Part shown: positions 1-52,994 of the stretch, one piece after another
Position numbering within the stretch: position 1 is the stretch's first letter
How the letters are laid out: every line of letters begins with the position of its first letter
Assembly (NCBI GenBank): GCA_013215275.1
Contig: JABSRF010000004.1
Span: forward strand, 1 to 52,994
DNA from: Oligoflexales bacterium
Lineage (GTDB): Bacteria; Bdellovibrionota_B; Oligoflexia; Oligoflexales; Bog-1112
Direction of reading: 5' to 3'
Length of the DNA stretch: 52,994 bases
Notes under the pieces: generated by a model
Database searches by the model: none
The model's input: the letters and a program-made list of their open reading frames with translations, nothing else
Told to the model about the DNA's origin: nothing
Program-made: the position numbers and the translations under genes

Positions 1-89
1 TTACCTAATGATTGGAGAGCTAACATAATTTCTAGACACAAGGATAATTTTTATCTCGCTTGAAAACCAAGCCATTGTTTAACAAGTTT

Positions 90-114
90 CAACTGTCGGG
101 CTGCCCGACAGTTG
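90..114. promoter_or_regulatory. Putative parS-like palindrome CAACTGTCGGGC-T-GCCCGACAGTTG
   Basis: Perfect 12-bp arms around 1 nt; the 18-bp core CTGTCGGGCTGCCCGACA recurs at 51161-51178 inside parB. Confidence 0.6.
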
Positions 115-227
115 GACTAATTGGATAATGAAATCGACTTTTTTATTCTTTATGCAAGGTACATAAAAAATTCTCTGCTATAATCCAATACAGACAACGA
201 TTTCGGAACATCTAAAGAAGGTACAAA

Positions 228-509
228 ATGAACAAGTCAGAATTCACCGAACATCTCGCGGAACAAATGGAAACTACAAAAGCTGAAGCTGGCCGCTGGT
301 TGGATGCAATAATAGAAGGCATTCATACCGGCATCAAAACTGAAGAGGGCGTCAAGCTTGCTGGCCTGGGTTCGTTCATTCGAAGCAAACGTTCAGCCAG
401 AATGGGCCGCAATCCACAAACAGGTGAAGAAATTAAAATCCCTGCTAAATGGGTGCCTACTTTCAAAGCAGCAAGTCAGCTCAAAGAAGTTGTTCAACAG
501 AAGAAATAG
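228..509 (+). CDS. HU/IHF-family DNA-binding protein
   Basis: MNKSEFTEHLAEQMETTKAEA...GLGSFIRSKRSARMGRNPQTGEEIKIPAKWVPTFKAASQLKE: canonical HU/IHF layout including the GRNPQTGE motif. Confidence 0.95.
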   Translation: MNKSEFTEHLAEQMETTKAEAGRWLDAIIEGIHTGIKTEEGVKLAGLGSFIRSKRSARMGRNPQTGEEIKIPAKWVPTFKAASQLKEVVQQKK

Positions 510-533
510 GCAGCCAGCCGCTGGAGAAGCAAC

Positions 534-887
534 TTGGATGACACTACACGCGAAGCAGCTATTGACTATATTAAGTCTTGGGCTTCTTCATCCTCCAGAC
601 CAACTAGGAATGGTGAGCAAGTTCGAAAGTATATCGATCGGGCAGACGACCATGATATTTTGGTAGCCTGCGCTTTCGTTCGCCGCTTCAAAGGATTTCC
701 TCATGAGACTAAGTTTCATCTTATTGAAGAAAAACTTGATGAAGAAGACTTGAAGGTTGCACAAGAATTCTTGCAGGGCCAAGACGATACGGAAGCGGAA
801 CTGATAGCACTTGGTTTGGAAGCTGAACTGGGTAGACAACTAACACCTGCAGGCCGCAGTGAAACAGGCAACCACCTGAACGAATAA
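534..887 (+). CDS. Hypothetical protein downstream of the HU-like gene
   Basis: 117-aa ORF, same strand, 25 bp after the HU-like gene; no family recognised. Confidence 0.55.
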   Translation: MDDTTREAAIDYIKSWASSSSRPTRNGEQVRKYIDRADDHDILVACAFVRRFKGFPHETKFHLIEEKLDEEDLKVAQEFLQGQDDTEAELIALGLEAELGRQLTPAGRSETGNHLNE

Positions 888-1206
888 TATCAACAACATA
901 CATCGAGCTTATGACAAATGTCATTACCTCCATATTTTAGAGGCTTAGAATGTATCTGACTTGTTATATACCTTTTTAGATATATATATCCCGACAGGTA
1001 TATCTCTTATCAAACATATATCTATCTGGATATATTTCTTGATGGGTATATTGGCGGCGAAAAAGACATATGTCTTTATGGAATGTTTTTAATTGCTTAG
1101 ATTTCAAACTACGACAACTATCGTAGTTACCGCCGAGGTTCAGACAAATGTCTTAAGCTCATAATTTCTACTATTTGGCTCTCATAAGTATCAGGAATGA
1201 TACGTA

Positions 1207-1788
1207 TCAAATCTCATTCATAAAAGCCCGGTGAACATCATCTGCTTGCACTCCTAGGTAAGTGAGCGTTTGAAGCTGACTGGAGTGATTAAATGCCACC
1301 ATTAAGGTTGGAAGGTCTGTTTTAAACTGGGTGCGCTGCATGTACCCAAAAGTTTTCCTGAGACTATGGCTGCCAAAGCGCCCCTTTATAGAACATTCCT
1401 TTGCCCAAGCTTGCACCATGCGGTTAAGGTGACGCACGGTAATTGCATCGTGGCCACCTTTTCTTGATAAGAAAAGCGGAGCGTCATCTCTAGTTGAGCG
1501 CCTAGTTCCCAAGTACTTTTGCAGTGCATTATGGCTTGCTCTGTTTAGCGTTACCTGTCTGGCCTTACCAGTTTTCTTTTCCCGAATCACAAAATGCTCA
1601 CCTGGGCTTAGGTGCTTAACGTCTGAAAGTCTTATCCGAAGTAAGTCAGAAGCTCTCAGCGCCGTATTTATACCGATTGTGAAAATAGCGAGGTTTCTAG
1701 GCGAGTCTGTGAGAAGCCGTTTAATTGAGCTTACATGCTGGGGTAAACGTATAGGTTCAACTCTTGTGATGCGTCCTAGGTTGGCCAT
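1207..1788 (-). CDS. Tyrosine recombinase/integrase, catalytic domain only
   Basis: LRASDLLRIRLSDV (Arg I), HSLRKTFGY (HxxR), FNHSSQLQTLTYLGV (H/Y box); 193 aa, lacks a full N-terminal SAM-like domain. Confidence 0.88.
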   Translation of the reverse strand: MANLGRITRVEPIRLPQHVSSIKRLLTDSPRNLAIFTIGINTALRASDLLRIRLSDVKHLSPGEHFVIREKKTGKARQVTLNRASHNALQKYLGTRRSTRDDAPLFLSRKGGHDAITVRHLNRMVQAWAKECSIKGRFGSHSLRKTFGYMQRTQFKTDLPTLMVAFNHSSQLQTLTYLGVQADDVHRAFMNEI

Positions 1789-1909
1789 GATCGCTCCAAA
1801 GAAAGGGGCCGGTTTTAGTTAACTTTGCCATTATATATTATTGGTGGGTTACAAGCCAATGCCACCTTTTGTTTAAAAGGTACCATTCAAACAAGGATCT
1901 GCCAAAGCC

Positions 1910-1988
1910 ATGTGTCGGATGTGTCGAGCATGTGTCAGAGTCTTTATCATTGTTATATTGGAAACTTAGGTTATGTGTCGATGTGTCG
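1910..1988 (+). repeat. Cluster of five ATGTGTC direct repeats
   Basis: ATGTGTC at 1910, 1919, 1930, 1973 and 1981. Confidence 0.7.
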
Positions 1989-2002
1989 GGAGGAAAGGGG
2001 AT

Positions 2003-2080
2003 AACGTGTTATAATGTTACAAACGTGTTATAAGTAATAATCCAATGATATCAGCGTTTTACCAACATGTTATAATGTTA
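2003..2080 (+). repeat. Three AAC(G/A)TGTTATAA repeats
   Basis: AACGTGTTATAA at 2003-2014 and 2022-2033; AACATGTTATAA at 2064-2075; GTTATAATGTTA shared by 2008-2019 and 2069-2080. Confidence 0.7.
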
Positions 2081-2119
2081 TGGATTTTGAGGTGATGATT
2101 ACGATATATCGTTTACTCT

Positions 2120-2326
2120 TTAAAAACACCTCAGCACCCCATCTATTTTAACTATCCTTGACCCACCTGTTTTGTAACACCGAAGCAGTGAACGCTTATA
2201 CTGTGCTTCTTCTCCTTTGTTTATAGGCACTGAGCTTTCCCCTTTTTGCGAAACGCTACTACCTGCACATGAACTACAAAAAATGATAATAAGTGCTGCA
2301 AATAATTTTTTCATTATCTGGTCCAA
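2120..2326 (-). CDS. Small putative lipoprotein
   Basis: MKKLFAALIIIFCSSCAGSS: short signal peptide with a lipobox-like Cys; start probably at 2314. Confidence 0.55.
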   Translation of the reverse strand: MDQIMKKLFAALIIIFCSSCAGSSVSQKGESSVPINKGEEAQYKRSLLRCYKTGGSRIVKIDGVLRCF

Positions 2327-2592
2327 ACTAACCCGTTACGCCCTCTTTAGGAGGGCTAACGAGAAGCAACTAACTTAGGAATTAAGAAGCAAATCATTAG
2401 GTGTGATCCAATGTTAGCAAATATGATGCAAGCCAGCTCCAGGCAAAGATTTCCTACCGCCTAAAATCTGAAAAACCCTCGTAAAACTCGGTCGTTTTTC
2501 CTTTGCTATAGTCCTTCTTTTCTTGGCAACTCCAAAGAAACCTCCCTCTAGGCTCTCAGGTCATTACGCCCCCAAAAAGTGATCAACTTCAC

Positions 2593-2657
2593 CCCGAGGG
2601 TTTTTACCCATGTTTTTTCATACGAAAAATAAGGTCTTGACACGCTAGTTTGATCAC
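2593..2657 (+). repeat. 65-bp inverted repeat, left copy
   Basis: 27-bp block CCCGAGGGTTTTTACCCATGTTTTTTC and 22-bp block CTTGACACGCTAGTTTGATCAC separated by 16 nt; inverted partner at 4456-4520, 59/65 matches by hand count. Confidence 0.9.
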
Positions 2658-2701
2658 AATCAATCGACAGGGGCACTCAGTTTGTCAAGTACTATTTTAC
2701 A

Positions 2702-2757
2702 TACGATTTTTCGGATATAAAAATAACTAACTTTTCTAGTTATCGTACGATTTTTCG
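2702..2757 (+). promoter_or_regulatory. Direct repeat TACGATTTTTCG x2 flanking an ATAACTA/TAGTTAT dyad
   Basis: TACGATTTTTCG at 2702-2713 and 2746-2757, upstream of the 2849 gene. Confidence 0.5.
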
Positions 2758-2848
2758 TTGCTTAAAAATAGTTTAATTGACAGCGTTTTTTTATGTTCCT
2801 ACTCTGGATTTAGTTGCAAAGTTCAAAACAATTTCAAAGGAGTTTCGC

Positions 2849-3163
2849 ATGATGACAGACGCCGAGATAGCTAAGGGTATAGCTTCAAAAATCAAAGACT
2901 ATCAGGAAGAGATGTGGTTTTTGGGCACTGACATTCTATTTGAGAGGGATTTAGATTTAATGAATGAGGGTAAAGGAACTGCATTTAATCGAGAAGAAGG
3001 TGCCATATATCTTGCTCAAAACGAGTCTTTTTTTGAGGAGGAAGGTTACTCGTATTTCTTTATAGAGATCATTAAAGAGGCTAGAGAAAGAGGTTATGTA
3101 TGGATTTTCTTCGATCGGGATATTCAAACCAACTACATTAAGACAGGAGTTAGCAATGCATAA
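2849..3163 (+). CDS. Hypothetical acidic protein
   Basis: ORF-track ORF trimmed to ATG 2849 preceded by AAGGAG. Confidence 0.6.
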   Translation: MMTDAEIAKGIASKIKDYQEEMWFLGTDILFERDLDLMNEGKGTAFNREEGAIYLAQNESFFEEEGYSYFFIEIIKEARERGYVWIFFDRDIQTNYIKTGVSNA

Positions 3164-3647
3164 GTACCAAGCAATGGACGTATTCGGAATCGACGAAAGC
3201 ATCGACAAAACAAGTCTAAAAGGGCTCTACCTTTCGTTAATCAAAAAGTATCACCCAGACGTTAACGCCTCGGGCCTTCACATGACACAGTTGATTAACC
3301 AAGCGTATGACGTGCTTAAAGACTTGGATTTTATCGACAGGGAAGGCAAAGCAAGCAATCTTGATTTATCAGAAGAACTTGAAAAAGCTATCAATCTAGC
3401 TTGTCAGCTTGTAGGGGTTGAAATCGAACTATGTGGTACATGGCTGTGGGTTCGAGGTGATACGAAGCAACATAAGGAAGCTTTAAAGGAAGGAGGTTTT
3501 ACATTCCATAGTAAAAAAGTTTGCTGGTACTGGACCAAGGCACCACGGAAAAGGAGGTACAACAAGCAGTTAGAAATGGATGATATTAGGGCTAAATATG
3601 GTTCTAAAGGGTTTAAGTCTGATCAACATCAATATTTAGGAGTTTAA
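3156..3647 (+). CDS. DnaJ (J-domain) protein of the mobile-element type
   Basis: J-domain with IKKYHPDVNASG (HPD) and C-terminal LCGTWLWVRGDTKQHKEALKEGGFTFHSKKVCWYW; start at 3156 with an upstream AGGAG. Confidence 0.8.
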   Translation: MHKYQAMDVFGIDESIDKTSLKGLYLSLIKKYHPDVNASGLHMTQLINQAYDVLKDLDFIDREGKASNLDLSEELEKAINLACQLVGVEIELCGTWLWVRGDTKQHKEALKEGGFTFHSKKVCWYWTKAPRKRRYNKQLEMDDIRAKYGSKGFKSDQHQYLGV

Positions 3648-3648
3648 A

Positions 3649-4116
3649 ATGGATCTACTAGAACGCTTAGACAAGATTGCATACAAAAAATCTCAACCCT
3701 TCTGCTACTCCTGTTATGTCAGGGTTAAAGGCTCTCACTGTAGGCTTTGTGGTTCAGACGATCTAATGCGAGAAGACAAAAATGGTCTTGATTGGGGGAT
3801 CGATCATATTATCGAGACTATATTGGATGATGAGCCCGTAGAGCACGCATGTATCACTGATAGCTACGATTTAATGCTAGATGAATGCTACCCAGAGGTG
3901 CAAATGGGATACAATACCTGGACACCTTCAGACCTTCTAAAAAACATGTCACCGGGAGACTATGAATATGGCAAAGGGGAACACTTAGACCATCTCATAG
4001 AAAGCGAACAAGTCATTGAAATCAACGGTAACTACTACTGGGAAGCTGAAATAAGTGAACTAGTAGAAGGTCTTGAAAATGAATTAGAGGAAGAGAATGG
4101 TGATTCAGCGGCTTAA
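3649..4116 (+). CDS. Putative zinc-ribbon protein
   Basis: CYSC...CRLC near the N-terminus; directly follows the J-domain gene. Confidence 0.6.
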   Translation: MDLLERLDKIAYKKSQPFCYSCYVRVKGSHCRLCGSDDLMREDKNGLDWGIDHIIETILDDEPVEHACITDSYDLMLDECYPEVQMGYNTWTPSDLLKNMSPGDYEYGKGEHLDHLIESEQVIEINGNYYWEAEISELVEGLENELEEENGDSAA

Positions 4117-4177
4117 GTTTGAGCGCCTACGCTCGCTGAATCATCTATAAACTAACAACCCCATACTTAATTGTCTA

Positions 4178-4200
4178 GCCCGCCTTTGAGCGGGCTTTTT
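4178..4200 (+). terminator. Rho-independent terminator
   Basis: GCCCGC-CTTTGA-GCGGGC followed by a T run. Confidence 0.85.
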
Positions 4201-4455
4201 TAGTTTCAGCCTCGCCAGCACCACCGGACTTTTTTACCGCCCGTTATCACAAAAATAATTCCATTTTTTCTTTTTTTCCTTAAATCCATTTTTAATAATC
4301 TCGCCTCTTATATGCTCTATTTTTGGGCTATTATTGGGTTTTAGGTCGTGACCGCCGAAACCGTTTGCGACATTTAGTTTTTAACATTTTTTTGTGATAC
4401 TAAATTTCGTTATGTCGTTTTTTCTTGACAAAAAACGTGATCATTTGAGGCCCTG

Positions 4456-4520
4456 GTGATCAAACTAGCGTGTCAAGTGCTAATTTTTTGTTCGAAAAAA
4501 CATGGGTAAAAACCCTCGGG
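4456..4520 (-). repeat. 65-bp inverted repeat, right copy
   Basis: GTGATCAAACTAGCGTGTCAAG (4456-4477) and GAAAAAACATGGGTAAAAACCCTCGGG (4494-4520), reverse complement of the left copy with the same 16-nt spacing. Confidence 0.9.
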
Positions 4521-4642
4521 TTCAACTGAGGTAACACCCCCATATCGCCGAACGGCGAAAGCTCTGAGACTCGATTTAACCCATGTCGCCGAGGGTTCCG
4601 GGTACTATAGCCCATCCAAAAACCTTCGGGTCTATGCGGTTT

Positions 4643-4670
4643 TCATTGGTTCAGCGGGCCGAACCAATGA
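4643..4670. repeat. Perfect dyad TCATTGGTTC-AGCGGGCC-GAACCAATGA
   Basis: 10-bp perfect arms with an 8-nt centre. Confidence 0.8.
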
Positions 4671-4796
4671 GAGCAATTTTAAGCCATTGGCCAGTGGGGA
4701 AAATTGTGTACAGACCTCTTAGGGGTGTGATTCGGGGCGGTCGTGTGTGAGGGCTTAGAAGGGTTTTTTTAGGGCTTCGCTCCTATTTTGAGTACC

Positions 4797-5351
4797 TTAA
4801 CAAGCCTCTCCAGCCTTCTTCCTAAGCAAGCGCTTTTTCAGTTCCTGCTTTAAGGTACATTCATCATTGTAACTTCCCTCGATACAATGATGCCAATCTC
4901 GACCAATAAGCAATTCAACTACTTCTATTTTGTCGTTAGCCATATATACCCGTAGAGCAAAATAGCCGGGAAAGCGGGAATAGTAATCATATGATCTTGA
5001 GTTTTTGTTTCTTAGGCAATCTTTCTCTGGCCCATCATCTTCACTTAAGGTGTGATGAAATCGATCGTGCCTTTTTAGAGTGAAATTCCTAAGAGTTAAT
5101 TCTGCATCAAGAATATCGGTATCAATATCTTCATTAGTCTTAGATTTCTCTGCATAACATGTGAATTCGAACTCCTCATTTATCCCTAAAAAGCTGCCCT
5201 CGTTATCTGGGTAAAGTTTTTCACATACCCTCCCCAAGATAATTTCTTTCCCTGATACAACCTCGGTTCCACACCTGTTGTTGCAAGTAGCTGTATAGGT
5301 GCCATCATCATTCATTTCTAGTTTCGTTAAGTTCTCAATTCCCATTTTCAA
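4797..5351 (-). CDS. Hypothetical protein at the end of the late operon
   Basis: 184-aa ORF, overlaps the upstream endolysin gene by 4 bp. Confidence 0.6.
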   Translation of the reverse strand: MKMGIENLTKLEMNDDGTYTATCNNRCGTEVVSGKEIILGRVCEKLYPDNEGSFLGINEEFEFTCYAEKSKTNEDIDTDILDAELTLRNFTLKRHDRFHHTLSEDDGPEKDCLRNKNSRSYDYYSRFPGYFALRVYMANDKIEVVELLIGRDWHHCIEGSYNDECTLKQELKKRLLRKKAGEAC

Positions 5352-5749
5352 ATCCTTCTATAACCTAATAATTTTTCTTTGCTGTACTTCAAAATCTGCA
5401 CCTTTCCCTTTTGGTTCCCGCCTAAGCAGTAAATCCCGTTCTTATCTTCTCGAATGTAAATACTCACATGCCCGCGCCAGTCAGTAGGCGCAACCCTCCA
5501 AAAGACGACAATATCCCCGATTGCTGGTTCATCCACAGGTCCGCCTATCTTTAGATAAGATCGGGCAACTTGCGGTTTTGGTGGTAACTCATAACCAAGC
5601 TTTGCAAGCAATGATCCGACAAAAACCCCGCACCAATTGGAGTTTAGAGGTATGACTACATCACATTGATTGGCAAAGTCGGGGTTGTAGGTGGAGCCAT
5701 AGGCAGCTAGGGCAAGCATGAGGACTTGATTACTCATTAGCCCAACCAA
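5348..5749 (-). CDS. Putative endolysin, NlpC/P60-CHAP-like (TIGR02594-like)
   Basis: NSNWCGVFVGSLL...GDIVVFWR...GHVSIYI...YCLGGNQ...LLGYRR. Confidence 0.8.
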   Translation of the reverse strand: MVGLMSNQVLMLALAAYGSTYNPDFANQCDVVIPLNSNWCGVFVGSLLAKLGYELPPKPQVARSYLKIGGPVDEPAIGDIVVFWRVAPTDWRGHVSIYIREDKNGIYCLGGNQKGKVQILKYSKEKLLGYRRI

Positions 5750-6440
5750 TTATGCGAATGGTCACTTTGTGCGGGAAAGTTCCTTCAGCCGGACCATATT
5801 GATAAAGTTTAATAGTGTTACCATCGAGTTTGCACCAAGCGTTAAACCCTTTATGAATTGGGGTTAGCTGTTCTTTCAACTCGATTGTTCTTAGGTAGTC
5901 CCAGTTTCTAGGTGATGGTCCTAATCTGCATTTAAAATCGTACTCCATGTACTGCTTTCCATGGGTATCGCTTACCATGCAGATATAGATTTTACCGCTA
6001 CAAGACTCTGACTCTGAAACTAAAGTAACCTCCCCTGGTTCATGGAAAGTATGGTTAATAACTTTCATGGAAAGATTGTCATATAGAGCTTCGTTTTTGC
6101 TTTCCAAACCTTGAATTGCCTTGTTGATTTCACTTAGATCATTGCTTATCAGAAACCCTGATGTGTCGGGTATTTCATCTTTTGTAGCGTACGTTTTTGC
6201 TGCATCCGAAGCAGTTTGCATATCACTGATAGCTTCCTGCGTTGCATAAGTGCTTGCTGCATCCTTACTCTTTAAAAATTCTGATAAGTCAGTACGAACA
6301 ACTTGACTGTCCTCAAGGCTTTGAACTCTGGCAGCTAGTTTTCTAATATCCCCTCTTAAATCTAGGAGGCTAATTTCTGGTGGATTATTCTCGTTCTTCA
6401 TAAGTTCCTCTTCTATTATTTTTCCATTCTTCACTATCAC
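5730..6440 (-). CDS. Putative tail fibre/appendage protein
   Basis: Coiled-coil-like N-terminal half, position after the baseplate genes. Confidence 0.5.
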   Translation of the reverse strand: MIVKNGKIIEEELMKNENNPPEISLLDLRGDIRKLAARVQSLEDSQVVRTDLSEFLKSKDAASTYATQEAISDMQTASDAAKTYATKDEIPDTSGFLISNDLSEINKAIQGLESKNEALYDNLSMKVINHTFHEPGEVTLVSESESCSGKIYICMVSDTHGKQYMEYDFKCRLGPSPRNWDYLRTIELKEQLTPIHKGFNAWCKLDGNTIKLYQYGPAEGTFPHKVTIRIIGWANE

Positions 6441-6726
6441 CCATTCGACCTATTGAATCGATGTCGTAAATATAGTTTTTCATTAGCTCTGCTACTGATT
6501 TTGTGACTAAGGAGTTAATTGCTAATGCCAACTGGTTTTGTTTCTTATGATCTAATTCGATCTTCTGGCTTTCAATAAAGCTGCATAATTCCTCCTGTAC
6601 TCCGTTAAGGAACTGAGCGTTAATTTGGGTTCCTTTGCTGTCGTTATCCTCTGAATACGGATCACCGTCTGAAAACATACGTTTGCCATCGATAATGACC
6701 GTATCTTCTGATTCGATTCTATTCAT
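6385..6726 (-). CDS. Putative tail fibre-associated protein
   Basis: GTQINAQFLNGVQEELCSFIE, typical of phage tail-fibre N-terminal regions. Confidence 0.55.
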   Translation of the reverse strand: MNRIESEDTVIIDGKRMFSDGDPYSEDNDSKGTQINAQFLNGVQEELCSFIESQKIELDHKKQNQLALAINSLVTKSVAELMKNYIYDIDSIGRMGDSEEWKNNRRGTYEERE

Positions 6727-7225
6727 AGTATCTTGCCTCTACTTCTGCGTGTCTGATCTCACGACACCGATTAATAACTTCGTTGTTTCTCTTATATGTG
6801 CAAAGACTAGCCCCACACCTAAGACCGGATCTAAGTTTTTTAACCTTGTTGATTCCATAAACATGGATTTTAAGGTCTTCTGGGTAAGCTTCTATACTTA
6901 GCTGCTCACCAGCTTTGAGGTACGCCCTTAGCTGCGTCTCCAGGTATTCAAGGCTTTGGCCACCTTGGGCTGTTAGTCTGGCAATAATCTGTTGATTCAA
7001 TCCCTTATGATTGTTTGGATCGTAAGGAATCTGGAAAAACTTGCACCATGCTTGGAGGGTTGCATCAAATTTGCCTGGAGTTTCCTTGAATAGCTTTTCA
7101 ATCAAGGCTTTTGAATCATCAAACACAAGGGAGACTTGTTTTATTAGCTTGTGAAAAGGTTCATTCTCAGAGCTAAATGCCTGACCAGGGGGTAAAAGCT
7201 GTTTCATTACATCGTACTGGCTCAT
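6719..7225 (-). CDS. DUF2313/YmfQ-like tail protein (Mu gp48-like)
   Basis: MSQYDVMKQLLPPGQAFS... and synteny with Mu-type baseplate genes. Confidence 0.8.
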   Translation of the reverse strand: MSQYDVMKQLLPPGQAFSSENEPFHKLIKQVSLVFDDSKALIEKLFKETPGKFDATLQAWCKFFQIPYDPNNHKGLNQQIIARLTAQGGQSLEYLETQLRAYLKAGEQLSIEAYPEDLKIHVYGINKVKKLRSGLRCGASLCTYKRNNEVINRCREIRHAEVEARYYE

Positions 7226-8295
7226 AGCTTAACCTCTCCAAGCACAATGATTGCCCCTGTTTTACTAGGCTCGACGTGATCCAATGGGCTTTTAATCCGG
7301 TGGTTTGTAACTTCTGGGATTAGTGAAATAGCCCTGGAAATATCAGACAAGTAGACTGTGCCCGATTCCTTTTCCAGATTCTTATTCAAGTAGCCTTTAG
7401 GTGCAGCTACCCGGTTTAGCATGAAGCTGATTTCTTTTGTTATCCTAGCTTTTAGCTGATCTGTGGATAAGCTTTGGTCATGCTCAAGTTCTAGATCCAG
7501 GTTCAAAGGCTCTGTACTAATTGCCACAACATGAGGGATTGCAGAAACAGGGCACTTGCTTTTAATATCATCCTGCAGATCAATGTTTTCTTGGCCTGTG
7601 GGCTGGCCGGACTCTTTGAGAAAAGCTATGCACACATGGCCATTTTTTTTGCTTCCGTTTTCATCATGCCTTGGGAGTACCCATGCTCTAGTAGCGGCGG
7701 GATATTCAAGAGCCCAATTGATATAGTCATTAGGAGCCCCACCTTGAGGCGGGCGTCTCATTCGTTCTCTAAGCCTTGATCTGAGCTTAGGTAATGGCTC
7801 GGTATCAAAACCTTCTACAATAAGTTCTTTGACCGTTGCAGCGCTTTTAAGTGGTGGGAGCGTAGAAGAGACGGTCATAGTATCGCCAGCTTCAACATTA
7901 CCGACCTTACCAGCTTTCTTGCTGACCATTACAAGATCATCTGCTCCATTGATTGTTGCTGACTCTTTGAGAATGAATATGGTCCCAGCTTCATGGGTCC
8001 AAGTTGTGCCCGCTGGAATGAAAACTGTATCAGTTGATTCAACAGTTACGATTACTTCAGCTTGGCTTGCTGGTGTCTGCTCGATGCCATAAAGATTGCA
8101 CCAAGCAAGTAAAATATTTTCATCTTCACTGTCAGGAATAGCAAGGCTTGCTAAATGCTCAGCGTACCCATTAAGCATATGAGCTGTGCCGGTGATTGCA
8201 TGAGACAGCACCCGCTTGACGCTGTAGCGTAGGTCTAGGCTGCTTAAATCACCTTTCACGCGCTGGTATATGGTTTGTATGCTTTGTCTATCCAC
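7222..8295 (-). CDS. Baseplate J-like protein (Mu gp47-like)
   Basis: IPAGTTWTHEAG...LRSRLRERMRRPPQGGAPNDYINWALEYPAATRAWVLP. Confidence 0.9.
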   Translation of the reverse strand: MDRQSIQTIYQRVKGDLSSLDLRYSVKRVLSHAITGTAHMLNGYAEHLASLAIPDSEDENILLAWCNLYGIEQTPASQAEVIVTVESTDTVFIPAGTTWTHEAGTIFILKESATINGADDLVMVSKKAGKVGNVEAGDTMTVSSTLPPLKSAATVKELIVEGFDTEPLPKLRSRLRERMRRPPQGGAPNDYINWALEYPAATRAWVLPRHDENGSKKNGHVCIAFLKESGQPTGQENIDLQDDIKSKCPVSAIPHVVAISTEPLNLDLELEHDQSLSTDQLKARITKEISFMLNRVAAPKGYLNKNLEKESGTVYLSDISRAISLIPEVTNHRIKSPLDHVEPSKTGAIIVLGEVKL

Positions 8296-8692
8296 GATAT
8301 AACACCTGTATTAATGTACCGTTTAAGCTGATAGTTATGAGTAGGTCTTCCTGCTCATAACTTGTTTCCACATTCAATGACTGAGCAATATTGTCTTGAA
8401 CTAACCACATGAGAGCATCTTGTGTGTATGACTGGGCTCGCTCCAATGTGTCTTGATCCTTGGGTGCTCGTTTTAAAAGCCAGAGTTTAGAACCAGTGCT
8501 TACACCGTCTAGCTGGTCGGCCCAATAACCACGCTTGGATAATTCCCAGTCCTTAACTTGCTCTAATTCCTCTTCAGTAGCCCTTGCATCTGTGAAAAGG
8601 CTTATTAGAATTGCGCTTACAAGCTCATCATGTTTGCTATCTGCTTTGGGATCTAAGCGAACCGTTCCATTTTCATAAGTGATAAGGTTCAT
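8288..8692 (-). CDS. Phage GP46 family protein
   Basis: SAILISLFTDARA...KRGYWADQL..STGSKLWLL, typical gp46/W-like. Confidence 0.85.
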   Translation of the reverse strand: MNLITYENGTVRLDPKADSKHDELVSAILISLFTDARATEEELEQVKDWELSKRGYWADQLDGVSTGSKLWLLKRAPKDQDTLERAQSYTQDALMWLVQDNIAQSLNVETSYEQEDLLITISLNGTLIQVLYRG

Positions 8693-8973
8693 TGAATCTG
8701 ACCTTTGCCTGTAGTAGCACCCGTCTTATCACCTGCTTGCAATTCGATTCCCGGCATAACATCAGCGTTTTTCTTGAGGTAGGAGCAAACAGCTTCACCG
8801 ACTGCTTCCCACAAGAGTTCGGTCGGGTCTGGCTTTGGCTCCTCGTCATTTTTCTCCGGAGCGTGTTTTTCCTCTATATTCAGCTTTTCTTTAATCTTGG
8901 ACCAAATTGCTTTGCCCAATTCTTTTCCATCAAGCATTTTTAAACTTCTTAATTTTGGTTTTGGCCTCGGCAA
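8689..8973 (-). CDS. Hypothetical protein in the baseplate cluster
   Basis: 94-aa ORF tightly packed between the gp46-like and gp45-like genes. Confidence 0.5.
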   Translation of the reverse strand: MPRPKPKLRSLKMLDGKELGKAIWSKIKEKLNIEEKHAPEKNDEEPKPDPTELLWEAVGEAVCSYLKKNADVMPGIELQAGDKTGATTGKGQIQ

Positions 8974-9469
8974 ATACCGCTTTAGTTGATAAAGGTTGAG
9001 GGCCTATCATTGTGGATGTCATTGCCATGTCAAGAGCATCAACAACATCATAAAGCACCGATACTAAGTCTATTTTTTCTGGTTCATTCTTATCTTTAGC
9101 GTTGTGAACAATGGAAAGTTTATTTGACTTGATTTCTAGCTTGTTGCCCCGTTTAAAGTGAATGCTATCACCTTCGTCTGTGTATAGAGCAACTTCACCA
9201 TTTTTTAACTTGATTCGGTAACGCTTGTCATCTGTAGCAAGGATTACAAGGGATTGCCTGTTACCAGGACAAACCCCGTATGCTTCAGCATCCTGCAAAG
9301 GCTTTGAGGTGAACCCATAGTGTTGAGCAATGTATGTTTTATCTTTAGGTTCATCAGCTAAAAATGATGCCTGGGCATTGTAATCATCATCAACACTATG
9401 GATTTTTCCGATAGCTAAGACATTTTTAATTCTCCGTATTAAGTTTTCAATTTGTCTTTTCACAAGCAA
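8930..9469 (-). CDS. Baseplate assembly/spike protein (Mu gp45-like)
   Basis: QHYGFTSKPLQDAEAYGVCPGNRQSLVILATDDKRYRIKLKNGEVALYTDEGD. Confidence 0.85.
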   Translation of the reverse strand: MLVKRQIENLIRRIKNVLAIGKIHSVDDDYNAQASFLADEPKDKTYIAQHYGFTSKPLQDAEAYGVCPGNRQSLVILATDDKRYRIKLKNGEVALYTDEGDSIHFKRGNKLEIKSNKLSIVHNAKDKNEPEKIDLVSVLYDVVDALDMAMTSTMIGPQPLSTKAVFAEAKTKIKKFKNA

Positions 9470-9515
9470 GTATCTCCAAAAGTCACTTGCTTAATTTAAA
9501 CCTTAAAACAAAGGA

Positions 9516-9565
9516 TGAAAAGGGGGGTAGGTGCACTTTTTGGCACGTTTGGCACAAACCGGACA
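9516..9565 (+). repeat. 50-bp intergenic repeat, copy 1
   Basis: TGAAAAGGGGGGTAGGTGCACTTTTTGGCACGTTTGGCACAAACCGGACA, 49/50 identical to 21079-21128. Confidence 0.95.
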
Positions 9566-9570
9566 GTTTC

Positions 9571-10602
9571 TTAAATTCCGTATCCAAATTTCGTTACATC
9601 AACACCAGATTTACCTTCTTTTTTAATCGGATCAGGTGCGTATGCATCTTGTCTCGTAAAGGAAAGGTTAGTTGTTGTGCCACCTGAATCAAAGTAATAG
9701 TCAATGGATCTTAAAAGAAGAGGTATGTCATACAAGGCAAGCCTGGGTGAGTTGATGTTATAGATTTTATTTGGAAGCCATGGCTTACCATCATAGGTCC
9801 AACCTAGAACAGTAGCGCTAACATCCAATGCTCTGGCTGCTCTTATGTTTACTTCCCAGTTGATTTTTTTCTGTGCTTCTGGCTTTTCTAGCTGAATATC
9901 ACTAACAATTTCTAATGGACGGTAGCGCTTAATACCAGGATCTTTAGCCTTGGCAACAAAGTATTTATTGTCCTTGTCTTGTGCCTTCAGTATGTAGTCG
10001 CTAAAGCGCTCTTCGTCATTGTAGGTGGCAAAGCAGTCTAGGAAGTCATAACCCTCTCTTAGCAGTGGGCCTTTTTTGTCCTTGGTGATTTTAGTCAGAA
10101 GTAGCTTGCCATCTCCCGATGGCTGCAGGATGATTCCAAGCTGCCTCGTTGCTTTTTCTATGGACTCGAAAAGGGTTTCACCTGGGTCGATCTTAAGGGT
10201 TTTGATCCTTGGGCTTTCTCCAAGCTGGTTAACGACCTCGATGCCAAATGGTTTAACAAGTTCGCTAATGATAGCGATAATGCTTTGATTGCCCGTAAAC
10301 TCACGCTTTGAGCCGCTATGAGTGCAGTCTATAAGGTCGCAGGTGTTATCGCGGCCAACTACCTGAATGCTCCTATCATTGGATCTTAGGTCCGGGGCGA
10401 TATAGTCAATGTAGCCGTGGATGAGTGGAGTATTATCTATAAATATCTCTACCTTATCACCTGCTCCAATCGTAAGGGCCTTGGAGGTTTGGACTGCGTT
10501 AAACTCAAAGTTACCCGCTATGGCCTCAAGTTCTTTCCTAACCGTTAGTTCGTTCCAATCTCGGAATATATAACCATTTACCTTGATTATGATTTCACCC
10601 AT
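9571..10602 (-). CDS. Baseplate hub protein (Mu gp44/gpP-like)
   Basis: MGEIIIKVNGYIFRDWNELTVRKELEAIAGNFEFN...; start trimmed to 10602. Confidence 0.8.
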   Translation of the reverse strand: MGEIIIKVNGYIFRDWNELTVRKELEAIAGNFEFNAVQTSKALTIGAGDKVEIFIDNTPLIHGYIDYIAPDLRSNDRSIQVVGRDNTCDLIDCTHSGSKREFTGNQSIIAIISELVKPFGIEVVNQLGESPRIKTLKIDPGETLFESIEKATRQLGIILQPSGDGKLLLTKITKDKKGPLLREGYDFLDCFATYNDEERFSDYILKAQDKDNKYFVAKAKDPGIKRYRPLEIVSDIQLEKPEAQKKINWEVNIRAARALDVSATVLGWTYDGKPWLPNKIYNINSPRLALYDIPLLLRSIDYYFDSGGTTTNLSFTRQDAYAPDPIKKEGKSGVDVTKFGYGI

Positions 10603-11692
10603 AACTTGCAACCTCATCGGAGCGGCTAATATCTTCGAAAAGGTCATAGGCAAGGACTAGGCTTGGTACACCTGGTCTTTGTGTTGGCTTCTGTTCTTTG
10701 GTTTTGCCTGCCGCAAGCTGGGAAACCATTGATTGCAGGATTCGAAGTTCATCAGCAAGCTTGGGATCAGCGTTTGGAATTGCATCGGTTGCAGCATTAT
10801 TTATAGCTAATTGATATATCAAATAGCTATACTCTTGGTCGTCCATCCTCTTAGCAAACTGCTTAATCATCAGGATTACAAATACCGATTGTACGAAGTT
10901 TGCCACAGCATTGGAGGCTTTAAGCTCCGTCTGTGCAGCCAGCGGCATTTCAGGTTTTGGCTGGGATACTTCATTTCTAAATGGGTTCTCATAAGGAGCT
11001 TCAAATCCAAACATGTAATCAAGAGCTGAGACTATGTTGTCAGAAAGCTCCTTCGGTGAATTAAGCAGCCTTCCGCCTTCTTCTTTGAGAGCATCCACAG
11101 CATCCCTAACATCCTTGCCAGTGCTGGCAATTCTGCCTAGACCATTCTCGGAAGTGACCATATTAGACACTTTGTTTAGGATCTTTGCGGCTTTTGCCAT
11201 TGCATAAGCTGGCATATCGAGGATGCTTAAGGCTTCCGTAAGCTGCAATGCTGCTGTATTTAAGGCTTCATCAACTTTTTTGAGTACATCAAGAACATCG
11301 AGGCCCGGTATCAGAGATTTATCTTCGACCTCGACCTCTACAAATTCCATAGAAAATTGGATTTTTCCAACCTTGTTTAGGGTTTCTCTGATCCGAAACG
11401 ACTTGCACTTGGCATTGATATAACCGATCTGAGGGTGGAGAAGCTTGCCAGGAGTGCGTTTTCTGCAAGCAGCAATGAGTAAATCCTTGGTGTAGGATGC
11501 ATCAGGGCCAATTAAGAAAGCCTCAACAGGGAGGATCTCGGGTTCCTCGGAAAGCTCCTCAGCGTAGGCCTTTCGCTTGGTTCCTGGGAATACATGCATC
11601 TTATAGTTAAAGCCGACTTTGCGTTCAACTGATTCAACATGGAATTTAATTCCCCGAAACGAGGCTCTTTGTAACAAATCTTTAAAGCTCAT
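10595..11692 (-). CDS. DNA circularization N-terminal family protein (Mu gp43/gpN-like)
   Basis: ASFRGIKFHVESVERKVGFNYKMHVFPGTKRKAYAEEL...PVEAFLIGPDASYTKDLLIAACRK...TPGKLLHPQIG. Confidence 0.88.
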   Translation of the reverse strand: MSFKDLLQRASFRGIKFHVESVERKVGFNYKMHVFPGTKRKAYAEELSEEPEILPVEAFLIGPDASYTKDLLIAACRKRTPGKLLHPQIGYINAKCKSFRIRETLNKVGKIQFSMEFVEVEVEDKSLIPGLDVLDVLKKVDEALNTAALQLTEALSILDMPAYAMAKAAKILNKVSNMVTSENGLGRIASTGKDVRDAVDALKEEGGRLLNSPKELSDNIVSALDYMFGFEAPYENPFRNEVSQPKPEMPLAAQTELKASNAVANFVQSVFVILMIKQFAKRMDDQEYSYLIYQLAINNAATDAIPNADPKLADELRILQSMVSQLAAGKTKEQKPTQRPGVPSLVLAYDLFEDISRSDEVASYG

Positions 11693-13842
11693 CCATTCAC
11701 CATAATTCTGCCTGTATCGACGGTAGCCGTTGACCTAGAGCGGTTTCGAACCTCTACCCTGGTATTCCTATCTGCTCCATCAAGCTTGATATTTACGTCT
11801 AGCTGTTGTTTCTCATTAATCGTCGTTTTCTGGATTAACTCTTGTTTAAACGATGCAAAGTCGAATCCTTCCCTTAAAACTTTAGGATCAAACTCCTCAT
11901 CGTCTTCTAGGATTGGATCAAAAACATCCTTAAAACCTCTGGTAATTGCATCAGGAGTCCATTTAATAGGAGGCAATCCACCAGTCTGTTGGCTCCAATC
12001 TAAGAACTTGATAGGCTCCCACATGGGTACATTTTGCAAGGGACTAAGCTGCTTTTCTGGCTGCGAAGCCTCAATGACATTTGAGATCCAGGTAACATTG
12101 TTTGCTTCATCAGCCCCAAAGCTTAAGCGCTGATTGTCTTTGTACTGCTGGTAAGCATCAAGCTTCCTTTGGTGCTGAGCGCTAGGTAAGTCGGGAGCTT
12201 CAATTTTTATCGTTGGTATCTTTAGTGGTTTAGTTCCAAGTAAGAAACCAAAGCCACTGTTTTGAATCACATTGATAACTTCATTCACTACCTCGATGGC
12301 AACATTTAGCAAGGAATACAAGCCTTTTTTGACATTGTATGGGATCAGGTATGCAAAATCGGCTGCTGCAAGCATAAGCCAATCCAAACCTTTTTTAAAA
12401 CGCTCGGTATTGTTGAAAGCCCACCAGATACCATAAGCAAGGCCCGCTACAGCTAGGGTTCCAAGAACAATCAAAGAGCCTGTGGTCAATAATGCAAGGT
12501 TCGTTAGCCCTAACATGACGGTGAATTTTTTTAGCATATGGAACATGACGCCTAGGCCATAGGCAACTGGACCAAACACCATAGCAACGCCGCCTAGAGC
12601 AAGTGTAAAGGTTAGGGTTGAGTTGCTTGCACTTGTGATGTCAGACAAGAAGTATCCTAAAGACCTCATCGAGGCGTTGATGACCTTTAAAAATCCAGTA
12701 TCCCCAAGCTTGACCATTAAGCCTTCAAGGGCACTGATTAGTAGCTTAAAAGCTCCACCCGTTCCAGACATATACATTTTAGCTATGATTTTTGTTAGGC
12801 CATCTGCGTTGTACTTAATACCTTCTAAGTACCCGTTAAGCTTTTCAAAATTGTCACTCAGGCCTACGATATACTTGCCTGCATCTTGTCCGAATATCTT
12901 TTGATAATCTGATAACTGGGCACCATGCTCATCGAGGAGCTTGATGAAATCTTGGAATTTTACCTTGAACCTTCCTGTAGATTTATCAAGAAACTCATCG
13001 TGATAGATTCCAAGCTTTGCGAGGGTTTTGGTTACTTCATTGGCTTTATCAGCTGAGGTGAATTTGGTTATACGGGACAAAGCACCAGCTAAGGCTACAC
13101 CTGCAGTTTCCCCTTTGTGGCCCGCATCTGCTAAGGCCATCATGCTTGCGGTGATATCCTCAAAGCTCACGCCTGCTTTAACTGCTACGCCCCCAACTTT
13201 TGCTAATCCGTTGTGTAGCTCCGTTAGGGTGGTGTTTGAGTTAGTGAAGGCATAGGTCAGCTTGTCGGATACCTCGGACATTTGACCTGCCTTTTTTCCA
13301 AAAGCAGTTAGGATGTTAGATGCATAGTCGGAAGCCTCTCCGAGCTCCAATTGGCTAGCGGCTGCTAGGTCCATAACACCTGGAATTGCCTTGATAATTT
13401 CCTTAGACTTAAAACCCGCCATGCCTAGAAAGCTCATTCCCTCTGCTGCTTCTTTGGCTGAAAACTGAGTCGTAGCACCAAGGGATTTAGCAAGGTTTCG
13501 CATTCGAAGGAATTCTTCAGAGGTGGAGCCGGTTAGGGCTTTTACCTTAATCATCCCCGTTTCAAAGTCGGTGGCAACCTTTGCGGTTGCTGCACCTGCA
13601 AGTGTCAGTGGAGCTGTAATGCCTAGGGTGGCGTTTTCTCCAAGCTTTTTGTACTTGTTTCCAATTCGATTCAACCTTGAAACAATAGGTTTTAATGCTC
13701 GTTCGTTAGCTCTTAGCTTATTATTAAGCCTATCAATAGGCTGCATAAGTTTCTGAAAACGAGCTGACAGCCTACGCAAAGAAGCAGTTGCCTCCTTTTC
13801 GCGGGCTGATATTTGGAAAACTATTTTCTTACGTCTTGGCAT
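11689..13842 (-). CDS. Tail tape measure protein
   Basis: TP901-type core: ATDFETGMIKVKALTGSTSEEFLRMRNLAKSLGATTQFSAKEAAEGMSFLGMAGF; hydrophobic central segment. Confidence 0.95.
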   Translation of the reverse strand: MPRRKKIVFQISAREKEATASLRRLSARFQKLMQPIDRLNNKLRANERALKPIVSRLNRIGNKYKKLGENATLGITAPLTLAGAATAKVATDFETGMIKVKALTGSTSEEFLRMRNLAKSLGATTQFSAKEAAEGMSFLGMAGFKSKEIIKAIPGVMDLAAASQLELGEASDYASNILTAFGKKAGQMSEVSDKLTYAFTNSNTTLTELHNGLAKVGGVAVKAGVSFEDITASMMALADAGHKGETAGVALAGALSRITKFTSADKANEVTKTLAKLGIYHDEFLDKSTGRFKVKFQDFIKLLDEHGAQLSDYQKIFGQDAGKYIVGLSDNFEKLNGYLEGIKYNADGLTKIIAKMYMSGTGGAFKLLISALEGLMVKLGDTGFLKVINASMRSLGYFLSDITSASNSTLTFTLALGGVAMVFGPVAYGLGVMFHMLKKFTVMLGLTNLALLTTGSLIVLGTLAVAGLAYGIWWAFNNTERFKKGLDWLMLAAADFAYLIPYNVKKGLYSLLNVAIEVVNEVINVIQNSGFGFLLGTKPLKIPTIKIEAPDLPSAQHQRKLDAYQQYKDNQRLSFGADEANNVTWISNVIEASQPEKQLSPLQNVPMWEPIKFLDWSQQTGGLPPIKWTPDAITRGFKDVFDPILEDDEEFDPKVLREGFDFASFKQELIQKTTINEKQQLDVNIKLDGADRNTRVEVRNRSRSTATVDTGRIMVNG

Positions 13843-14298
13843 TGAAAAACTCGTTTGCTTGTTTTGCTCGATCTAACCAGTATTCTAGCTCGACTTGACT
13901 CATATTCATGAGCTTGTCAGGGTCAACATGGAATAAATAGGCTATGATGGCATGAGCCGATTCATAGTCTAAATTCCATCTTCGAGCAAAAAACTTACTC
14001 GGTTCACCAGCTCGACCGCATCCTTCTTGGATAAGCAGTCAATCACTCTTCTTGGTTGCTCCACAAGCTTTTGGCCTATATCAAGGAAATCACCGAAAGT
14101 CATTTCACCACCAAGCTTGATAGTTCTCATTTCCTTACAGGTTAGATCCCTTAGCTTGAATGACTCGATATAGTCTTTGCCAAACTTGATTGGCTTCTCT
14201 AGCTCCATGAAATAAGGGTCAAACTCAATTTCCATTTCTTCGTCTACTTGTACTTTAACTTGGTTTGTCATTTTTAATGTCAGCTCCCATTCCTTCAA
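13829..14298 (-). CDS. Predicted -1 frameshift fusion: tail assembly chaperone plus C-terminal extension
   Basis: Frame-0 codons AGT TTT TTG CTC contain T_TTT_TTG (complement of 13993-13987); -1 reading gives FFARRWNLDYESAHAIIAYLFHVDPDKLMNMSQVELEYWLDRAKQANEFFNAKT* ending at 13829. Confidence 0.75.
13969..14298 (-). CDS. Tail assembly chaperone (Mu gp41-like), zero-frame product
   Basis: EKPIKFGKDYIESFKLRDLTCKEMRTIKLGGE..., located between tail tube and tape measure. Confidence 0.8.
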   Translation of the reverse strand: MKEWELTLKMTNQVKVQVDEEMEIEFDPYFMELEKPIKFGKDYIESFKLRDLTCKEMRTIKLGGEMTFGDFLDIGQKLVEQPRRVIDCLSKKDAVELVNRVSFLLEDGI

Positions 14299-14626
14299 AT
14301 CGGACTTTTAAGCGTCCTTTAGTTGTATTTTCACCCTCCCCACAGAAGTAGGCAGAATATAAGAAAAATGTTTTACCGTTGTATAACTCTAGTGTGATGG
14401 TTGCATCTTCAGTATCAAGCAATTCTTCAACATCTAGGCTTTCAATGTCGTAGATCTCACCATCCACATAAGGGACCTGGGCCTCTGCTGAAAAGCCAGC
14501 TACCCCAAGGGCTCCGTTTTTTTCGGCTTGGCGCTTAGGTTTCCCTAGATTAAATGTGAACTCCCCCTCTGTTGTTACCAGGGGTTTGTTATCTTTTTTT
14601 AAATAAAATATGCCTCCAATTTTCAT
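14255..14626 (-). CDS. Tail tube protein (Mu gpM-like)
   Basis: GEFTFNLGKPKRQAEKNGALGVAGFSAEAQVPYVDGEIYD; follows the sheath gene. Confidence 0.85.
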   Translation of the reverse strand: MKIGGIFYLKKDNKPLVTTEGEFTFNLGKPKRQAEKNGALGVAGFSAEAQVPYVDGEIYDIESLDVEELLDTEDATITLELYNGKTFFLYSAYFCGEGENTTKGRLKVRFEGMGADIKNDKPS

Positions 14627-14636
14627 TGATCACCTC

Positions 14637-16115
14637 TTATGGAGTAAATGCTATGGTTGTTATAGTTCGCCTGAGTTGCCCCATAAGCTGAACGGGAAGG
14701 AAAAACCTCAAGGATTCACCATCGTTTTCATCCACCCGGACATTGATTAGATTTTTAAAGCTTCCGTCTGGGTCTTGGACGTACTTTTCTTGTTTCCAAC
14801 GGTTATGCCTAGCAATAGCAAGGTCCCTAGCTGACTTGGGCGTAACAATATCGCCATCTGCCTGGGTGTTATCCCTTGATAATCCGCTGCGTGGGAACAT
14901 GGTTTTAAGGAACTTCACAAAATCATAACGAAGATAGCTTAGGATCTGCTTTTTGTTTAAATCCCTGTAGGACTTGTCCTTTGAATGCATTGTGACCAAG
15001 CGATCAATCTTTGCTTTGCCGCTTTCGACAATGTGAGTGCTAATTCCGGCTGCTAAAAGCTGGTTTCGCTCGCTAAGCTTGTACTCTGCTTTTGGCAAAG
15101 CATCGGGAACGTCCAATGGCAAAGGGATTTCCAAGGATGAGTAGGGAAGGTATGGCTTACTCACATACTTGGCATTTACAGCTGCAAGGCTTGCAGCCCA
15201 TACCGCCGGGTCAAGCTGGGAATCACCAATGGCCAGGACCGTAACATGGGGTAACTCATTGAGATTGCTATATGTAGTTTTGATTCCGGTCACCTTTCCA
15301 GATACAGCCGTGAAGTAATGACCATCCATCTGAAGGGTTGGGCCCCAACGCTTTTCAAGCTCTTTGTTGATCTTCTTTAGGTCAGCTACGCTGTTAAATT
15401 CTGCTGCTATCTGGGTGAACTGCATCTCTGGCAATTCATCGATGGCTTGCTGAATGCTTTTGGTGGAGATATGACCTCTTCTAAATGCCGTTCTTTCTAC
15501 CTTAAAACCTGGTACTTTTAACTCAATTCCTAGCGAAAGCTGGTTTGAATTATGAACAATATTTTTGTGTGTTAAGGTTAAAGTAGCCCCTCTTAAATTG
15601 ACATCATAGTGAAGGTCCTGGTTAGCATCGAGCGCTTCCTTTAACCTCTGGCTTAGTATCTCTAGGGTCTTTTCATGGTAGTTACCATCTTCTGACTTAA
15701 ACTCGGACTCCTCGTACTTAACAATGATTGGATCTAGGCCACAAATGCCTAGTACTAGCTCACCTTTCCCTGGGTTTTCCTCAGATTTAGAAAAAGTAAA
15801 TTCCCATGAAGGCTTGGTAGAATCCATGTCAGTGATCGCTAAAGCGTAGCATTCCACCATCGGATTAGCTTCAAAGACAGCCTCTAGCATTTTTACTATT
15901 TGCGATTCGCTGTTAGGATAAATATCAGCAATTCTTGATAAAGACGTCACTTGTTGGAGTCCCTCTTTTGGGACTTCATTTTTGTTGGGCTTGTATCTTC
16001 CTATGACAAGCAACCTCTGTGCTTGCTTGTTTAGTGCGCCCTTGGATGGATTGTAAACCATTCCTGCAAAGTGATAAGGCGCTAGTCCATCTTGGACTGT
16101 GATTTCGCTAGGCAT
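14637..16115 (-). CDS. Tail sheath protein (Mu gpL-like)
   Basis: PYLPYSSLEIPLPLDVPDALPKAEYKLSERNQLLAAGISTHIVESGKAKIDRLVTMH. Confidence 0.9.
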   Translation of the reverse strand: MPSEITVQDGLAPYHFAGMVYNPSKGALNKQAQRLLVIGRYKPNKNEVPKEGLQQVTSLSRIADIYPNSESQIVKMLEAVFEANPMVECYALAITDMDSTKPSWEFTFSKSEENPGKGELVLGICGLDPIIVKYEESEFKSEDGNYHEKTLEILSQRLKEALDANQDLHYDVNLRGATLTLTHKNIVHNSNQLSLGIELKVPGFKVERTAFRRGHISTKSIQQAIDELPEMQFTQIAAEFNSVADLKKINKELEKRWGPTLQMDGHYFTAVSGKVTGIKTTYSNLNELPHVTVLAIGDSQLDPAVWAASLAAVNAKYVSKPYLPYSSLEIPLPLDVPDALPKAEYKLSERNQLLAAGISTHIVESGKAKIDRLVTMHSKDKSYRDLNKKQILSYLRYDFVKFLKTMFPRSGLSRDNTQADGDIVTPKSARDLAIARHNRWKQEKYVQDPDGSFKNLINVRVDENDGESLRFFLPVQLMGQLRRTITTIAFTP

Positions 16116-16584
16116 CCATGCCTCCTATCTGAATTCCTTTAAATTTTGGTAAATTTGGATCTGCTTTCGGGGTTTTTTGTTTGATATAGGTTCCTTCATA
16201 AGTAAGCCTGATAAAGCCTATGGTGCGCTTGGACTCATAAACAGCATCAGACTCAGTTTTCATAAGAACCAATGAGCTAGTAAGGTTTCCAAAGGTTTCA
16301 TCTTTTTCCACCTGGGTTTCGATCTCTTCTGCTAGGTCATCCAAGGCATCATAGATATCTTCTTTGTCTGCCTGGGTTGCAGCATCGATAATGACCTGCA
16401 GGTTATGACCTGTGGACCTGATGGAATTAGAAAGCAATTCACTATCATCTACAGGCGTAATCACCTCGATAAATGGGTACTGCTGCCCGTATTGCAAGGG
16501 ATTGACATTGATTTTTTCCCCTGCACTGGTCTGGTTAAGCAGGCGTTCTTTTATTCTTTTTCTAAGCTCTTTTCTAAGCTGCAT
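16108..16584 (-). CDS. Putative tail terminator/minor tail protein
   Basis: Synteny between sheath and head-tail joining genes; LRKELRKRIKERLL...PFIEVITP. Confidence 0.6.
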   Translation of the reverse strand: MQLRKELRKRIKERLLNQTSAGEKINVNPLQYGQQYPFIEVITPVDDSELLSNSIRSTGHNLQVIIDAATQADKEDIYDALDDLAEEIETQVEKDETFGNLTSSLVLMKTESDAVYESKRTIGFIRLTYEGTYIKQKTPKADPNLPKFKGIQIGGMDA

Positions 16585-16895
16585 TATCCTTCCTTTTGAA
16601 GCTCAAACACGAAACCACCGAAACCATCTGGAATAGCCTCCTCTGTTCGGTAAAGCTCACCCCTGATTCTGACCTGATCCCCAACCTTGATTTTTCTGTC
16701 TTGGGGCCGGTATTTGAAATGGGGCTGGGTAGTGTTAACCCTCGACCGGCTAAAGTCGGGGCCAACTTCCATGCTTTCATCTCTGAAGATGGCTTCAACA
16801 GGGAAGCCCTCACCCTCGCGGGGTAAGACTTCGATGGTTTCACCAAAGACCGAAAGCAGGCTATTCCAAGAGATGTCAACAAGGTGCTGCTGCAA
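16584..16895 (-). CDS. Head-tail joining protein-like
   Basis: FPVEAIFRDESMEV...KVGDQVRIRGELYRTEEAIPDGFGGFVFELQKE. Confidence 0.6.
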   Translation of the reverse strand: MQQHLVDISWNSLLSVFGETIEVLPREGEGFPVEAIFRDESMEVGPDFSRSRVNTTQPHFKYRPQDRKIKVGDQVRIRGELYRTEEAIPDGFGGFVFELQKEG

Positions 16896-17271
16896 GTTTC
16901 ACCTGTGCTTTCTTGTCACCTGTTGCAGCATCCTTTACAAAGACACCGACTAAAGGATGATTCACGGTTTGAGTGTTAGTCGTTGGATTTCCATCACCAT
17001 CAGGCTGGCCCTCAACCACCACATCGTGGCTTTGATTGGTTGTTAAAAGCCCCGCCTCTTCGTGGTAATAAGCCTTAGAGCCTGTGGGCACTTCCAGTGC
17101 TTCTTTTGCAAGTTCAAAGACTCCCTGAGTATCAATGGTTACTTCTTCACCTTGCAAGGCATCCACAATAGCTACTCCAAATAAGCTCTTTAAGACCACC
17201 AGTTGCCCTGAAACCACATTATATGGAGCACTTATAGTTAGTTTGTTTCCGGCTTGTACGTAATTTTTCAT
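16876..17271 (-). CDS. DUF2190 family capsid-associated protein
   Basis: MKNYVQAGNKLTISAPYNVVSGQLVVLKSLFGVAI...GDKKAQVKL. Confidence 0.85.
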   Translation of the reverse strand: MKNYVQAGNKLTISAPYNVVSGQLVVLKSLFGVAIVDALQGEEVTIDTQGVFELAKEALEVPTGSKAYYHEEAGLLTTNQSHDVVVEGQPDGDGNPTTNTQTVNHPLVGVFVKDAATGDKKAQVKLAAAPC

Positions 17272-17275
17272 CTGT

Positions 17276-19384
17276 TTAAGCTCCTTCTGAGGCTCTATCT
17301 AGTCCTTGCGGGACAATGAATTTGTTAGCTGCTCTTTGATCTTCTAGGCTGACACCTTCGTTTTTGTGGACCGCTCTCCACTCGCCATGAGTTACACCAA
17401 AGTTAAGGTCTGCTCTGATCTTGATACTTAGGGTGTCAAAGTCAGTCTGGTACATGGTTCTAGGTTCTTGCTCTCCATTTAAGTAGGCCATCCATAGGAC
17501 AGGCAATACATTTGGATCACATGTCATATACCAGGAGTACGGCTCCCCTTCTTTTGGGTTCAAACGGGCTTCGGATATCACATCAAAGGCATTTTGGTAG
17601 ATGTTTACATCCTGAACTTGGGTTGGGTTGTACTGGCTGTACAGCAAGCGCCTAGCTGTATTTTTAAGCCTGGAAGGTACAATTAAGAATCTCGGTTCAA
17701 TGTTAAGCTCATCTCCTTCTCGCTTGTCGTTCCCCTTTTGGATTGACATCATGTACTCAGCTTCTTCGAGTGAGTCATGGCTTAATGGTGATGGGCCTGA
17801 AATGTTTTTATGCTTTGCTGAATCAAACCACCTTGCGTCAGCTACATTTTCGCGTTTTGCGTTCATCTTGTAGCACATTGGGTTTTCTTTGAAGATTCCC
17901 CAAACTAGGTTTGATTCCATTCGGGCCGCTGCTGCACCGTAGGCTGTCATGCCTCCGAAAACCAAGTTTCTTTGGTCATTGACCATCATTTCATAAGTAG
18001 CAGCAAAGGCTTTACCATACTTACCGATGGCCCACTGCTCAGCGTTTTCAGAGATAGAGCCATAGGTGACTTCCGCACCTTCTGGAATCCGCTCTAGGCT
18101 TGGGATTTCGCCCATCTGTAGCTTACGCATTGGAAGGAAGTTTTTAGCTGACTCATAGCGCACAAGAGGCCTAAAGGTCTGAGCTTTAACTAGGTTTAAG
18201 TAGCTTTGCTTGATCGCAGCTTCACCAGCAAGGCCGATGATAATGGGAAAATCACTGGTAGAGTGGAATGAGCGTTTAACCAGTTCCTCTTCAGATAGGT
18301 GGGCTACTCGCTCACCTTTTCTCTCGAGCTCCATTCCGATGATCTGAGGAATTGAGCGCTTAGAAAGGTTTTTTACGTTCTCGTTTAACTCTTCGCTTCT
18401 AACTAACTTGCGATCGAAACCGAATAGGAGGCCGTTTTTAACTGCGTCTCGTCTGGTTTCCAACTCATCAAAGTCACCAGCTTGGATATTCGGGGTGCGG
18501 CCTTGGTTCTGCACCATGTTATCCAAGGATCGTTTGGTTAGCTCATCGAGGATAGCTTGGTTTGCCTGAGTCTCGCTTAATCCATCGTCAATTAGCTTGC
18601 GAGTAAACTCCGCCGACATGGAATGAGTTTGGCAGCGGTCTTCTATGGCACGAATTCGCAATCGTTCCTGAGAGACGATTTCCGTCACCTTGTCGTTTGG
18701 TAATGCTCTAGTACTCCGAGACTCCTTATCGGCCTCGGGCGGTGTGTTTTTGGGCTCCGTTTTCTTGTCAGGTTCACCCTGTTTAAACGCTCCCTCTTTT
18801 GGTTTGTCTTCGCCGGTCTTCTTTTTAGGCATCGGCATGTCTTCGCTCCTTGTAATTATTTCTTGGCTGTATGTTTCTGCTTCTGCTCGGACCTGGGCAC
18901 CGGCTTCGGCGTTAATGGGTACTAGTGAGATTTCAAAGAATTCCGTATCCACGGATCTAAGAATGGGATGATCGTTTTCTTGCTCGATCTCGATTGCTTT
19001 GTAGGGCTTGTATCCAACGCTCACATTGCGAAAGATCCCATCGGATATGTCATCGAAAATGGGATCCACATCCTTGCGTTGTGAAAATTTTAGAGTTGCG
19101 CCCCCAACTCCTTCTTTGATCCAAGCTCTTTCCACCACTCCGATTTGGTCAAAAACGCTATTATCGTTGTGGTTGTTTAGGACCGGAGCTCCGTTTTCGA
19201 GTCTACTCATTCTTACGTGGTTTGGCTCAAGGCTGATTTCCTCATAAAACAGACCGTATTCGGGGTCGCGTCTGAGAACTAGACCACCCATGGACCAAGT
19301 AACATCAACGGTTCTAGCTTCTGGGTTAATGGAGCTTGGAACAAAGTTTCCAGTTATTTTTTCTTTGGTACGCTTAAGCGGCAT
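17276..19384 (-). CDS. Prohead protease-major capsid protein fusion
   Basis: N-terminal protease-like part (LEPNHVRMSRLENGAPVLNNHNDNSVFDQIGVVERA...GIFRNVSVGYKPYK), charged linker, then a capsid-like C-terminal part. Confidence 0.85.
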   Translation of the reverse strand: MPLKRTKEKITGNFVPSSINPEARTVDVTWSMGGLVLRRDPEYGLFYEEISLEPNHVRMSRLENGAPVLNNHNDNSVFDQIGVVERAWIKEGVGGATLKFSQRKDVDPIFDDISDGIFRNVSVGYKPYKAIEIEQENDHPILRSVDTEFFEISLVPINAEAGAQVRAEAETYSQEIITRSEDMPMPKKKTGEDKPKEGAFKQGEPDKKTEPKNTPPEADKESRSTRALPNDKVTEIVSQERLRIRAIEDRCQTHSMSAEFTRKLIDDGLSETQANQAILDELTKRSLDNMVQNQGRTPNIQAGDFDELETRRDAVKNGLLFGFDRKLVRSEELNENVKNLSKRSIPQIIGMELERKGERVAHLSEEELVKRSFHSTSDFPIIIGLAGEAAIKQSYLNLVKAQTFRPLVRYESAKNFLPMRKLQMGEIPSLERIPEGAEVTYGSISENAEQWAIGKYGKAFAATYEMMVNDQRNLVFGGMTAYGAAAARMESNLVWGIFKENPMCYKMNAKRENVADARWFDSAKHKNISGPSPLSHDSLEEAEYMMSIQKGNDKREGDELNIEPRFLIVPSRLKNTARRLLYSQYNPTQVQDVNIYQNAFDVISEARLNPKEGEPYSWYMTCDPNVLPVLWMAYLNGEQEPRTMYQTDFDTLSIKIRADLNFGVTHGEWRAVHKNEGVSLEDQRAANKFIVPQGLDRASEGA

Positions 19385-20807
19385 TCCTATTCATTTCCTT
19401 TTCTATTTGCTTTGACAATATTGGGATTAAGGCTCCAACTGCATCTTTTGAGGCTTGAATCGACTTAGCTACATCGTCAGGATCGTTGCCCATCTCACGG
19501 ACGACCATTTCCCAAGACATGAACCCATTAGCCACTGCAATAGCGAAGGCTTTCATATCCTTTTCTGGGTCCACAAATTCCTTGCGTGGGTATACCCACA
19601 AAAGCTTGGTATTAAAGGTGTTCACACCCTTAAGCTGGGCAGCTTCCATAATCCACTGTCCAATTTTGTAGTTAAGCTGTGGGTGGAACACATGCTGCTG
19701 GTAGCTTTCAATGGACCTTGCAAAGTCAAGTAAGGTCATTCGTGACTGGGTATAGTTCGAGTCTGAGAAGTCAGAGCTTACGATCATATAAGGCACTTCT
19801 AGGCCGCTAGCTATGCCAAGGTGCTGGATCTTGCTATACTCATAAATGCCCTCAACTTGTGGAGGTTGAGAGAATTCTACCGTCTTCCCCTCTGGAGCCA
19901 TCATCCAGGTTCCAGGGGTAATTTTCCCTTCCATGGGTTTGGCACCGTTTTCACTTCCGCCTTCTAGGTCATGAATTAGACCAACAAAGCATTGGCTTAC
20001 CTTTTGTTTCACCAACTGGGCGTCCATGTAATCATCAAAGTCTTTAGCCTTGATAATGATTGGAGAGCCCCAAGTCACACCATGGACTTGTCCCGCTACT
20101 GTTGTGCGGAAAGGGTGGCAAAAATCCTCCATTTTGTAGCGTTTGGATTTAACCGAAGCACTTACATGTTGATTTGGTAAGTAATCATTAATCCATAAGG
20201 CAACTCGCTCACCTCTACGGTTATATTCGACACCTTGGACAATCCGGTTGCCATAATTGCCAACCTGAGACTTGCTTTTATCAATATGGTCTTGGGTTAG
20301 GCTCTTAAGTTTAAATGGGAGGGGTGAATTTTTATCATTCACCCACACCCTTTGGATGAGGAAAGCACCATCTCTAGGAACGTGAATTCCAGCTTGGTTT
20401 TGCTTGGTATATAAGGTTTCCCTGCCCTCGATGTCGCAAGCAGGGGTATCTACAAAATCTTTAAGGATTCCCTCTAGTTTGTCGTGCTTCTTACCATCTG
20501 CTTTCACGGCATGAGGGACGCAACCAGGGCCAAACACATAGTTAGAAATGGCATTTATGCCGCGTTTAACCGGTGCGCTATTATCATAAAGGTAAGCAAC
20601 TCTGGAGGCCATCAAGTCTATGGCTCCACTGTCAGGATATTGCCCTGGCTTATTTATAGGAACCCAGCCTTTAAGCCTTTCTGAGTTAGACGCACCGTCA
20701 TATTGCCTTTTCACACGGTCAAATTGCTCAAGTCTGAGCTGAGCTTTTCGGCGTTCATAACCCCAAGCTGGGCTTATAGTATCAATCATTTTCTCAAAGA
20801 TTTTCAT
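19374..20807 (-). CDS. Portal protein, lambda (GpB) family
   Basis: DLMASRVAYLYDNSAPVKRGINAISNYVFGPG...GLEVPYMIVSSDFSDSNYTQSRMTLLDFARS. Confidence 0.93.
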   Translation of the reverse strand: MKIFEKMIDTISPAWGYERRKAQLRLEQFDRVKRQYDGASNSERLKGWVPINKPGQYPDSGAIDLMASRVAYLYDNSAPVKRGINAISNYVFGPGCVPHAVKADGKKHDKLEGILKDFVDTPACDIEGRETLYTKQNQAGIHVPRDGAFLIQRVWVNDKNSPLPFKLKSLTQDHIDKSKSQVGNYGNRIVQGVEYNRRGERVALWINDYLPNQHVSASVKSKRYKMEDFCHPFRTTVAGQVHGVTWGSPIIIKAKDFDDYMDAQLVKQKVSQCFVGLIHDLEGGSENGAKPMEGKITPGTWMMAPEGKTVEFSQPPQVEGIYEYSKIQHLGIASGLEVPYMIVSSDFSDSNYTQSRMTLLDFARSIESYQQHVFHPQLNYKIGQWIMEAAQLKGVNTFNTKLLWVYPRKEFVDPEKDMKAFAIAVANGFMSWEMVVREMGNDPDDVAKSIQASKDAVGALIPILSKQIEKEMNRNAA

Positions 20808-21013
20808 AAGCCCTTGTCATACCCCATAGTAAAAAAGGTAATCTTACCTGAGTTATGACCAAGCTCCTTTTCGAGCCTATTTATAGCTTTTTTCATCTCT
20901 GTCATAGATTGATAGGTAACATCAGTATCACCGTATCGAACCCTTAAGACGCCAGAGGCATAAGCAGCCTTAAGTTGCTTTAACTGTTTTTCGGTTGTTT
21001 TCCTGTCCTGCAT
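20804..21013 (-). CDS. gpW-like head-tail connector
   Basis: KQLKAAYASGVLRVRYGDTDVTYQSMTEMKKAINRLEKEL. Confidence 0.85.
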   Translation of the reverse strand: MQDRKTTEKQLKQLKAAYASGVLRVRYGDTDVTYQSMTEMKKAINRLEKELGHNSGKITFFTMGYDKGL

Positions 21014-21078
21014 TTATGCCTCTGACTTAGGAGAAAATTATGTTATGCAGGTAACAATTTAATACTTTAAATAAAGCT

Positions 21079-21128
21079 TGAAAAGGGGGGTAGGTGCAGT
21101 TTTTGGCACGTTTGGCACAAACCGGACA
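21079..21128 (+). repeat. 50-bp intergenic repeat, copy 2
   Basis: 49/50 identical to 9516-9565; between gpW-like gene and ssb. Confidence 0.95.
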
Positions 21129-21237
21129 AATTCTTAAACCCCCTTTTTTTTAAGCCTTGTGTGAGCCTCGGTGATAGCTATATAAAGGAGGGGAAAGCTA
21201 CTGAAGATGAACTTAGCTACAGAAAGGAAAAATCATC

Positions 21238-21765
21238 ATGGCTTCAATGAATCGTGTAACTTTAGTTGGAAATCTCGGACAAGCACCTGAGATGAGATAC
21301 ACTCAAAATCAAATTCCAGTTTGCAACTTTTCGCTAGCAACCACCGAAACAAGAACAGACGCCCAAGGCAATAAGCAAGACCAAACGGAATGGCATCGAG
21401 TCATCGTATGGAATAAGCAGGCCGAGAATGTGAATAAGTATCTGACTAAAGGCAGTTCGGTACTCGTAGAGGGCAAGATTACTTATCGAAAATGGCAGGA
21501 TAAAAACGGCCAAGATCGCTACACCACTGATATTGTTGCTCAGAGGGTGCTATTCCTGGGCAAGAGTCAGGGACAAGGGCAGGCTGCAGGTCAATATGGT
21601 GAACCAGCACAGCAATATGGAGCTCCGCAGCAACAGCCTATGGCCGCTGATCCATTTGCCAGTCCACAGGCCAATCAAATGGGGGCACCAAGCTTTCCAC
21701 AGAACACGCCATCACCAGCGCCACAGGCTCCAGGTGGGGTGAGTTTGGATGATATTCCGTTTTGA
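21238..21765 (+). CDS. ssb: Single-stranded DNA-binding protein
   Basis: MASMNRVTLVGNLGQAPEMRYT...TEWHRVIVWNKQAENVNKYLTKGSSVLVEGKI...LDDIPF. Confidence 0.98.
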   Translation: MASMNRVTLVGNLGQAPEMRYTQNQIPVCNFSLATTETRTDAQGNKQDQTEWHRVIVWNKQAENVNKYLTKGSSVLVEGKITYRKWQDKNGQDRYTTDIVAQRVLFLGKSQGQGQAAGQYGEPAQQYGAPQQQPMAADPFASPQANQMGAPSFPQNTPSPAPQAPGGVSLDDIPF

Positions 21766-21775
21766 GGGATGAAAA

Positions 21776-21979
21776 ATGAGGCTTAAATATCTCAACTACA
21801 TTGCTGAGATTGAATTACAAAACAATGGTTTTTATTTTGGCCGAGTGATTAACCGAAAGGATCAAATCACTTTCCAATCTAAAAACCCATCAATGCTTAT
21901 GGAAGAGTTTAGACTCTCAGTCGAGGACTATCATGATTTTTGTAGATCTAAAGGTGAAAAGCCTGAGCCGGAGAAATAA
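21776..21979 (+). CDS. HicB-like N-terminal domain protein
   Basis: MRLKYLNYIAEIELQNNGFYFGRVINRKDQITFQ..MLMEEFRLSVEDYHDFCRSKGEKPEPEK. Confidence 0.65.
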   Translation: MRLKYLNYIAEIELQNNGFYFGRVINRKDQITFQSKNPSMLMEEFRLSVEDYHDFCRSKGEKPEPEK

Positions 21980-22218
21980 TGTCAAGCTTTCAAGAGCATT
22001 TGTTGCAAGAGCTAAAAGATCCTAAAATGGCTTTGGAATACATTGTGGAAGCACTGCTTGAACCTGGGGCCGATAATTCATACCTTTTTCAGGCTTCTAA
22101 GCAAGTCGCAAAGGCTCATGACGTTTTTCCGCCTAAAGAATCTATAGTCAGAAAGTATGCCAAACCTTGCAGACAAAGCGCTCGAAAGATCCTTCGTTCG
22201 ATGGGTATTCACGCTTAA
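21979..22218 (+). CDS. Small protein resembling the N-terminus of HigA2-type antidote proteins
   Basis: FQEHLLQELKDPKMALEYIVEALLE...ASKQVAKAHDV; C-terminus divergent. Confidence 0.45.
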   Translation: MSSFQEHLLQELKDPKMALEYIVEALLEPGADNSYLFQASKQVAKAHDVFPPKESIVRKYAKPCRQSARKILRSMGIHA

Positions 22219-22412
22219 TTTCTCACCAAAAATGATATCAATCCAACGACAATTGGTAGTAGTGCTAGGAAAATTATCAGTGCTATGCCAAATTTGTTTG
22301 TCTCGTTCTTAAGACTCTTAGGCATGAGATTTGTGCTTTGGAGTGATTTTCTTATGGAAAAGCCTGGAGTACTTTCTTGCTTACTTTGATGTTTCTTATT
22401 GGCTTCGCCCAT
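22215..22412 (-). CDS. Small protein with a C-terminal transmembrane segment
   Basis: FGIALIIFLALLPIVVGLISFLV. Confidence 0.5.
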   Translation of the reverse strand: MGEANKKHQSKQESTPGFSIRKSLQSTNLMPKSLKNETNKFGIALIIFLALLPIVVGLISFLVRN

Positions 22413-22424
22413 TCTTATTTCCTG

Positions 22425-25400
22425 TCAAAGAAAACTAGCTTGTTGAGGATATGCATCTTCAACAATATTATCACCTCCAAACTCAAAAGCGTTCCACTTT
22501 TCATCAGACCATTTATGCATATTCAAAATAGTATGCAATCCTAGGATGTAGACAAGACAGTCTAAACCCTCAACATCAGGATATTTTTTGATCCATTTGT
22601 ATTTAGCACGGCCTTCTGAATCTTCTGTTAGCTCACAAACTTCACCACAGACTTGCTTGTAATACTCATCTGACATTCCATCAGGAAAGCTTATATACTC
22701 GGATGGGATCCCGTCATCGGTCTTGAGGTTTAAGCGTCCATAAAGATCCATTTTGATGAGGTTTACACCGAGGGGGTACCGATGCTTACCAAGTCTCATG
22801 ATTTTGCCATTAACTTTGATCTCGAACTTCTTAGCAGGGAGAACTTTGTCAGTCCATATGCCGGTACCTGTGACTGGTACCACTTTCTTACGGGTCCTGG
22901 CAAAGCGGCCTACTGCATTAGAATTGTGCCTAGAGTCGATCGACATCTTGTGAATCTTAAGCTGGGTACCATCGGGCTTGTCCCAAGTTGACTTATGAAT
23001 CAAGTCGTCAAGGTCCTGCCATACCTGATCGTCTGCATTGTGGGTATTGCCTGGTATCACATGGTGGTCAATCACAAAAAACTGGTTCTTAATCACTCCT
23101 GCAACCGTAACCTCTACGCGGTCATGCTGAACGTCGCAGCCTGCGAGTAGAACCATGGCTTGCTTTGGAACGGTGCCACGATGGTATTGCTTCTCTTTGT
23201 CCTGTAATCCCTGCCAGTCGGGGGTTTGGAGGGCTTCAAAATTGTAAGGAAGGCCCAAGGTGGTGTTCCACCAAACCATAAGTTTTGCCTGGTTTTGGCC
23301 TGCATCGAGGTATTTAGTAAAGTTTTCTTGCCAAGAGTTAGTGTAGAAGGCATTGATATGGAACCCTGGAAATTCTCCATCGGCTTTTTGAGGTACCCAA
23401 CGTGTCTTTGGGGGGAATTCTTCAAAGTCTTCCTCCCATATTTTTTTCGCGCAACCTTTGCATACAAAATGGAAGCTCTTGGCCATTTCCTGCTTGCTCA
23501 AGGTGCAGTGTTTGTCTCCTTTGCCATCCCAAAAGAAGTTTTCCCAGTCAAGGAATTGTTCATGCTCACAATGAGGACATGCGACATATGGCAATCTTTG
23601 ATCGGACTTGAGCCAATATTCATAGATCTGAGAGGTATCTTTGACTGAAGGGGTAGAAGTCATAAGGGTAAATGTTCTTGGTGCAAAGCGCTTCATACGC
23701 TCAAAAAGGAGCAATAAACTGTTGCCCTCGATCACTCCTGCAGAGTTCCTTGCAACCACTTCGCAGCGGTCGAGTTCATCGATAACTAGCCATGGAGTTG
23801 GGAATGAGCAAAGCTTGTCGGCATTACCACTTCCGACAAATCGTAAATAGCCTGTGGGCCATTGTTTATAGAGGATTGTGTTTCCATTTGTCTTGCCTGG
23901 GGGGATCAAGTCAGCAAGTTTTTTGCAGTCTCTTAGCATGGGAGTGAAACGAGCTTTCGAGTAATCCCTTGCTATAACTTCTGAAGGAAGCATGAAAGTG
24001 ATACCACCAGTTCGAGCACAGACCATATACATCAGCATGTTGAATAGGATCGTTGTGTTATGGGTTGGTATCATCGACTTTCCAGCAAGGAACAAATGAC
24101 TTGGTGAGTCCACTTGAATGCAACGTACTGGTACCGAGTCAACTTTTTCAATGTTTACAATCTTCCGATTCTTGACTTCAGACACTCTACGGCCTGCCAT
24201 AAAAGGCTGGCGTTCCAGCTTTCTATGAGCTCTAAAAACCTCAAAATCGTCTCTATAAGCCATGAAGGTGAAGAGATAGGAGGGCTTGCCGGGTGTTCTA
24301 ACCCCATTCTTCACAGCAAAAGGGTGCTCCACAACATACTTCGCCTTGAACCCAAGGGAAGTAATCAGTTCGAAGAATCCATCAGCAAGCTCTTTGTCAG
24401 AGGTTGAGAATTCACACCTGCCTTTTTTACCGCATGTTCCATCTGTATCCATTAGGCCTTGCAACAAGGAAAGACGCTGTTTAAACGATGATCTTAGATA
24501 CTCCTGTGGGATATGTTTACCACCTCCAAACTTTTTCAGAAAATGATTTTCTTTCAATTTTTCATATAGACTAAATTCAATTTTGTCATCCTGCTTATAA
24601 CCTCTCTGGTAGTGTTGAGAAGATTGAACAGCACATTTTTTGCAATAGCCTCTATTATTAAGACCAACCTCCTTAAGGTTGTGCCCACGTTTACATGTCT
24701 TGCGTTCACGCATGGGAGATCCAGGATCGATGGAGAATGTAACTCCACCATAGCCTTCAGCCATATATATGGGCCTAACTCGATGCCCTGCGTTTACTAT
24801 GCAATCTATAATGACTAGATCTTCAGAATTTAGGGTAACCTTATTTGAATTATTATGGCCATCACCTAGCCAAACTCCCAATACATACGGGTCTATTGGC
24901 AATTCTTTTTCTGGCAATTCTAAAGGCTTCGCAACAGGAATGCTAAAGTGATTTCTTATCTTGCCTCCAGGCTTCTCGGATCTAAATCGTGGAAGCATCT
25001 CTTCTGTAGTAAGAGTTAACTTTTTGTCTGTTCTACCCCATTTAGCATAACCTACCTGCCATAGGTGATCTGCATCAGCAACAACAGAAGAATCGTCTGA
25101 AAAGGTTACTCTGTAGCAATCCCTATGAAGCATCACTGGAGAAACATAAGTCACCTCGCAGGCATTGCCCTTTTCATCAAAGATTTTATCGCCGACCTTT
25201 AGCTCTCCCATGGTCGTCCATCCATCGGGAGTGGCTATAAGTGTATTAATATCAAGTGCTTTGCCTATCTGAGCACTGGTCATATATACGGCCATCCTGT
25301 TGCCTTGCCGATTAAATGAGTCGAGCATTTCTCTTTGAAATGGCCAGCACTTAAACTTTCCAGGTTCCGGTGAATCCTCTACTGATAATATGCGGTAAGC

Positions 25401-25529
25401 CTCTGCAAATTCACTCACCGTCAGAGTAGGGGGTGGAAGAAAGCTTTGGGTAGCAACCTTGGCTTTCATTCGCGTTTTGCTCTTAATCTTCTCCATCAAC
25501 ATCTTCTTCAACTCCTGAGCCGATTTCAA
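22425..25529 (-). CDS. Terminase large subunit (GpA family) interrupted by an intein
   Basis: N-extein ...KCWPFQREMLDSFNRQGNRMAVYMTSAQIGK / C-extein TTILFNMLMYMVC...LVIDELDRCE...LLAGCDVQHDRVEVTVAG; intein between them. Confidence 0.95.
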   Translation of the reverse strand: MKSAQELKKMLMEKIKSKTRMKAKVATQSFLPPPTLTVSEFAEAYRILSVEDSPEPGKFKCWPFQREMLDSFNRQGNRMAVYMTSAQIGKALDINTLIATPDGWTTMGELKVGDKIFDEKGNACEVTYVSPVMLHRDCYRVTFSDDSSVVADADHLWQVGYAKWGRTDKKLTLTTEEMLPRFRSEKPGGKIRNHFSIPVAKPLELPEKELPIDPYVLGVWLGDGHNNSNKVTLNSEDLVIIDCIVNAGHRVRPIYMAEGYGGVTFSIDPGSPMRERKTCKRGHNLKEVGLNNRGYCKKCAVQSSQHYQRGYKQDDKIEFSLYEKLKENHFLKKFGGGKHIPQEYLRSSFKQRLSLLQGLMDTDGTCGKKGRCEFSTSDKELADGFFELITSLGFKAKYVVEHPFAVKNGVRTPGKPSYLFTFMAYRDDFEVFRAHRKLERQPFMAGRRVSEVKNRKIVNIEKVDSVPVRCIQVDSPSHLFLAGKSMIPTHNTTILFNMLMYMVCARTGGITFMLPSEVIARDYSKARFTPMLRDCKKLADLIPPGKTNGNTILYKQWPTGYLRFVGSGNADKLCSFPTPWLVIDELDRCEVVARNSAGVIEGNSLLLLFERMKRFAPRTFTLMTSTPSVKDTSQIYEYWLKSDQRLPYVACPHCEHEQFLDWENFFWDGKGDKHCTLSKQEMAKSFHFVCKGCAKKIWEEDFEEFPPKTRWVPQKADGEFPGFHINAFYTNSWQENFTKYLDAGQNQAKLMVWWNTTLGLPYNFEALQTPDWQGLQDKEKQYHRGTVPKQAMVLLAGCDVQHDRVEVTVAGVIKNQFFVIDHHVIPGNTHNADDQVWQDLDDLIHKSTWDKPDGTQLKIHKMSIDSRHNSNAVGRFARTRKKVVPVTGTGIWTDKVLPAKKFEIKVNGKIMRLGKHRYPLGVNLIKMDLYGRLNLKTDDGIPSEYISFPDGMSDEYYKQVCGEVCELTEDSEGRAKYKWIKKYPDVEGLDCLVYILGLHTILNMHKWSDEKWNAFEFGGDNIVEDAYPQQASFL
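24057..25259 (-). mobile_element. Putative class 3 intein (401 aa) with LAGLIDADG-type endonuclease, in the Walker A motif
   Basis: Begins ALDINTLIATPDGWTTMGELKVGDKIFD, has DADHLW, LPIDPYVLGVWLGDGHN, LLQGLMDTDGTCG, VPVRCIQVDSPSHLFLAG, ends MIPTHN before Thr. Confidence 0.9.
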
Positions 25530-25974
25530 GCAACACCTCTTTATGACAGGTTTCTAGCAGCTCAATAATAGCTTCAACTTTTTTCATTTTTGATAGTCTT
25601 GGCCCAAGCTTTACAGCAAGGTTTAACAGTTTTTCTTTAAATGCTAGGTATACCTTGGTTTGCTGGATCATCATTTCCTCAGCATCCAAAAGGTTGTCGG
25701 CTAGCTTCTCCTTCTCAATCCTGACTTTCTCGGTAAGCTCTCTGTAGTACCAAGCCTTCTCTTGAGTGAGGTTTAGGTCTGACTTTTCATCGTCGTTCGC
25801 CTTGATGTATATGTTCTTGATTACATCCAAGGTCTTGTAGAAGTTATTAGTACCCATTGTGTGGTGTACTTGAAGGTTTTCGATTCTTTTCTTAATTGTT
25901 CTAGGCTGCATTCCTGTGAACCTAGAAGCCTCTGAGAGGGTAGTAAATTCTGGAATCTTTTCTGCTTGTTTCAT
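25483..25974 (-). CDS. Putative terminase small subunit (Nu1-like)
   Basis: HTH-like N-terminus (TTLSEASRFTGMQPRTIKKRIE), located upstream of the large subunit. Confidence 0.65.
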   Translation of the reverse strand: MKQAEKIPEFTTLSEASRFTGMQPRTIKKRIENLQVHHTMGTNNFYKTLDVIKNIYIKANDDEKSDLNLTQEKAWYYRELTEKVRIEKEKLADNLLDAEEMMIQQTKVYLAFKEKLLNLAVKLGPRLSKMKKVEAIIELLETCHKEVLLEIGSGVEEDVDGED

Positions 25975-26218
25975 TGCTTTTCATTACCTTTCATCTTAAT
26001 ATTTTTCTTCATCTTTTCAACCTCTTACACCTTGTGCGGCAAGCCCCTATAGAGCCCTGGATTTTTGAATCACCGGCAGACGAGGCGCCAATTTCCGCCA
26101 AAGCCAGTAAGGACCCGTTATCATTGGCTATATCGCCGTTAACCAGCCGGCCAGTTAAAGACGAAATTTCGTTTAAAATAACATGGTATTAGGGAATTGC
26201 TATAAATAATGTAGCTTT

Positions 26219-26914
26219 TTACCATCGTCTTCCAAGCCCTTTTTGCTCCTTCATCGTGAGTGGTTCAGCGTTCAATTTTTGCAACCTTCTCTCGATAGAT
26301 TTGTAGAAACTTTTCCTTGCTTCATCCGTGGCCTTCTTCTCCATCTCTTCCTGTGTTTTATCTCTGCTTAAGAATGTATGAGCATCATCAATAGTCTGCC
26401 TGAACAGGCGCTTTTTACCTTTGAAATATCCATAAGAAAAAACTTGTGGATCACCTCTGTACTTGCCTGACCTGCCCTTGCCTAGCCTTGGCTCTGCAAT
26501 AAAACTCTTCTTATGGTGGTATGTACCTGCTAGTCTAACGTATAGCTTTCGTCTTAACCTCATTGCAACACCACCGATATGCTGTTGCCTCTTCTTTCCA
26601 AGAACATAGTGTATAAGGCTGGTCTTCTCACCTGATAAAGCCCGTAGCCTAGCATTCTTCAGGTTGCGAACGTCCTTAAGCCTAACCTTTTCGGGCTCCA
26701 CAAACTCTTCAATGTTTGGCATCGTTGTCTTACCAATGCCTCTTTTCTCTTTAAATTCTCTCTCTGCAATTTCATTAGCAACCTTAAGCGCTCTATTCAT
26801 TGCAAATCGGAAGGAATAATCTATGCCTTTTTCATCGAGTATTCTAAGGTAGGAATCAAACTGTCTGGAATCAAAACCTATTTCAATCACTGGTAAACTG
26901 TACCTCGCAATCAT
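26219..26914 (-). CDS. Putative minor tail protein (GpZ-like)
   Basis: Basic 231-aa protein, FRFAMNRALKVANEIAEREFKEK; in the virion block. Confidence 0.5.
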   Translation of the reverse strand: MIARYSLPVIEIGFDSRQFDSYLRILDEKGIDYSFRFAMNRALKVANEIAEREFKEKRGIGKTTMPNIEEFVEPEKVRLKDVRNLKNARLRALSGEKTSLIHYVLGKKRQQHIGGVAMRLRRKLYVRLAGTYHHKKSFIAEPRLGKGRSGKYRGDPQVFSYGYFKGKKRLFRQTIDDAHTFLSRDKTQEEMEKKATDEARKSFYKSIERRLQKLNAEPLTMKEQKGLGRRW

Positions 26915-27062
26915 TATCGTTGTGGTAAGTGATATGCTGATCTAACCTACGTTCTAAGCTTTTTATCTGGAGTCTTAGGTCACGGATCTCAAAATAAAGC
27001 ACGACCAGCAACACCGTTACCGATCCACCAAATAGCTTTTTTTCTAATCCGTTTGTCATCAT
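26883..27062 (-). CDS. Small membrane protein (59 aa) below the ORF-track cutoff
   Basis: MMTNGLEKKLFGGSVTVLLVVLYFEIRDLRLQIKSLERRLDQHITYHNDNDCEVQFTSD: one TM segment plus a coiled-coil-like stretch. Confidence 0.55.
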   Translation of the reverse strand: MMTNGLEKKLFGGSVTVLLVVLYFEIRDLRLQIKSLERRLDQHITYHNDNDCEVQFTSD

Positions 27063-27128
27063 GCAACTCCTATCTCAATGCTGCGAGAAAGAGTTTACAA
27101 TATTAGGAAATGTCGGGAAAGGGGGTGT

Positions 27129-27147
27129 GTGCCAAACGTGCCAAAAA
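27129..27147 (-). repeat. Partial inverted copy of the GGCAC repeat element
   Basis: GTGCCAAACGTGCCAAAAA is the exact reverse complement of 9537-9555. Confidence 0.85.
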
Positions 27148-27180
27148 TTTAGTTGAGGTGAATTTTTTGGTTATGGTTAG

Positions 27181-27510
27181 TTAGAATAATAGGGTTTTCA
27201 GCTTTTCTCTGACCTCTGCTAAGACTTCATCAGGAACACTGCCTGTTATTACTGCATTCCTAGCTGATATATCTAAGCATTTAATTTGGTCAGTTAATAC
27301 TACACCCGTAATTTTTCGGTTCCTTGGTAGTTCAACCTCAAATGGATACCCCTTTTTCTTCGAGGTAACGGGACACATTATTGCAAGTTTGGTTATCTTA
27401 GTATAAGAGGATGGAGAAAGAACTAATGCAGGTCGTCGGCCTGCTTGCTCGTGACCTGCCTGTGGATTAAAGTCAACATAGATCAAATCACCGGCATTTG
27501 GATATTGCAC
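27181..27510 (-). CDS. mazF: MazF/PemK-family toxin
   Basis: MQYPNAGDLIYVDFNPQAGHEQAGRRPALVLSPSSYT...CPVTSKKKGYPFEVELP...GVVLTDQIKCLD. Confidence 0.95.
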   Translation of the reverse strand: MQYPNAGDLIYVDFNPQAGHEQAGRRPALVLSPSSYTKITKLAIMCPVTSKKKGYPFEVELPRNRKITGVVLTDQIKCLDISARNAVITGSVPDEVLAEVREKLKTLLF

Positions 27511-27752
27511 TACCAGACCTCATTTCCTTGTGGGTTTTCTTCATTTAGCCACTCTTCATCATTGTGCATATTTTCTGGAGTTATCTTTGCTAATAGCTGT
27601 TCAAGCCCTTGCTTGGGTTTGATTACAATAGCCCCATCAATAACTTCCAAGGTTACTTCACTATTTTCTTTTAGGTTTACTTCTTCGAGTACATTCTTGG
27701 GAACACGTAGCCCTAAGCTATTGCCCCAAGTTTTGAGTGTTGCCGTTGTCAT
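27510..27752 (-). CDS. mazE: MazE/PemI-family antitoxin
   Basis: MTTATLKTWGNSLGLRVPKNVLEEVNLKENSEVTLEVIDGAIVIKP; ATG at 27752 preceded by AGGAGG. Confidence 0.92.
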   Translation of the reverse strand: MTTATLKTWGNSLGLRVPKNVLEEVNLKENSEVTLEVIDGAIVIKPKQGLEQLLAKITPENMHNDEEWLNEENPQGNEVW

Positions 27753-27765
27753 ATAATACCTCCTG

Positions 27766-27783
27766 ACTATGTTTATACATAGT
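27766..27783. promoter_or_regulatory. Probable mazEF operator dyad
   Basis: ACTATG-TTTATA-CATAGT, directly upstream of the mazE RBS. Confidence 0.55.
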
Positions 27784-27817
27784 ATATACATACTAACGGC
27801 ATTTCAAGCGGTTTACT

Positions 27818-28045
27818 TTAGTTTTGATGTATCATGTTGTTAATACATATTTTTATTTTCACCCGACTACTCCTCCTAGGGCTTCTCTTCTGATTGATCC
27901 ACCGACTGAAGGTGGATTCTGACATCCCCGCATTTCTCTTGAGTTCGGACAGGTCAAGCTTGAAGGTTCTGGCAAGGCGCTCTAGGCCCTCAACTAAATT
28001 TGGTCCAGTTGCTTTGTCGATGAATGTTAAGTCTAATGTTTGCAT
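27818..28045 (-). CDS. Small HTH regulator
   Basis: LSELKRNAGMSESTFSRWINQKRSP helix-turn-helix. Confidence 0.6.
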   Translation of the reverse strand: MQTLDLTFIDKATGPNLVEGLERLARTFKLDLSELKRNAGMSESTFSRWINQKRSPRRSSRVKIKICINNMIHQN

Positions 28046-28065
28046 ACTCTTCCTCCTGAAATTAT

Positions 28066-28296
28066 TTAAGCGGGCTCAAACCAAGCGCCCCATCTATCCT
28101 CACCTTTAAACCGGCAGCGAAAAGCTTTACATCTTTTGCAGGTCTCTCTTTCAACCCAATGAGAACCAGTTGAATCTACTTCTAAATGTTTGCAGGTTAC
28201 GTAGTTGCAATCTTTACAGCGATAGTATTCTCTATAGTGGGTCACATTTTCTGAGCTACAACCAAAGTTTTGGCATTCTATGGGTTGATTTTTCAT
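28066..28296 (-). CDS. Small Cys-rich (zinc-binding) protein
   Basis: YRCKDCNYVTCKH...ETCKRCKAFRC. Confidence 0.6.
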   Translation of the reverse strand: MKNQPIECQNFGCSSENVTHYREYYRCKDCNYVTCKHLEVDSTGSHWVERETCKRCKAFRCRFKGEDRWGAWFEPA

Positions 28297-28304
28297 TTTC
28301 TTTC

Positions 28305-28829
28305 CTAGCTATATTTAAGCGGACAATAGCTCCAATGCCATGGCTTAAACTCATGAGAATACGGTGCCTCGCGAAAAAATGTTTCTCTTTCACCAATCAC
28401 AAACAGCCTGCAATACTTACCTTCGAGAACTTTAGTGATTATTGCAGGATATATTTCTGTTGAGTTATCTTCTTTATTCCTGGTTTGATACAGAACCATT
28501 TGGCCAATTACCGCTTTCACTTTTTTTTCTTCCTCACCCTTATCTAAACAACTCTTAGAGCAAAAGAATAGGCTGTCCATAAACTTGTTTTTGCTTGGAA
28601 TGATAAAGGCTTGGTCAGAATTCCGGGCTATCCTTCCCATGCAATGATCGCAACGTATTGCTCTTTTTATGCTTTCTCGTGCCGCATCAAAAAACCGGCC
28701 TCTATTTAGTTCAAAATAATCATCAAACCTGATTGGCTTGTCTCGTAGGGCATAAGCTCTTGTTGGTCCCATGCTTGTTCCATCAGTCATAATTACTGAT
28801 ACCTTTTGTTGATCTTCTTTACCCAACAA
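28305..28829 (-). CDS. Hypothetical protein with a treble-clef-like Cys motif
   Basis: IRCDHCMGRI...FFCSKSCLDK. Confidence 0.6.
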   Translation of the reverse strand: MLGKEDQQKVSVIMTDGTSMGPTRAYALRDKPIRFDDYFELNRGRFFDAARESIKRAIRCDHCMGRIARNSDQAFIIPSKNKFMDSLFFCSKSCLDKGEEEKKVKAVIGQMVLYQTRNKEDNSTEIYPAIITKVLEGKYCRLFVIGERETFFREAPYSHEFKPWHWSYCPLKYS

Positions 28830-29049
28830 CGCTAACTCCCCAACTTCTGGTTACTTCCACTTGGCGGGTCAGTAACTCAACACCATCTTCTGATATCGTT
28901 ACTTCATACTTGCCTTCTAATTCGCTTTGCATATCAACATTTTCAATCATGATAGCCTCATCAACTGCCTCATCTGGGCTTTCGGCGTCGATGTCTCCTA
29001 CGTACTCTGAACCTCTTTCATTTCTTATTTGATATTCGTATCTATACAT
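28819..29049 (-). CDS. Hypothetical protein
   Basis: 76-aa ORF, overlaps its neighbour. Confidence 0.5.
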   Translation of the reverse strand: MYRYEYQIRNERGSEYVGDIDAESPDEAVDEAIMIENVDMQSELEGKYEVTISEDGVELLTRQVEVTRSWGVSVVG

Positions 29050-29501
29050 TATTTATTTATCCTCAAAACATTTGCGACTAGTTCACCCCTGAAGGACTGA
29101 ACAATCTCCGACAATTCAGACTGAATAAAGCTAAGCTGCTGCGTCCACGAAAGTCTTGTTTCTTTATCCATTGAGCACCAATCAGCATAGGCGTTGCCAA
29201 TCACAAAACTGAGAATCTTGGTAACACTGATTGGATTTTTTGTTTTAACTGCAGCTATTAACGCCAAATCATACTCTTGCTTCTCAAGTTCATCTTCTAT
29301 TACAAGATCTTTCCTGAGTTTTTCAGCGAATTTATATGAACAATAAGGTTCCACAACTCCCATTTCCATCTTTGTATGATAATAGGGGTCATAGCCAAAT
29401 TTTTCACAGAATTCTTTGCGTGAATAACCAAGCTTCAGCCGTTTTTCTTTAACATACCTTCCAAACACATCGGGAAAGCCTCTGTTTTCTGTACTCTTCA
29501 T
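29049..29501 (-). CDS. XRE-like HTH protein
   Basis: FGRYVKEKRLKLGYSRKEFCEKFGYDPYYHTKMEMGVVEP; start at 29501 with AAGGAG. Confidence 0.65.
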   Translation of the reverse strand: MKSTENRGFPDVFGRYVKEKRLKLGYSRKEFCEKFGYDPYYHTKMEMGVVEPYCSYKFAEKLRKDLVIEDELEKQEYDLALIAAVKTKNPISVTKILSFVIGNAYADWCSMDKETRLSWTQQLSFIQSELSEIVQSFRGELVANVLRINK

Positions 29502-29512
29502 AAATCCTCTCC

Positions 29513-29620
29513 TTAACCAACGCACCTAGCGATCATCATCAGCACCATTCCGATGAGTATTCCAAGGCAAAAGAAAGCAATGATTGTTTGTTTAATAAAT
29601 TCCCATAGGCTGTTACCCAT
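29513..29620 (-). CDS. Micro-ORF: 35-aa transmembrane peptide
   Basis: MGNSLWEFIKQTIIAFFCLGILIGMVLMMIARCVG; GGGAGG a few nt upstream of ATG; overlaps the ruvC-like 3' end by 8 nt. Confidence 0.6.
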   Translation of the reverse strand: MGNSLWEFIKQTIIAFFCLGILIGMVLMMIARCVG

Positions 29621-30047
29621 ATAACCTCCCGTACTCTGCAATTAAACAGGCATCAACAATTCCATCGTTTGGTTTCTTGCAACCAACTGGAACAAATGTT
29701 TCCGTAGGCCAAAGCTGTTTAGCCTTGTTTAATGCAGCCTTTTTACTCTCACCTTTGTTGAATTTGCCAATTATCTTAGCCTGCCATCGTCTTGGATTAA
29801 TAAGAACGTGGGGTATTTTATGGGCAGCAAGTAGACCAAGGATTTCACCGAAGTGAACCCCATAGTTGAACATTGACTGGATGCTTTGCCCTGGCCTCGA
29901 TTGACATTTCTCTATAAAGCATTTCTTGATACTCGAAAGGTCTGGAAAGTCATGTATAGCAACCATTCTGGCGTAGCTGATAAGCTCTCCTGATTCGCTT
30001 AAGACTGCCAATCCTCCCTTCGATCCTGGGTCAATCCCTAGTATCAT
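29613..30047 (-). CDS. RuvC-like Holliday junction resolvase/RNase H-fold nuclease
   Basis: MILGIDPGSKGGLAVL...INPRRWQAKIIG...KPNDGIVDACLIAEYG. Confidence 0.85.
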   Translation of the reverse strand: MILGIDPGSKGGLAVLSESGELISYARMVAIHDFPDLSSIKKCFIEKCQSRPGQSIQSMFNYGVHFGEILGLLAAHKIPHVLINPRRWQAKIIGKFNKGESKKAALNKAKQLWPTETFVPVGCKKPNDGIVDACLIAEYGRLYG

Positions 30048-30733
30048 TCCCTTTCCCTCTCAATCTGCTTAACCAAGCTGTTATATTCATCTTCGTCTTC
30101 TGGATTAATGAGGGTGTTAACGTCATCACTGAATCGTGAAAGTTGGTCCATTCTCTTATTCAAGACTTCCCGATTGCAGTTAAGCCTATCTAGTGCCGAT
30201 AACATGGAATCAATATTTCCTTTGGTGATTCTTGCTAGTTTTTGCAGGTAATATTCTTGATAAACCTCATCATCCTTTTTGGGCTGCTTGATAAGCTCTC
30301 TTTTGACTTTGTAGGTTGTATCGTGAAATAGACTGCTTTTTTCTGCTACGATTTCCTTAAAGACAATATTATTTCGCCTGGTGATCTTTGGTTGGGTGAG
30401 GATATCAATTTTTTGTTTAGCCTCGCCTAGATCCTCTTGGGCCTTCTTCAAAGTAGATTCAGTTTTTTGAAGCACTTCTAAGGAGACTTTCAAGCTATCT
30501 TTGCATTTGATAAGAAAGTCTCGGTAAAGCCACGCTGCCCAATTGTTGTAGGCGCTAACCACGTGGTTTGCCGCAGCAATACTCATTAGGTAACTCTCGA
30601 CTTCTTTATTATCCCGCGAGGTTATGACAAATGTCATTACCTTATGATTTAAGGTGGTTAGATAGTCATTTGAACCTGATCTTTCAAACTTCCTTCTTAA
30701 TTCAGCATGGCGAACCCCAAGGCAATGAGCCAT
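30044..30733 (-). CDS. Hypothetical phage regulatory-like protein
   Basis: HTH-like N-terminus (GVTLYDMAHCLGVRHAELRRKFERSG) then coiled-coil; the open frame continues upstream of the annotated ATG, so the start is uncertain. Confidence 0.55.
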   Translation of the reverse strand: MAHCLGVRHAELRRKFERSGSNDYLTTLNHKVMTFVITSRDNKEVESYLMSIAAANHVVSAYNNWAAWLYRDFLIKCKDSLKVSLEVLQKTESTLKKAQEDLGEAKQKIDILTQPKITRRNNIVFKEIVAEKSSLFHDTTYKVKRELIKQPKKDDEVYQEYYLQKLARITKGNIDSMLSALDRLNCNREVLNKRMDQLSRFSDDVNTLINPEDEDEYNSLVKQIERERE

Positions 30734-30936
30734 ATCATAAAGAGTTACACCCAGTTCTCCACCAAGCTCTTTATAGGGTTTAGGCTGAATAAACCTAGCC
30801 TCAACTTCTTCAATTCTTTGCTTGAGTTCTGAAGCTGAAATTTTAGGAGCCTTTTTCTTCTGCCTCTTTTTAATGGGGACAACGGGGGTAATAGCTTGAG
30901 TGTGGTTGTAATGACTTGGATCAAATGTTTGGATTT

Positions 30937-31071
30937 TTATTTCCTTCTGTTTTTAAAACGGTTCTTAGATTTATTTTTTTTGACTGCCTGCAACTTGTCA
31001 TCGATAGCTCGTAGGCGGCTCCAAAATTGAGTTGTTGTTTCTGCGTTTTCTATATGAATGAGTTCACCCAT
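30937..31071 (-). CDS. Small basic protein
   Basis: MGELIHIENAETTTQFWSRLRAIDDKLQAVKKNKSKNRFKNRRK; AAGGAGG upstream of ATG 31071. Confidence 0.5.
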   Translation of the reverse strand: MGELIHIENAETTTQFWSRLRAIDDKLQAVKKNKSKNRFKNRRK

Positions 31072-31246
31072 TGTCGTTATCCTCCTTGCACATGGCCACT
31101 TTAGATCCAAAACCGGAAGGGTAATAAAAGGTGTCTGGTATGTGCTCATGCAACTTGGCATTGCACACGGCTTGTAAAAACATTAATCCGATTGCCGATA
31201 ATACGAGCAATATTCCTATAATAATCATCATTCTATCCTTCCACAT
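31064..31246 (-). CDS. Small membrane protein
   Basis: MMIIIGILLVLSAIGLMFLQAV TM segment. Confidence 0.5.
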   Translation of the reverse strand: MWKDRMMIIIGILLVLSAIGLMFLQAVCNAKLHEHIPDTFYYPSGFGSKVAMCKEDNDNG

Positions 31247-31835
31247 CCCGGGCCTCTATTTTCTTCTGGGCTTCGACTTGAGCTTTTACTTGGGCATTGA
31301 TCGAGCCAATCTTGTGCTGATCTGAGACAGTTTGCTTGGTTGCCTGTAGGTCTGAGCGAGAAAGGCGCGGAACCATTAAAAGACCTTGGATAAAGGATTT
31401 CAGGGTTCTGGTCTTTGCTCCTTCGAGTGCATCTGCTTCAGAATTTGATTGGTCAGCAACCCCATTTGCTTCATGGATTGAGCCGATTGCTTCACCTGAT
31501 TCGATATGGACTACAACGAAGGAGCTCCGAGCTTTGCAAGCTTTCACGCTCTTCTTGCTTGGTGTGCCTCGATATTCTGCGTGGAGGGTTTCAAATTCTT
31601 TGTCTGTAGCTTCAGACTTGAGCCACAAGACCTTAAGCCCCTGCTCCATGAAAGGCTTTTGAACTGAGGCAAGAACTTTATCGCTTGAAGTGTATTCCTT
31701 GCCTTTATCCCTTTGGTCATCCTTGAATAGCAGTGGGTTGCTTGAGGTGACATTTGCAAGTGCGTTCATAAGGTTTTTCTTCTTTCCAATTTCCTCAGCC
31801 ATTTTCATTAAGTTAAAAAATTCTAGGTTTTCCAT
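31233..31835 (-). CDS. ERF-like single-strand annealing protein
   Basis: KEYTSSDKVLASVQKPFMEQGLKVLWL...ADALEGAKTRTLKSFIQGLLMVP; adjacent to the exonuclease. Confidence 0.7.
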   Translation of the reverse strand: MENLEFFNLMKMAEEIGKKKNLMNALANVTSSNPLLFKDDQRDKGKEYTSSDKVLASVQKPFMEQGLKVLWLKSEATDKEFETLHAEYRGTPSKKSVKACKARSSFVVVHIESGEAIGSIHEANGVADQSNSEADALEGAKTRTLKSFIQGLLMVPRLSRSDLQATKQTVSDQHKIGSINAQVKAQVEAQKKIEARDVEG

Positions 31836-32638
31836 CAGCTAACCTCCTCGATATATGGGCTATACCCTGGCCAGTTGTTTTTCTTTGCAAAAATGTATTT
31901 ATTTAGCGCTATTCTCCACTCCTTTTTAAACTCTTCTATTTTATTAGCGCTGTAGCTGATTGCATGGGTCAGAAATGGGTAAGCGTTTTCCACTGCAATG
32001 AAGGTCCATGTAGGCTCATGGCCTGTAATTTCTTTGTATCCGTTGGTATAGTGAGCCAATTGCCAAGAGTACTTCAGCTTGAAGCGAACAATAGAATCAA
32101 AGCCTCCATATCTAAGCGAAGCATCGAAGGTGGTCTTAAAATCCACAAGGTGGTGATCCGGCCTAAGCCAGTCTATAAGCGCCTTACAGCGCTCCCCTGA
32201 AATGGGATCCACCCAAAACATGGGTACCTCTGCTTGTCCTTCCGATAGGAGGATTGAGCTTGCAGGATGGGACAGTACACTTGCGGCCATCTGGTGAACG
32301 TCATCCCACTCTTTTGGGGTAAGCACGATTTTTAGAGGATTTTCTTTGATAGTATGAAGGTATGGCTTCGTGCGTTTATCCGAAACTGGAGCTTGCACAT
32401 AAAGAGTATCAAACTTGTCTTTCTGAGCAATTAGCACATGAGTCGCATTGCCTTTTATCAGGGAATCGTCTTTTTTCTCCTTTTTGGCAGGCTTATCCGG
32501 GTCTAACTCATAGGCATAGTAGTGAGCTGTGGTTGGATACTCATGAAGCGCTTTTTTAACTGTGGAGTAGTTAATAGCATCCTCAGACCTGTATTCTTTC
32601 TCGCTAACACTCGGCTCAATGCTCGGGTATAAAATCAT
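31835..32638 (-). CDS. PD-(D/E)XK exonuclease (RecE/Exo VIII-like)
   Basis: SEDAINYSTVKKALHEYPTTAHYY...GNATHVLI...CKALIDWLRPDHHLVDFKTTFDASLRYGG. Confidence 0.85.
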   Translation of the reverse strand: MILYPSIEPSVSEKEYRSEDAINYSTVKKALHEYPTTAHYYAYELDPDKPAKKEKKDDSLIKGNATHVLIAQKDKFDTLYVQAPVSDKRTKPYLHTIKENPLKIVLTPKEWDDVHQMAASVLSHPASSILLSEGQAEVPMFWVDPISGERCKALIDWLRPDHHLVDFKTTFDASLRYGGFDSIVRFKLKYSWQLAHYTNGYKEITGHEPTWTFIAVENAYPFLTHAISYSANKIEEFKKEWRIALNKYIFAKKNNWPGYSPYIEEVS

Positions 32639-32691
32639 GAAAACCTCCTATCTACCTCTAATAAAGGAGGGAGGGCAAAAAGCCCTCACCG

Positions 32692-32970
32692 TTAACGAAT
32701 GGCCTTTTCTGCCCTCTTCCGCTTAGATTCCGGCAATTTTATTGAGCCGATGTAGTCGAAAAGGAAGAAAATAGCTCTCATAATCTTGCTCTGTTCAACA
32801 AACTGGAGAAACTTTTCTAAGGCGTTCCAGTCTGTCTTCTCAGCTACATCTGCAAGGAAAATAAAGAGCGGTTTAGCCACTAAGCGGAACGAGCCTATTA
32901 CTAGAAGTAAGCTAGCAATATGGGGGCTCGTAGCTGCTAGGTGTTGGACAAGTTGGGTTAATGCTTCCAT
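32692..32970 (-). CDS. Hypothetical protein with hydrophobic segments
   Basis: HIASLLLVIGSFRLVAKPLFIFLADV. Confidence 0.5.
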   Translation of the reverse strand: MEALTQLVQHLAATSPHIASLLLVIGSFRLVAKPLFIFLADVAEKTDWNALEKFLQFVEQSKIMRAIFFLFDYIGSIKLPESKRKRAEKAIR

Positions 32971-33046
32971 TATCTACCTCCTTTTGGACGTGCTGTAATC
33001 AGCACAAGATCGCTAAAATCTGGGTAAAGTGATTCCATAGTCCCTC

Positions 33047-33565
33047 TTAGATTTGATAGCCGAATGAAAGCTCTGCCGTTGGTGTAACTCCCTTGGCTCG
33101 TCCAGAGCCCAAGAGCTCATGATTTTTGACATGTACCTGCGCGAGCCCGCCTGTGAGGCTAGTATTAAAGCCGGAATCCCACACCCAGCGATAGCCCATT
33201 GATACCTCACCTTTGAGGGCATTCGTGTGGGATTTTGAATCACCTTTGATGTCTAGTCTTGAGGCGTGGACTCCAACCAAGGAGATAAAGGAGTCTTCAT
33301 GAAATCCGCCTGGGACATGGCTTAGGCGTAAACCAACACCTTTTGCGCTGCCCTTAACCCCGGTCAATACTGATAGGTCATGGACATAGCCGACGTCAGC
33401 GCCAACCGAAACTGTATCTGAGACGCCCACATCAAACCCGGCTTCTAAGCCATTAAAGACTGCAGCTAAGGGATTTACGCGGAGATTGGTTATAGTATCC
33501 AGAGCATAAACTGATGATGATGTTAAAGCGAAAAGAGATAGTAAAAAAAAGTAAAGATTTTTCAT
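33047..33565 (-). CDS. Secreted/outer-membrane beta-barrel-like protein
   Basis: Signal peptide MKNLYFFLLSLFALTSSSVYA, repeated amphipathic strands, terminal LSFGYQI. Confidence 0.65.
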   Translation of the reverse strand: MKNLYFFLLSLFALTSSSVYALDTITNLRVNPLAAVFNGLEAGFDVGVSDTVSVGADVGYVHDLSVLTGVKGSAKGVGLRLSHVPGGFHEDSFISLVGVHASRLDIKGDSKSHTNALKGEVSMGYRWVWDSGFNTSLTGGLAQVHVKNHELLGSGRAKGVTPTAELSFGYQI

Positions 33566-33700
33566 TTAAGTAATTCCATAAGTAAAAAGGTTCAAAAAAG
33601 GTTAAAGGTCGTTTGGTTATTTAGTAGCTATTTCATGACTCTCTCCTTATTGAGTGCGTTTAAACAGTCTGGAGTGAGAGCGTTTAAACGTTGTGAGTTA

Positions 33701-34276
33701 TTAACCAAGCACCATTTCCTGGTGGCAAAGACCACACAAAGGTGCTGCAATATCTAGGGTTTTCTTGGAAATTCTTGCTATATATTCGGGATGGTCATTT
33801 CTGCAAACCATCTTTAGTTGCCTAGTGCTCTGCTTTTTTTCTTCCTCTGGTTTAGATAATGAAGCATGGGGGTACTCACCTATTACCTGGGCGTACTCTT
33901 TGATGTAGTTGGTTAAATCCTCTCCAGCGTAGGTTGCAGTTAATTTCCCCTCTAAGCCTATTGCTCGGGCACATTTTCCAAAGGTAGCGTTATGACCGTT
34001 TTCAATGCCTACAATTACATGAACAAGCTCATGAGCAAGCACATCTGCTGCACGAACTGACTCAGAGACTACGTGGCTTATCATGATTTCAAAGGTGCAA
34101 TCGTCGGAAGCATCACAAGACCAACATTCACCTAGCACCTGATTTTTCGCAAAGGCACCTTTAGATGGTAATGAGCAGGAGAATCTTATTTTCTCGGGGA
34201 TATCCTCATACCCACTGCTTTTAAAGCGTTTGTAAAGATGTTGAGCCATCTCGTTTAACCACTTCTCTCGATTCAT
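33701..34276 (-). CDS. SprT-like metalloprotease-fold protein
   Basis: VLAHELVHVIVGIENGHNATFGKCARAIGLEGKLTATYAG and C-terminal zinc-ribbon-like LCGLCHQEM; start at 34276 with AAAGGAG. Confidence 0.8.
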   Translation of the reverse strand: MNREKWLNEMAQHLYKRFKSSGYEDIPEKIRFSCSLPSKGAFAKNQVLGECWSCDASDDCTFEIMISHVVSESVRAADVLAHELVHVIVGIENGHNATFGKCARAIGLEGKLTATYAGEDLTNYIKEYAQVIGEYPHASLSKPEEEKKQSTRQLKMVCRNDHPEYIARISKKTLDIAAPLCGLCHQEMVLG

Positions 34277-34454
34277 TAACTGCTCCTTTAATTGGGTGGG
34301 CACAAGGCCCACCGCTTAGGACGACACACAAATAAAGGCAATGCTATGAAGCAAGTCTCTTACTGGTGTGGTGAAGATAGCTAGGGGAGTTGCGGCGGGA
34401 TATGAAAAGCCGGAAATTCCGGCTCTAAATTTGTAAGCTGTTGATATAATGGAA

Positions 34455-34816
34455 TGTACCCAGTGTACCCAACGAAATATAGGATGGGCACACTTTTTGG
34501 GTACACTTTTTTATCAGTTTAATTAGTTAGTTAGATACTCTAAATTCTATTTGTACCCAGTGTACCCAAGAAATAAAAAGATATAGATATATAGAGATAT
34601 AAATAAAAATAAAAAAATATATCTGACTGTGGATGTATTTTATTTTTTTTATTTTCCCCTATCCCTATATATATTTCTTTTTCAGAAAAAGTGGGTACAT
34701 TGGGTACACTTCGAGATTTAAGCTTTAAGCACCTATAATATTGGAAAATATTTGTACCCAAAAAGTGTGCCCAACCCAAAATCAGGGTGGGTACAGTGGG
34801 TACATTTTTGGGTACA
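34455..34816. repeat. Iteron-like array of TGTACCC/GGGTACA around an AT-rich core
   Basis: Exact 7-mers at 34455, 34464, 34499, 34552, 34561, 34693, 34702, 34753, 34789, 34798, 34810; variants at 34486 and 34766; 18-mer TGTACCCAGTGTACCCAA at 34455 and 34552. Confidence 0.9.
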
Positions 34817-34826
34817 CTTGGAGAAA

Positions 34827-37586
34827 TTAGCTAGATATGGGGATTAGTTTGAGGCATTCAGCTTCAATTGTGCGGAATTTGCCATCGAGGACAATGACTT
34901 TCAGGTTGGGGTTGGACTTTAATTGCTTGCTGATACCAACGATAGCATCACGCTCAATCTTATCTTTGTGCTGGAAAATGTTATTTATAACTTCAACTTG
35001 AGTACCTGCAGGGAACACATCGGTGCCATATTGAGCTTCATCCTTAAGCGACCAAACTTTTGGCGGCTCACATTCTTCACGGTTTAAGATTAAATCAACT
35101 GGAATATACACGCTCTTGTCCAGTATTCCTGAGATCCTAATGGATTGCCGCTTTAAGGCCCCTTTGAGTCTTCCAAGGGAGTGATTCCAGTTTTTCCAAT
35201 GGGATTTTTCAAAAATTTTTGCAAGCTCCACATGCTTGCTGAATACAGCTAGGTACTCCTTCCCTTCTTTTTGATGGACCTTCATACCATACTTCTCCAG
35301 CTCCTTTTTGTGTGGTCCTTGCAGGATATTGACAATTGTATCCTCAAGGTGGCTAACTTGATCGCCAAAATCGCGTGTGTACCTTATCTTAGTGGTTAAT
35401 AGATGGTTTAAACATAATTCTTCATCCCGCTCAGTCTTGGAGAGATCCTTATCTGTAAGGCATTTCATCATCAAACATAGGTTTCTGGCAGCATCTTCCG
35501 TTGGAGGTTGATCCGATGTAAGACTAAAGTAGCTAGCTAATAACATTCCGGTTTGGTCTGCATAGCGTGAGGTATGCCCCATCTGTAAGATAACTTTCTT
35601 AAAGACTCTGTATCCCTCATTAATATTGTCAATTTGCTGGATAGCTCTTGCAAAAAGCCTAAGACCAAACTCGGGAGTGATTTTTTCGCAGGCAGCTAAA
35701 AGGTTAGCTTCATGAATTGGATCTGAGTTGTGACGTGCAAGTTCAAGTATGGAAAAGCGGCCCTTATCCTGAGCGCTTTTGAGGTGAACCTTGATCGAGC
35801 ATACTAAAGCAGTGACTTGGGGATCATAGTTTAATGCTGTACCACTTGTGGTTCCTTTATACATACGGGCGCTTGTAGGGCTCCATGATTGCCTCAGAAA
35901 CTCTATAATGCCTTGCTGGATATAGTTGTTAGATTCCGTCTCAAATTCATCGTATATGACCGGCAAAGAGTCACCTTGTAGGGTTTGCCTGATACCAGCA
36001 GCAGTGGTATCTTGTCCTGCTTTCATGAACCCATCTTCACCACCTAATGCGGGGGTCAATACATCGTTAAACAAAAGCGATTTTCCACACCCCTCACTGG
36101 CTGTAACCCATAGCCTGGGTCTTATAGGTAGCGCTCCTGATACTCTTGCAGTTGCAACCCATCCTAAGAACAAGGGGATTGAGTCGTAACACTCCCAAGA
36201 AAAGTGTTTGATAGCCATGATGAGAAGCTTGCATTCCTCCACTGTTAACGGTGTTGGTGGCTCTGGAAACGAAAACTGTGAAGCTGTGTAGGTGTAAGTT
36301 GAGTGGATGTCTGACATATCCTTCATGGTCCCATCCACTATGAGTTTTGAGCCTGTGTTCACTACCGTTGCTTTTTTATCCTTCCAGACACCAACACCTC
36401 TGACTTTGTGGGGTGAAAAGATCCCAGCATCCATAGACTCAGAAATGATCTGTGCTTTTGCTTGGTCCCAATAGACGCCACCGTCTGGTTTAGGGAACAT
36501 GACTTCTAGCTCATCAAGGGGAAAGGGTATTAATTCACATACGTTGCTGTTACTTACAGAGCGAGTTTTTTGTATTGTGTGATTCTTATAGCTATAGAAA
36601 TAATGGTAAGGACCATTTTGCCCAAGAGCCCTGTATGTGATTTTCTCGCCATCTTCTAAGCAAAGCTGGTCCTTTACCTCATCGAGCCCTTCTCTAACAT
36701 GAAGGTCGTTAAAATCGGTGGTAGCTTTTCCATCGTATTCCATAAATACGGGAAAAACCGGCTTGTTCATAAAGAGCTTAGATGCTTTTATAGCCTCGGT
36801 TTTGCCTGGGTTTCCTTCTGTAGCATGGTCATCATCACCAGCGACAACGAAGTTGACCTTGGGATACTCTTTCTTAAGAAGCTTTGAGACTTCCACAAGG
36901 TTATGTTTGGTGAAGGTCGCAACCACCACATTGCCTGTAGCTAGTCTAAGGCTTGCGCCCGTAGCCCATCCTTCGCAAATATAAACAACCTTTGATGGGT
37001 TAGTTAAATGACCGAATGTGTATATGCTACCAGTAAGCACAGTACCTAGGATCTGGTACTTACCGCCATCGGCAGAGATCCTTTGGCCACCCATGATTGA
37101 GCCTTTTATGGATCGGAACGGGATAAATAGCTTGTCACCGTCCATACAAAGGTCGAACGGCTCGATTAACTTTCGCTTTAAATAAGGATGGTCAGCGTTA
37201 GCCTTAGTCCCACGATCCAAGATCTTTTTAGCAGTCATCCTTGCTTCTTCGTTCAGCTTTTTCTTAGATTCATCGGCAACTTTCTTCGCTTTTTTCTGAG
37301 CGAACTTAATGTCTTCTTTCTCATTCCGGGAAAGCTTAACCTCTGGAGTAAAGGTATACTTTTCTTCATCACTGCTAGCCCAATCACCGAAGGTAACACA
37401 AAGGTATAACAAGCCTTTGGAGGTGGTTAGGTAGCTACCAATATACCAAGCTGAATTTCTGGACAAACCCTCACAACGTCTCAATTTTCCGTCCAAAATT
37501 GGATCATAGATGCTTACATCCCTAGAGGCTGCAAAGCGGATAAACTCTTCACGGAGGTCGTATTCGGTTCTCATATCTTCGCTCAT
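34827..37586 (-). CDS. Toprim primase/ATPase (DUF927-like) replication protein
   Basis: Toprim-like VVYICEGWATGASLRLATGNVVVATF...FVVAGDDDH; Walker A VTASEGCGKSLLFNDV with IYDEFE. Confidence 0.85.
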   Translation of the reverse strand: MSEDMRTEYDLREEFIRFAASRDVSIYDPILDGKLRRCEGLSRNSAWYIGSYLTTSKGLLYLCVTFGDWASSDEEKYTFTPEVKLSRNEKEDIKFAQKKAKKVADESKKKLNEEARMTAKKILDRGTKANADHPYLKRKLIEPFDLCMDGDKLFIPFRSIKGSIMGGQRISADGGKYQILGTVLTGSIYTFGHLTNPSKVVYICEGWATGASLRLATGNVVVATFTKHNLVEVSKLLKKEYPKVNFVVAGDDDHATEGNPGKTEAIKASKLFMNKPVFPVFMEYDGKATTDFNDLHVREGLDEVKDQLCLEDGEKITYRALGQNGPYHYFYSYKNHTIQKTRSVSNSNVCELIPFPLDELEVMFPKPDGGVYWDQAKAQIISESMDAGIFSPHKVRGVGVWKDKKATVVNTGSKLIVDGTMKDMSDIHSTYTYTASQFSFPEPPTPLTVEECKLLIMAIKHFSWECYDSIPLFLGWVATARVSGALPIRPRLWVTASEGCGKSLLFNDVLTPALGGEDGFMKAGQDTTAAGIRQTLQGDSLPVIYDEFETESNNYIQQGIIEFLRQSWSPTSARMYKGTTSGTALNYDPQVTALVCSIKVHLKSAQDKGRFSILELARHNSDPIHEANLLAACEKITPEFGLRLFARAIQQIDNINEGYRVFKKVILQMGHTSRYADQTGMLLASYFSLTSDQPPTEDAARNLCLMMKCLTDKDLSKTERDEELCLNHLLTTKIRYTRDFGDQVSHLEDTIVNILQGPHKKELEKYGMKVHQKEGKEYLAVFSKHVELAKIFEKSHWKNWNHSLGRLKGALKRQSIRISGILDKSVYIPVDLILNREECEPPKVWSLKDEAQYGTDVFPAGTQVEVINNIFQHKDKIERDAIVGISKQLKSNPNLKVIVLDGKFRTIEAECLKLIPISS

Positions 37587-39094
37587 AGTGGACTTACCTC
37601 CGGTGCATAAATCTCATAAATATTGGATAGGTTTTTGTACGGGCAATAACGCTTGGCAATGGACTTGCCATACTCTTCTTCAAGTTTCCTAAAGACGAAT
37701 CCGGTTTTATAGTTTCTCATTTTGCCGATCTTAGCCCATTTGCGGCATGATGCTAGAACGAGATTGGAATTAATTTCCATCATCTCGGACTCTTCTTTTT
37801 CCTCTTCAGGATCATCCTTTGGTGGAACTGGGTCTGGCTCGGGGAATTCATGACCACAGCCAGGACAAGTGCGATCTCTAGACATACGGAAACAGAGGTT
37901 GCAGGAGGGGCATTCGGTCAAACCAAACTCATCATCCTTTTCCTCTTTAGGGGTGGGTTCGAAGTAAGCCTCTGGTGCGTCTTCCACCAGACCGTGTTCT
38001 TTAAGGCATTGAGCGAAGTCTAACACCTTGCAGTGCTTCTTTTCGTAGCCATCTTTAGAATATGGTCTAGTCCCTCGGCCAACCATTTGATGAAATAAAA
38101 TCAATGATTTAGTAGGCCTACAGAGTAAAATCATTTCAATTGCTGGACGATCGAGGCCGGTGGTGCAGGTATCCACATTAAAGACAACTCGGAGCTCACC
38201 GCTCATAAGGCGGTCGAGGATTTTGTTTCGCTCCTTCATGGACTTGGTGTGATCGATGTAATCTGCAGGGATGTCATTATCGGTGAAAAATGCTGCCATA
38301 GCTTTGGCATGAGCTATAGAAACACAAAAAGCCAGAGCGGGCTTGCCTTCATCATGTTTGTGAAAGTCTTCTAGTATCTCACTAAAAATTTCCTTCTTAT
38401 TTATGGCAAGCTCAACATCCTCGGCAACATAGTCATCACTTTTTTTATCCACCCTCAGCTTTGAGGTATCAATCTTAACCAGCACATAATAGCGAGGATG
38501 GATAAGGAAGCCCAACTGGGCTAGTTGGTCAAACTTGATAGGCCATTCGACGCGATCAAAAACATCATCAAAGCCCCTCTTTAAATAAGGGGTAGCTGTG
38601 AAACCGGCTTTTGGGCAGTCATAGCTATTGTATAGCTCGACGCAATTGTCGCTCATGATCCGATGGATTTCATCCATGATAATGAGATCAGCTTTAGGCT
38701 TATGCTTGCGTCTAACAAGGGTATCTATGGAGCATAATTGGACCTTAGCCTTACGATTTGTCAGCTTATGCTTCGCCTGGATGACTCCAAATTTAATATC
38801 AAACCTTTGCAAGTGCTCCGCAAATTGCTCGATTAGTTGGATACCGTGGATGACAATCATCACACGAAGGCCAAGAACCTCAGCAACAAACTTAACAAGG
38901 TAAGCCATAATGATGGACTTGCCTCCGCCCGTAGCGAGGTGAATAAGGGTGGAGTTCCATTGCCTCAAGAAATTTAGGATGAGCTCCGTTTGGTAAGGTC
39001 GAGGCTTAGCAAAAGGTAGCTCAATAGCTCTGAGTTTATCCCGATTGGGATCTTGCCTAACTAGCTGCATTAATATCCTCCCATCCCAGAGCAA
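37583..39094 (-). CDS. DEAD/DEAH-box helicase (SF2)
   Basis: IHLATGGGKSIIMAYL, IIMDEIHRI, GFTATPYLKRGF, QMVGRGTRP; C-terminal CPSC...CPGC zinc ribbon. Confidence 0.95.
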   Translation of the reverse strand: MLWDGRILMQLVRQDPNRDKLRAIELPFAKPRPYQTELILNFLRQWNSTLIHLATGGGKSIIMAYLVKFVAEVLGLRVMIVIHGIQLIEQFAEHLQRFDIKFGVIQAKHKLTNRKAKVQLCSIDTLVRRKHKPKADLIIMDEIHRIMSDNCVELYNSYDCPKAGFTATPYLKRGFDDVFDRVEWPIKFDQLAQLGFLIHPRYYVLVKIDTSKLRVDKKSDDYVAEDVELAINKKEIFSEILEDFHKHDEGKPALAFCVSIAHAKAMAAFFTDNDIPADYIDHTKSMKERNKILDRLMSGELRVVFNVDTCTTGLDRPAIEMILLCRPTKSLILFHQMVGRGTRPYSKDGYEKKHCKVLDFAQCLKEHGLVEDAPEAYFEPTPKEEKDDEFGLTECPSCNLCFRMSRDRTCPGCGHEFPEPDPVPPKDDPEEEKEESEMMEINSNLVLASCRKWAKIGKMRNYKTGFVFRKLEEEYGKSIAKRYCPYKNLSNIYEIYAPEVSPL

Positions 39095-39332
39095 CCAATG
39101 TGCTAATTATTTTTTTCCTGGTTTTAGGTTGAGGGTTCGCTACTAAAGGAAGATCTTTGCGAGTTGAGGCAGGAATCCCAGCTTTTTTACATACCGTATT
39201 GGCATCTTTGCCAACCTGACTTGCTGCAACCTGGAGTTGTTCCCAAAAAGTTACATTTGAAAGCATAAAAGCAATCCTTTCCGTGTGAGGTTCTGCTAAA
39301 AGTGTGGTCCTGCTTTTTATGTAGCCCTGCAA
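39057..39332 (-). CDS. Small HTH/Cro-like protein
   Basis: VTFWEQLQVAASQVGKDANTVCKKAGIPASTRKDL; likely start at 39263. Confidence 0.5.
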   Translation of the reverse strand: MQGYIKSRTTLLAEPHTERIAFMLSNVTFWEQLQVAASQVGKDANTVCKKAGIPASTRKDLPLVANPQPKTRKKIISTLVALGWEDINAAS

Positions 39333-39420
39333 GTGTGTGAAACCTGCGGTTATAAGGTAAAGCGGTAGCTAGGCACTGTTTAAACAGGCTCATTTGTGGT
39401 GCTAACGCTTAGGGATTAAA

Positions 39421-39858
39421 CTAGAGTTTCATTAGTTTTCTAGCGGTACTATCAAGATCCCACCTAATATTCATAGGGCCCTGATGAACCTTTCCTTTAA
39501 CTTCAGTGGTCATGAAGTTTACTTTAGATAGCAACTTCCCATCTTTCGTCGGCTCCCACCCCTTGCTGGATTTAGTCTGCAAGCCATGAGCAGCTAGGAG
39601 CTTATTTACATCCCTTGCAGCAAGACTAGATGTTGAATACCCTTTCTGTTGCAAGGTAATACCCAATTGAGTGGGAGTTCCAAATTCTTCTTCTTTTTTA
39701 TTAGTAGTATCGATATTATGTGATGGTTGTACTGAAACGTCTGTGTGACTTTTTATATATGCCATTGCAAGAGCATCGGCTTTGTCCTCAGAGAACCCTA
39801 CTCTTAAAGCGTCACTCTTGATCCCGATTGCTTGTTGAGCTATTGAGCTAAACTTCAT
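39421..39858 (-). CDS. Putative antirepressor-like/regulatory protein
   Basis: FGTPTQLGITLQQKGYSTSSLAARDVNKLLAAHGLQTKSSKGWEPTKDGKLLSKV resembles phage antirepressor C-terminal domains. Confidence 0.55.
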   Translation of the reverse strand: MKFSSIAQQAIGIKSDALRVGFSEDKADALAMAYIKSHTDVSVQPSHNIDTTNKKEEEFGTPTQLGITLQQKGYSTSSLAARDVNKLLAAHGLQTKSSKGWEPTKDGKLLSKVNFMTTEVKGKVHQGPMNIRWDLDSTARKLMKL

Positions 39859-40044
39859 TTTTTACCCTCTCGTCCTAAGTCGTTAAAAAAATCCTTTAGA
39901 TCTCGATATGGTAAAAAAATGTATGAAATACTTTCTTGCAAAACAAGTCAAAAAATATACATAAAAATGTGTCAAAGCCTTGGTGAGGGTACTATTTGTA
40001 TAAAACACCCAACTTTCATACAGAAAAAATGAGGGCGTTAAAAA

Positions 40045-40518
40045 ATGAACCAGGAATACAAAAAAATTGTACAAAATCAATTGAGACAATTCTTAAGAGC
40101 CTACCGTCATGCTGAAAACATCAGCGCAGAAGATGCAGCTTGCAAACTTGACCTGGAAATAACTAGTTATCGAAAGCTAGAAGGTCTCAAGCCTGAAAAT
40201 AGAGTAATAAGCAGCATCAGCTACCTAGAAAAGATTGCAAAACTAAGGGCTAAATCTCTCGTTGATTTCATCTCTTTCTTAACCCCTCAAGATTTGGTGA
40301 ATGGTTTAGGTAGAGGCTTATACCTATGGGAAAAAAATATTATTTCTGGCTTTGAAAAAATGAGTGTATCTAAGCGGAATAAATTTCTTAACTATCTCAG
40401 CAAGCTAGAGGAAGATGAGCTAGCTGATTTTTATGACCACTTAGTTGAAATGTCTAAAAAGCGATCTTCAAAAATTTCTTTCACAACTCGCATATTAAGG
40501 GAGCTAAAGGATGACTAG
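40045..40518 (+). CDS. XRE-like HTH protein (candidate repressor)
   Basis: LRAYRHAENISAEDAACKLDLEITSYRKLEGLKPENR, divergent from the antirepressor-like gene. Confidence 0.65.
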   Translation: MNQEYKKIVQNQLRQFLRAYRHAENISAEDAACKLDLEITSYRKLEGLKPENRVISSISYLEKIAKLRAKSLVDFISFLTPQDLVNGLGRGLYLWEKNIISGFEKMSVSKRNKFLNYLSKLEEDELADFYDHLVEMSKKRSSKISFTTRILRELKDD

Positions 40519-40873
40519 AGTATTGGTAATCGAAGATGATCCACATTTTGGTGACACTCTTAAAATGAAATTGGAGATGGATGAAGGTGTAAAGGTTGAC
40601 GTTTACAGAGATTTCGAAACGTTCGCGGAAAAAGTCACATCACCACATCAAGTAAAAGAATACTCATGTGCTCTAGTCGACTACCAATTTGGTCGCTACA
40701 ACGCTTATCATAAAGGGTCAGCAATCTATCTACGAGAAGACCTTCAGTTTAAAGGAAAAATTTACCTGTGGACGCTAGAAAAACTTGAAGATGTAAAAGG
40801 AAAAGAGGACTACGACGCAATACTTCCCAAAAAATTCTATTCATTTTCCGCTCTTGAGAGGTTTGACAGTTAA
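40511..40873 (+). CDS. Response-regulator receiver domain protein (divergent)
   Basis: RVLVIEDDPHFGDTLKMKLE...CALVDYQFG...DAILPKKFYS; overlaps the HTH gene by 8 bp. Confidence 0.7.
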   Translation: MTRVLVIEDDPHFGDTLKMKLEMDEGVKVDVYRDFETFAEKVTSPHQVKEYSCALVDYQFGRYNAYHKGSAIYLREDLQFKGKIYLWTLEKLEDVKGKEDYDAILPKKFYSFSALERFDS

Positions 40874-40875
40874 AA

Positions 40876-42678
40876 ATGAAATTCCTGCTTGTGCTCATTT
40901 TTTTGATTTTCTCTACTAGTAGCTTTGGCGTAACAATCACCCAAAAAACGGAGGATTTAAAGCTATCCGATGATCTTAAGATTCATTTAACCTCGGATAA
41001 ATTAGAAATTGAGGATGTTGTAAAACTAAACCCTGGAGAGTTTTCTAAGTACGCGAGTGGTAAGAGCTTAGGGTTCACCCAAAAAGTTCTCTGGGGTAAA
41101 GTGCCAATTAAAAATCGATCAGGTATCGAAGACTGGTTTGTTTCACTTTATGTCAGCCATATCGGGAGTTTCAGACTATATAAAGTGCAAGGCAAAAACA
41201 TAGAACTTGTCGAGCATGTAGGAAGGGATATTGACGCTCGTACTAGAGCTGTTAATCTAAAATATCCTACTATTCCAGTTGCAATTTCTAAAGACTTTGA
41301 TGGGTACTTTTATATACGAGCGGAGTCCGAAAATAACTTGACCATTGACCTTGATTTAAGGCGGATAAATTCTCTAATCACACATATGCATAAGGACGTA
41401 ATTTTCCAAGGAATCTACTATGGCTTTCTTATTGGTCTAATGCTTTATGTTTTGAGTTTATGGATTTTTGCATCCGAGTCACTTTATGGAAGATATGGTC
41501 TCTATCTTTTCGCAATGGCTTTACTACAACTTGCTGTTACCCATGATGGTTCTACCTATTTATGGCCAGGAAAAATTACTTTTGATAAAACTCTTGAGAC
41601 TTTCTCGGGAGGTTTAATTTTCGTCACCATGGGCAACTTTTTAAGAGAGTTTTTTAAGGACTATTTACAAAAAATGCCCTCAGCTATCCCAACTAATGCA
41701 ATCAAAGCTGGTGGAATTGTTTGTCTGATTTCAATACTCTCATCAAATTATGTACTCAACATTGTTGGAACAATAATATTGGTTGCCTGCTTTTTCCCTG
41801 CAGTAACCTGGTTCCTCTTTAAGGCATGGAGATCAGGTATTAAACCAGCACTTTTTATGTGGATCGGCTGGGGTGCAATGTCTCTTGGAATGTACTACCA
41901 GATAGTCATGAAGTCGGGATTTTTTTCTCTTCCATACATATATAATTTCTTCCAAGTTACTTGCATCATTGATTTCATTTTGTTTACCGCATCTATTTCC
42001 CTAAGGATAAGAGACATAAATATAGAATTAGCAGAAAAAAAAAGCTCTTTGCAGCTATCCAAGGGGTTATCAGCTATAAGCGCCGGGATAGCACACGAAG
42101 CTAAAAAACCATTACAGGCCGTTTCCAACGTGCTAGATGAATTATTAGAAATATCTGATACTTCCAACGCCTACCTCAAAAGATTGTTGGATAGTTCTCG
42201 CAATAAACTAAATCATTCTGGAGCTATTTTTGATGATATTCTAAAAATTGGCAAGCCTGACATGAAATTTCAAGAATTGGAGATAAGAAGACTCATTGAG
42301 GATGCTATCAACCTGTCTAAAATTTCGTACACTCCAAAGCTTGAAATAGAAGATTTTTCTTTAAAATGCGACAAAGAAAAAACGATTCGAGCCTTCACCA
42401 TTTTGATCGATAATGCCTTCGAGCATGGTGCCAAAGATGGTGAACCTGTTTTGATTCGAACTTGTGCCAAGAACAAGAAAACTTTAGAGGTAATCAACTA
42501 TGGTGTTTATCTCGAAAAAGATGAAATAAGAACCATTTTTGAACCCTGGGTAACTAAAGGAGGTAATGGCCTAGGTCTTTACCTCTTTAGCTCAATTGTG
42601 AAATCCCATAATTGGGAAAACCGTTGCCATTCGAGTAAAAAGGACAACTTCGTGGCTATGATTTTGACATTCAATTAA
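40876..42678 (+). CDS. Sensor histidine kinase with 7TM-DISM-like input region
   Basis: Signal peptide, extracellular beta domain, multiple TM helices, H-box GIAHEAKKPLQAVSNVLDELLE, N-box LIDNAFEHG, GGNGLGLYLFSSIVKSH. Confidence 0.9.
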   Translation: MKFLLVLIFLIFSTSSFGVTITQKTEDLKLSDDLKIHLTSDKLEIEDVVKLNPGEFSKYASGKSLGFTQKVLWGKVPIKNRSGIEDWFVSLYVSHIGSFRLYKVQGKNIELVEHVGRDIDARTRAVNLKYPTIPVAISKDFDGYFYIRAESENNLTIDLDLRRINSLITHMHKDVIFQGIYYGFLIGLMLYVLSLWIFASESLYGRYGLYLFAMALLQLAVTHDGSTYLWPGKITFDKTLETFSGGLIFVTMGNFLREFFKDYLQKMPSAIPTNAIKAGGIVCLISILSSNYVLNIVGTIILVACFFPAVTWFLFKAWRSGIKPALFMWIGWGAMSLGMYYQIVMKSGFFSLPYIYNFFQVTCIIDFILFTASISLRIRDINIELAEKKSSLQLSKGLSAISAGIAHEAKKPLQAVSNVLDELLEISDTSNAYLKRLLDSSRNKLNHSGAIFDDILKIGKPDMKFQELEIRRLIEDAINLSKISYTPKLEIEDFSLKCDKEKTIRAFTILIDNAFEHGAKDGEPVLIRTCAKNKKTLEVINYGVYLEKDEIRTIFEPWVTKGGNGLGLYLFSSIVKSHNWENRCHSSKKDNFVAMILTFN

Positions 42679-42697
42679 CGATTTTTAGGATATACAG

Positions 42698-43423
42698 ATG
42701 AAAAATAAAACTTTATTTGCTATCTTCTTTACTTTTGTGTTTATTTTCATTGGGGGCTTTTCTTACATGTTTACGGGACGCACATCGACTAATCAAAAGT
42801 TTGTAATTTTAGATTTTGATGGGGTAATTGCCGATTCCTGGCAAATTGCTTTTGAGACTATGAATTCTTATTCTGAGGAGTTTGGTTTTTTGCCAATGTC
42901 ATTCGACGCGGCATCAGACCTAACAACAAAAGAGATATTTAAGGCTTATAATTTGGGTTTTTTCGCTCAGTTTAGGCTAGCTAGTAAAGTAAAGAGTGCT
43001 TTACATGAGAACATGAATAAGATCGATGTTTTCCCAGAATTTTTAGCTATCTGTAAAAGGCTTTCAGAACAGGGTATAGAGGTTGCCATTATAACATCTA
43101 ACTCCAAAGAGAATGTCGATAAGTTTTTTAGTCATAATAAGATTGATTTTATAAAAATAGTTCATAGTACCACATCAATTTTTGGTAAGGATTCCGCGAT
43201 AAAGTCATTTTTAAAAGAGTATGGAGTAAAAAAAGAGAACGCTATTTATGTTGGTGATGAAGTAAGAGACGTCACAGGCGCAAAGAAAGCTGGCATCCCC
43301 GTGATGGCAGTTACTTGGGGGTTCGATCCCCGCGCGAAGCTATTACAAGAGGGGCCAGATTATTTGGTGCATGATTCAAAACACGCGCAAATGATTTTAG
43401 AAAAATACTTTCAACTGAATTAA
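42698..43423 (+). CDS. Membrane-anchored HAD-family hydrolase (phosphoglycolate phosphatase-like)
   Basis: N-terminal TM TLFAIFFTFVFIFIGGFSYMF; VILDFDGVIADSW, IITSNSKENV, YVGDEVRDVTGAKKAGI. Confidence 0.88.
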   Translation: MKNKTLFAIFFTFVFIFIGGFSYMFTGRTSTNQKFVILDFDGVIADSWQIAFETMNSYSEEFGFLPMSFDAASDLTTKEIFKAYNLGFFAQFRLASKVKSALHENMNKIDVFPEFLAICKRLSEQGIEVAIITSNSKENVDKFFSHNKIDFIKIVHSTTSIFGKDSAIKSFLKEYGVKKENAIYVGDEVRDVTGAKKAGIPVMAVTWGFDPRAKLLQEGPDYLVHDSKHAQMILEKYFQLN

Positions 43424-43451
43424 AAATACCGTTTATACTGAGAGGATATTT

Positions 43452-44534
43452 ATGTTTAAAATTTTTATTAAATCGTTCACTGCATTTTTTATTTTCTTCT
43501 GTCTTTATACTTCTGCTGATGCGGTTGAGTTTGAGCAAGCTAATAAGTTCATACAGGAATCAATTGATTCAAGTCATGAATTCGGCATCCAATCTTATGC
43601 ATCAGGTGATATTCTGTTCACTAAGCAAATAGAGCTTTCAAAGCTCAGAAATTTTGTTATCAAAGCTACTGGTAAAGACCTTATCAAGTACGATCTAGGT
43701 CCAGAGTCATTTTCATCTCTGATAGCCCTTCGTGTTTTGCATGATGTAGAGCACAAAGAACTGAATGATAAGCTGATAAAGCTTGGTTATACGCTTGCCA
43801 CGGCTGAATCTTTAGAATTGCCCAACAGAATTCATTTCTTTCACAATAACACCGATTTTGCTGCAGACATTGATGCAACATCAATTACTGCAGTTGCCCT
43901 TTATAAATCAGGTTTGATCTCTGATGATGAACTTATTCAATATGCTAAAGAAGTATTGAAAAGCAGACCAGAGGATGGTGATTATAAAGACCTTCTCCAG
44001 GTTTACTGGGAAGATGGAGCCGAGCCCAACCGAGGAATTAAGTTTGATCCGGTAGTAACGGCTAATGCTCTTTATCTTATCAAAACGGCTCAATCACTGG
44101 GGCTTGGTGTAGACGATCGAGTCATTGAAAAAAATATTAATTTCATAGTGAGCCATCTTCAGAGTGGAGAATACAAAAATGGGACAAGGTATTATCCACT
44201 GCCCGAGATATTTCTATATTTTTCATCACTGCTCTGTGATTTTAAGGAATTTTCAAAAGTCTTAAAACCTATGATTTTTGAAGCTATGTCTAGCTACCTT
44301 ACTTCAGAAGTCAGCCCTTTAGAAGCATCCCTCAGAATTTTAGTAGCTAAACAAGTAGATTTGGACGTTGATCTAAAACCACTTTCCCTGAGCCTACGTT
44401 CTTCTTTAACAAATCAAGGGTGGCAAGCTGGGCCATTTTTTAAGCTTGGTAAGAGTTCCATATTTTTTGGATCAAACACAATTACTTCAATATTTGGCCT
44501 TAAGGCAATTTACCTCTTAGATGAAAGAATTTGA
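43452..44534 (+). CDS. Secreted protein, possible alpha/alpha-toroid (terpenoid-cyclase-like) fold
   Basis: Signal peptide, then DIDATSITAVALYKSGL and FDPVVTANALYLIKTAQSLGL...NINFIVSHLQSGEYKNGTRYYPLPEIFLYFSSLLC. Confidence 0.5.
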   Translation: MFKIFIKSFTAFFIFFCLYTSADAVEFEQANKFIQESIDSSHEFGIQSYASGDILFTKQIELSKLRNFVIKATGKDLIKYDLGPESFSSLIALRVLHDVEHKELNDKLIKLGYTLATAESLELPNRIHFFHNNTDFAADIDATSITAVALYKSGLISDDELIQYAKEVLKSRPEDGDYKDLLQVYWEDGAEPNRGIKFDPVVTANALYLIKTAQSLGLGVDDRVIEKNINFIVSHLQSGEYKNGTRYYPLPEIFLYFSSLLCDFKEFSKVLKPMIFEAMSSYLTSEVSPLEASLRILVAKQVDLDVDLKPLSLSLRSSLTNQGWQAGPFFKLGKSSIFFGSNTITSIFGLKAIYLLDERI

Positions 44535-44535
44535 A

Positions 44536-45357
44536 ATGAGACACATTATAATAATAATTTCATTGTTGTTTTCTTCTGCCTCTTTTGCAGATTATCCGCT
44601 AAGTTTTAACAAAGCAGCCCCTCTACTACCTAAGCCTCATGGGAATGGTTATGCAAGTCATAGTTTTGATGATTCAACTAGTATATATGAAATTTCATCA
44701 ACTCATGCTGGCCCACAAGGAAGAATCTTAGATCTAGCATATCGAAACACAAGATTAAATAACGAAGGCCTAGACAAATTTGGTTTAACTCTTGGAGGAG
44801 TTATTCCTAATTCAAACGACGATTTGATAGCTTTTAAATCAATTATAGGTTTTGTTCATAGTAGAGGCTACTACGATCATACAGGGGAAATATTGGCAAC
44901 CTGGGTTAAAAATATAGGATCATATGACATTATTATACTAGGTGGCGGTTACAAATTCGTCTCAACTAAATTCAGTGATGCCTACCCTCTTATCGGTTAT
45001 AGAAGATATGTCAAAGGTAGATATAGTTTTGAAGCCATCCTTCCATCTCATGTTAAAGCAAGTCACGATCTCAATGACACCTTAGAAATTGGAGTTTTTT
45101 CTAATTTAGGTAGTGAACTAGTCTGTGTTGGTGAAAAAGAGATCTCGGACGGTGAATTACCCGATTCGGTTCTGGGCAAGTACCAAACTGTCAGAGTTGG
45201 TATTGAGTCAACTATTAAAGTTGCTGAAAACATAGAGTTTACTGCTAAATTTGGTCAATCCCTAGCTAGAAAGATAACTAAGGACGACAATAAGGTATCA
45301 AAGCTGGATGGTAATCAGAATTTCGCAGAAGTGGCTTTGAACGTATCTAAGTTTTAA
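44536..45357 (+). CDS. Secreted/outer-membrane beta-barrel-like protein
   Basis: MRHIIIIISLLFSSASFA signal peptide then beta-rich sequence ending FAEVALNVSKF. Confidence 0.6.
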   Translation: MRHIIIIISLLFSSASFADYPLSFNKAAPLLPKPHGNGYASHSFDDSTSIYEISSTHAGPQGRILDLAYRNTRLNNEGLDKFGLTLGGVIPNSNDDLIAFKSIIGFVHSRGYYDHTGEILATWVKNIGSYDIIILGGGYKFVSTKFSDAYPLIGYRRYVKGRYSFEAILPSHVKASHDLNDTLEIGVFSNLGSELVCVGEKEISDGELPDSVLGKYQTVRVGIESTIKVAENIEFTAKFGQSLARKITKDDNKVSKLDGNQNFAEVALNVSKF

Positions 45358-45412
45358 GCTTCAGATAAACTCAAAGCCCCTTTCTTCCATTGGAGAAGTA
45401 AGTAAAAATTCA

Positions 45413-45970
45413 CTAAACCACATCAATCCCAAACAAAGTGGTAACTCGATCCTTTAGGCAGCCACAGGTTCTATCTCCAATAGATTCGAATAGAGCCTTG
45501 CAAATTATGCACTTGCGAATCTTAACTTCTATCGAATTTAGACCTGCTGCAGCCCTTGCTTCTTGAGTTTCACGAAGGGCAGCCTTATCTGGTTTGGATA
45601 GCTTTTTTATTGGCTGATGTTTTCCCTCTACATGGCTATACTCAGGCATATGAGAGCAAACATACTCCAAGATTCTTCTGCTAATAGCAGTCGCATATGC
45701 GTTTGATTCGTGTGTCTTAAATTCCTTCAAATTTGAGTATTTTTCGGCTGTTTCCTTGAGCTTTTCATCTGTCCATATTCGTTGTTTTGGCCTCACCATA
45801 TGAGAACAAACACTATCTAGAATATTAAGACGACTCGCATATTTATACGCCCCACTTGCCTTATTTTTGAACTCACCTATAGTTGAATACTTCAATGCTT
45901 CGATAGAAACAGCTTCTTTTGTCCATAGAAATTTCTGTTTATGTTGTTTGTTAGTTTCCATTTGCATCAC
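45413..45970 (-). CDS. Paralogue A: repeat domain plus zinc-finger protein
   Basis: Two repeats (W..E.v..EA.KY....EF....SGAY.YA....iLd.vCSHM) and C-terminal IRKCIICKALFESIGDRTCGC. Confidence 0.7.
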   Translation of the reverse strand: MMQMETNKQHKQKFLWTKEAVSIEALKYSTIGEFKNKASGAYKYASRLNILDSVCSHMVRPKQRIWTDEKLKETAEKYSNLKEFKTHESNAYATAISRRILEYVCSHMPEYSHVEGKHQPIKKLSKPDKAALRETQEARAAAGLNSIEVKIRKCIICKALFESIGDRTCGCLKDRVTTLFGIDVV

Positions 45971-46045
45971 CGAGTCTTATAGGTTTCTAAATTACATTAA
46001 CTCTATAAACAGGTATATTAATCTGATTTTCAGTGATTTTTATGA

Positions 46046-46408
46046 TTAAATATGCTTCTTGACCACTTTCAAAAAATTTTCACTCGTAAACGGTTTCAAG
46101 ATAATCTCTAAAACATTAGTTCCATCTATTGCATCCCGCTTATCAGGGGGAACACCAGTGATTAAAATTAGCTTTGGAGTAATATTTTTTTCATTGAGAA
46201 TATTGAGGAACTTATACCCATCGATATAAGGCATTACAAGATCTAATATTACAAGGTCTGGCTTGTGAAGAAGAAGCAAAGACATTCCATCTTTTCCGTT
46301 ATCCGCAGACATTACGTCATATTCATTTTCCAATAATCCATTCAAAAAATTTAGCATTAATTTGTCGTCATCTATAACTAAAACTGATTTTTTCATACCG
46401 ACTCGCAA
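46046..46408 (-). CDS. CheY-like single-domain response regulator
   Basis: SVLVIDDDKLMLNFL...DLVILDLVMPYIDG...LILITGVP...EIILKPFTSENFLKVV. Confidence 0.93.
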   Translation of the reverse strand: MRVGMKKSVLVIDDDKLMLNFLNGLLENEYDVMSADNGKDGMSLLLLHKPDLVILDLVMPYIDGYKFLNILNEKNITPKLILITGVPPDKRDAIDGTNVLEIILKPFTSENFLKVVKKHI

Positions 46409-46568
46409 AAGTTTGAAAGGAGTTGCTAGTCTTCATTATAGAACTTGTTGATTTTTAAGACCAGAGCGATCCAAGAGGCAATTGCGATCAAATCAAACTT
46501 CGGCGGAATTTCCAGTCACACTGATAAAGCAGCCAAACGTTATGAATCGCCGGACTTTGCATCAAAAC

Positions 46569-47135
46569 TCAGATCACATCGAACCCAGTAAGCCTTGCCG
46601 TCGCAACTGATCCGCGAAAACAACCACATGACCTATCGCCAGTTGATTCAAACTCAATTTTGCAGTGCATACATTTTCTTATTTTAATTTCGATAGGCTT
46701 AGCCCCGATATTAATCCTGCTTCTATTAACAGCCTCTAACTCAGTACGAGACAATTTTGATAGCTTCTTAAATGGCTTCTTTCTTGGGTTTTGAAAGGTA
46801 TCCATATGCGAGCAAACTAACTCCAGCATCCCCTTTCTTTTTGCTGCATTATAGGCGTTAGAATCATTTTTTAAGAATTCTTGAGGGGTGCTAAATTGCT
46901 GTGCTACTTCTCTTAACGTATTTTCGTTCCACCTTCGATCTGGTAAAGGTGTTTTATCCATATGCGAGCATATTTTCTCCAGCATTTTATGCTTAGATGC
47001 ATAAGAATAAGCTCCAGAAGAGGATTCTCTAAAATGCCTTTTATGCTGATATTTTTGTGCTTCTTGTGTAACGGTATCTTCAGTCCATGATATTCTTTTT
47101 CTAGGGTGAGTATCCTTTTGCATATTTAAAACCAC
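46569..47135 (-). CDS. Paralogue B: repeat domain plus zinc-finger protein
   Basis: Same architecture as 45413..45970: EAQKYQHKRHFRESSSGAYSYASKHKMLEKICSHM x2 and IRKCMHCKIEFESTGDRSCGC. Confidence 0.7.
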   Translation of the reverse strand: MVLNMQKDTHPRKRISWTEDTVTQEAQKYQHKRHFRESSSGAYSYASKHKMLEKICSHMDKTPLPDRRWNENTLREVAQQFSTPQEFLKNDSNAYNAAKRKGMLELVCSHMDTFQNPRKKPFKKLSKLSRTELEAVNRSRINIGAKPIEIKIRKCMHCKIEFESTGDRSCGCFRGSVATARLTGFDVI

Positions 47136-47218
47136 ATTATTCTATTCGCAATTAATCCCATTAGTTCTGTAATTAGCAATAAATCAAGGCTCACTCAAGA
47201 GCCCAAAAAATGTATCGG

Positions 47219-48577
47219 TTAATCTGGAAAAGCATGTTTCCTTGGGGTTGTATTCCAGAAAGACAAAGCCCCCACCCCTCTTTTCATAGTCTCTTTTGCA
47301 AGCAACATGACAAGAGCTACGGCACTGAGCCTATAGAGAGCTTTTAAAACAAGGTGCATCCAATTTGTCTGGTATCTTTCCCCGAGCTCCGATTCAACCG
47401 CTGCTAACTTTGCACCTGCCTCATCCAAACTTTTCTTGGCTGGATCAAGGTGCTTAATCTTGTACCAGTTGTTGTGATAAACGTCAGAATTTTTATCTTC
47501 GTAACGAGCCTTCCTTTGCTCGTAATCGACCTTGGCAATATCGTAGGCTTCCGAAGCTGAGAAATGGATAGGATTTGCTCTCAGAGCCTCAGAAGCTAAA
47601 TCCCGCTGATTTGCTTGTGAGCCTGCCCATACGATAAGCACCTCGTAAGCAATTATTAACGCCGCGAATAATTTAGCCGAGCTCGACTTTGAAATCACGC
47701 TTAACGCCGAAAAGCCGATTGCCAGGCCGATTGCGCCGTAAGATGCTAACTCAGGGTTTGGGAACTTAAGTGATTGGTAGAGTGGTAGTGTTTGCTCCAC
47801 AACAAAGCAGCAAGCCAAGTATGCACAGTAGCCCAGGGCAAGGGCTGCTGGGAAGTTAGTTATAAATGCACCACCGTCTAACTGGGAGAGCTTTTGAAAA
47901 ATTCCTGTTAAAAAATCAGACTTACCTACAGTTACATTATCATCAACAGCGTCATTACTGCAAACCTTGGCTTGATTTCCTGCCGTATCCTTTGCTAGAT
48001 TATCGCCGTTAGCATTCGCGATCTCGCTAACGCTAGCCTGCTGCTCCAAGATCTTGGGTGCTGGAGCGGTGGGCTTAATACTTTCCCTTAAATCAACAAG
48101 ACAATCTCTTATCTCTAAAAGCAATTCGGCTTGATTTTGAATATTGTGGTTTTCGTTTACCTGATTGATACTTTCTTTGGAAGTATCCACAGACATTGGT
48201 TGCTCCAGGCAGTGGCTTTGGCTACTGCCGTTTGACTCATCACTTGCCACAGCGCCTGGGTTTGGTAAGCTTGGACTGTCGGATCTACTTAGCGTTTTTT
48301 CGATGGTCTGCTGCTCAGCTTTCGACGGTAGGGCAGCAGATTCGAACATAGAACTAACATTCCCAAACTGACTTTCTTTCTTCAATTGTCTTCTCCTCTT
48401 CTTTTGAGAATTGATACGATCCTTGTTTTGAGGATTGCTGCGATATGCACGATGATACTTCGCTTTTTTGGTTTGAGATTGCCCAGATAAATCAGGGGCA
48501 AATAGTCCACTCGCTTCCTCATCCCCATTGAATAGTCCTCCTTGTGCCATTGTCATTCGACTCCAGCCTCCAAACAT
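47219..48577 (-). CDS. Hypothetical protein with central TM helices
   Basis: Long polar N-terminus, hydrophobic FPAALALGYCAYLACCFV and AIGLAIGFSALSVI; overlaps the primase gene. Confidence 0.6.
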   Translation of the reverse strand: MFGGWSRMTMAQGGLFNGDEEASGLFAPDLSGQSQTKKAKYHRAYRSNPQNKDRINSQKKRRRQLKKESQFGNVSSMFESAALPSKAEQQTIEKTLSRSDSPSLPNPGAVASDESNGSSQSHCLEQPMSVDTSKESINQVNENHNIQNQAELLLEIRDCLVDLRESIKPTAPAPKILEQQASVSEIANANGDNLAKDTAGNQAKVCSNDAVDDNVTVGKSDFLTGIFQKLSQLDGGAFITNFPAALALGYCAYLACCFVVEQTLPLYQSLKFPNPELASYGAIGLAIGFSALSVISKSSSAKLFAALIIAYEVLIVWAGSQANQRDLASEALRANPIHFSASEAYDIAKVDYEQRKARYEDKNSDVYHNNWYKIKHLDPAKKSLDEAGAKLAAVESELGERYQTNWMHLVLKALYRLSAVALVMLLAKETMKRGVGALSFWNTTPRKHAFPD

Positions 48578-50868
48578 GAAGTGAAAAATCTGTATGAATA
48601 ATTGCGCCTTCTAGCACAATACTTTGCGACTGCTTCTAGCTGCTCCCAAGGCCATGAATCCATCAGCCTCAAGAAACCAAATATGGATTTGGTATTGATT
48701 ATCCCTTGGCCCTTCTCGATTTGTGCCAATATCAACTGGTCAAATGCAGGTCCAACCTTTTGCGCCTTACGCCTGTAGGTAGAATTTAAGGACTTTGCTT
48801 TGTGCCACTGAGAGTTTGTGCCACCTTCAGTTTTTGTGCCTCTGCCCTTGAGTAGCTTGTACCCTCGGATGAATTGTGCCTTCTCGAAAAATTCTATGTT
48901 TGTGCCATCATCAACCACCTGGAGTTTGCGCCCAATCCATGAGTCTCCGAGCCAATAGAAGTTGTCCTGATAGTTTACGTAACCATCACAGCGGACTTTC
49001 TTCTCTACCATGTCTGGGAATTTAAATGAGCTGAGATTCTCATGTGTTGTCTGGACTTTACCTGAGCAATTACTGTGAGCACACTCAACTTCCGATCCAG
49101 TCATTAATTCCTGGTCAAAGGAATCATTTTGTACATTAGGGGAGGCTTTTTCTCTCCCCAATTCCCTCACTAAACCTAGCATCCAGTTTATATTTTTAAG
49201 GTTCTCTTCAACTAATCTTGATAAATTAGGATTGTCAGCAAGTGACATATGCTTTTGGAGATCCAGGGCACGGTCCCTGAACTCCTTAATTACACGCTTG
49301 TCATCTTTGCTACGCTCCTCAAACTCAAGCTCGAAACCATGATACTTAGCAAACTTATCCACCACAGGATTACCCTGGAGCATTGACCGGCCCTTAACAA
49401 TCAACTTGCTTGGCTTTTCATCAAGAACCTTCAAAACCTCCTGTATTGCTGCAAGCTGCAGTTTGTACCCAGTGCCTTTTACAGACTGACTTGCGATAAT
49501 CTGAGTAGATGCATTTCCTGTCTCCAAAACTAACAGGCTCTTCTCATTACCCCTGCGCGTAAATGCCAGGGAGTAGTGGGGCTTTCGAGACCCCCCCAGG
49601 GGGCCTTCTGTAATATTTTTCGCTTCGCTATTTTCCCTTAAAGCCAATGGAATTTCTTGGCCAGCTCTGATTCCAAAAAGCTGTGGCTGGTTCCTATATA
49701 TAGAGGCAACAATTTTTGCTATAGACCTGCAGCTTCTTGAATCTTCATGGCCAGGGATCAGCCTAGAGTGAGCGTTTAGGCCTATCATAGTCTGGTGCTT
49801 CGAGTAGCCATGCCACTTGTAATAAATCGCGGCACTGGATAGCCAGGCATTGCGCTCTCCATCAAGCACTTCTTCTGGAAGCTTTAGATCCTTGAGGAAG
49901 GTCGATGCATACTCGGGATTCTCGATTAGCTTTAGGGCTCGCTCGATATCCCCATACTCTGGATTGATCCATAGCTCATAGCCCTCAGTACGTCCGAGGT
50001 AATTGACATTGAGCCATTTAGGTCGTGACTGGGGGCGCTTTACTAGAATATTGCGAAGGGTATCTTTAGATATTTCTGTCAGCTTAACCAGCTCACCCAT
50101 GGTGTAGCACTTAGTCTGGCCGAGGTTTTCGAACAGCTCCACGTACAAATGAGCCAAGCGAGCTTCGGTGGTCTTGTGTGGGTGAAGAATCTCATCCTGA
50201 TCTCTTTTAGCTGGTGGTCTGCATTCTTTTAGCTTGTTCGTAATAGCTAGGATCTCAGTGATTACATTGCGGCCTTCTCTTTTGATGAATGCATGAACAT
50301 CTTTGTCATAATAAAGCTGCCGCGCTTTGCTAAACTGCGAAACCTCATGGCGTCTAAAGTTGGGTAAGTCTCTAACAATACCGAGGGCTGACATATCAGC
50401 GCCTAGCCCATGGTGTTTCAACAATCTGACTAATGCTTCCTGTGCTTGTTGGGCAAGAAAAATGGTCTTGTGTGAACCATCAGTGAAGTCGCGCACGATG
50501 GGACTGATCGCAATTCCAAGGTGAATTCCTTTGCCACCTGTGCTACGAACGACGAACTGCGTATATATGAAGATCTCTGGATACTTCTTTTGGAGAAAGG
50601 TTAAGACCTTCTCCCAGTTTATTTCACCCTTCCTATCGAGCCATTTAAACTTGGTGTCTTTAACATCGATGTCTAAAGGAATACAGAACGGGACTCTAGT
50701 GCCATCAGGGTTCAACCAAGCCGAGCTAATATAGTCTGACTTAAAATGACGCCAGCCAGTGTATTCGCGGCTTATTATTTTAGATCCGTCTTCCTCTAAC
50801 CGTAGGATCTTTTTAAAGGCATGGTAGCCGCCGGTGTAGCCTTCTTTTGCAAGCGCTGCTAATTGCAT
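48553..50868 (-). CDS. AEP-superfamily primase/plasmid replication protein
   Basis: VPFCIPLDIDVKDTK (DxD-like), FVVRSTGGKGIHLGIAISP (sxH-like), DMSALGIVRDLPNFRRHE. Confidence 0.75.
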   Translation of the reverse strand: MQLAALAKEGYTGGYHAFKKILRLEEDGSKIISREYTGWRHFKSDYISSAWLNPDGTRVPFCIPLDIDVKDTKFKWLDRKGEINWEKVLTFLQKKYPEIFIYTQFVVRSTGGKGIHLGIAISPIVRDFTDGSHKTIFLAQQAQEALVRLLKHHGLGADMSALGIVRDLPNFRRHEVSQFSKARQLYYDKDVHAFIKREGRNVITEILAITNKLKECRPPAKRDQDEILHPHKTTEARLAHLYVELFENLGQTKCYTMGELVKLTEISKDTLRNILVKRPQSRPKWLNVNYLGRTEGYELWINPEYGDIERALKLIENPEYASTFLKDLKLPEEVLDGERNAWLSSAAIYYKWHGYSKHQTMIGLNAHSRLIPGHEDSRSCRSIAKIVASIYRNQPQLFGIRAGQEIPLALRENSEAKNITEGPLGGSRKPHYSLAFTRRGNEKSLLVLETGNASTQIIASQSVKGTGYKLQLAAIQEVLKVLDEKPSKLIVKGRSMLQGNPVVDKFAKYHGFELEFEERSKDDKRVIKEFRDRALDLQKHMSLADNPNLSRLVEENLKNINWMLGLVRELGREKASPNVQNDSFDQELMTGSEVECAHSNCSGKVQTTHENLSSFKFPDMVEKKVRCDGYVNYQDNFYWLGDSWIGRKLQVVDDGTNIEFFEKAQFIRGYKLLKGRGTKTEGGTNSQWHKAKSLNSTYRRKAQKVGPAFDQLILAQIEKGQGIINTKSIFGFLRLMDSWPWEQLEAVAKYCARRRNYSYRFFTSCLEAGVE
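48720..48906 (-). repeat. Five exact GGCACAAA motifs (TTTGTGCC on + strand) inside the primase gene
   Basis: At 48720, 48799, 48815, 48833, 48899; near-match at 48873. Confidence 0.85.
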
Positions 50869-50999
50869 GGGCAGTCACCATGATTTAAAACTGATTTCCT
50901 CATATAAAAGTAGATTTTGGGCATAATGATTCCTTTCGAAATTATTTTTCGAAACAAAAAATGAAATTATAGACTTGTTTTAATAGGACAGATAAAAAG

Positions 51000-51893
51000 T
51001 CAGGTCTTTGTATCTGATGATTCAAATTTCACTAATTTAAGCTCGCTCAAAACGCTTGATATAAAGGAAATTTGGTCTTCATTAAACTTCTTGTTATTGC
51101 AATATTCATAAAACTTTTCAGTCCTTAAGGGGAATTTATTTTTCCGAACATCTTTTTTTTCTGTCGGGCTGCCCGACACATTAACTAGAGCCAATAATGC
51201 TTCAATAACTTCGGAGTCAGTCATTTTCTTTTTTGCTATATGACCAAGCTTTCGAATGTTTATATCATGCTCCTTAATTAATTGTTTTGCATCATTTGGC
51301 CATTTTGCAATTTTCAAAAGCTCGACGACATACCCTCGATGCTTATTCAATATTCGCGCAACACCTGTTGTCGTTTCATTCAACCTTTCCTTTAGGTTGA
51401 GAACTGACTCAGCAAGTTCTAGTGGCTTTAAGTTTTGCCTTACCAAATTTTCAGCTAAACGAGCCAAATGAATATCTTGCTCGTTTTCTGAATATATCAG
51501 CTCAGCAGGACAGGTTTCATAACCTAGTTCTTTTAGAGCCATTATTCTTCTGTGACCAGCTACACATAAAAAAGGTTTTGAAGTGGATAGACCCAACGTT
51601 AAAACAGGGCGCTGTAAAAGCCCCTGTTCCTTTATCGATTCTCTCAAACCAACAAAATCTGCCGTAGAAGTATCAATCTCTCGACTGTTTTGAGATAAAT
51701 CAATCTCGTCAATTCTTACACTAGGTAGAGAACCTTTCCCTTTTTGCTGAACCTTTTTAAAAACTTCTTTTACAGAAAGATACCATTCAGCTTGCGCATC
51801 CACTTTTTTATGATCTTTAAACTCTTTTTCTACCCCTTTTACAGTTGATGCAATTTTACTAGCTAATTTAGACTTTGCTTTGCTTTTTTTCAT
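51000..51893 (-). CDS. parB: ParB-family partition protein
   Basis: IDLSQNSREIDTSTADFVGLRESIKEQGLLQRPVL...CVAGHRRIMALKELG..TCPAEL...RLAENLVRQNLKPLE. Confidence 0.95.
   Translation of the reverse strand: MKKSKAKSKLASKIASTVKGVEKEFKDHKKVDAQAEWYLSVKEVFKKVQQKGKGSLPSVRIDEIDLSQNSREIDTSTADFVGLRESIKEQGLLQRPVLTLGLSTSKPFLCVAGHRRIMALKELGYETCPAELIYSENEQDIHLARLAENLVRQNLKPLELAESVLNLKERLNETTTGVARILNKHRGYVVELLKIAKWPNDAKQLIKEHDINIRKLGHIAKKKMTDSEVIEALLALVNVSGSPTEKKDVRKNKFPLRTEKFYEYCNNKKFNEDQISFISSVLSELKLVKFESSDTKT
51161..51178. promoter_or_regulatory. Putative parS-like palindrome inside parB
   Basis: CTGTCGGGCTGCCCGACA, identical to 93-110. Confidence 0.55.
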
Positions 51894-52828
51894 AACCCAT
51901 GCATCTCCTCTTCAAGAACTAATGAGGGAACAGGCATTTTTTCTAAAGATGGTGTATCTCCGAGTTCTTTCCTAAATCTTTTCAAGGTATCCTTGTCCAA
52001 AGCTGGAGTATTTGGAGATCTTCCTCTTCTATTCAACTTAAGCTCTGGAAGAATAAGTTTGGCAAGCCTTGTATATGCTTCACTTATAGGGAGCTTCGAT
52101 TGCCCGTGTACAATTGGATTTTCCATCGCACAAGATGTTGGTACTGCCTTAGAAAAGGGTACGGTTCCTAATAAAGGCATACCGACCTGCTTTCCTAACT
52201 TTTCAATTGCTTCCAAAAACATTCTATGGACTGTTATTGACTTATCGTACTTGGTCACGAAGCAACCTAAAACATGGAGCGTTGGGTTTAGCTTGTCTTT
52301 TATCATTTTCACATTTTTGAACATAACGCGAAGTGCATCAAGACTATCCGCTTCAGCAAAGAGTGGAAGAACATAGTAGTCTGCAGCAACCATTACATTT
52401 GTAAAAGTTAAATCTAAGGAAGGGTGGGTATCGATCACGATAATATCAAACTCTTCCCTTGCCTTTATCAACCAGTCTCTCATAATCCCATGAGAACCGG
52501 GCTGAGCTAGAAAAGAGTTATTAAATTCACTAAAATCTTGATCAGCTCCAACAGCGTAAACATTGTCGAACTTGGTTTTCAACCAGATCGACTCTGCTGC
52601 TTTCTGCTCGAAAAACGCTACGGAGATTGTTTTCTCAAGATCTATAGCCTGTTGCTTTATTCCAATCTGAGCGCTTGAATTCCCTTGATAGTCAGCATCA
52701 ACAAGCAGGACTTTCAAACCAAGATTAGCAAACGCACAACAAAGATTTGTACTAGAAACAGATTTTCCAACACCACCCTTTTGATTAGCCAAGGCAAGAG
52801 TAACGCCTTTAATTTTTTTAGATCTCTT
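51890..52828 (-). CDS. parA: ParA-family partition ATPase
   Basis: VTLALANQKGGVGKSVSSTNLCCAFANLGLKVLLVDADYQGNSS...IIVIDTHPSLDLT; start at 52828 with AAGGA upstream. Confidence 0.97.
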   Translation of the reverse strand, partial: KRSKKIKGVTLALANQKGGVGKSVSSTNLCCAFANLGLKVLLVDADYQGNSSAQIGIKQQAIDLEKTISVAFFEQKAAESIWLKTKFDNVYAVGADQDFSEFNNSFLAQPGSHGIMRDWLIKAREEFDIIVIDTHPSLDLTFTNVMVAADYYVLPLFAEADSLDALRVMFKNVKMIKDKLNPTLHVLGCFVTKYDKSITVHRMFLEAIEKLGKQVGMPLLGTVPFSKAVPTSCAMENPIVHGQSKLPISEAYTRLAKLILPELKLNRRGRSPNTPALDKDTLKRFRKELGDTPSLEKMPVPSLVLEEEMHGL

Positions 52829-52994
52829 CATAATTCGATTCCTTAACGGCTTGGCATGCAAGCATCAATTAACTATTATCGTATTACTTAAATCATATTT
52901 GGTAAAGTCGATTATATAATTAATCCTTGATAAACAAAGTCAGCTAAAACCCTCAAAATAAATTTCAACCATCTAACTTACTATAATTACCTAA

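Follow-up and report, generated by a model that had tools for sequence, protein, structure and literature searches.

Phage morons are accessory operons with their own expression signals that lie between phage genes; to our knowledge they are not usually described with long bounding inverted repeats, and a literature text search for morons bounded in this way found no paper. In phage lambda, CI bridges oL and oR, which lie on either side of the immunity genes, and Fim invertible elements have 9-bp repeats around a promoter. Here we describe a 1.94-kb unit (2588-4525) in 52,994 bp of DNA from an Oligoflexales bacterium (the window, meaning the whole stretch analyzed), in which long inverted arms bracket a tricistronic plus-strand operon. 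The unit resembles a moron in being an accessory operon with its own expression signals, set between phage genes. Its arms are like lambda oL and oR in being multi-site elements that flank a 2-kb gene block; unlike the lambda arrangement, no repressor gene was recognized between the arms and no promoters were recognized in them. As in Fim-type elements, inverted repeats lie near the gene of a short tyrosine recombinase, but no recombinase core is common to the arms, and inversion would carry the likely promoter along with the genes.

Among mobile elements, mobile insertion cassettes (MICs) are bracketed by inverted repeats, lack a transposase and usually show a target duplication (PMC3913671). 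MIC231 and mic-qnrD (PMC3913671) share with our unit a size of 1.5 to 2 kb, imperfect inverted repeats, the absence of a transposase and internal expression signals. In mic-qnrD the ends are 24 bp long, the target duplication measures 2 bp and relatives are known (PMC3913671), whereas the ends described here are 170 bp long and have neither of these nor a partner element. TIME (PMC4133298) is likewise non-autonomous, with inverted ends and varied cargo; its ends are 38 bp, of the Tn3 family, with 5-6-bp duplications, whereas the cassette ends matched no family in the collections searched.

The window is an entire contig of a 4.55-Mb assembly in 710 contigs. It encodes ParA, ParB, an HU-family protein (228-509) and HTH candidates (29049-29525 and 40045-40518), has a complete gene set for head, tail and packaging on the minus strand, and reads TTACCTAA at both its start and its end. 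This complete-looking 53-kb contig is most simply a circular phage-plasmid. A 19-bp palindrome, CTGTCGGGCTGCCCGACAG, at 93-111 and 51161-51179, near both contig ends and flanking parA on the circle, is a candidate parS. The contig also encodes a Rep-like protein of 771 aa (48553-50868, minus strand) that may contain archaeo-eukaryotic primase motifs. Its 82-86% relative lies on a sister contig of 7.5 kb in this assembly (L065, 4577-6838), one that has its own ParAB, so two related replicons may reside in one cell. Non-coding DNA at 862-1168 is 83-86% conserved with the sister contig (L065 98-213, 1418-1466) and is a candidate replication origin or operator region; GACAAATGTC repeats occur in it at 904 and 1134, and again at 30617. 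An 83-nt non-coding direct repeat (89%; 9493-9575 and 21056-21138, with a partial inverted copy at 27124-27147) carries TTTTTGGCACGTTTGGCACAAACC and precedes leftward genes, and its copies are perhaps phage operators or promoters. Further observations from the sequence were a 1034-aa large terminase reading frame (22425-25529, minus strand) with an apparent intein splitting the Walker A region (AQIGK...HNTT), a predicted pair of MazF-like toxin and MazE-like antitoxin (27181-27791, minus strand), and an array of TGTACCCA-type repeats adjoining the primase gene (34455-34832), possibly iterons. A Silvanigrella phage record includes a 30% relative of the capsid; in the late proteins, identity to relatives is only about 25-44%. 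In the Silvanigrella phage record CP017837 (L114), 56-nt inverted repeats built of GTACACGGTGTAC palindromes flank parAB (13841-13896 and 15916-15971) and are likely paired parS sites; they are unrelated to the arms and were rejected as their counterpart.

ORF and terminator scans found the three plus-strand reading frames and the terminator that the initial annotation had placed between the arms. The operon comprises the following features:

2777..2805, plus strand, possible cassette promoter read from the sequence: TTGACA (2777), 17 nt, TACTCT (2800, a weak -10)
2836..2842, plus strand, ribosome-binding site AAAGGAG of cassette gene 1
2849..3163, plus strand, cassette gene 1, 104 aa, ATG start at 2849
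3156..3647, plus strand, cassette gene 2, J-domain protein of 163 aa, overlapping the end of gene 1
3649..4116, plus strand, cassette gene 3, 155 aa, directly after gene 2
4177..4196, plus strand, intrinsic terminator of the cassette operon, a 7-bp GC-rich stem and then a T run

The possible promoter lies within the bracketed unit and outside the repeat, and is absent from the list of a consensus scan. Gene 2 matched the J-domain profile PF00226 (E = 1e-7) and phrog_15863 (E = 2e-30), and defense and NCBI models named nothing in the cassette except this J domain. Gene 1 has weak similarity to the DUF5983 C-terminal domain, below the Pfam cut-off; gene 3 has a Cys-rich N-terminus, a weak phrog_9294 match and two weak partial matches in phages. 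Neither of these two genes matched anything among the plasmid records. The J-protein family was found in 2,658 of 72,556 plasmid records versus 5 of 50,697 phage records, and the G+C content of the cassette genes is 0.37-0.42 versus 0.44-0.45 for the phage and Rep genes. Because the family is common on plasmids and rare in phages, and the cassette is lower in G+C, the cassette is likely acquired cargo. Genes of the family occur on conjugative plasmids, and one of the five plasmid neighborhoods inspected also contains an antirestriction gene; by analogy with the gene company of these relatives, our guess is that the cassette might act at entry into a new cell.

The arms are laid out as follows:

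2588..2657, plus strand, left arm, outer conserved part of 70 bp, with 62/70 matches to the right arm
2658..2757, plus strand, left arm, inner degenerate part, with identity of about 47% in the same register and no indel
4356..4455, minus strand, right arm, inner degenerate part
4456..4525, minus strand, right arm, outer conserved part, 70 bp

The 65-bp near-perfect inverted repeat reported earlier was correct in all its figures (59/65 matches, perfect blocks of 27 and 22 bp, a 16-nt spacer), and the outer arms, inverted copies of each other, reach five bases further out. Their alignment scored 108 compared with a shuffle mean of 20.2 (sd 4.2; z = 20.8). The eight mismatches fall at positions 3, 5, 33, 34, 37, 44, 47 and 48 of 70, a clustering that leaves two clean blocks (P about 0.012), and the 16-nt spacer between the perfect blocks accounts for six differences between the arms. 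The arms extend inward in exact register with zero indels, to about 170 bp each (2588-2757 and 4356-4525). Across the inner part, 48/103 positions were identical (28 expected, P = 1.7e-5), and alternative shifts within six bases gave 21-33 matches, none above 33. Successive 20-nt intervals inward from the 70-bp core held 7, 11, 10, 8 and 11 matches per 20, followed by 3-6/20, the chance level. Outward, matches were at 2-6/20 already in the first interval, and the 150 positions beyond the outer edges held 38 matches (P = 0.44), again chance. Shared register that persists for 100 nt inward, next to outer flanks with chance-level identity, marks a sharp outer edge of the kind seen in terminal repeats; the inner edge is fairly sharp. 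From the in-register inner matches with chance-level flanks, the arms either descend from one 170-bp segment or have been held to one pattern over that length.

Three boxes are identical, at identical offsets, in both arms:

2593..2619, plus strand, box A, left, CCCGAGGGTTTTTACCCATGTTTTTTC, 27 bp, perfect in both arms and containing the dyad GGGT/ACCC
2636..2657, plus strand, box B, left, CTTGACACGCTAGTTTGATCAC, 22 bp, perfect in both arms
2681..2689, plus strand, box C, left, TTTGTCAAG, 9 bp, at an equal offset in both arms
4424..4432, minus strand, box C, right, TTTGTCAAG
4456..4477, minus strand, box B, right
4494..4520, minus strand, box A, right

Over seven bases, box C is complementary to the beginning of box B, which gives each arm the dyad CTTGACA-N40-TGTCAAG; there are two smaller ones, GGGT-TTTT-ACCC and a T-run opposite an A-run. 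Folded as a consensus, the two arms lay below column-shuffled energies (z -3.5 and -4.2; 3/200 and 0/200) because of these three conserved dyads; the joint fold is evidence of conserved dyads and not by itself of single strands forming. Folded as single strands, the arms showed no more than a mild advantage over shuffles (z -1.6 to -2.7). The motifs GTGATCA, CTTGACA and AACCCTCG were strongly enriched in both arm regions (hypergeometric about 1e-7, with no correction for the number of motifs tried). We rejected a small RNA with its end in box A, since its fold was little or no better than shuffles, and also a perfect FNR-like TTGATCACAATCAA at 2650, which is found in arm 1 only and also in 15/100 shuffles. 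No convincing tRNA or Rfam match was found. The non-coding DNA to the right of the cassette (4525-4680) contains GC-rich hairpins, CGCCGAACGGCG and CATTGGTTC...GAACCAATG. A viral contig with a distant J-domain relative (L004) has a 44-bp inverted repeat (91%; 4814-4857 and 4957-5000) around the start of that relative's gene, of a sequence unrelated to the arms.

Each arm does contain the inward-facing TTGACA noted before, at 2637 (plus strand) and 4476 (minus strand), and the initial annotation had therefore considered duplicated promoter ends. This proposal was not supported, as neither TTGACA has a -10 element at 16-18 nt by reading or by consensus scan. At that spacing arm 1 reads TCAATC and arm 2 reads GGGCCT, so that a sigma-70 pair was seen in neither arm, and each TTGACA is half of the conserved dyad. 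Arm 1 sits between divergent genes, whereas arm 2 sits between the convergent 3' ends of the cassette and the leftward late operon, and is thus no gene's promoter. Because the arms lack a common transcription context, a role at the DNA level fits better than one as promoter or leader. An octamer, GCTATAGT, occurs once outside each arm at nearly mirrored positions (2505-2512 and 4604-4611). Its position as a paired -10 is suggestive, yet the outer flanks are otherwise random and it is expected 1.2 times in the window by chance; this candidate was rejected.

We also searched for other copies of the ends. None was present elsewhere in the 4.55-Mb host assembly, and neither BLAST nor a covariance model found one in the 57 other genomes of the class (58 genomes in the collection); looking for the 65-bp ends around other cargo in related genomes, as had been suggested, thus found none. 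The single match of the covariance model in another genome (E = 0.025, in 1 of 58 genomes) was at chance level, and a 33-bp match in one genome (G004), rejected as an arm copy, looks like an AT-rich chance match. Exact 18- to 22-mers of the ends found nothing in IMG/VR or GTDB contigs, and BLAST found nothing in phage and plasmid records. The earlier statement that no known insertion sequence explains the repeat holds as an absence from the collections searched. On the replicon itself there are two copies only, with no arm-like site at other promoters. The cassette edges showed no target-site duplication, the best candidate (TTCAC/TTCAA, 4/5) being equaled by 57% of random pairs, and no autonomous partner element with matching ends was found in the host assembly or the 57 other class genomes.

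Several explanations of the arms were weighed. The gene of a small tyrosine recombinase lies 0.8 kb from the cassette:

1207..1788, minus strand, small tyrosine recombinase, 193 aa, phrog_216 (E = 7e-42), judged not to act on the arms
2002..2019, plus strand, candidate core site of the recombinase, TAACGT-GTTATA-ATGTTA, upstream of its gene, with a related stretch at 2064-2080

Site-specific inversion of the cassette between the arms by this enzyme, suggested by its proximity and by a weak hit to NF007370, a model of FimB/FimE-type DNA invertases (E = 4e-5, well short of the cut-off of that model), is very unlikely, the least probable of the explanations considered here. Among NCBI models XerA and XerC were nearest, and the family occurs on 1,819 plasmid records. 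Three of the four plasmid relatives examined have a palindrome upstream of their own recombinase gene (arms of 11-25 bp, spacers of 3-8 bp: 11-bp arms with an 8-bp spacer in L091, 14-bp arms with a 6-bp spacer in L092, 25-bp arms in L094; that of L093 was less clear), and the core at 2002-2019 is placed likewise. In an invertible element both repeats would hold the recombinase core; the candidate core was sought in the arms and none was common to both, a TAAC-type palindrome at 2724-2742 being in the left arm only. The 16-nt spacer, with its six differences, also speaks against inversion. Flipping would not switch expression, because the likely promoter and the terminator of the cassette lie inside the arms, and no contig of the assembly had the opposite orientation or an alternative junction. 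From its neighborhood, the recombinase probably resolves plasmid multimers at its own site. Alternatively, the arms could stem from an old duplication of a promoter or leader region, have no joint function and have been maintained by chance or by gene conversion. This is very unlikely: the nearly mirrored GCTATAGT would fit it but is expected by chance anyway, arm 2 precedes no gene, and boxes of 27 and 22 bp that have stayed perfect next to diverged DNA point to selection, although their clustering reaches only P = 0.012.

It is quite unlikely that the arms are structured single-strand elements (Frpo/ssi-type promoters or primer sites) that come into play while the cassette DNA is in single-stranded form. 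The same hairpins form in both arms with TTGACA paired in a stem, and the J-domain family is on conjugative plasmids, once near an antirestriction gene. In Frpo elements, however, both the -35 and the -10 are paired in the folded single strands (PMC11541004), whereas the stem here contains TTGACA alone, with no -10, and the folds are only mildly better than shuffles. Two opposed copies would also serve both strands, a tailed phage delivers double-stranded DNA, and no relaxase was recognized among the larger ORFs. The main rival, possible though doubtful, is that the arms are paired composite protein-binding sites, operators or architectural elements, bridged by a phage-plasmid protein, in the way that CI acts in lambda, so that the J-domain operon is looped out, silenced or insulated; the pair would then be regulatory, not mobile. 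The fixed spacing of boxes A, B and C, the motif enrichment, and the other repeated non-coding elements on the replicon (the 83-nt repeat, the GACAAATGTC repeats and the palindromes at 93 and 51161) argue for such bridging, and the phage HU-family protein could assist bending. Against it, there are two arm copies only and none at other promoters, no regulator was recognized, and a simple operator has no need of degenerate similarity that runs inward in register for 100 nt from a sharp outer edge.

We tentatively favor, at somewhat less than even confidence, reading 2588-4525 as a discrete passenger cassette of the phage-plasmid, MIC-like, with ends acted on in trans. Sharp outer edges, a complete operon, and cargo that is common on plasmids and rare in phages support a cassette with defined ends. 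The earlier proposal of a mobile or invertible cassette accordingly survives as a unit with defined inverted ends and not as an inverting one; no sign of present-day movement or flipping was found. The 170-bp ends would be recognized at the DNA level by a trans-acting factor, with a transposase or recombinase as the likeliest candidate and the boxes as its candidate binding sites. Such a factor may once have inserted the unit where it now lies, flanked by the late operon and a small lipoprotein gene. As in MICs, inverted repeats bracket cargo of another kind with no internal transposase. Points against this cassette reading are the lack of a target duplication, an internal transposase and other end copies, together with the degenerate inner 100 bp, unlike a young terminal repeat. 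Since the duplication usual for MICs and a partner element (an autonomous, trans-acting one with matching ends, sought in the host assembly and 57 class genomes) are missing, we do not file the unit as a proven MIC member. It is quite unlikely that the arms belong to a hitherto undescribed class of mobile cassette, one whose ends are long and rich in dyads and which makes no target duplication, and through which phage-plasmids of this lineage gain plasmid-typical accessory genes.

If the ends are bridged sites, they would form an unusual two-sided control unit on a phage-plasmid. The acquisition of accessory genes (morons) by phages is mostly unexplained, and a cassette whose ends are clear and shared would offer a starting point on how morons enter, as its ends name the recognition target.

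Follow-up and report, generated by a model that had tools for sequence, protein, structure and literature searches.

Two-component control of mobile element transfer, phage-borne histidine kinases and signal-driven lysis decisions are already known. In Bacteroides, the element-borne two-component system RteA/RteB controls the excision and transfer of CTnDOT itself (PMC1976400). Phage phiCDHM1 has an agr locus whose AgrC histidine kinase is proposed to sense an outside signal (PMC3901668), no phage response regulator being reported. Lysis and lysogeny are tied to outside signals by VqmA/Qtip in VP882 and by AimR in arbitrium, and arbitrium-like systems are found in phages and conjugative elements (PMC7790227). 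Rco of plasmid pLS20 represses the conjugation promoter from a divergent gene (PMC9986798), and RetS and LadS are 7TMR-DISM kinases of Pseudomonas (PMC7695008, PMC5992135). In a literature search of partial coverage we found no phage with a kinase, a receiver and a regulator in a single operon.

The locus described here combines features of these systems. As in CTnDOT, the two-component system is carried by a mobile element; RteB works through RteC, whereas the present receiver (REC) lacks an output domain, its gene being paired with that of a helix-turn-helix (HTH) protein, and one copy of the set is on a phage. The kinase operon includes both REC and the HTH gene, which sets it apart from phiCDHM1. 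The element reads as a phage-plasmid, and VP882 too is a plasmid-like prophage; the well-studied signal-driven circuits (arbitrium, VqmA/Qtip) rely on cytoplasmic receptors, whereas the locus encodes a membrane kinase with predicted phosphotransfer.

The window (the whole stretch of DNA analysed, 52,994 bp) is the complete contig C334 of a single metagenome bin (4.55 Mb, 710 contigs). It is best read as a phage-plasmid, because myophage genes (portal, capsid/protease, terminase, sheath, tape measure and baseplate) occur together with plasmid partition and replication genes, namely ParB and ParA (51000..52861, - strand) and a replication-type protein (48553..50868, - strand) with an 82% identical counterpart on C97, another contig of the bin, which carries the same ParA/ParB/Rep genes. 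No transfer genes were recognised by eye among the ORFs of the window. The contig ends (1-8 and 52987-52994) share only 8 nt, TTACCTAA, which is perhaps a trimmed circular junction and perhaps chance; no terminal repeat of at least 15 nt was found at the ends. A second stand-alone receiver, this one canonical (46046-46408; also L130:1449-1829), is flanked by two copies of a short-repeat protein in the vicinity of ParA/ParB/Rep, and the plasmid-type contig C97 has the same set.

Three genes on the + strand form the operon: an HTH regulator (40045..40518, 157 aa), REC (40511..40873, 120 aa) and a membrane sensor kinase, HK (40876..42678). The frames, the 8-bp overlap of HTH and REC and the 2-bp gap between REC and HK match the initial annotation exactly. 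The receiver gene was described there as divergent, a term that holds only for its sequence, since HTH, REC and HK share the + strand. REC scores under the cut-off of Pfam Response_reg (E=0.0074). Its predicted fold (AlphaFold2, mean pLDDT 92.6) is matched by Foldseek to the receivers of PhoB, CpxR and ArlR (TM ~0.7), and D9, D57 and K107 are invariant across seven relatives. The receiver fold, the acidic pocket, the phospho-acceptor Asp and the Lys are all present, and, judged by sequence and model together, REC is a genuine receiver despite its sub-threshold Pfam score.

HK has a signal peptide followed by 7TMR-DISMED2 (PF07696, 4.5e-11), the seven-helix 7TMR-DISM_7TM (PF07695, 1.9e-22) and HATPase_c (PF02518, 1.1e-9), all above the Pfam cut-off, while its HisKA match is sub-threshold. 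The kinase core residues are in place (H407 in IAHEAKKPL, N513 and a GGNGLGL box), and the protein thus has the DISMED domain, the 7TM DISM part and the kinase core of 7TMR-DISM sensor histidine kinases. RetS and LadS likewise join a DISMED2 and 7TM sensor to a kinase core; they are chromosomal global regulators, and LadS-type records are only ~20% identical to HK. HK and REC are taken as a two-component pair by operon linkage.

The HTH protein has an N-terminal XRE-like HTH and a helical C-terminal part. Its Pfam assignment is weak (HTH_31, E=0.02, sub-threshold), about 40 matches to the family were found among the genomes of the class, and its predicted model is poor (pLDDT 59.7) and was left out of the fold search for low confidence. 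The best PDB profile match of the family is Rco of pLS20, a weak one (E=0.0078) limited to the N-terminal part; it fits the reading of a divergent repressor and proves nothing. The protein is a candidate repressor of the immunity or transfer type, its tentative assignment as an XRE/CI-type immunity repressor relying on the weak HTH match and on its position facing a divergent region. Rco is likewise an HTH repressor encoded divergently from an operon, that for conjugation. The antagonist of Rco is a peptide-responsive Rap protein, whereas the HTH protein of the window is paired with a receiver.

The triad as an inert passenger, left over when a plasmid-prophage recombined with a conjugative element or produced by misassembly of the two, would be consistent with the origin of the window in a single metagenome bin and with the failure to find a related phage that has the triad. 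We regard this as very improbable. The frames of HTH, REC and HK are all intact and the catalytic residues conserved, and the triad is internal to the contig, flanked by early genes of the phage on one side and by plasmid genes on the other, in a window where inspection by eye recognised no transfer gene.

The initial annotation held that its reading would fall if the three genes were unlinked elsewhere; this objection fails, as HTH-REC pairs and HTH/REC/HK sets do recur in related genomes. A profile search with the REC subfamily in 63 genomes of the class gave ten strong matches (E<1e-20), the window included, with E from 2e-55 to 2e-22; all ten belong to the window's own family and comprise the window phage and nine contigs with transfer genes or the HTH-REC core. 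HTH and REC genes are neighbours on the same strand in six other loci (G000:C143, G004:C33, G006:C103, G008:C70, G008:C389 and G006:C17), with an overlap or a spacing of 1-2 bp in five of them; in G006:C17 the REC gene is cut by the contig end. A kinase gene lies further along the operon in all four HTH-REC loci whose contig continues. After REC, the operons of G004, G006 and G008:C70 encode a periplasmic-type protein, a kinase and an alpha/beta hydrolase, and that of G008:C389 an AMP-ligase and then a 7TMR-DISM HK. Other arrangements are HAD-7TMR-DISM HK-REC (G007:C9, with an HTH gene and a TraU operon ~6 kb away), HAD-periplasmic protein-HK-REC (G002:C28), REC-periplasmic protein-HK (G008:C104 and G008:C324) and a HAD-7TMR-DISM HK pair with no visible receiver (G008:C502).

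The sensor part of the module is exchangeable, being a 7TMR-DISM kinase in four loci and a periplasmic protein with an HK in six, and the nearest HTH-REC relatives have a sensor type unlike that of the window. A receiver is missing from the neighbourhood of many HTH homologues; receivers beside HTH homologues are more frequent than chance would give (rough binomial p below 1e-3, an order-of-magnitude estimate with the receiver density taken roughly from candidate counts). Some operons also include an AMP-ligase (L049:5280-6812), an alpha/beta hydrolase (L058:7610-8344) or an acetyltransferase (in L057), enzymes that might make or destroy a signal.

TraU was identified by Pfam in G006:C103 and G007:C9, and evident TraU homologues are present in G000:C143 and G008:C70. 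MobF/TrwC relaxases adjoin the module in G008:C104 and G008:C324, with a weak match in a cut gene of G002:C28, and the TraF-like matches of G008:C389 are weak. G004:C33 is called conjugative by operon kinship, because its contig ends just upstream. Each of the nine contigs with a strong REC match is either a conjugative element (TraU, MobF relaxase) or resembles one through the kinship of its operon. The HTH gene is divergent from a transfer operon in G000:C143, G006:C103, G008:C70, G007:C9, G008:C324 (where an HTH homologue faces a transfer-like operon ~28 kb away), G002:C43 and others, whereas that of the window is divergent from a helicase/primase operon and not from transfer genes. As with RteAB of CTnDOT, a two-component system stands on a mobile element beside its transfer or replication genes. 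The presence of the same gene set beside conjugative transfer genes suggests that a single device for sensing "when to leave" is common to different mobile elements.

The linkage had been put forward as a phage feature, and this part of the claim is not supported: the relatives found are conjugative elements and no phage relative was found. Queries with HK, HTH and REC detected no direct homologues in IMG/VR, and the outcome was the same for GenBank phages (HTH and REC) and for plasmids (HTH). A LadS-like match (20.5%) in Pseudomonas phage Y3 (OQ572405.1) was set aside because the record is marked UNVERIFIED and carries no annotation. This 24-kb record (L139) does hold a LadS-like kinase, possibly as host contamination.

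HTH and REC are inherited together. Their pairwise identities correlate with r=0.98 (15 locus pairs, which are not independent), and in maximum-likelihood trees the phage copy groups with the same four loci (support 100/99 for HTH and 91/89 for REC), on branches that are long in both trees. In other genera, a hybrid HK with a C-terminal REC lies directly upstream of an HTH homologue (G061:C464, G049:C3, G049:C5 and G057:C4), and the hybrid RECs of the first three are among the next-best matches of the REC profile. This co-inheritance and the hybrid HK-REC loci are the best evidence that REC and the HTH protein would work together. The proposal made at the outset, of a receiver that may act on the HTH protein, gains from the strict pairing, the matching trees and the hybrid kinases upstream of HTH genes; the contact itself we infer. 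At L060, L064, L070, L053 and L050, also from other genera, an HTH homologue follows a hybrid HK-REC gene, and the family could extend to a broader class of output proteins for phosphorelays.

Alternatively, HK and REC could feed host phosphorelays, with the HTH gene an unrelated phage repressor that lies beside them by chance. There are models for such a course: the 7TMR-DISM kinases RetS and LadS signal through other kinases in Pseudomonas. AgrC of phiCDHM1, which has no phage response regulator, is proposed to act via the host (PMC3901668). The partner of the kinase might also be the other receiver (46046-46408), or regulators of the host. Since HTH and REC have been inherited jointly and adjoin each other in six further loci, we think a chance association improbable, and prefer the reading in which the three genes belong to one switch.

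The position of the operon points to a control function. In support of the initial annotation, the HTH/REC/7TMR-DISM-HK operon of this temperate-type element faces its early operon for replication, which encodes, on the - strand, a DNA primase/helicase (34827..37586) and a DNA helicase (37583..39094). A small Cro-like HTH candidate, recognised by eye (39057..39263, - strand, the ORF extending to 39332 from an upstream TTG), has no library match; it occupies the position of a small HTH-like gene in the related phage G004:C39. The 145-aa protein next to the divergent region (39421..39858, - strand) had been called antirepressor-like, a label we could not support because searches of Pfam, PHROGs and NCBIfam gave no match. 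Phage G004:C39 has portal, capsid and terminase genes in common with the window and, opposite its small HTH-like gene and primase, a different HTH-type protein of 267 aa; the HTH-REC-HK triad is absent from this position. The position is thus a control region in a relative, since an HTH-type regulator stands there opposite the HTH-like gene and the primase. Another HTH-like protein of the window (29049-29525) could be the repressor instead.

The divergent intergenic region (39859..40044) has an exact 9-nt inverted pair, TGTATGAAA (39920-39928) and TTTCATACA (40014-40022), as predicted control sites. No common operator motif was found across the loci, which do not share TTTCATACA with the window. 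A promoter/terminator scan gave no excess over shuffled sequences. One candidate operator, TTCATATAGATTT, common to three conjugative loci, was rejected: its TTG(C/A)(C/A)A box, 16 nt before TATAGA, reads as a promoter, and the nearest counterpart in the window has three mismatches, no better than in shuffles.

Downstream of HK, on the + strand, are a HAD-family phosphatase (42698..43423), a secreted-type protein of unassigned family (43452..44534) and a DUF6268-like outer-membrane-type protein (44521..45357), the latter two being probable cargo. Homologues of the HAD gene adjoin HK in the G007, G002 and G008 elements, and HAD phosphatases with a GDExRD motif lie beside a kinase gene at L062:3388-4005, L166:1753-2367, L169:1519-2202 and in the window. 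The six genes from 40045 to 45357 are on one strand, opposite to most phage genes, and their GC content is 36% against about 42-45% in the remaining phage. Strand, base composition and the recurrent HAD-HK neighbourhood would suit a cargo (moron) operon, in which HTH-REC-HK controls itself and the HAD, secreted and outer-membrane genes and alters the lysogen envelope, with no role in the lytic switch. We find this doubtful: outside the window the module does not include the gene at 43452, whose product had no homologue in the 62 other genomes of the class, the HTH gene is repeatedly opposite transfer or replication operons, and the related phage has an HTH-type regulator at the same position.

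We favour, on balance, the view that an envelope-sensing switch cassette, mainly of conjugative elements, serves this phage-plasmid as a switch regulator. With its DISMED2/7TM part the membrane kinase would sense a cue from the periplasm or envelope, and it would set the phosphorylation of the stand-alone REC, which, having no output domain, would most likely act by contacting the product of the adjacent upstream HTH gene. Repression of the divergent operon (tra genes in the conjugative elements, helicase/primase in the phage) is the probable role of this HTH protein, and a change in the state of REC would relieve or tighten this repression, the level of which would decide whether the element remains a plasmid or replicates and leaves. 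The genomes show the linkage; DNA binding, the direction of the response, the ligand and the control of lysis versus lysogeny are, like the contact, inferred. More tentatively, and with less than an even chance in our estimate, interchangeable cassettes (an HTH and REC core, a swappable sensor and sometimes a HAD protein) would circulate between conjugative elements and phages of this lineage, phosphorylated REC acting in the phage as an antirepressor on the immunity repressor, with a membrane signal inducing independently of DNA damage. If true, a membrane kinase, common to the phage and to conjugative elements of the same hosts, would act through a stand-alone REC on a phage regulator, unrelated mobile elements would exchange a common decision device, and it could be asked which envelope signal mobile elements listen to. 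For uncultured Oligoflexales-type genomes, the prediction is that wherever the REC subfamily is found a mobile element is close by.

Other features of the window and of a related prophage were also recorded. The terminase large subunit (22425-25529) has a large insertion after about residue 90, ending in HNTT, which matches intein-bearing phage proteins and is a probable intein, and 27181-27791 encodes, by eye, a probable MazEF-type toxin-antitoxin pair. A related prophage from another family (L135:191-5302 in G015:C1) encodes, between its portal and terminase genes, a methyl-accepting chemotaxis protein as well as three receivers.
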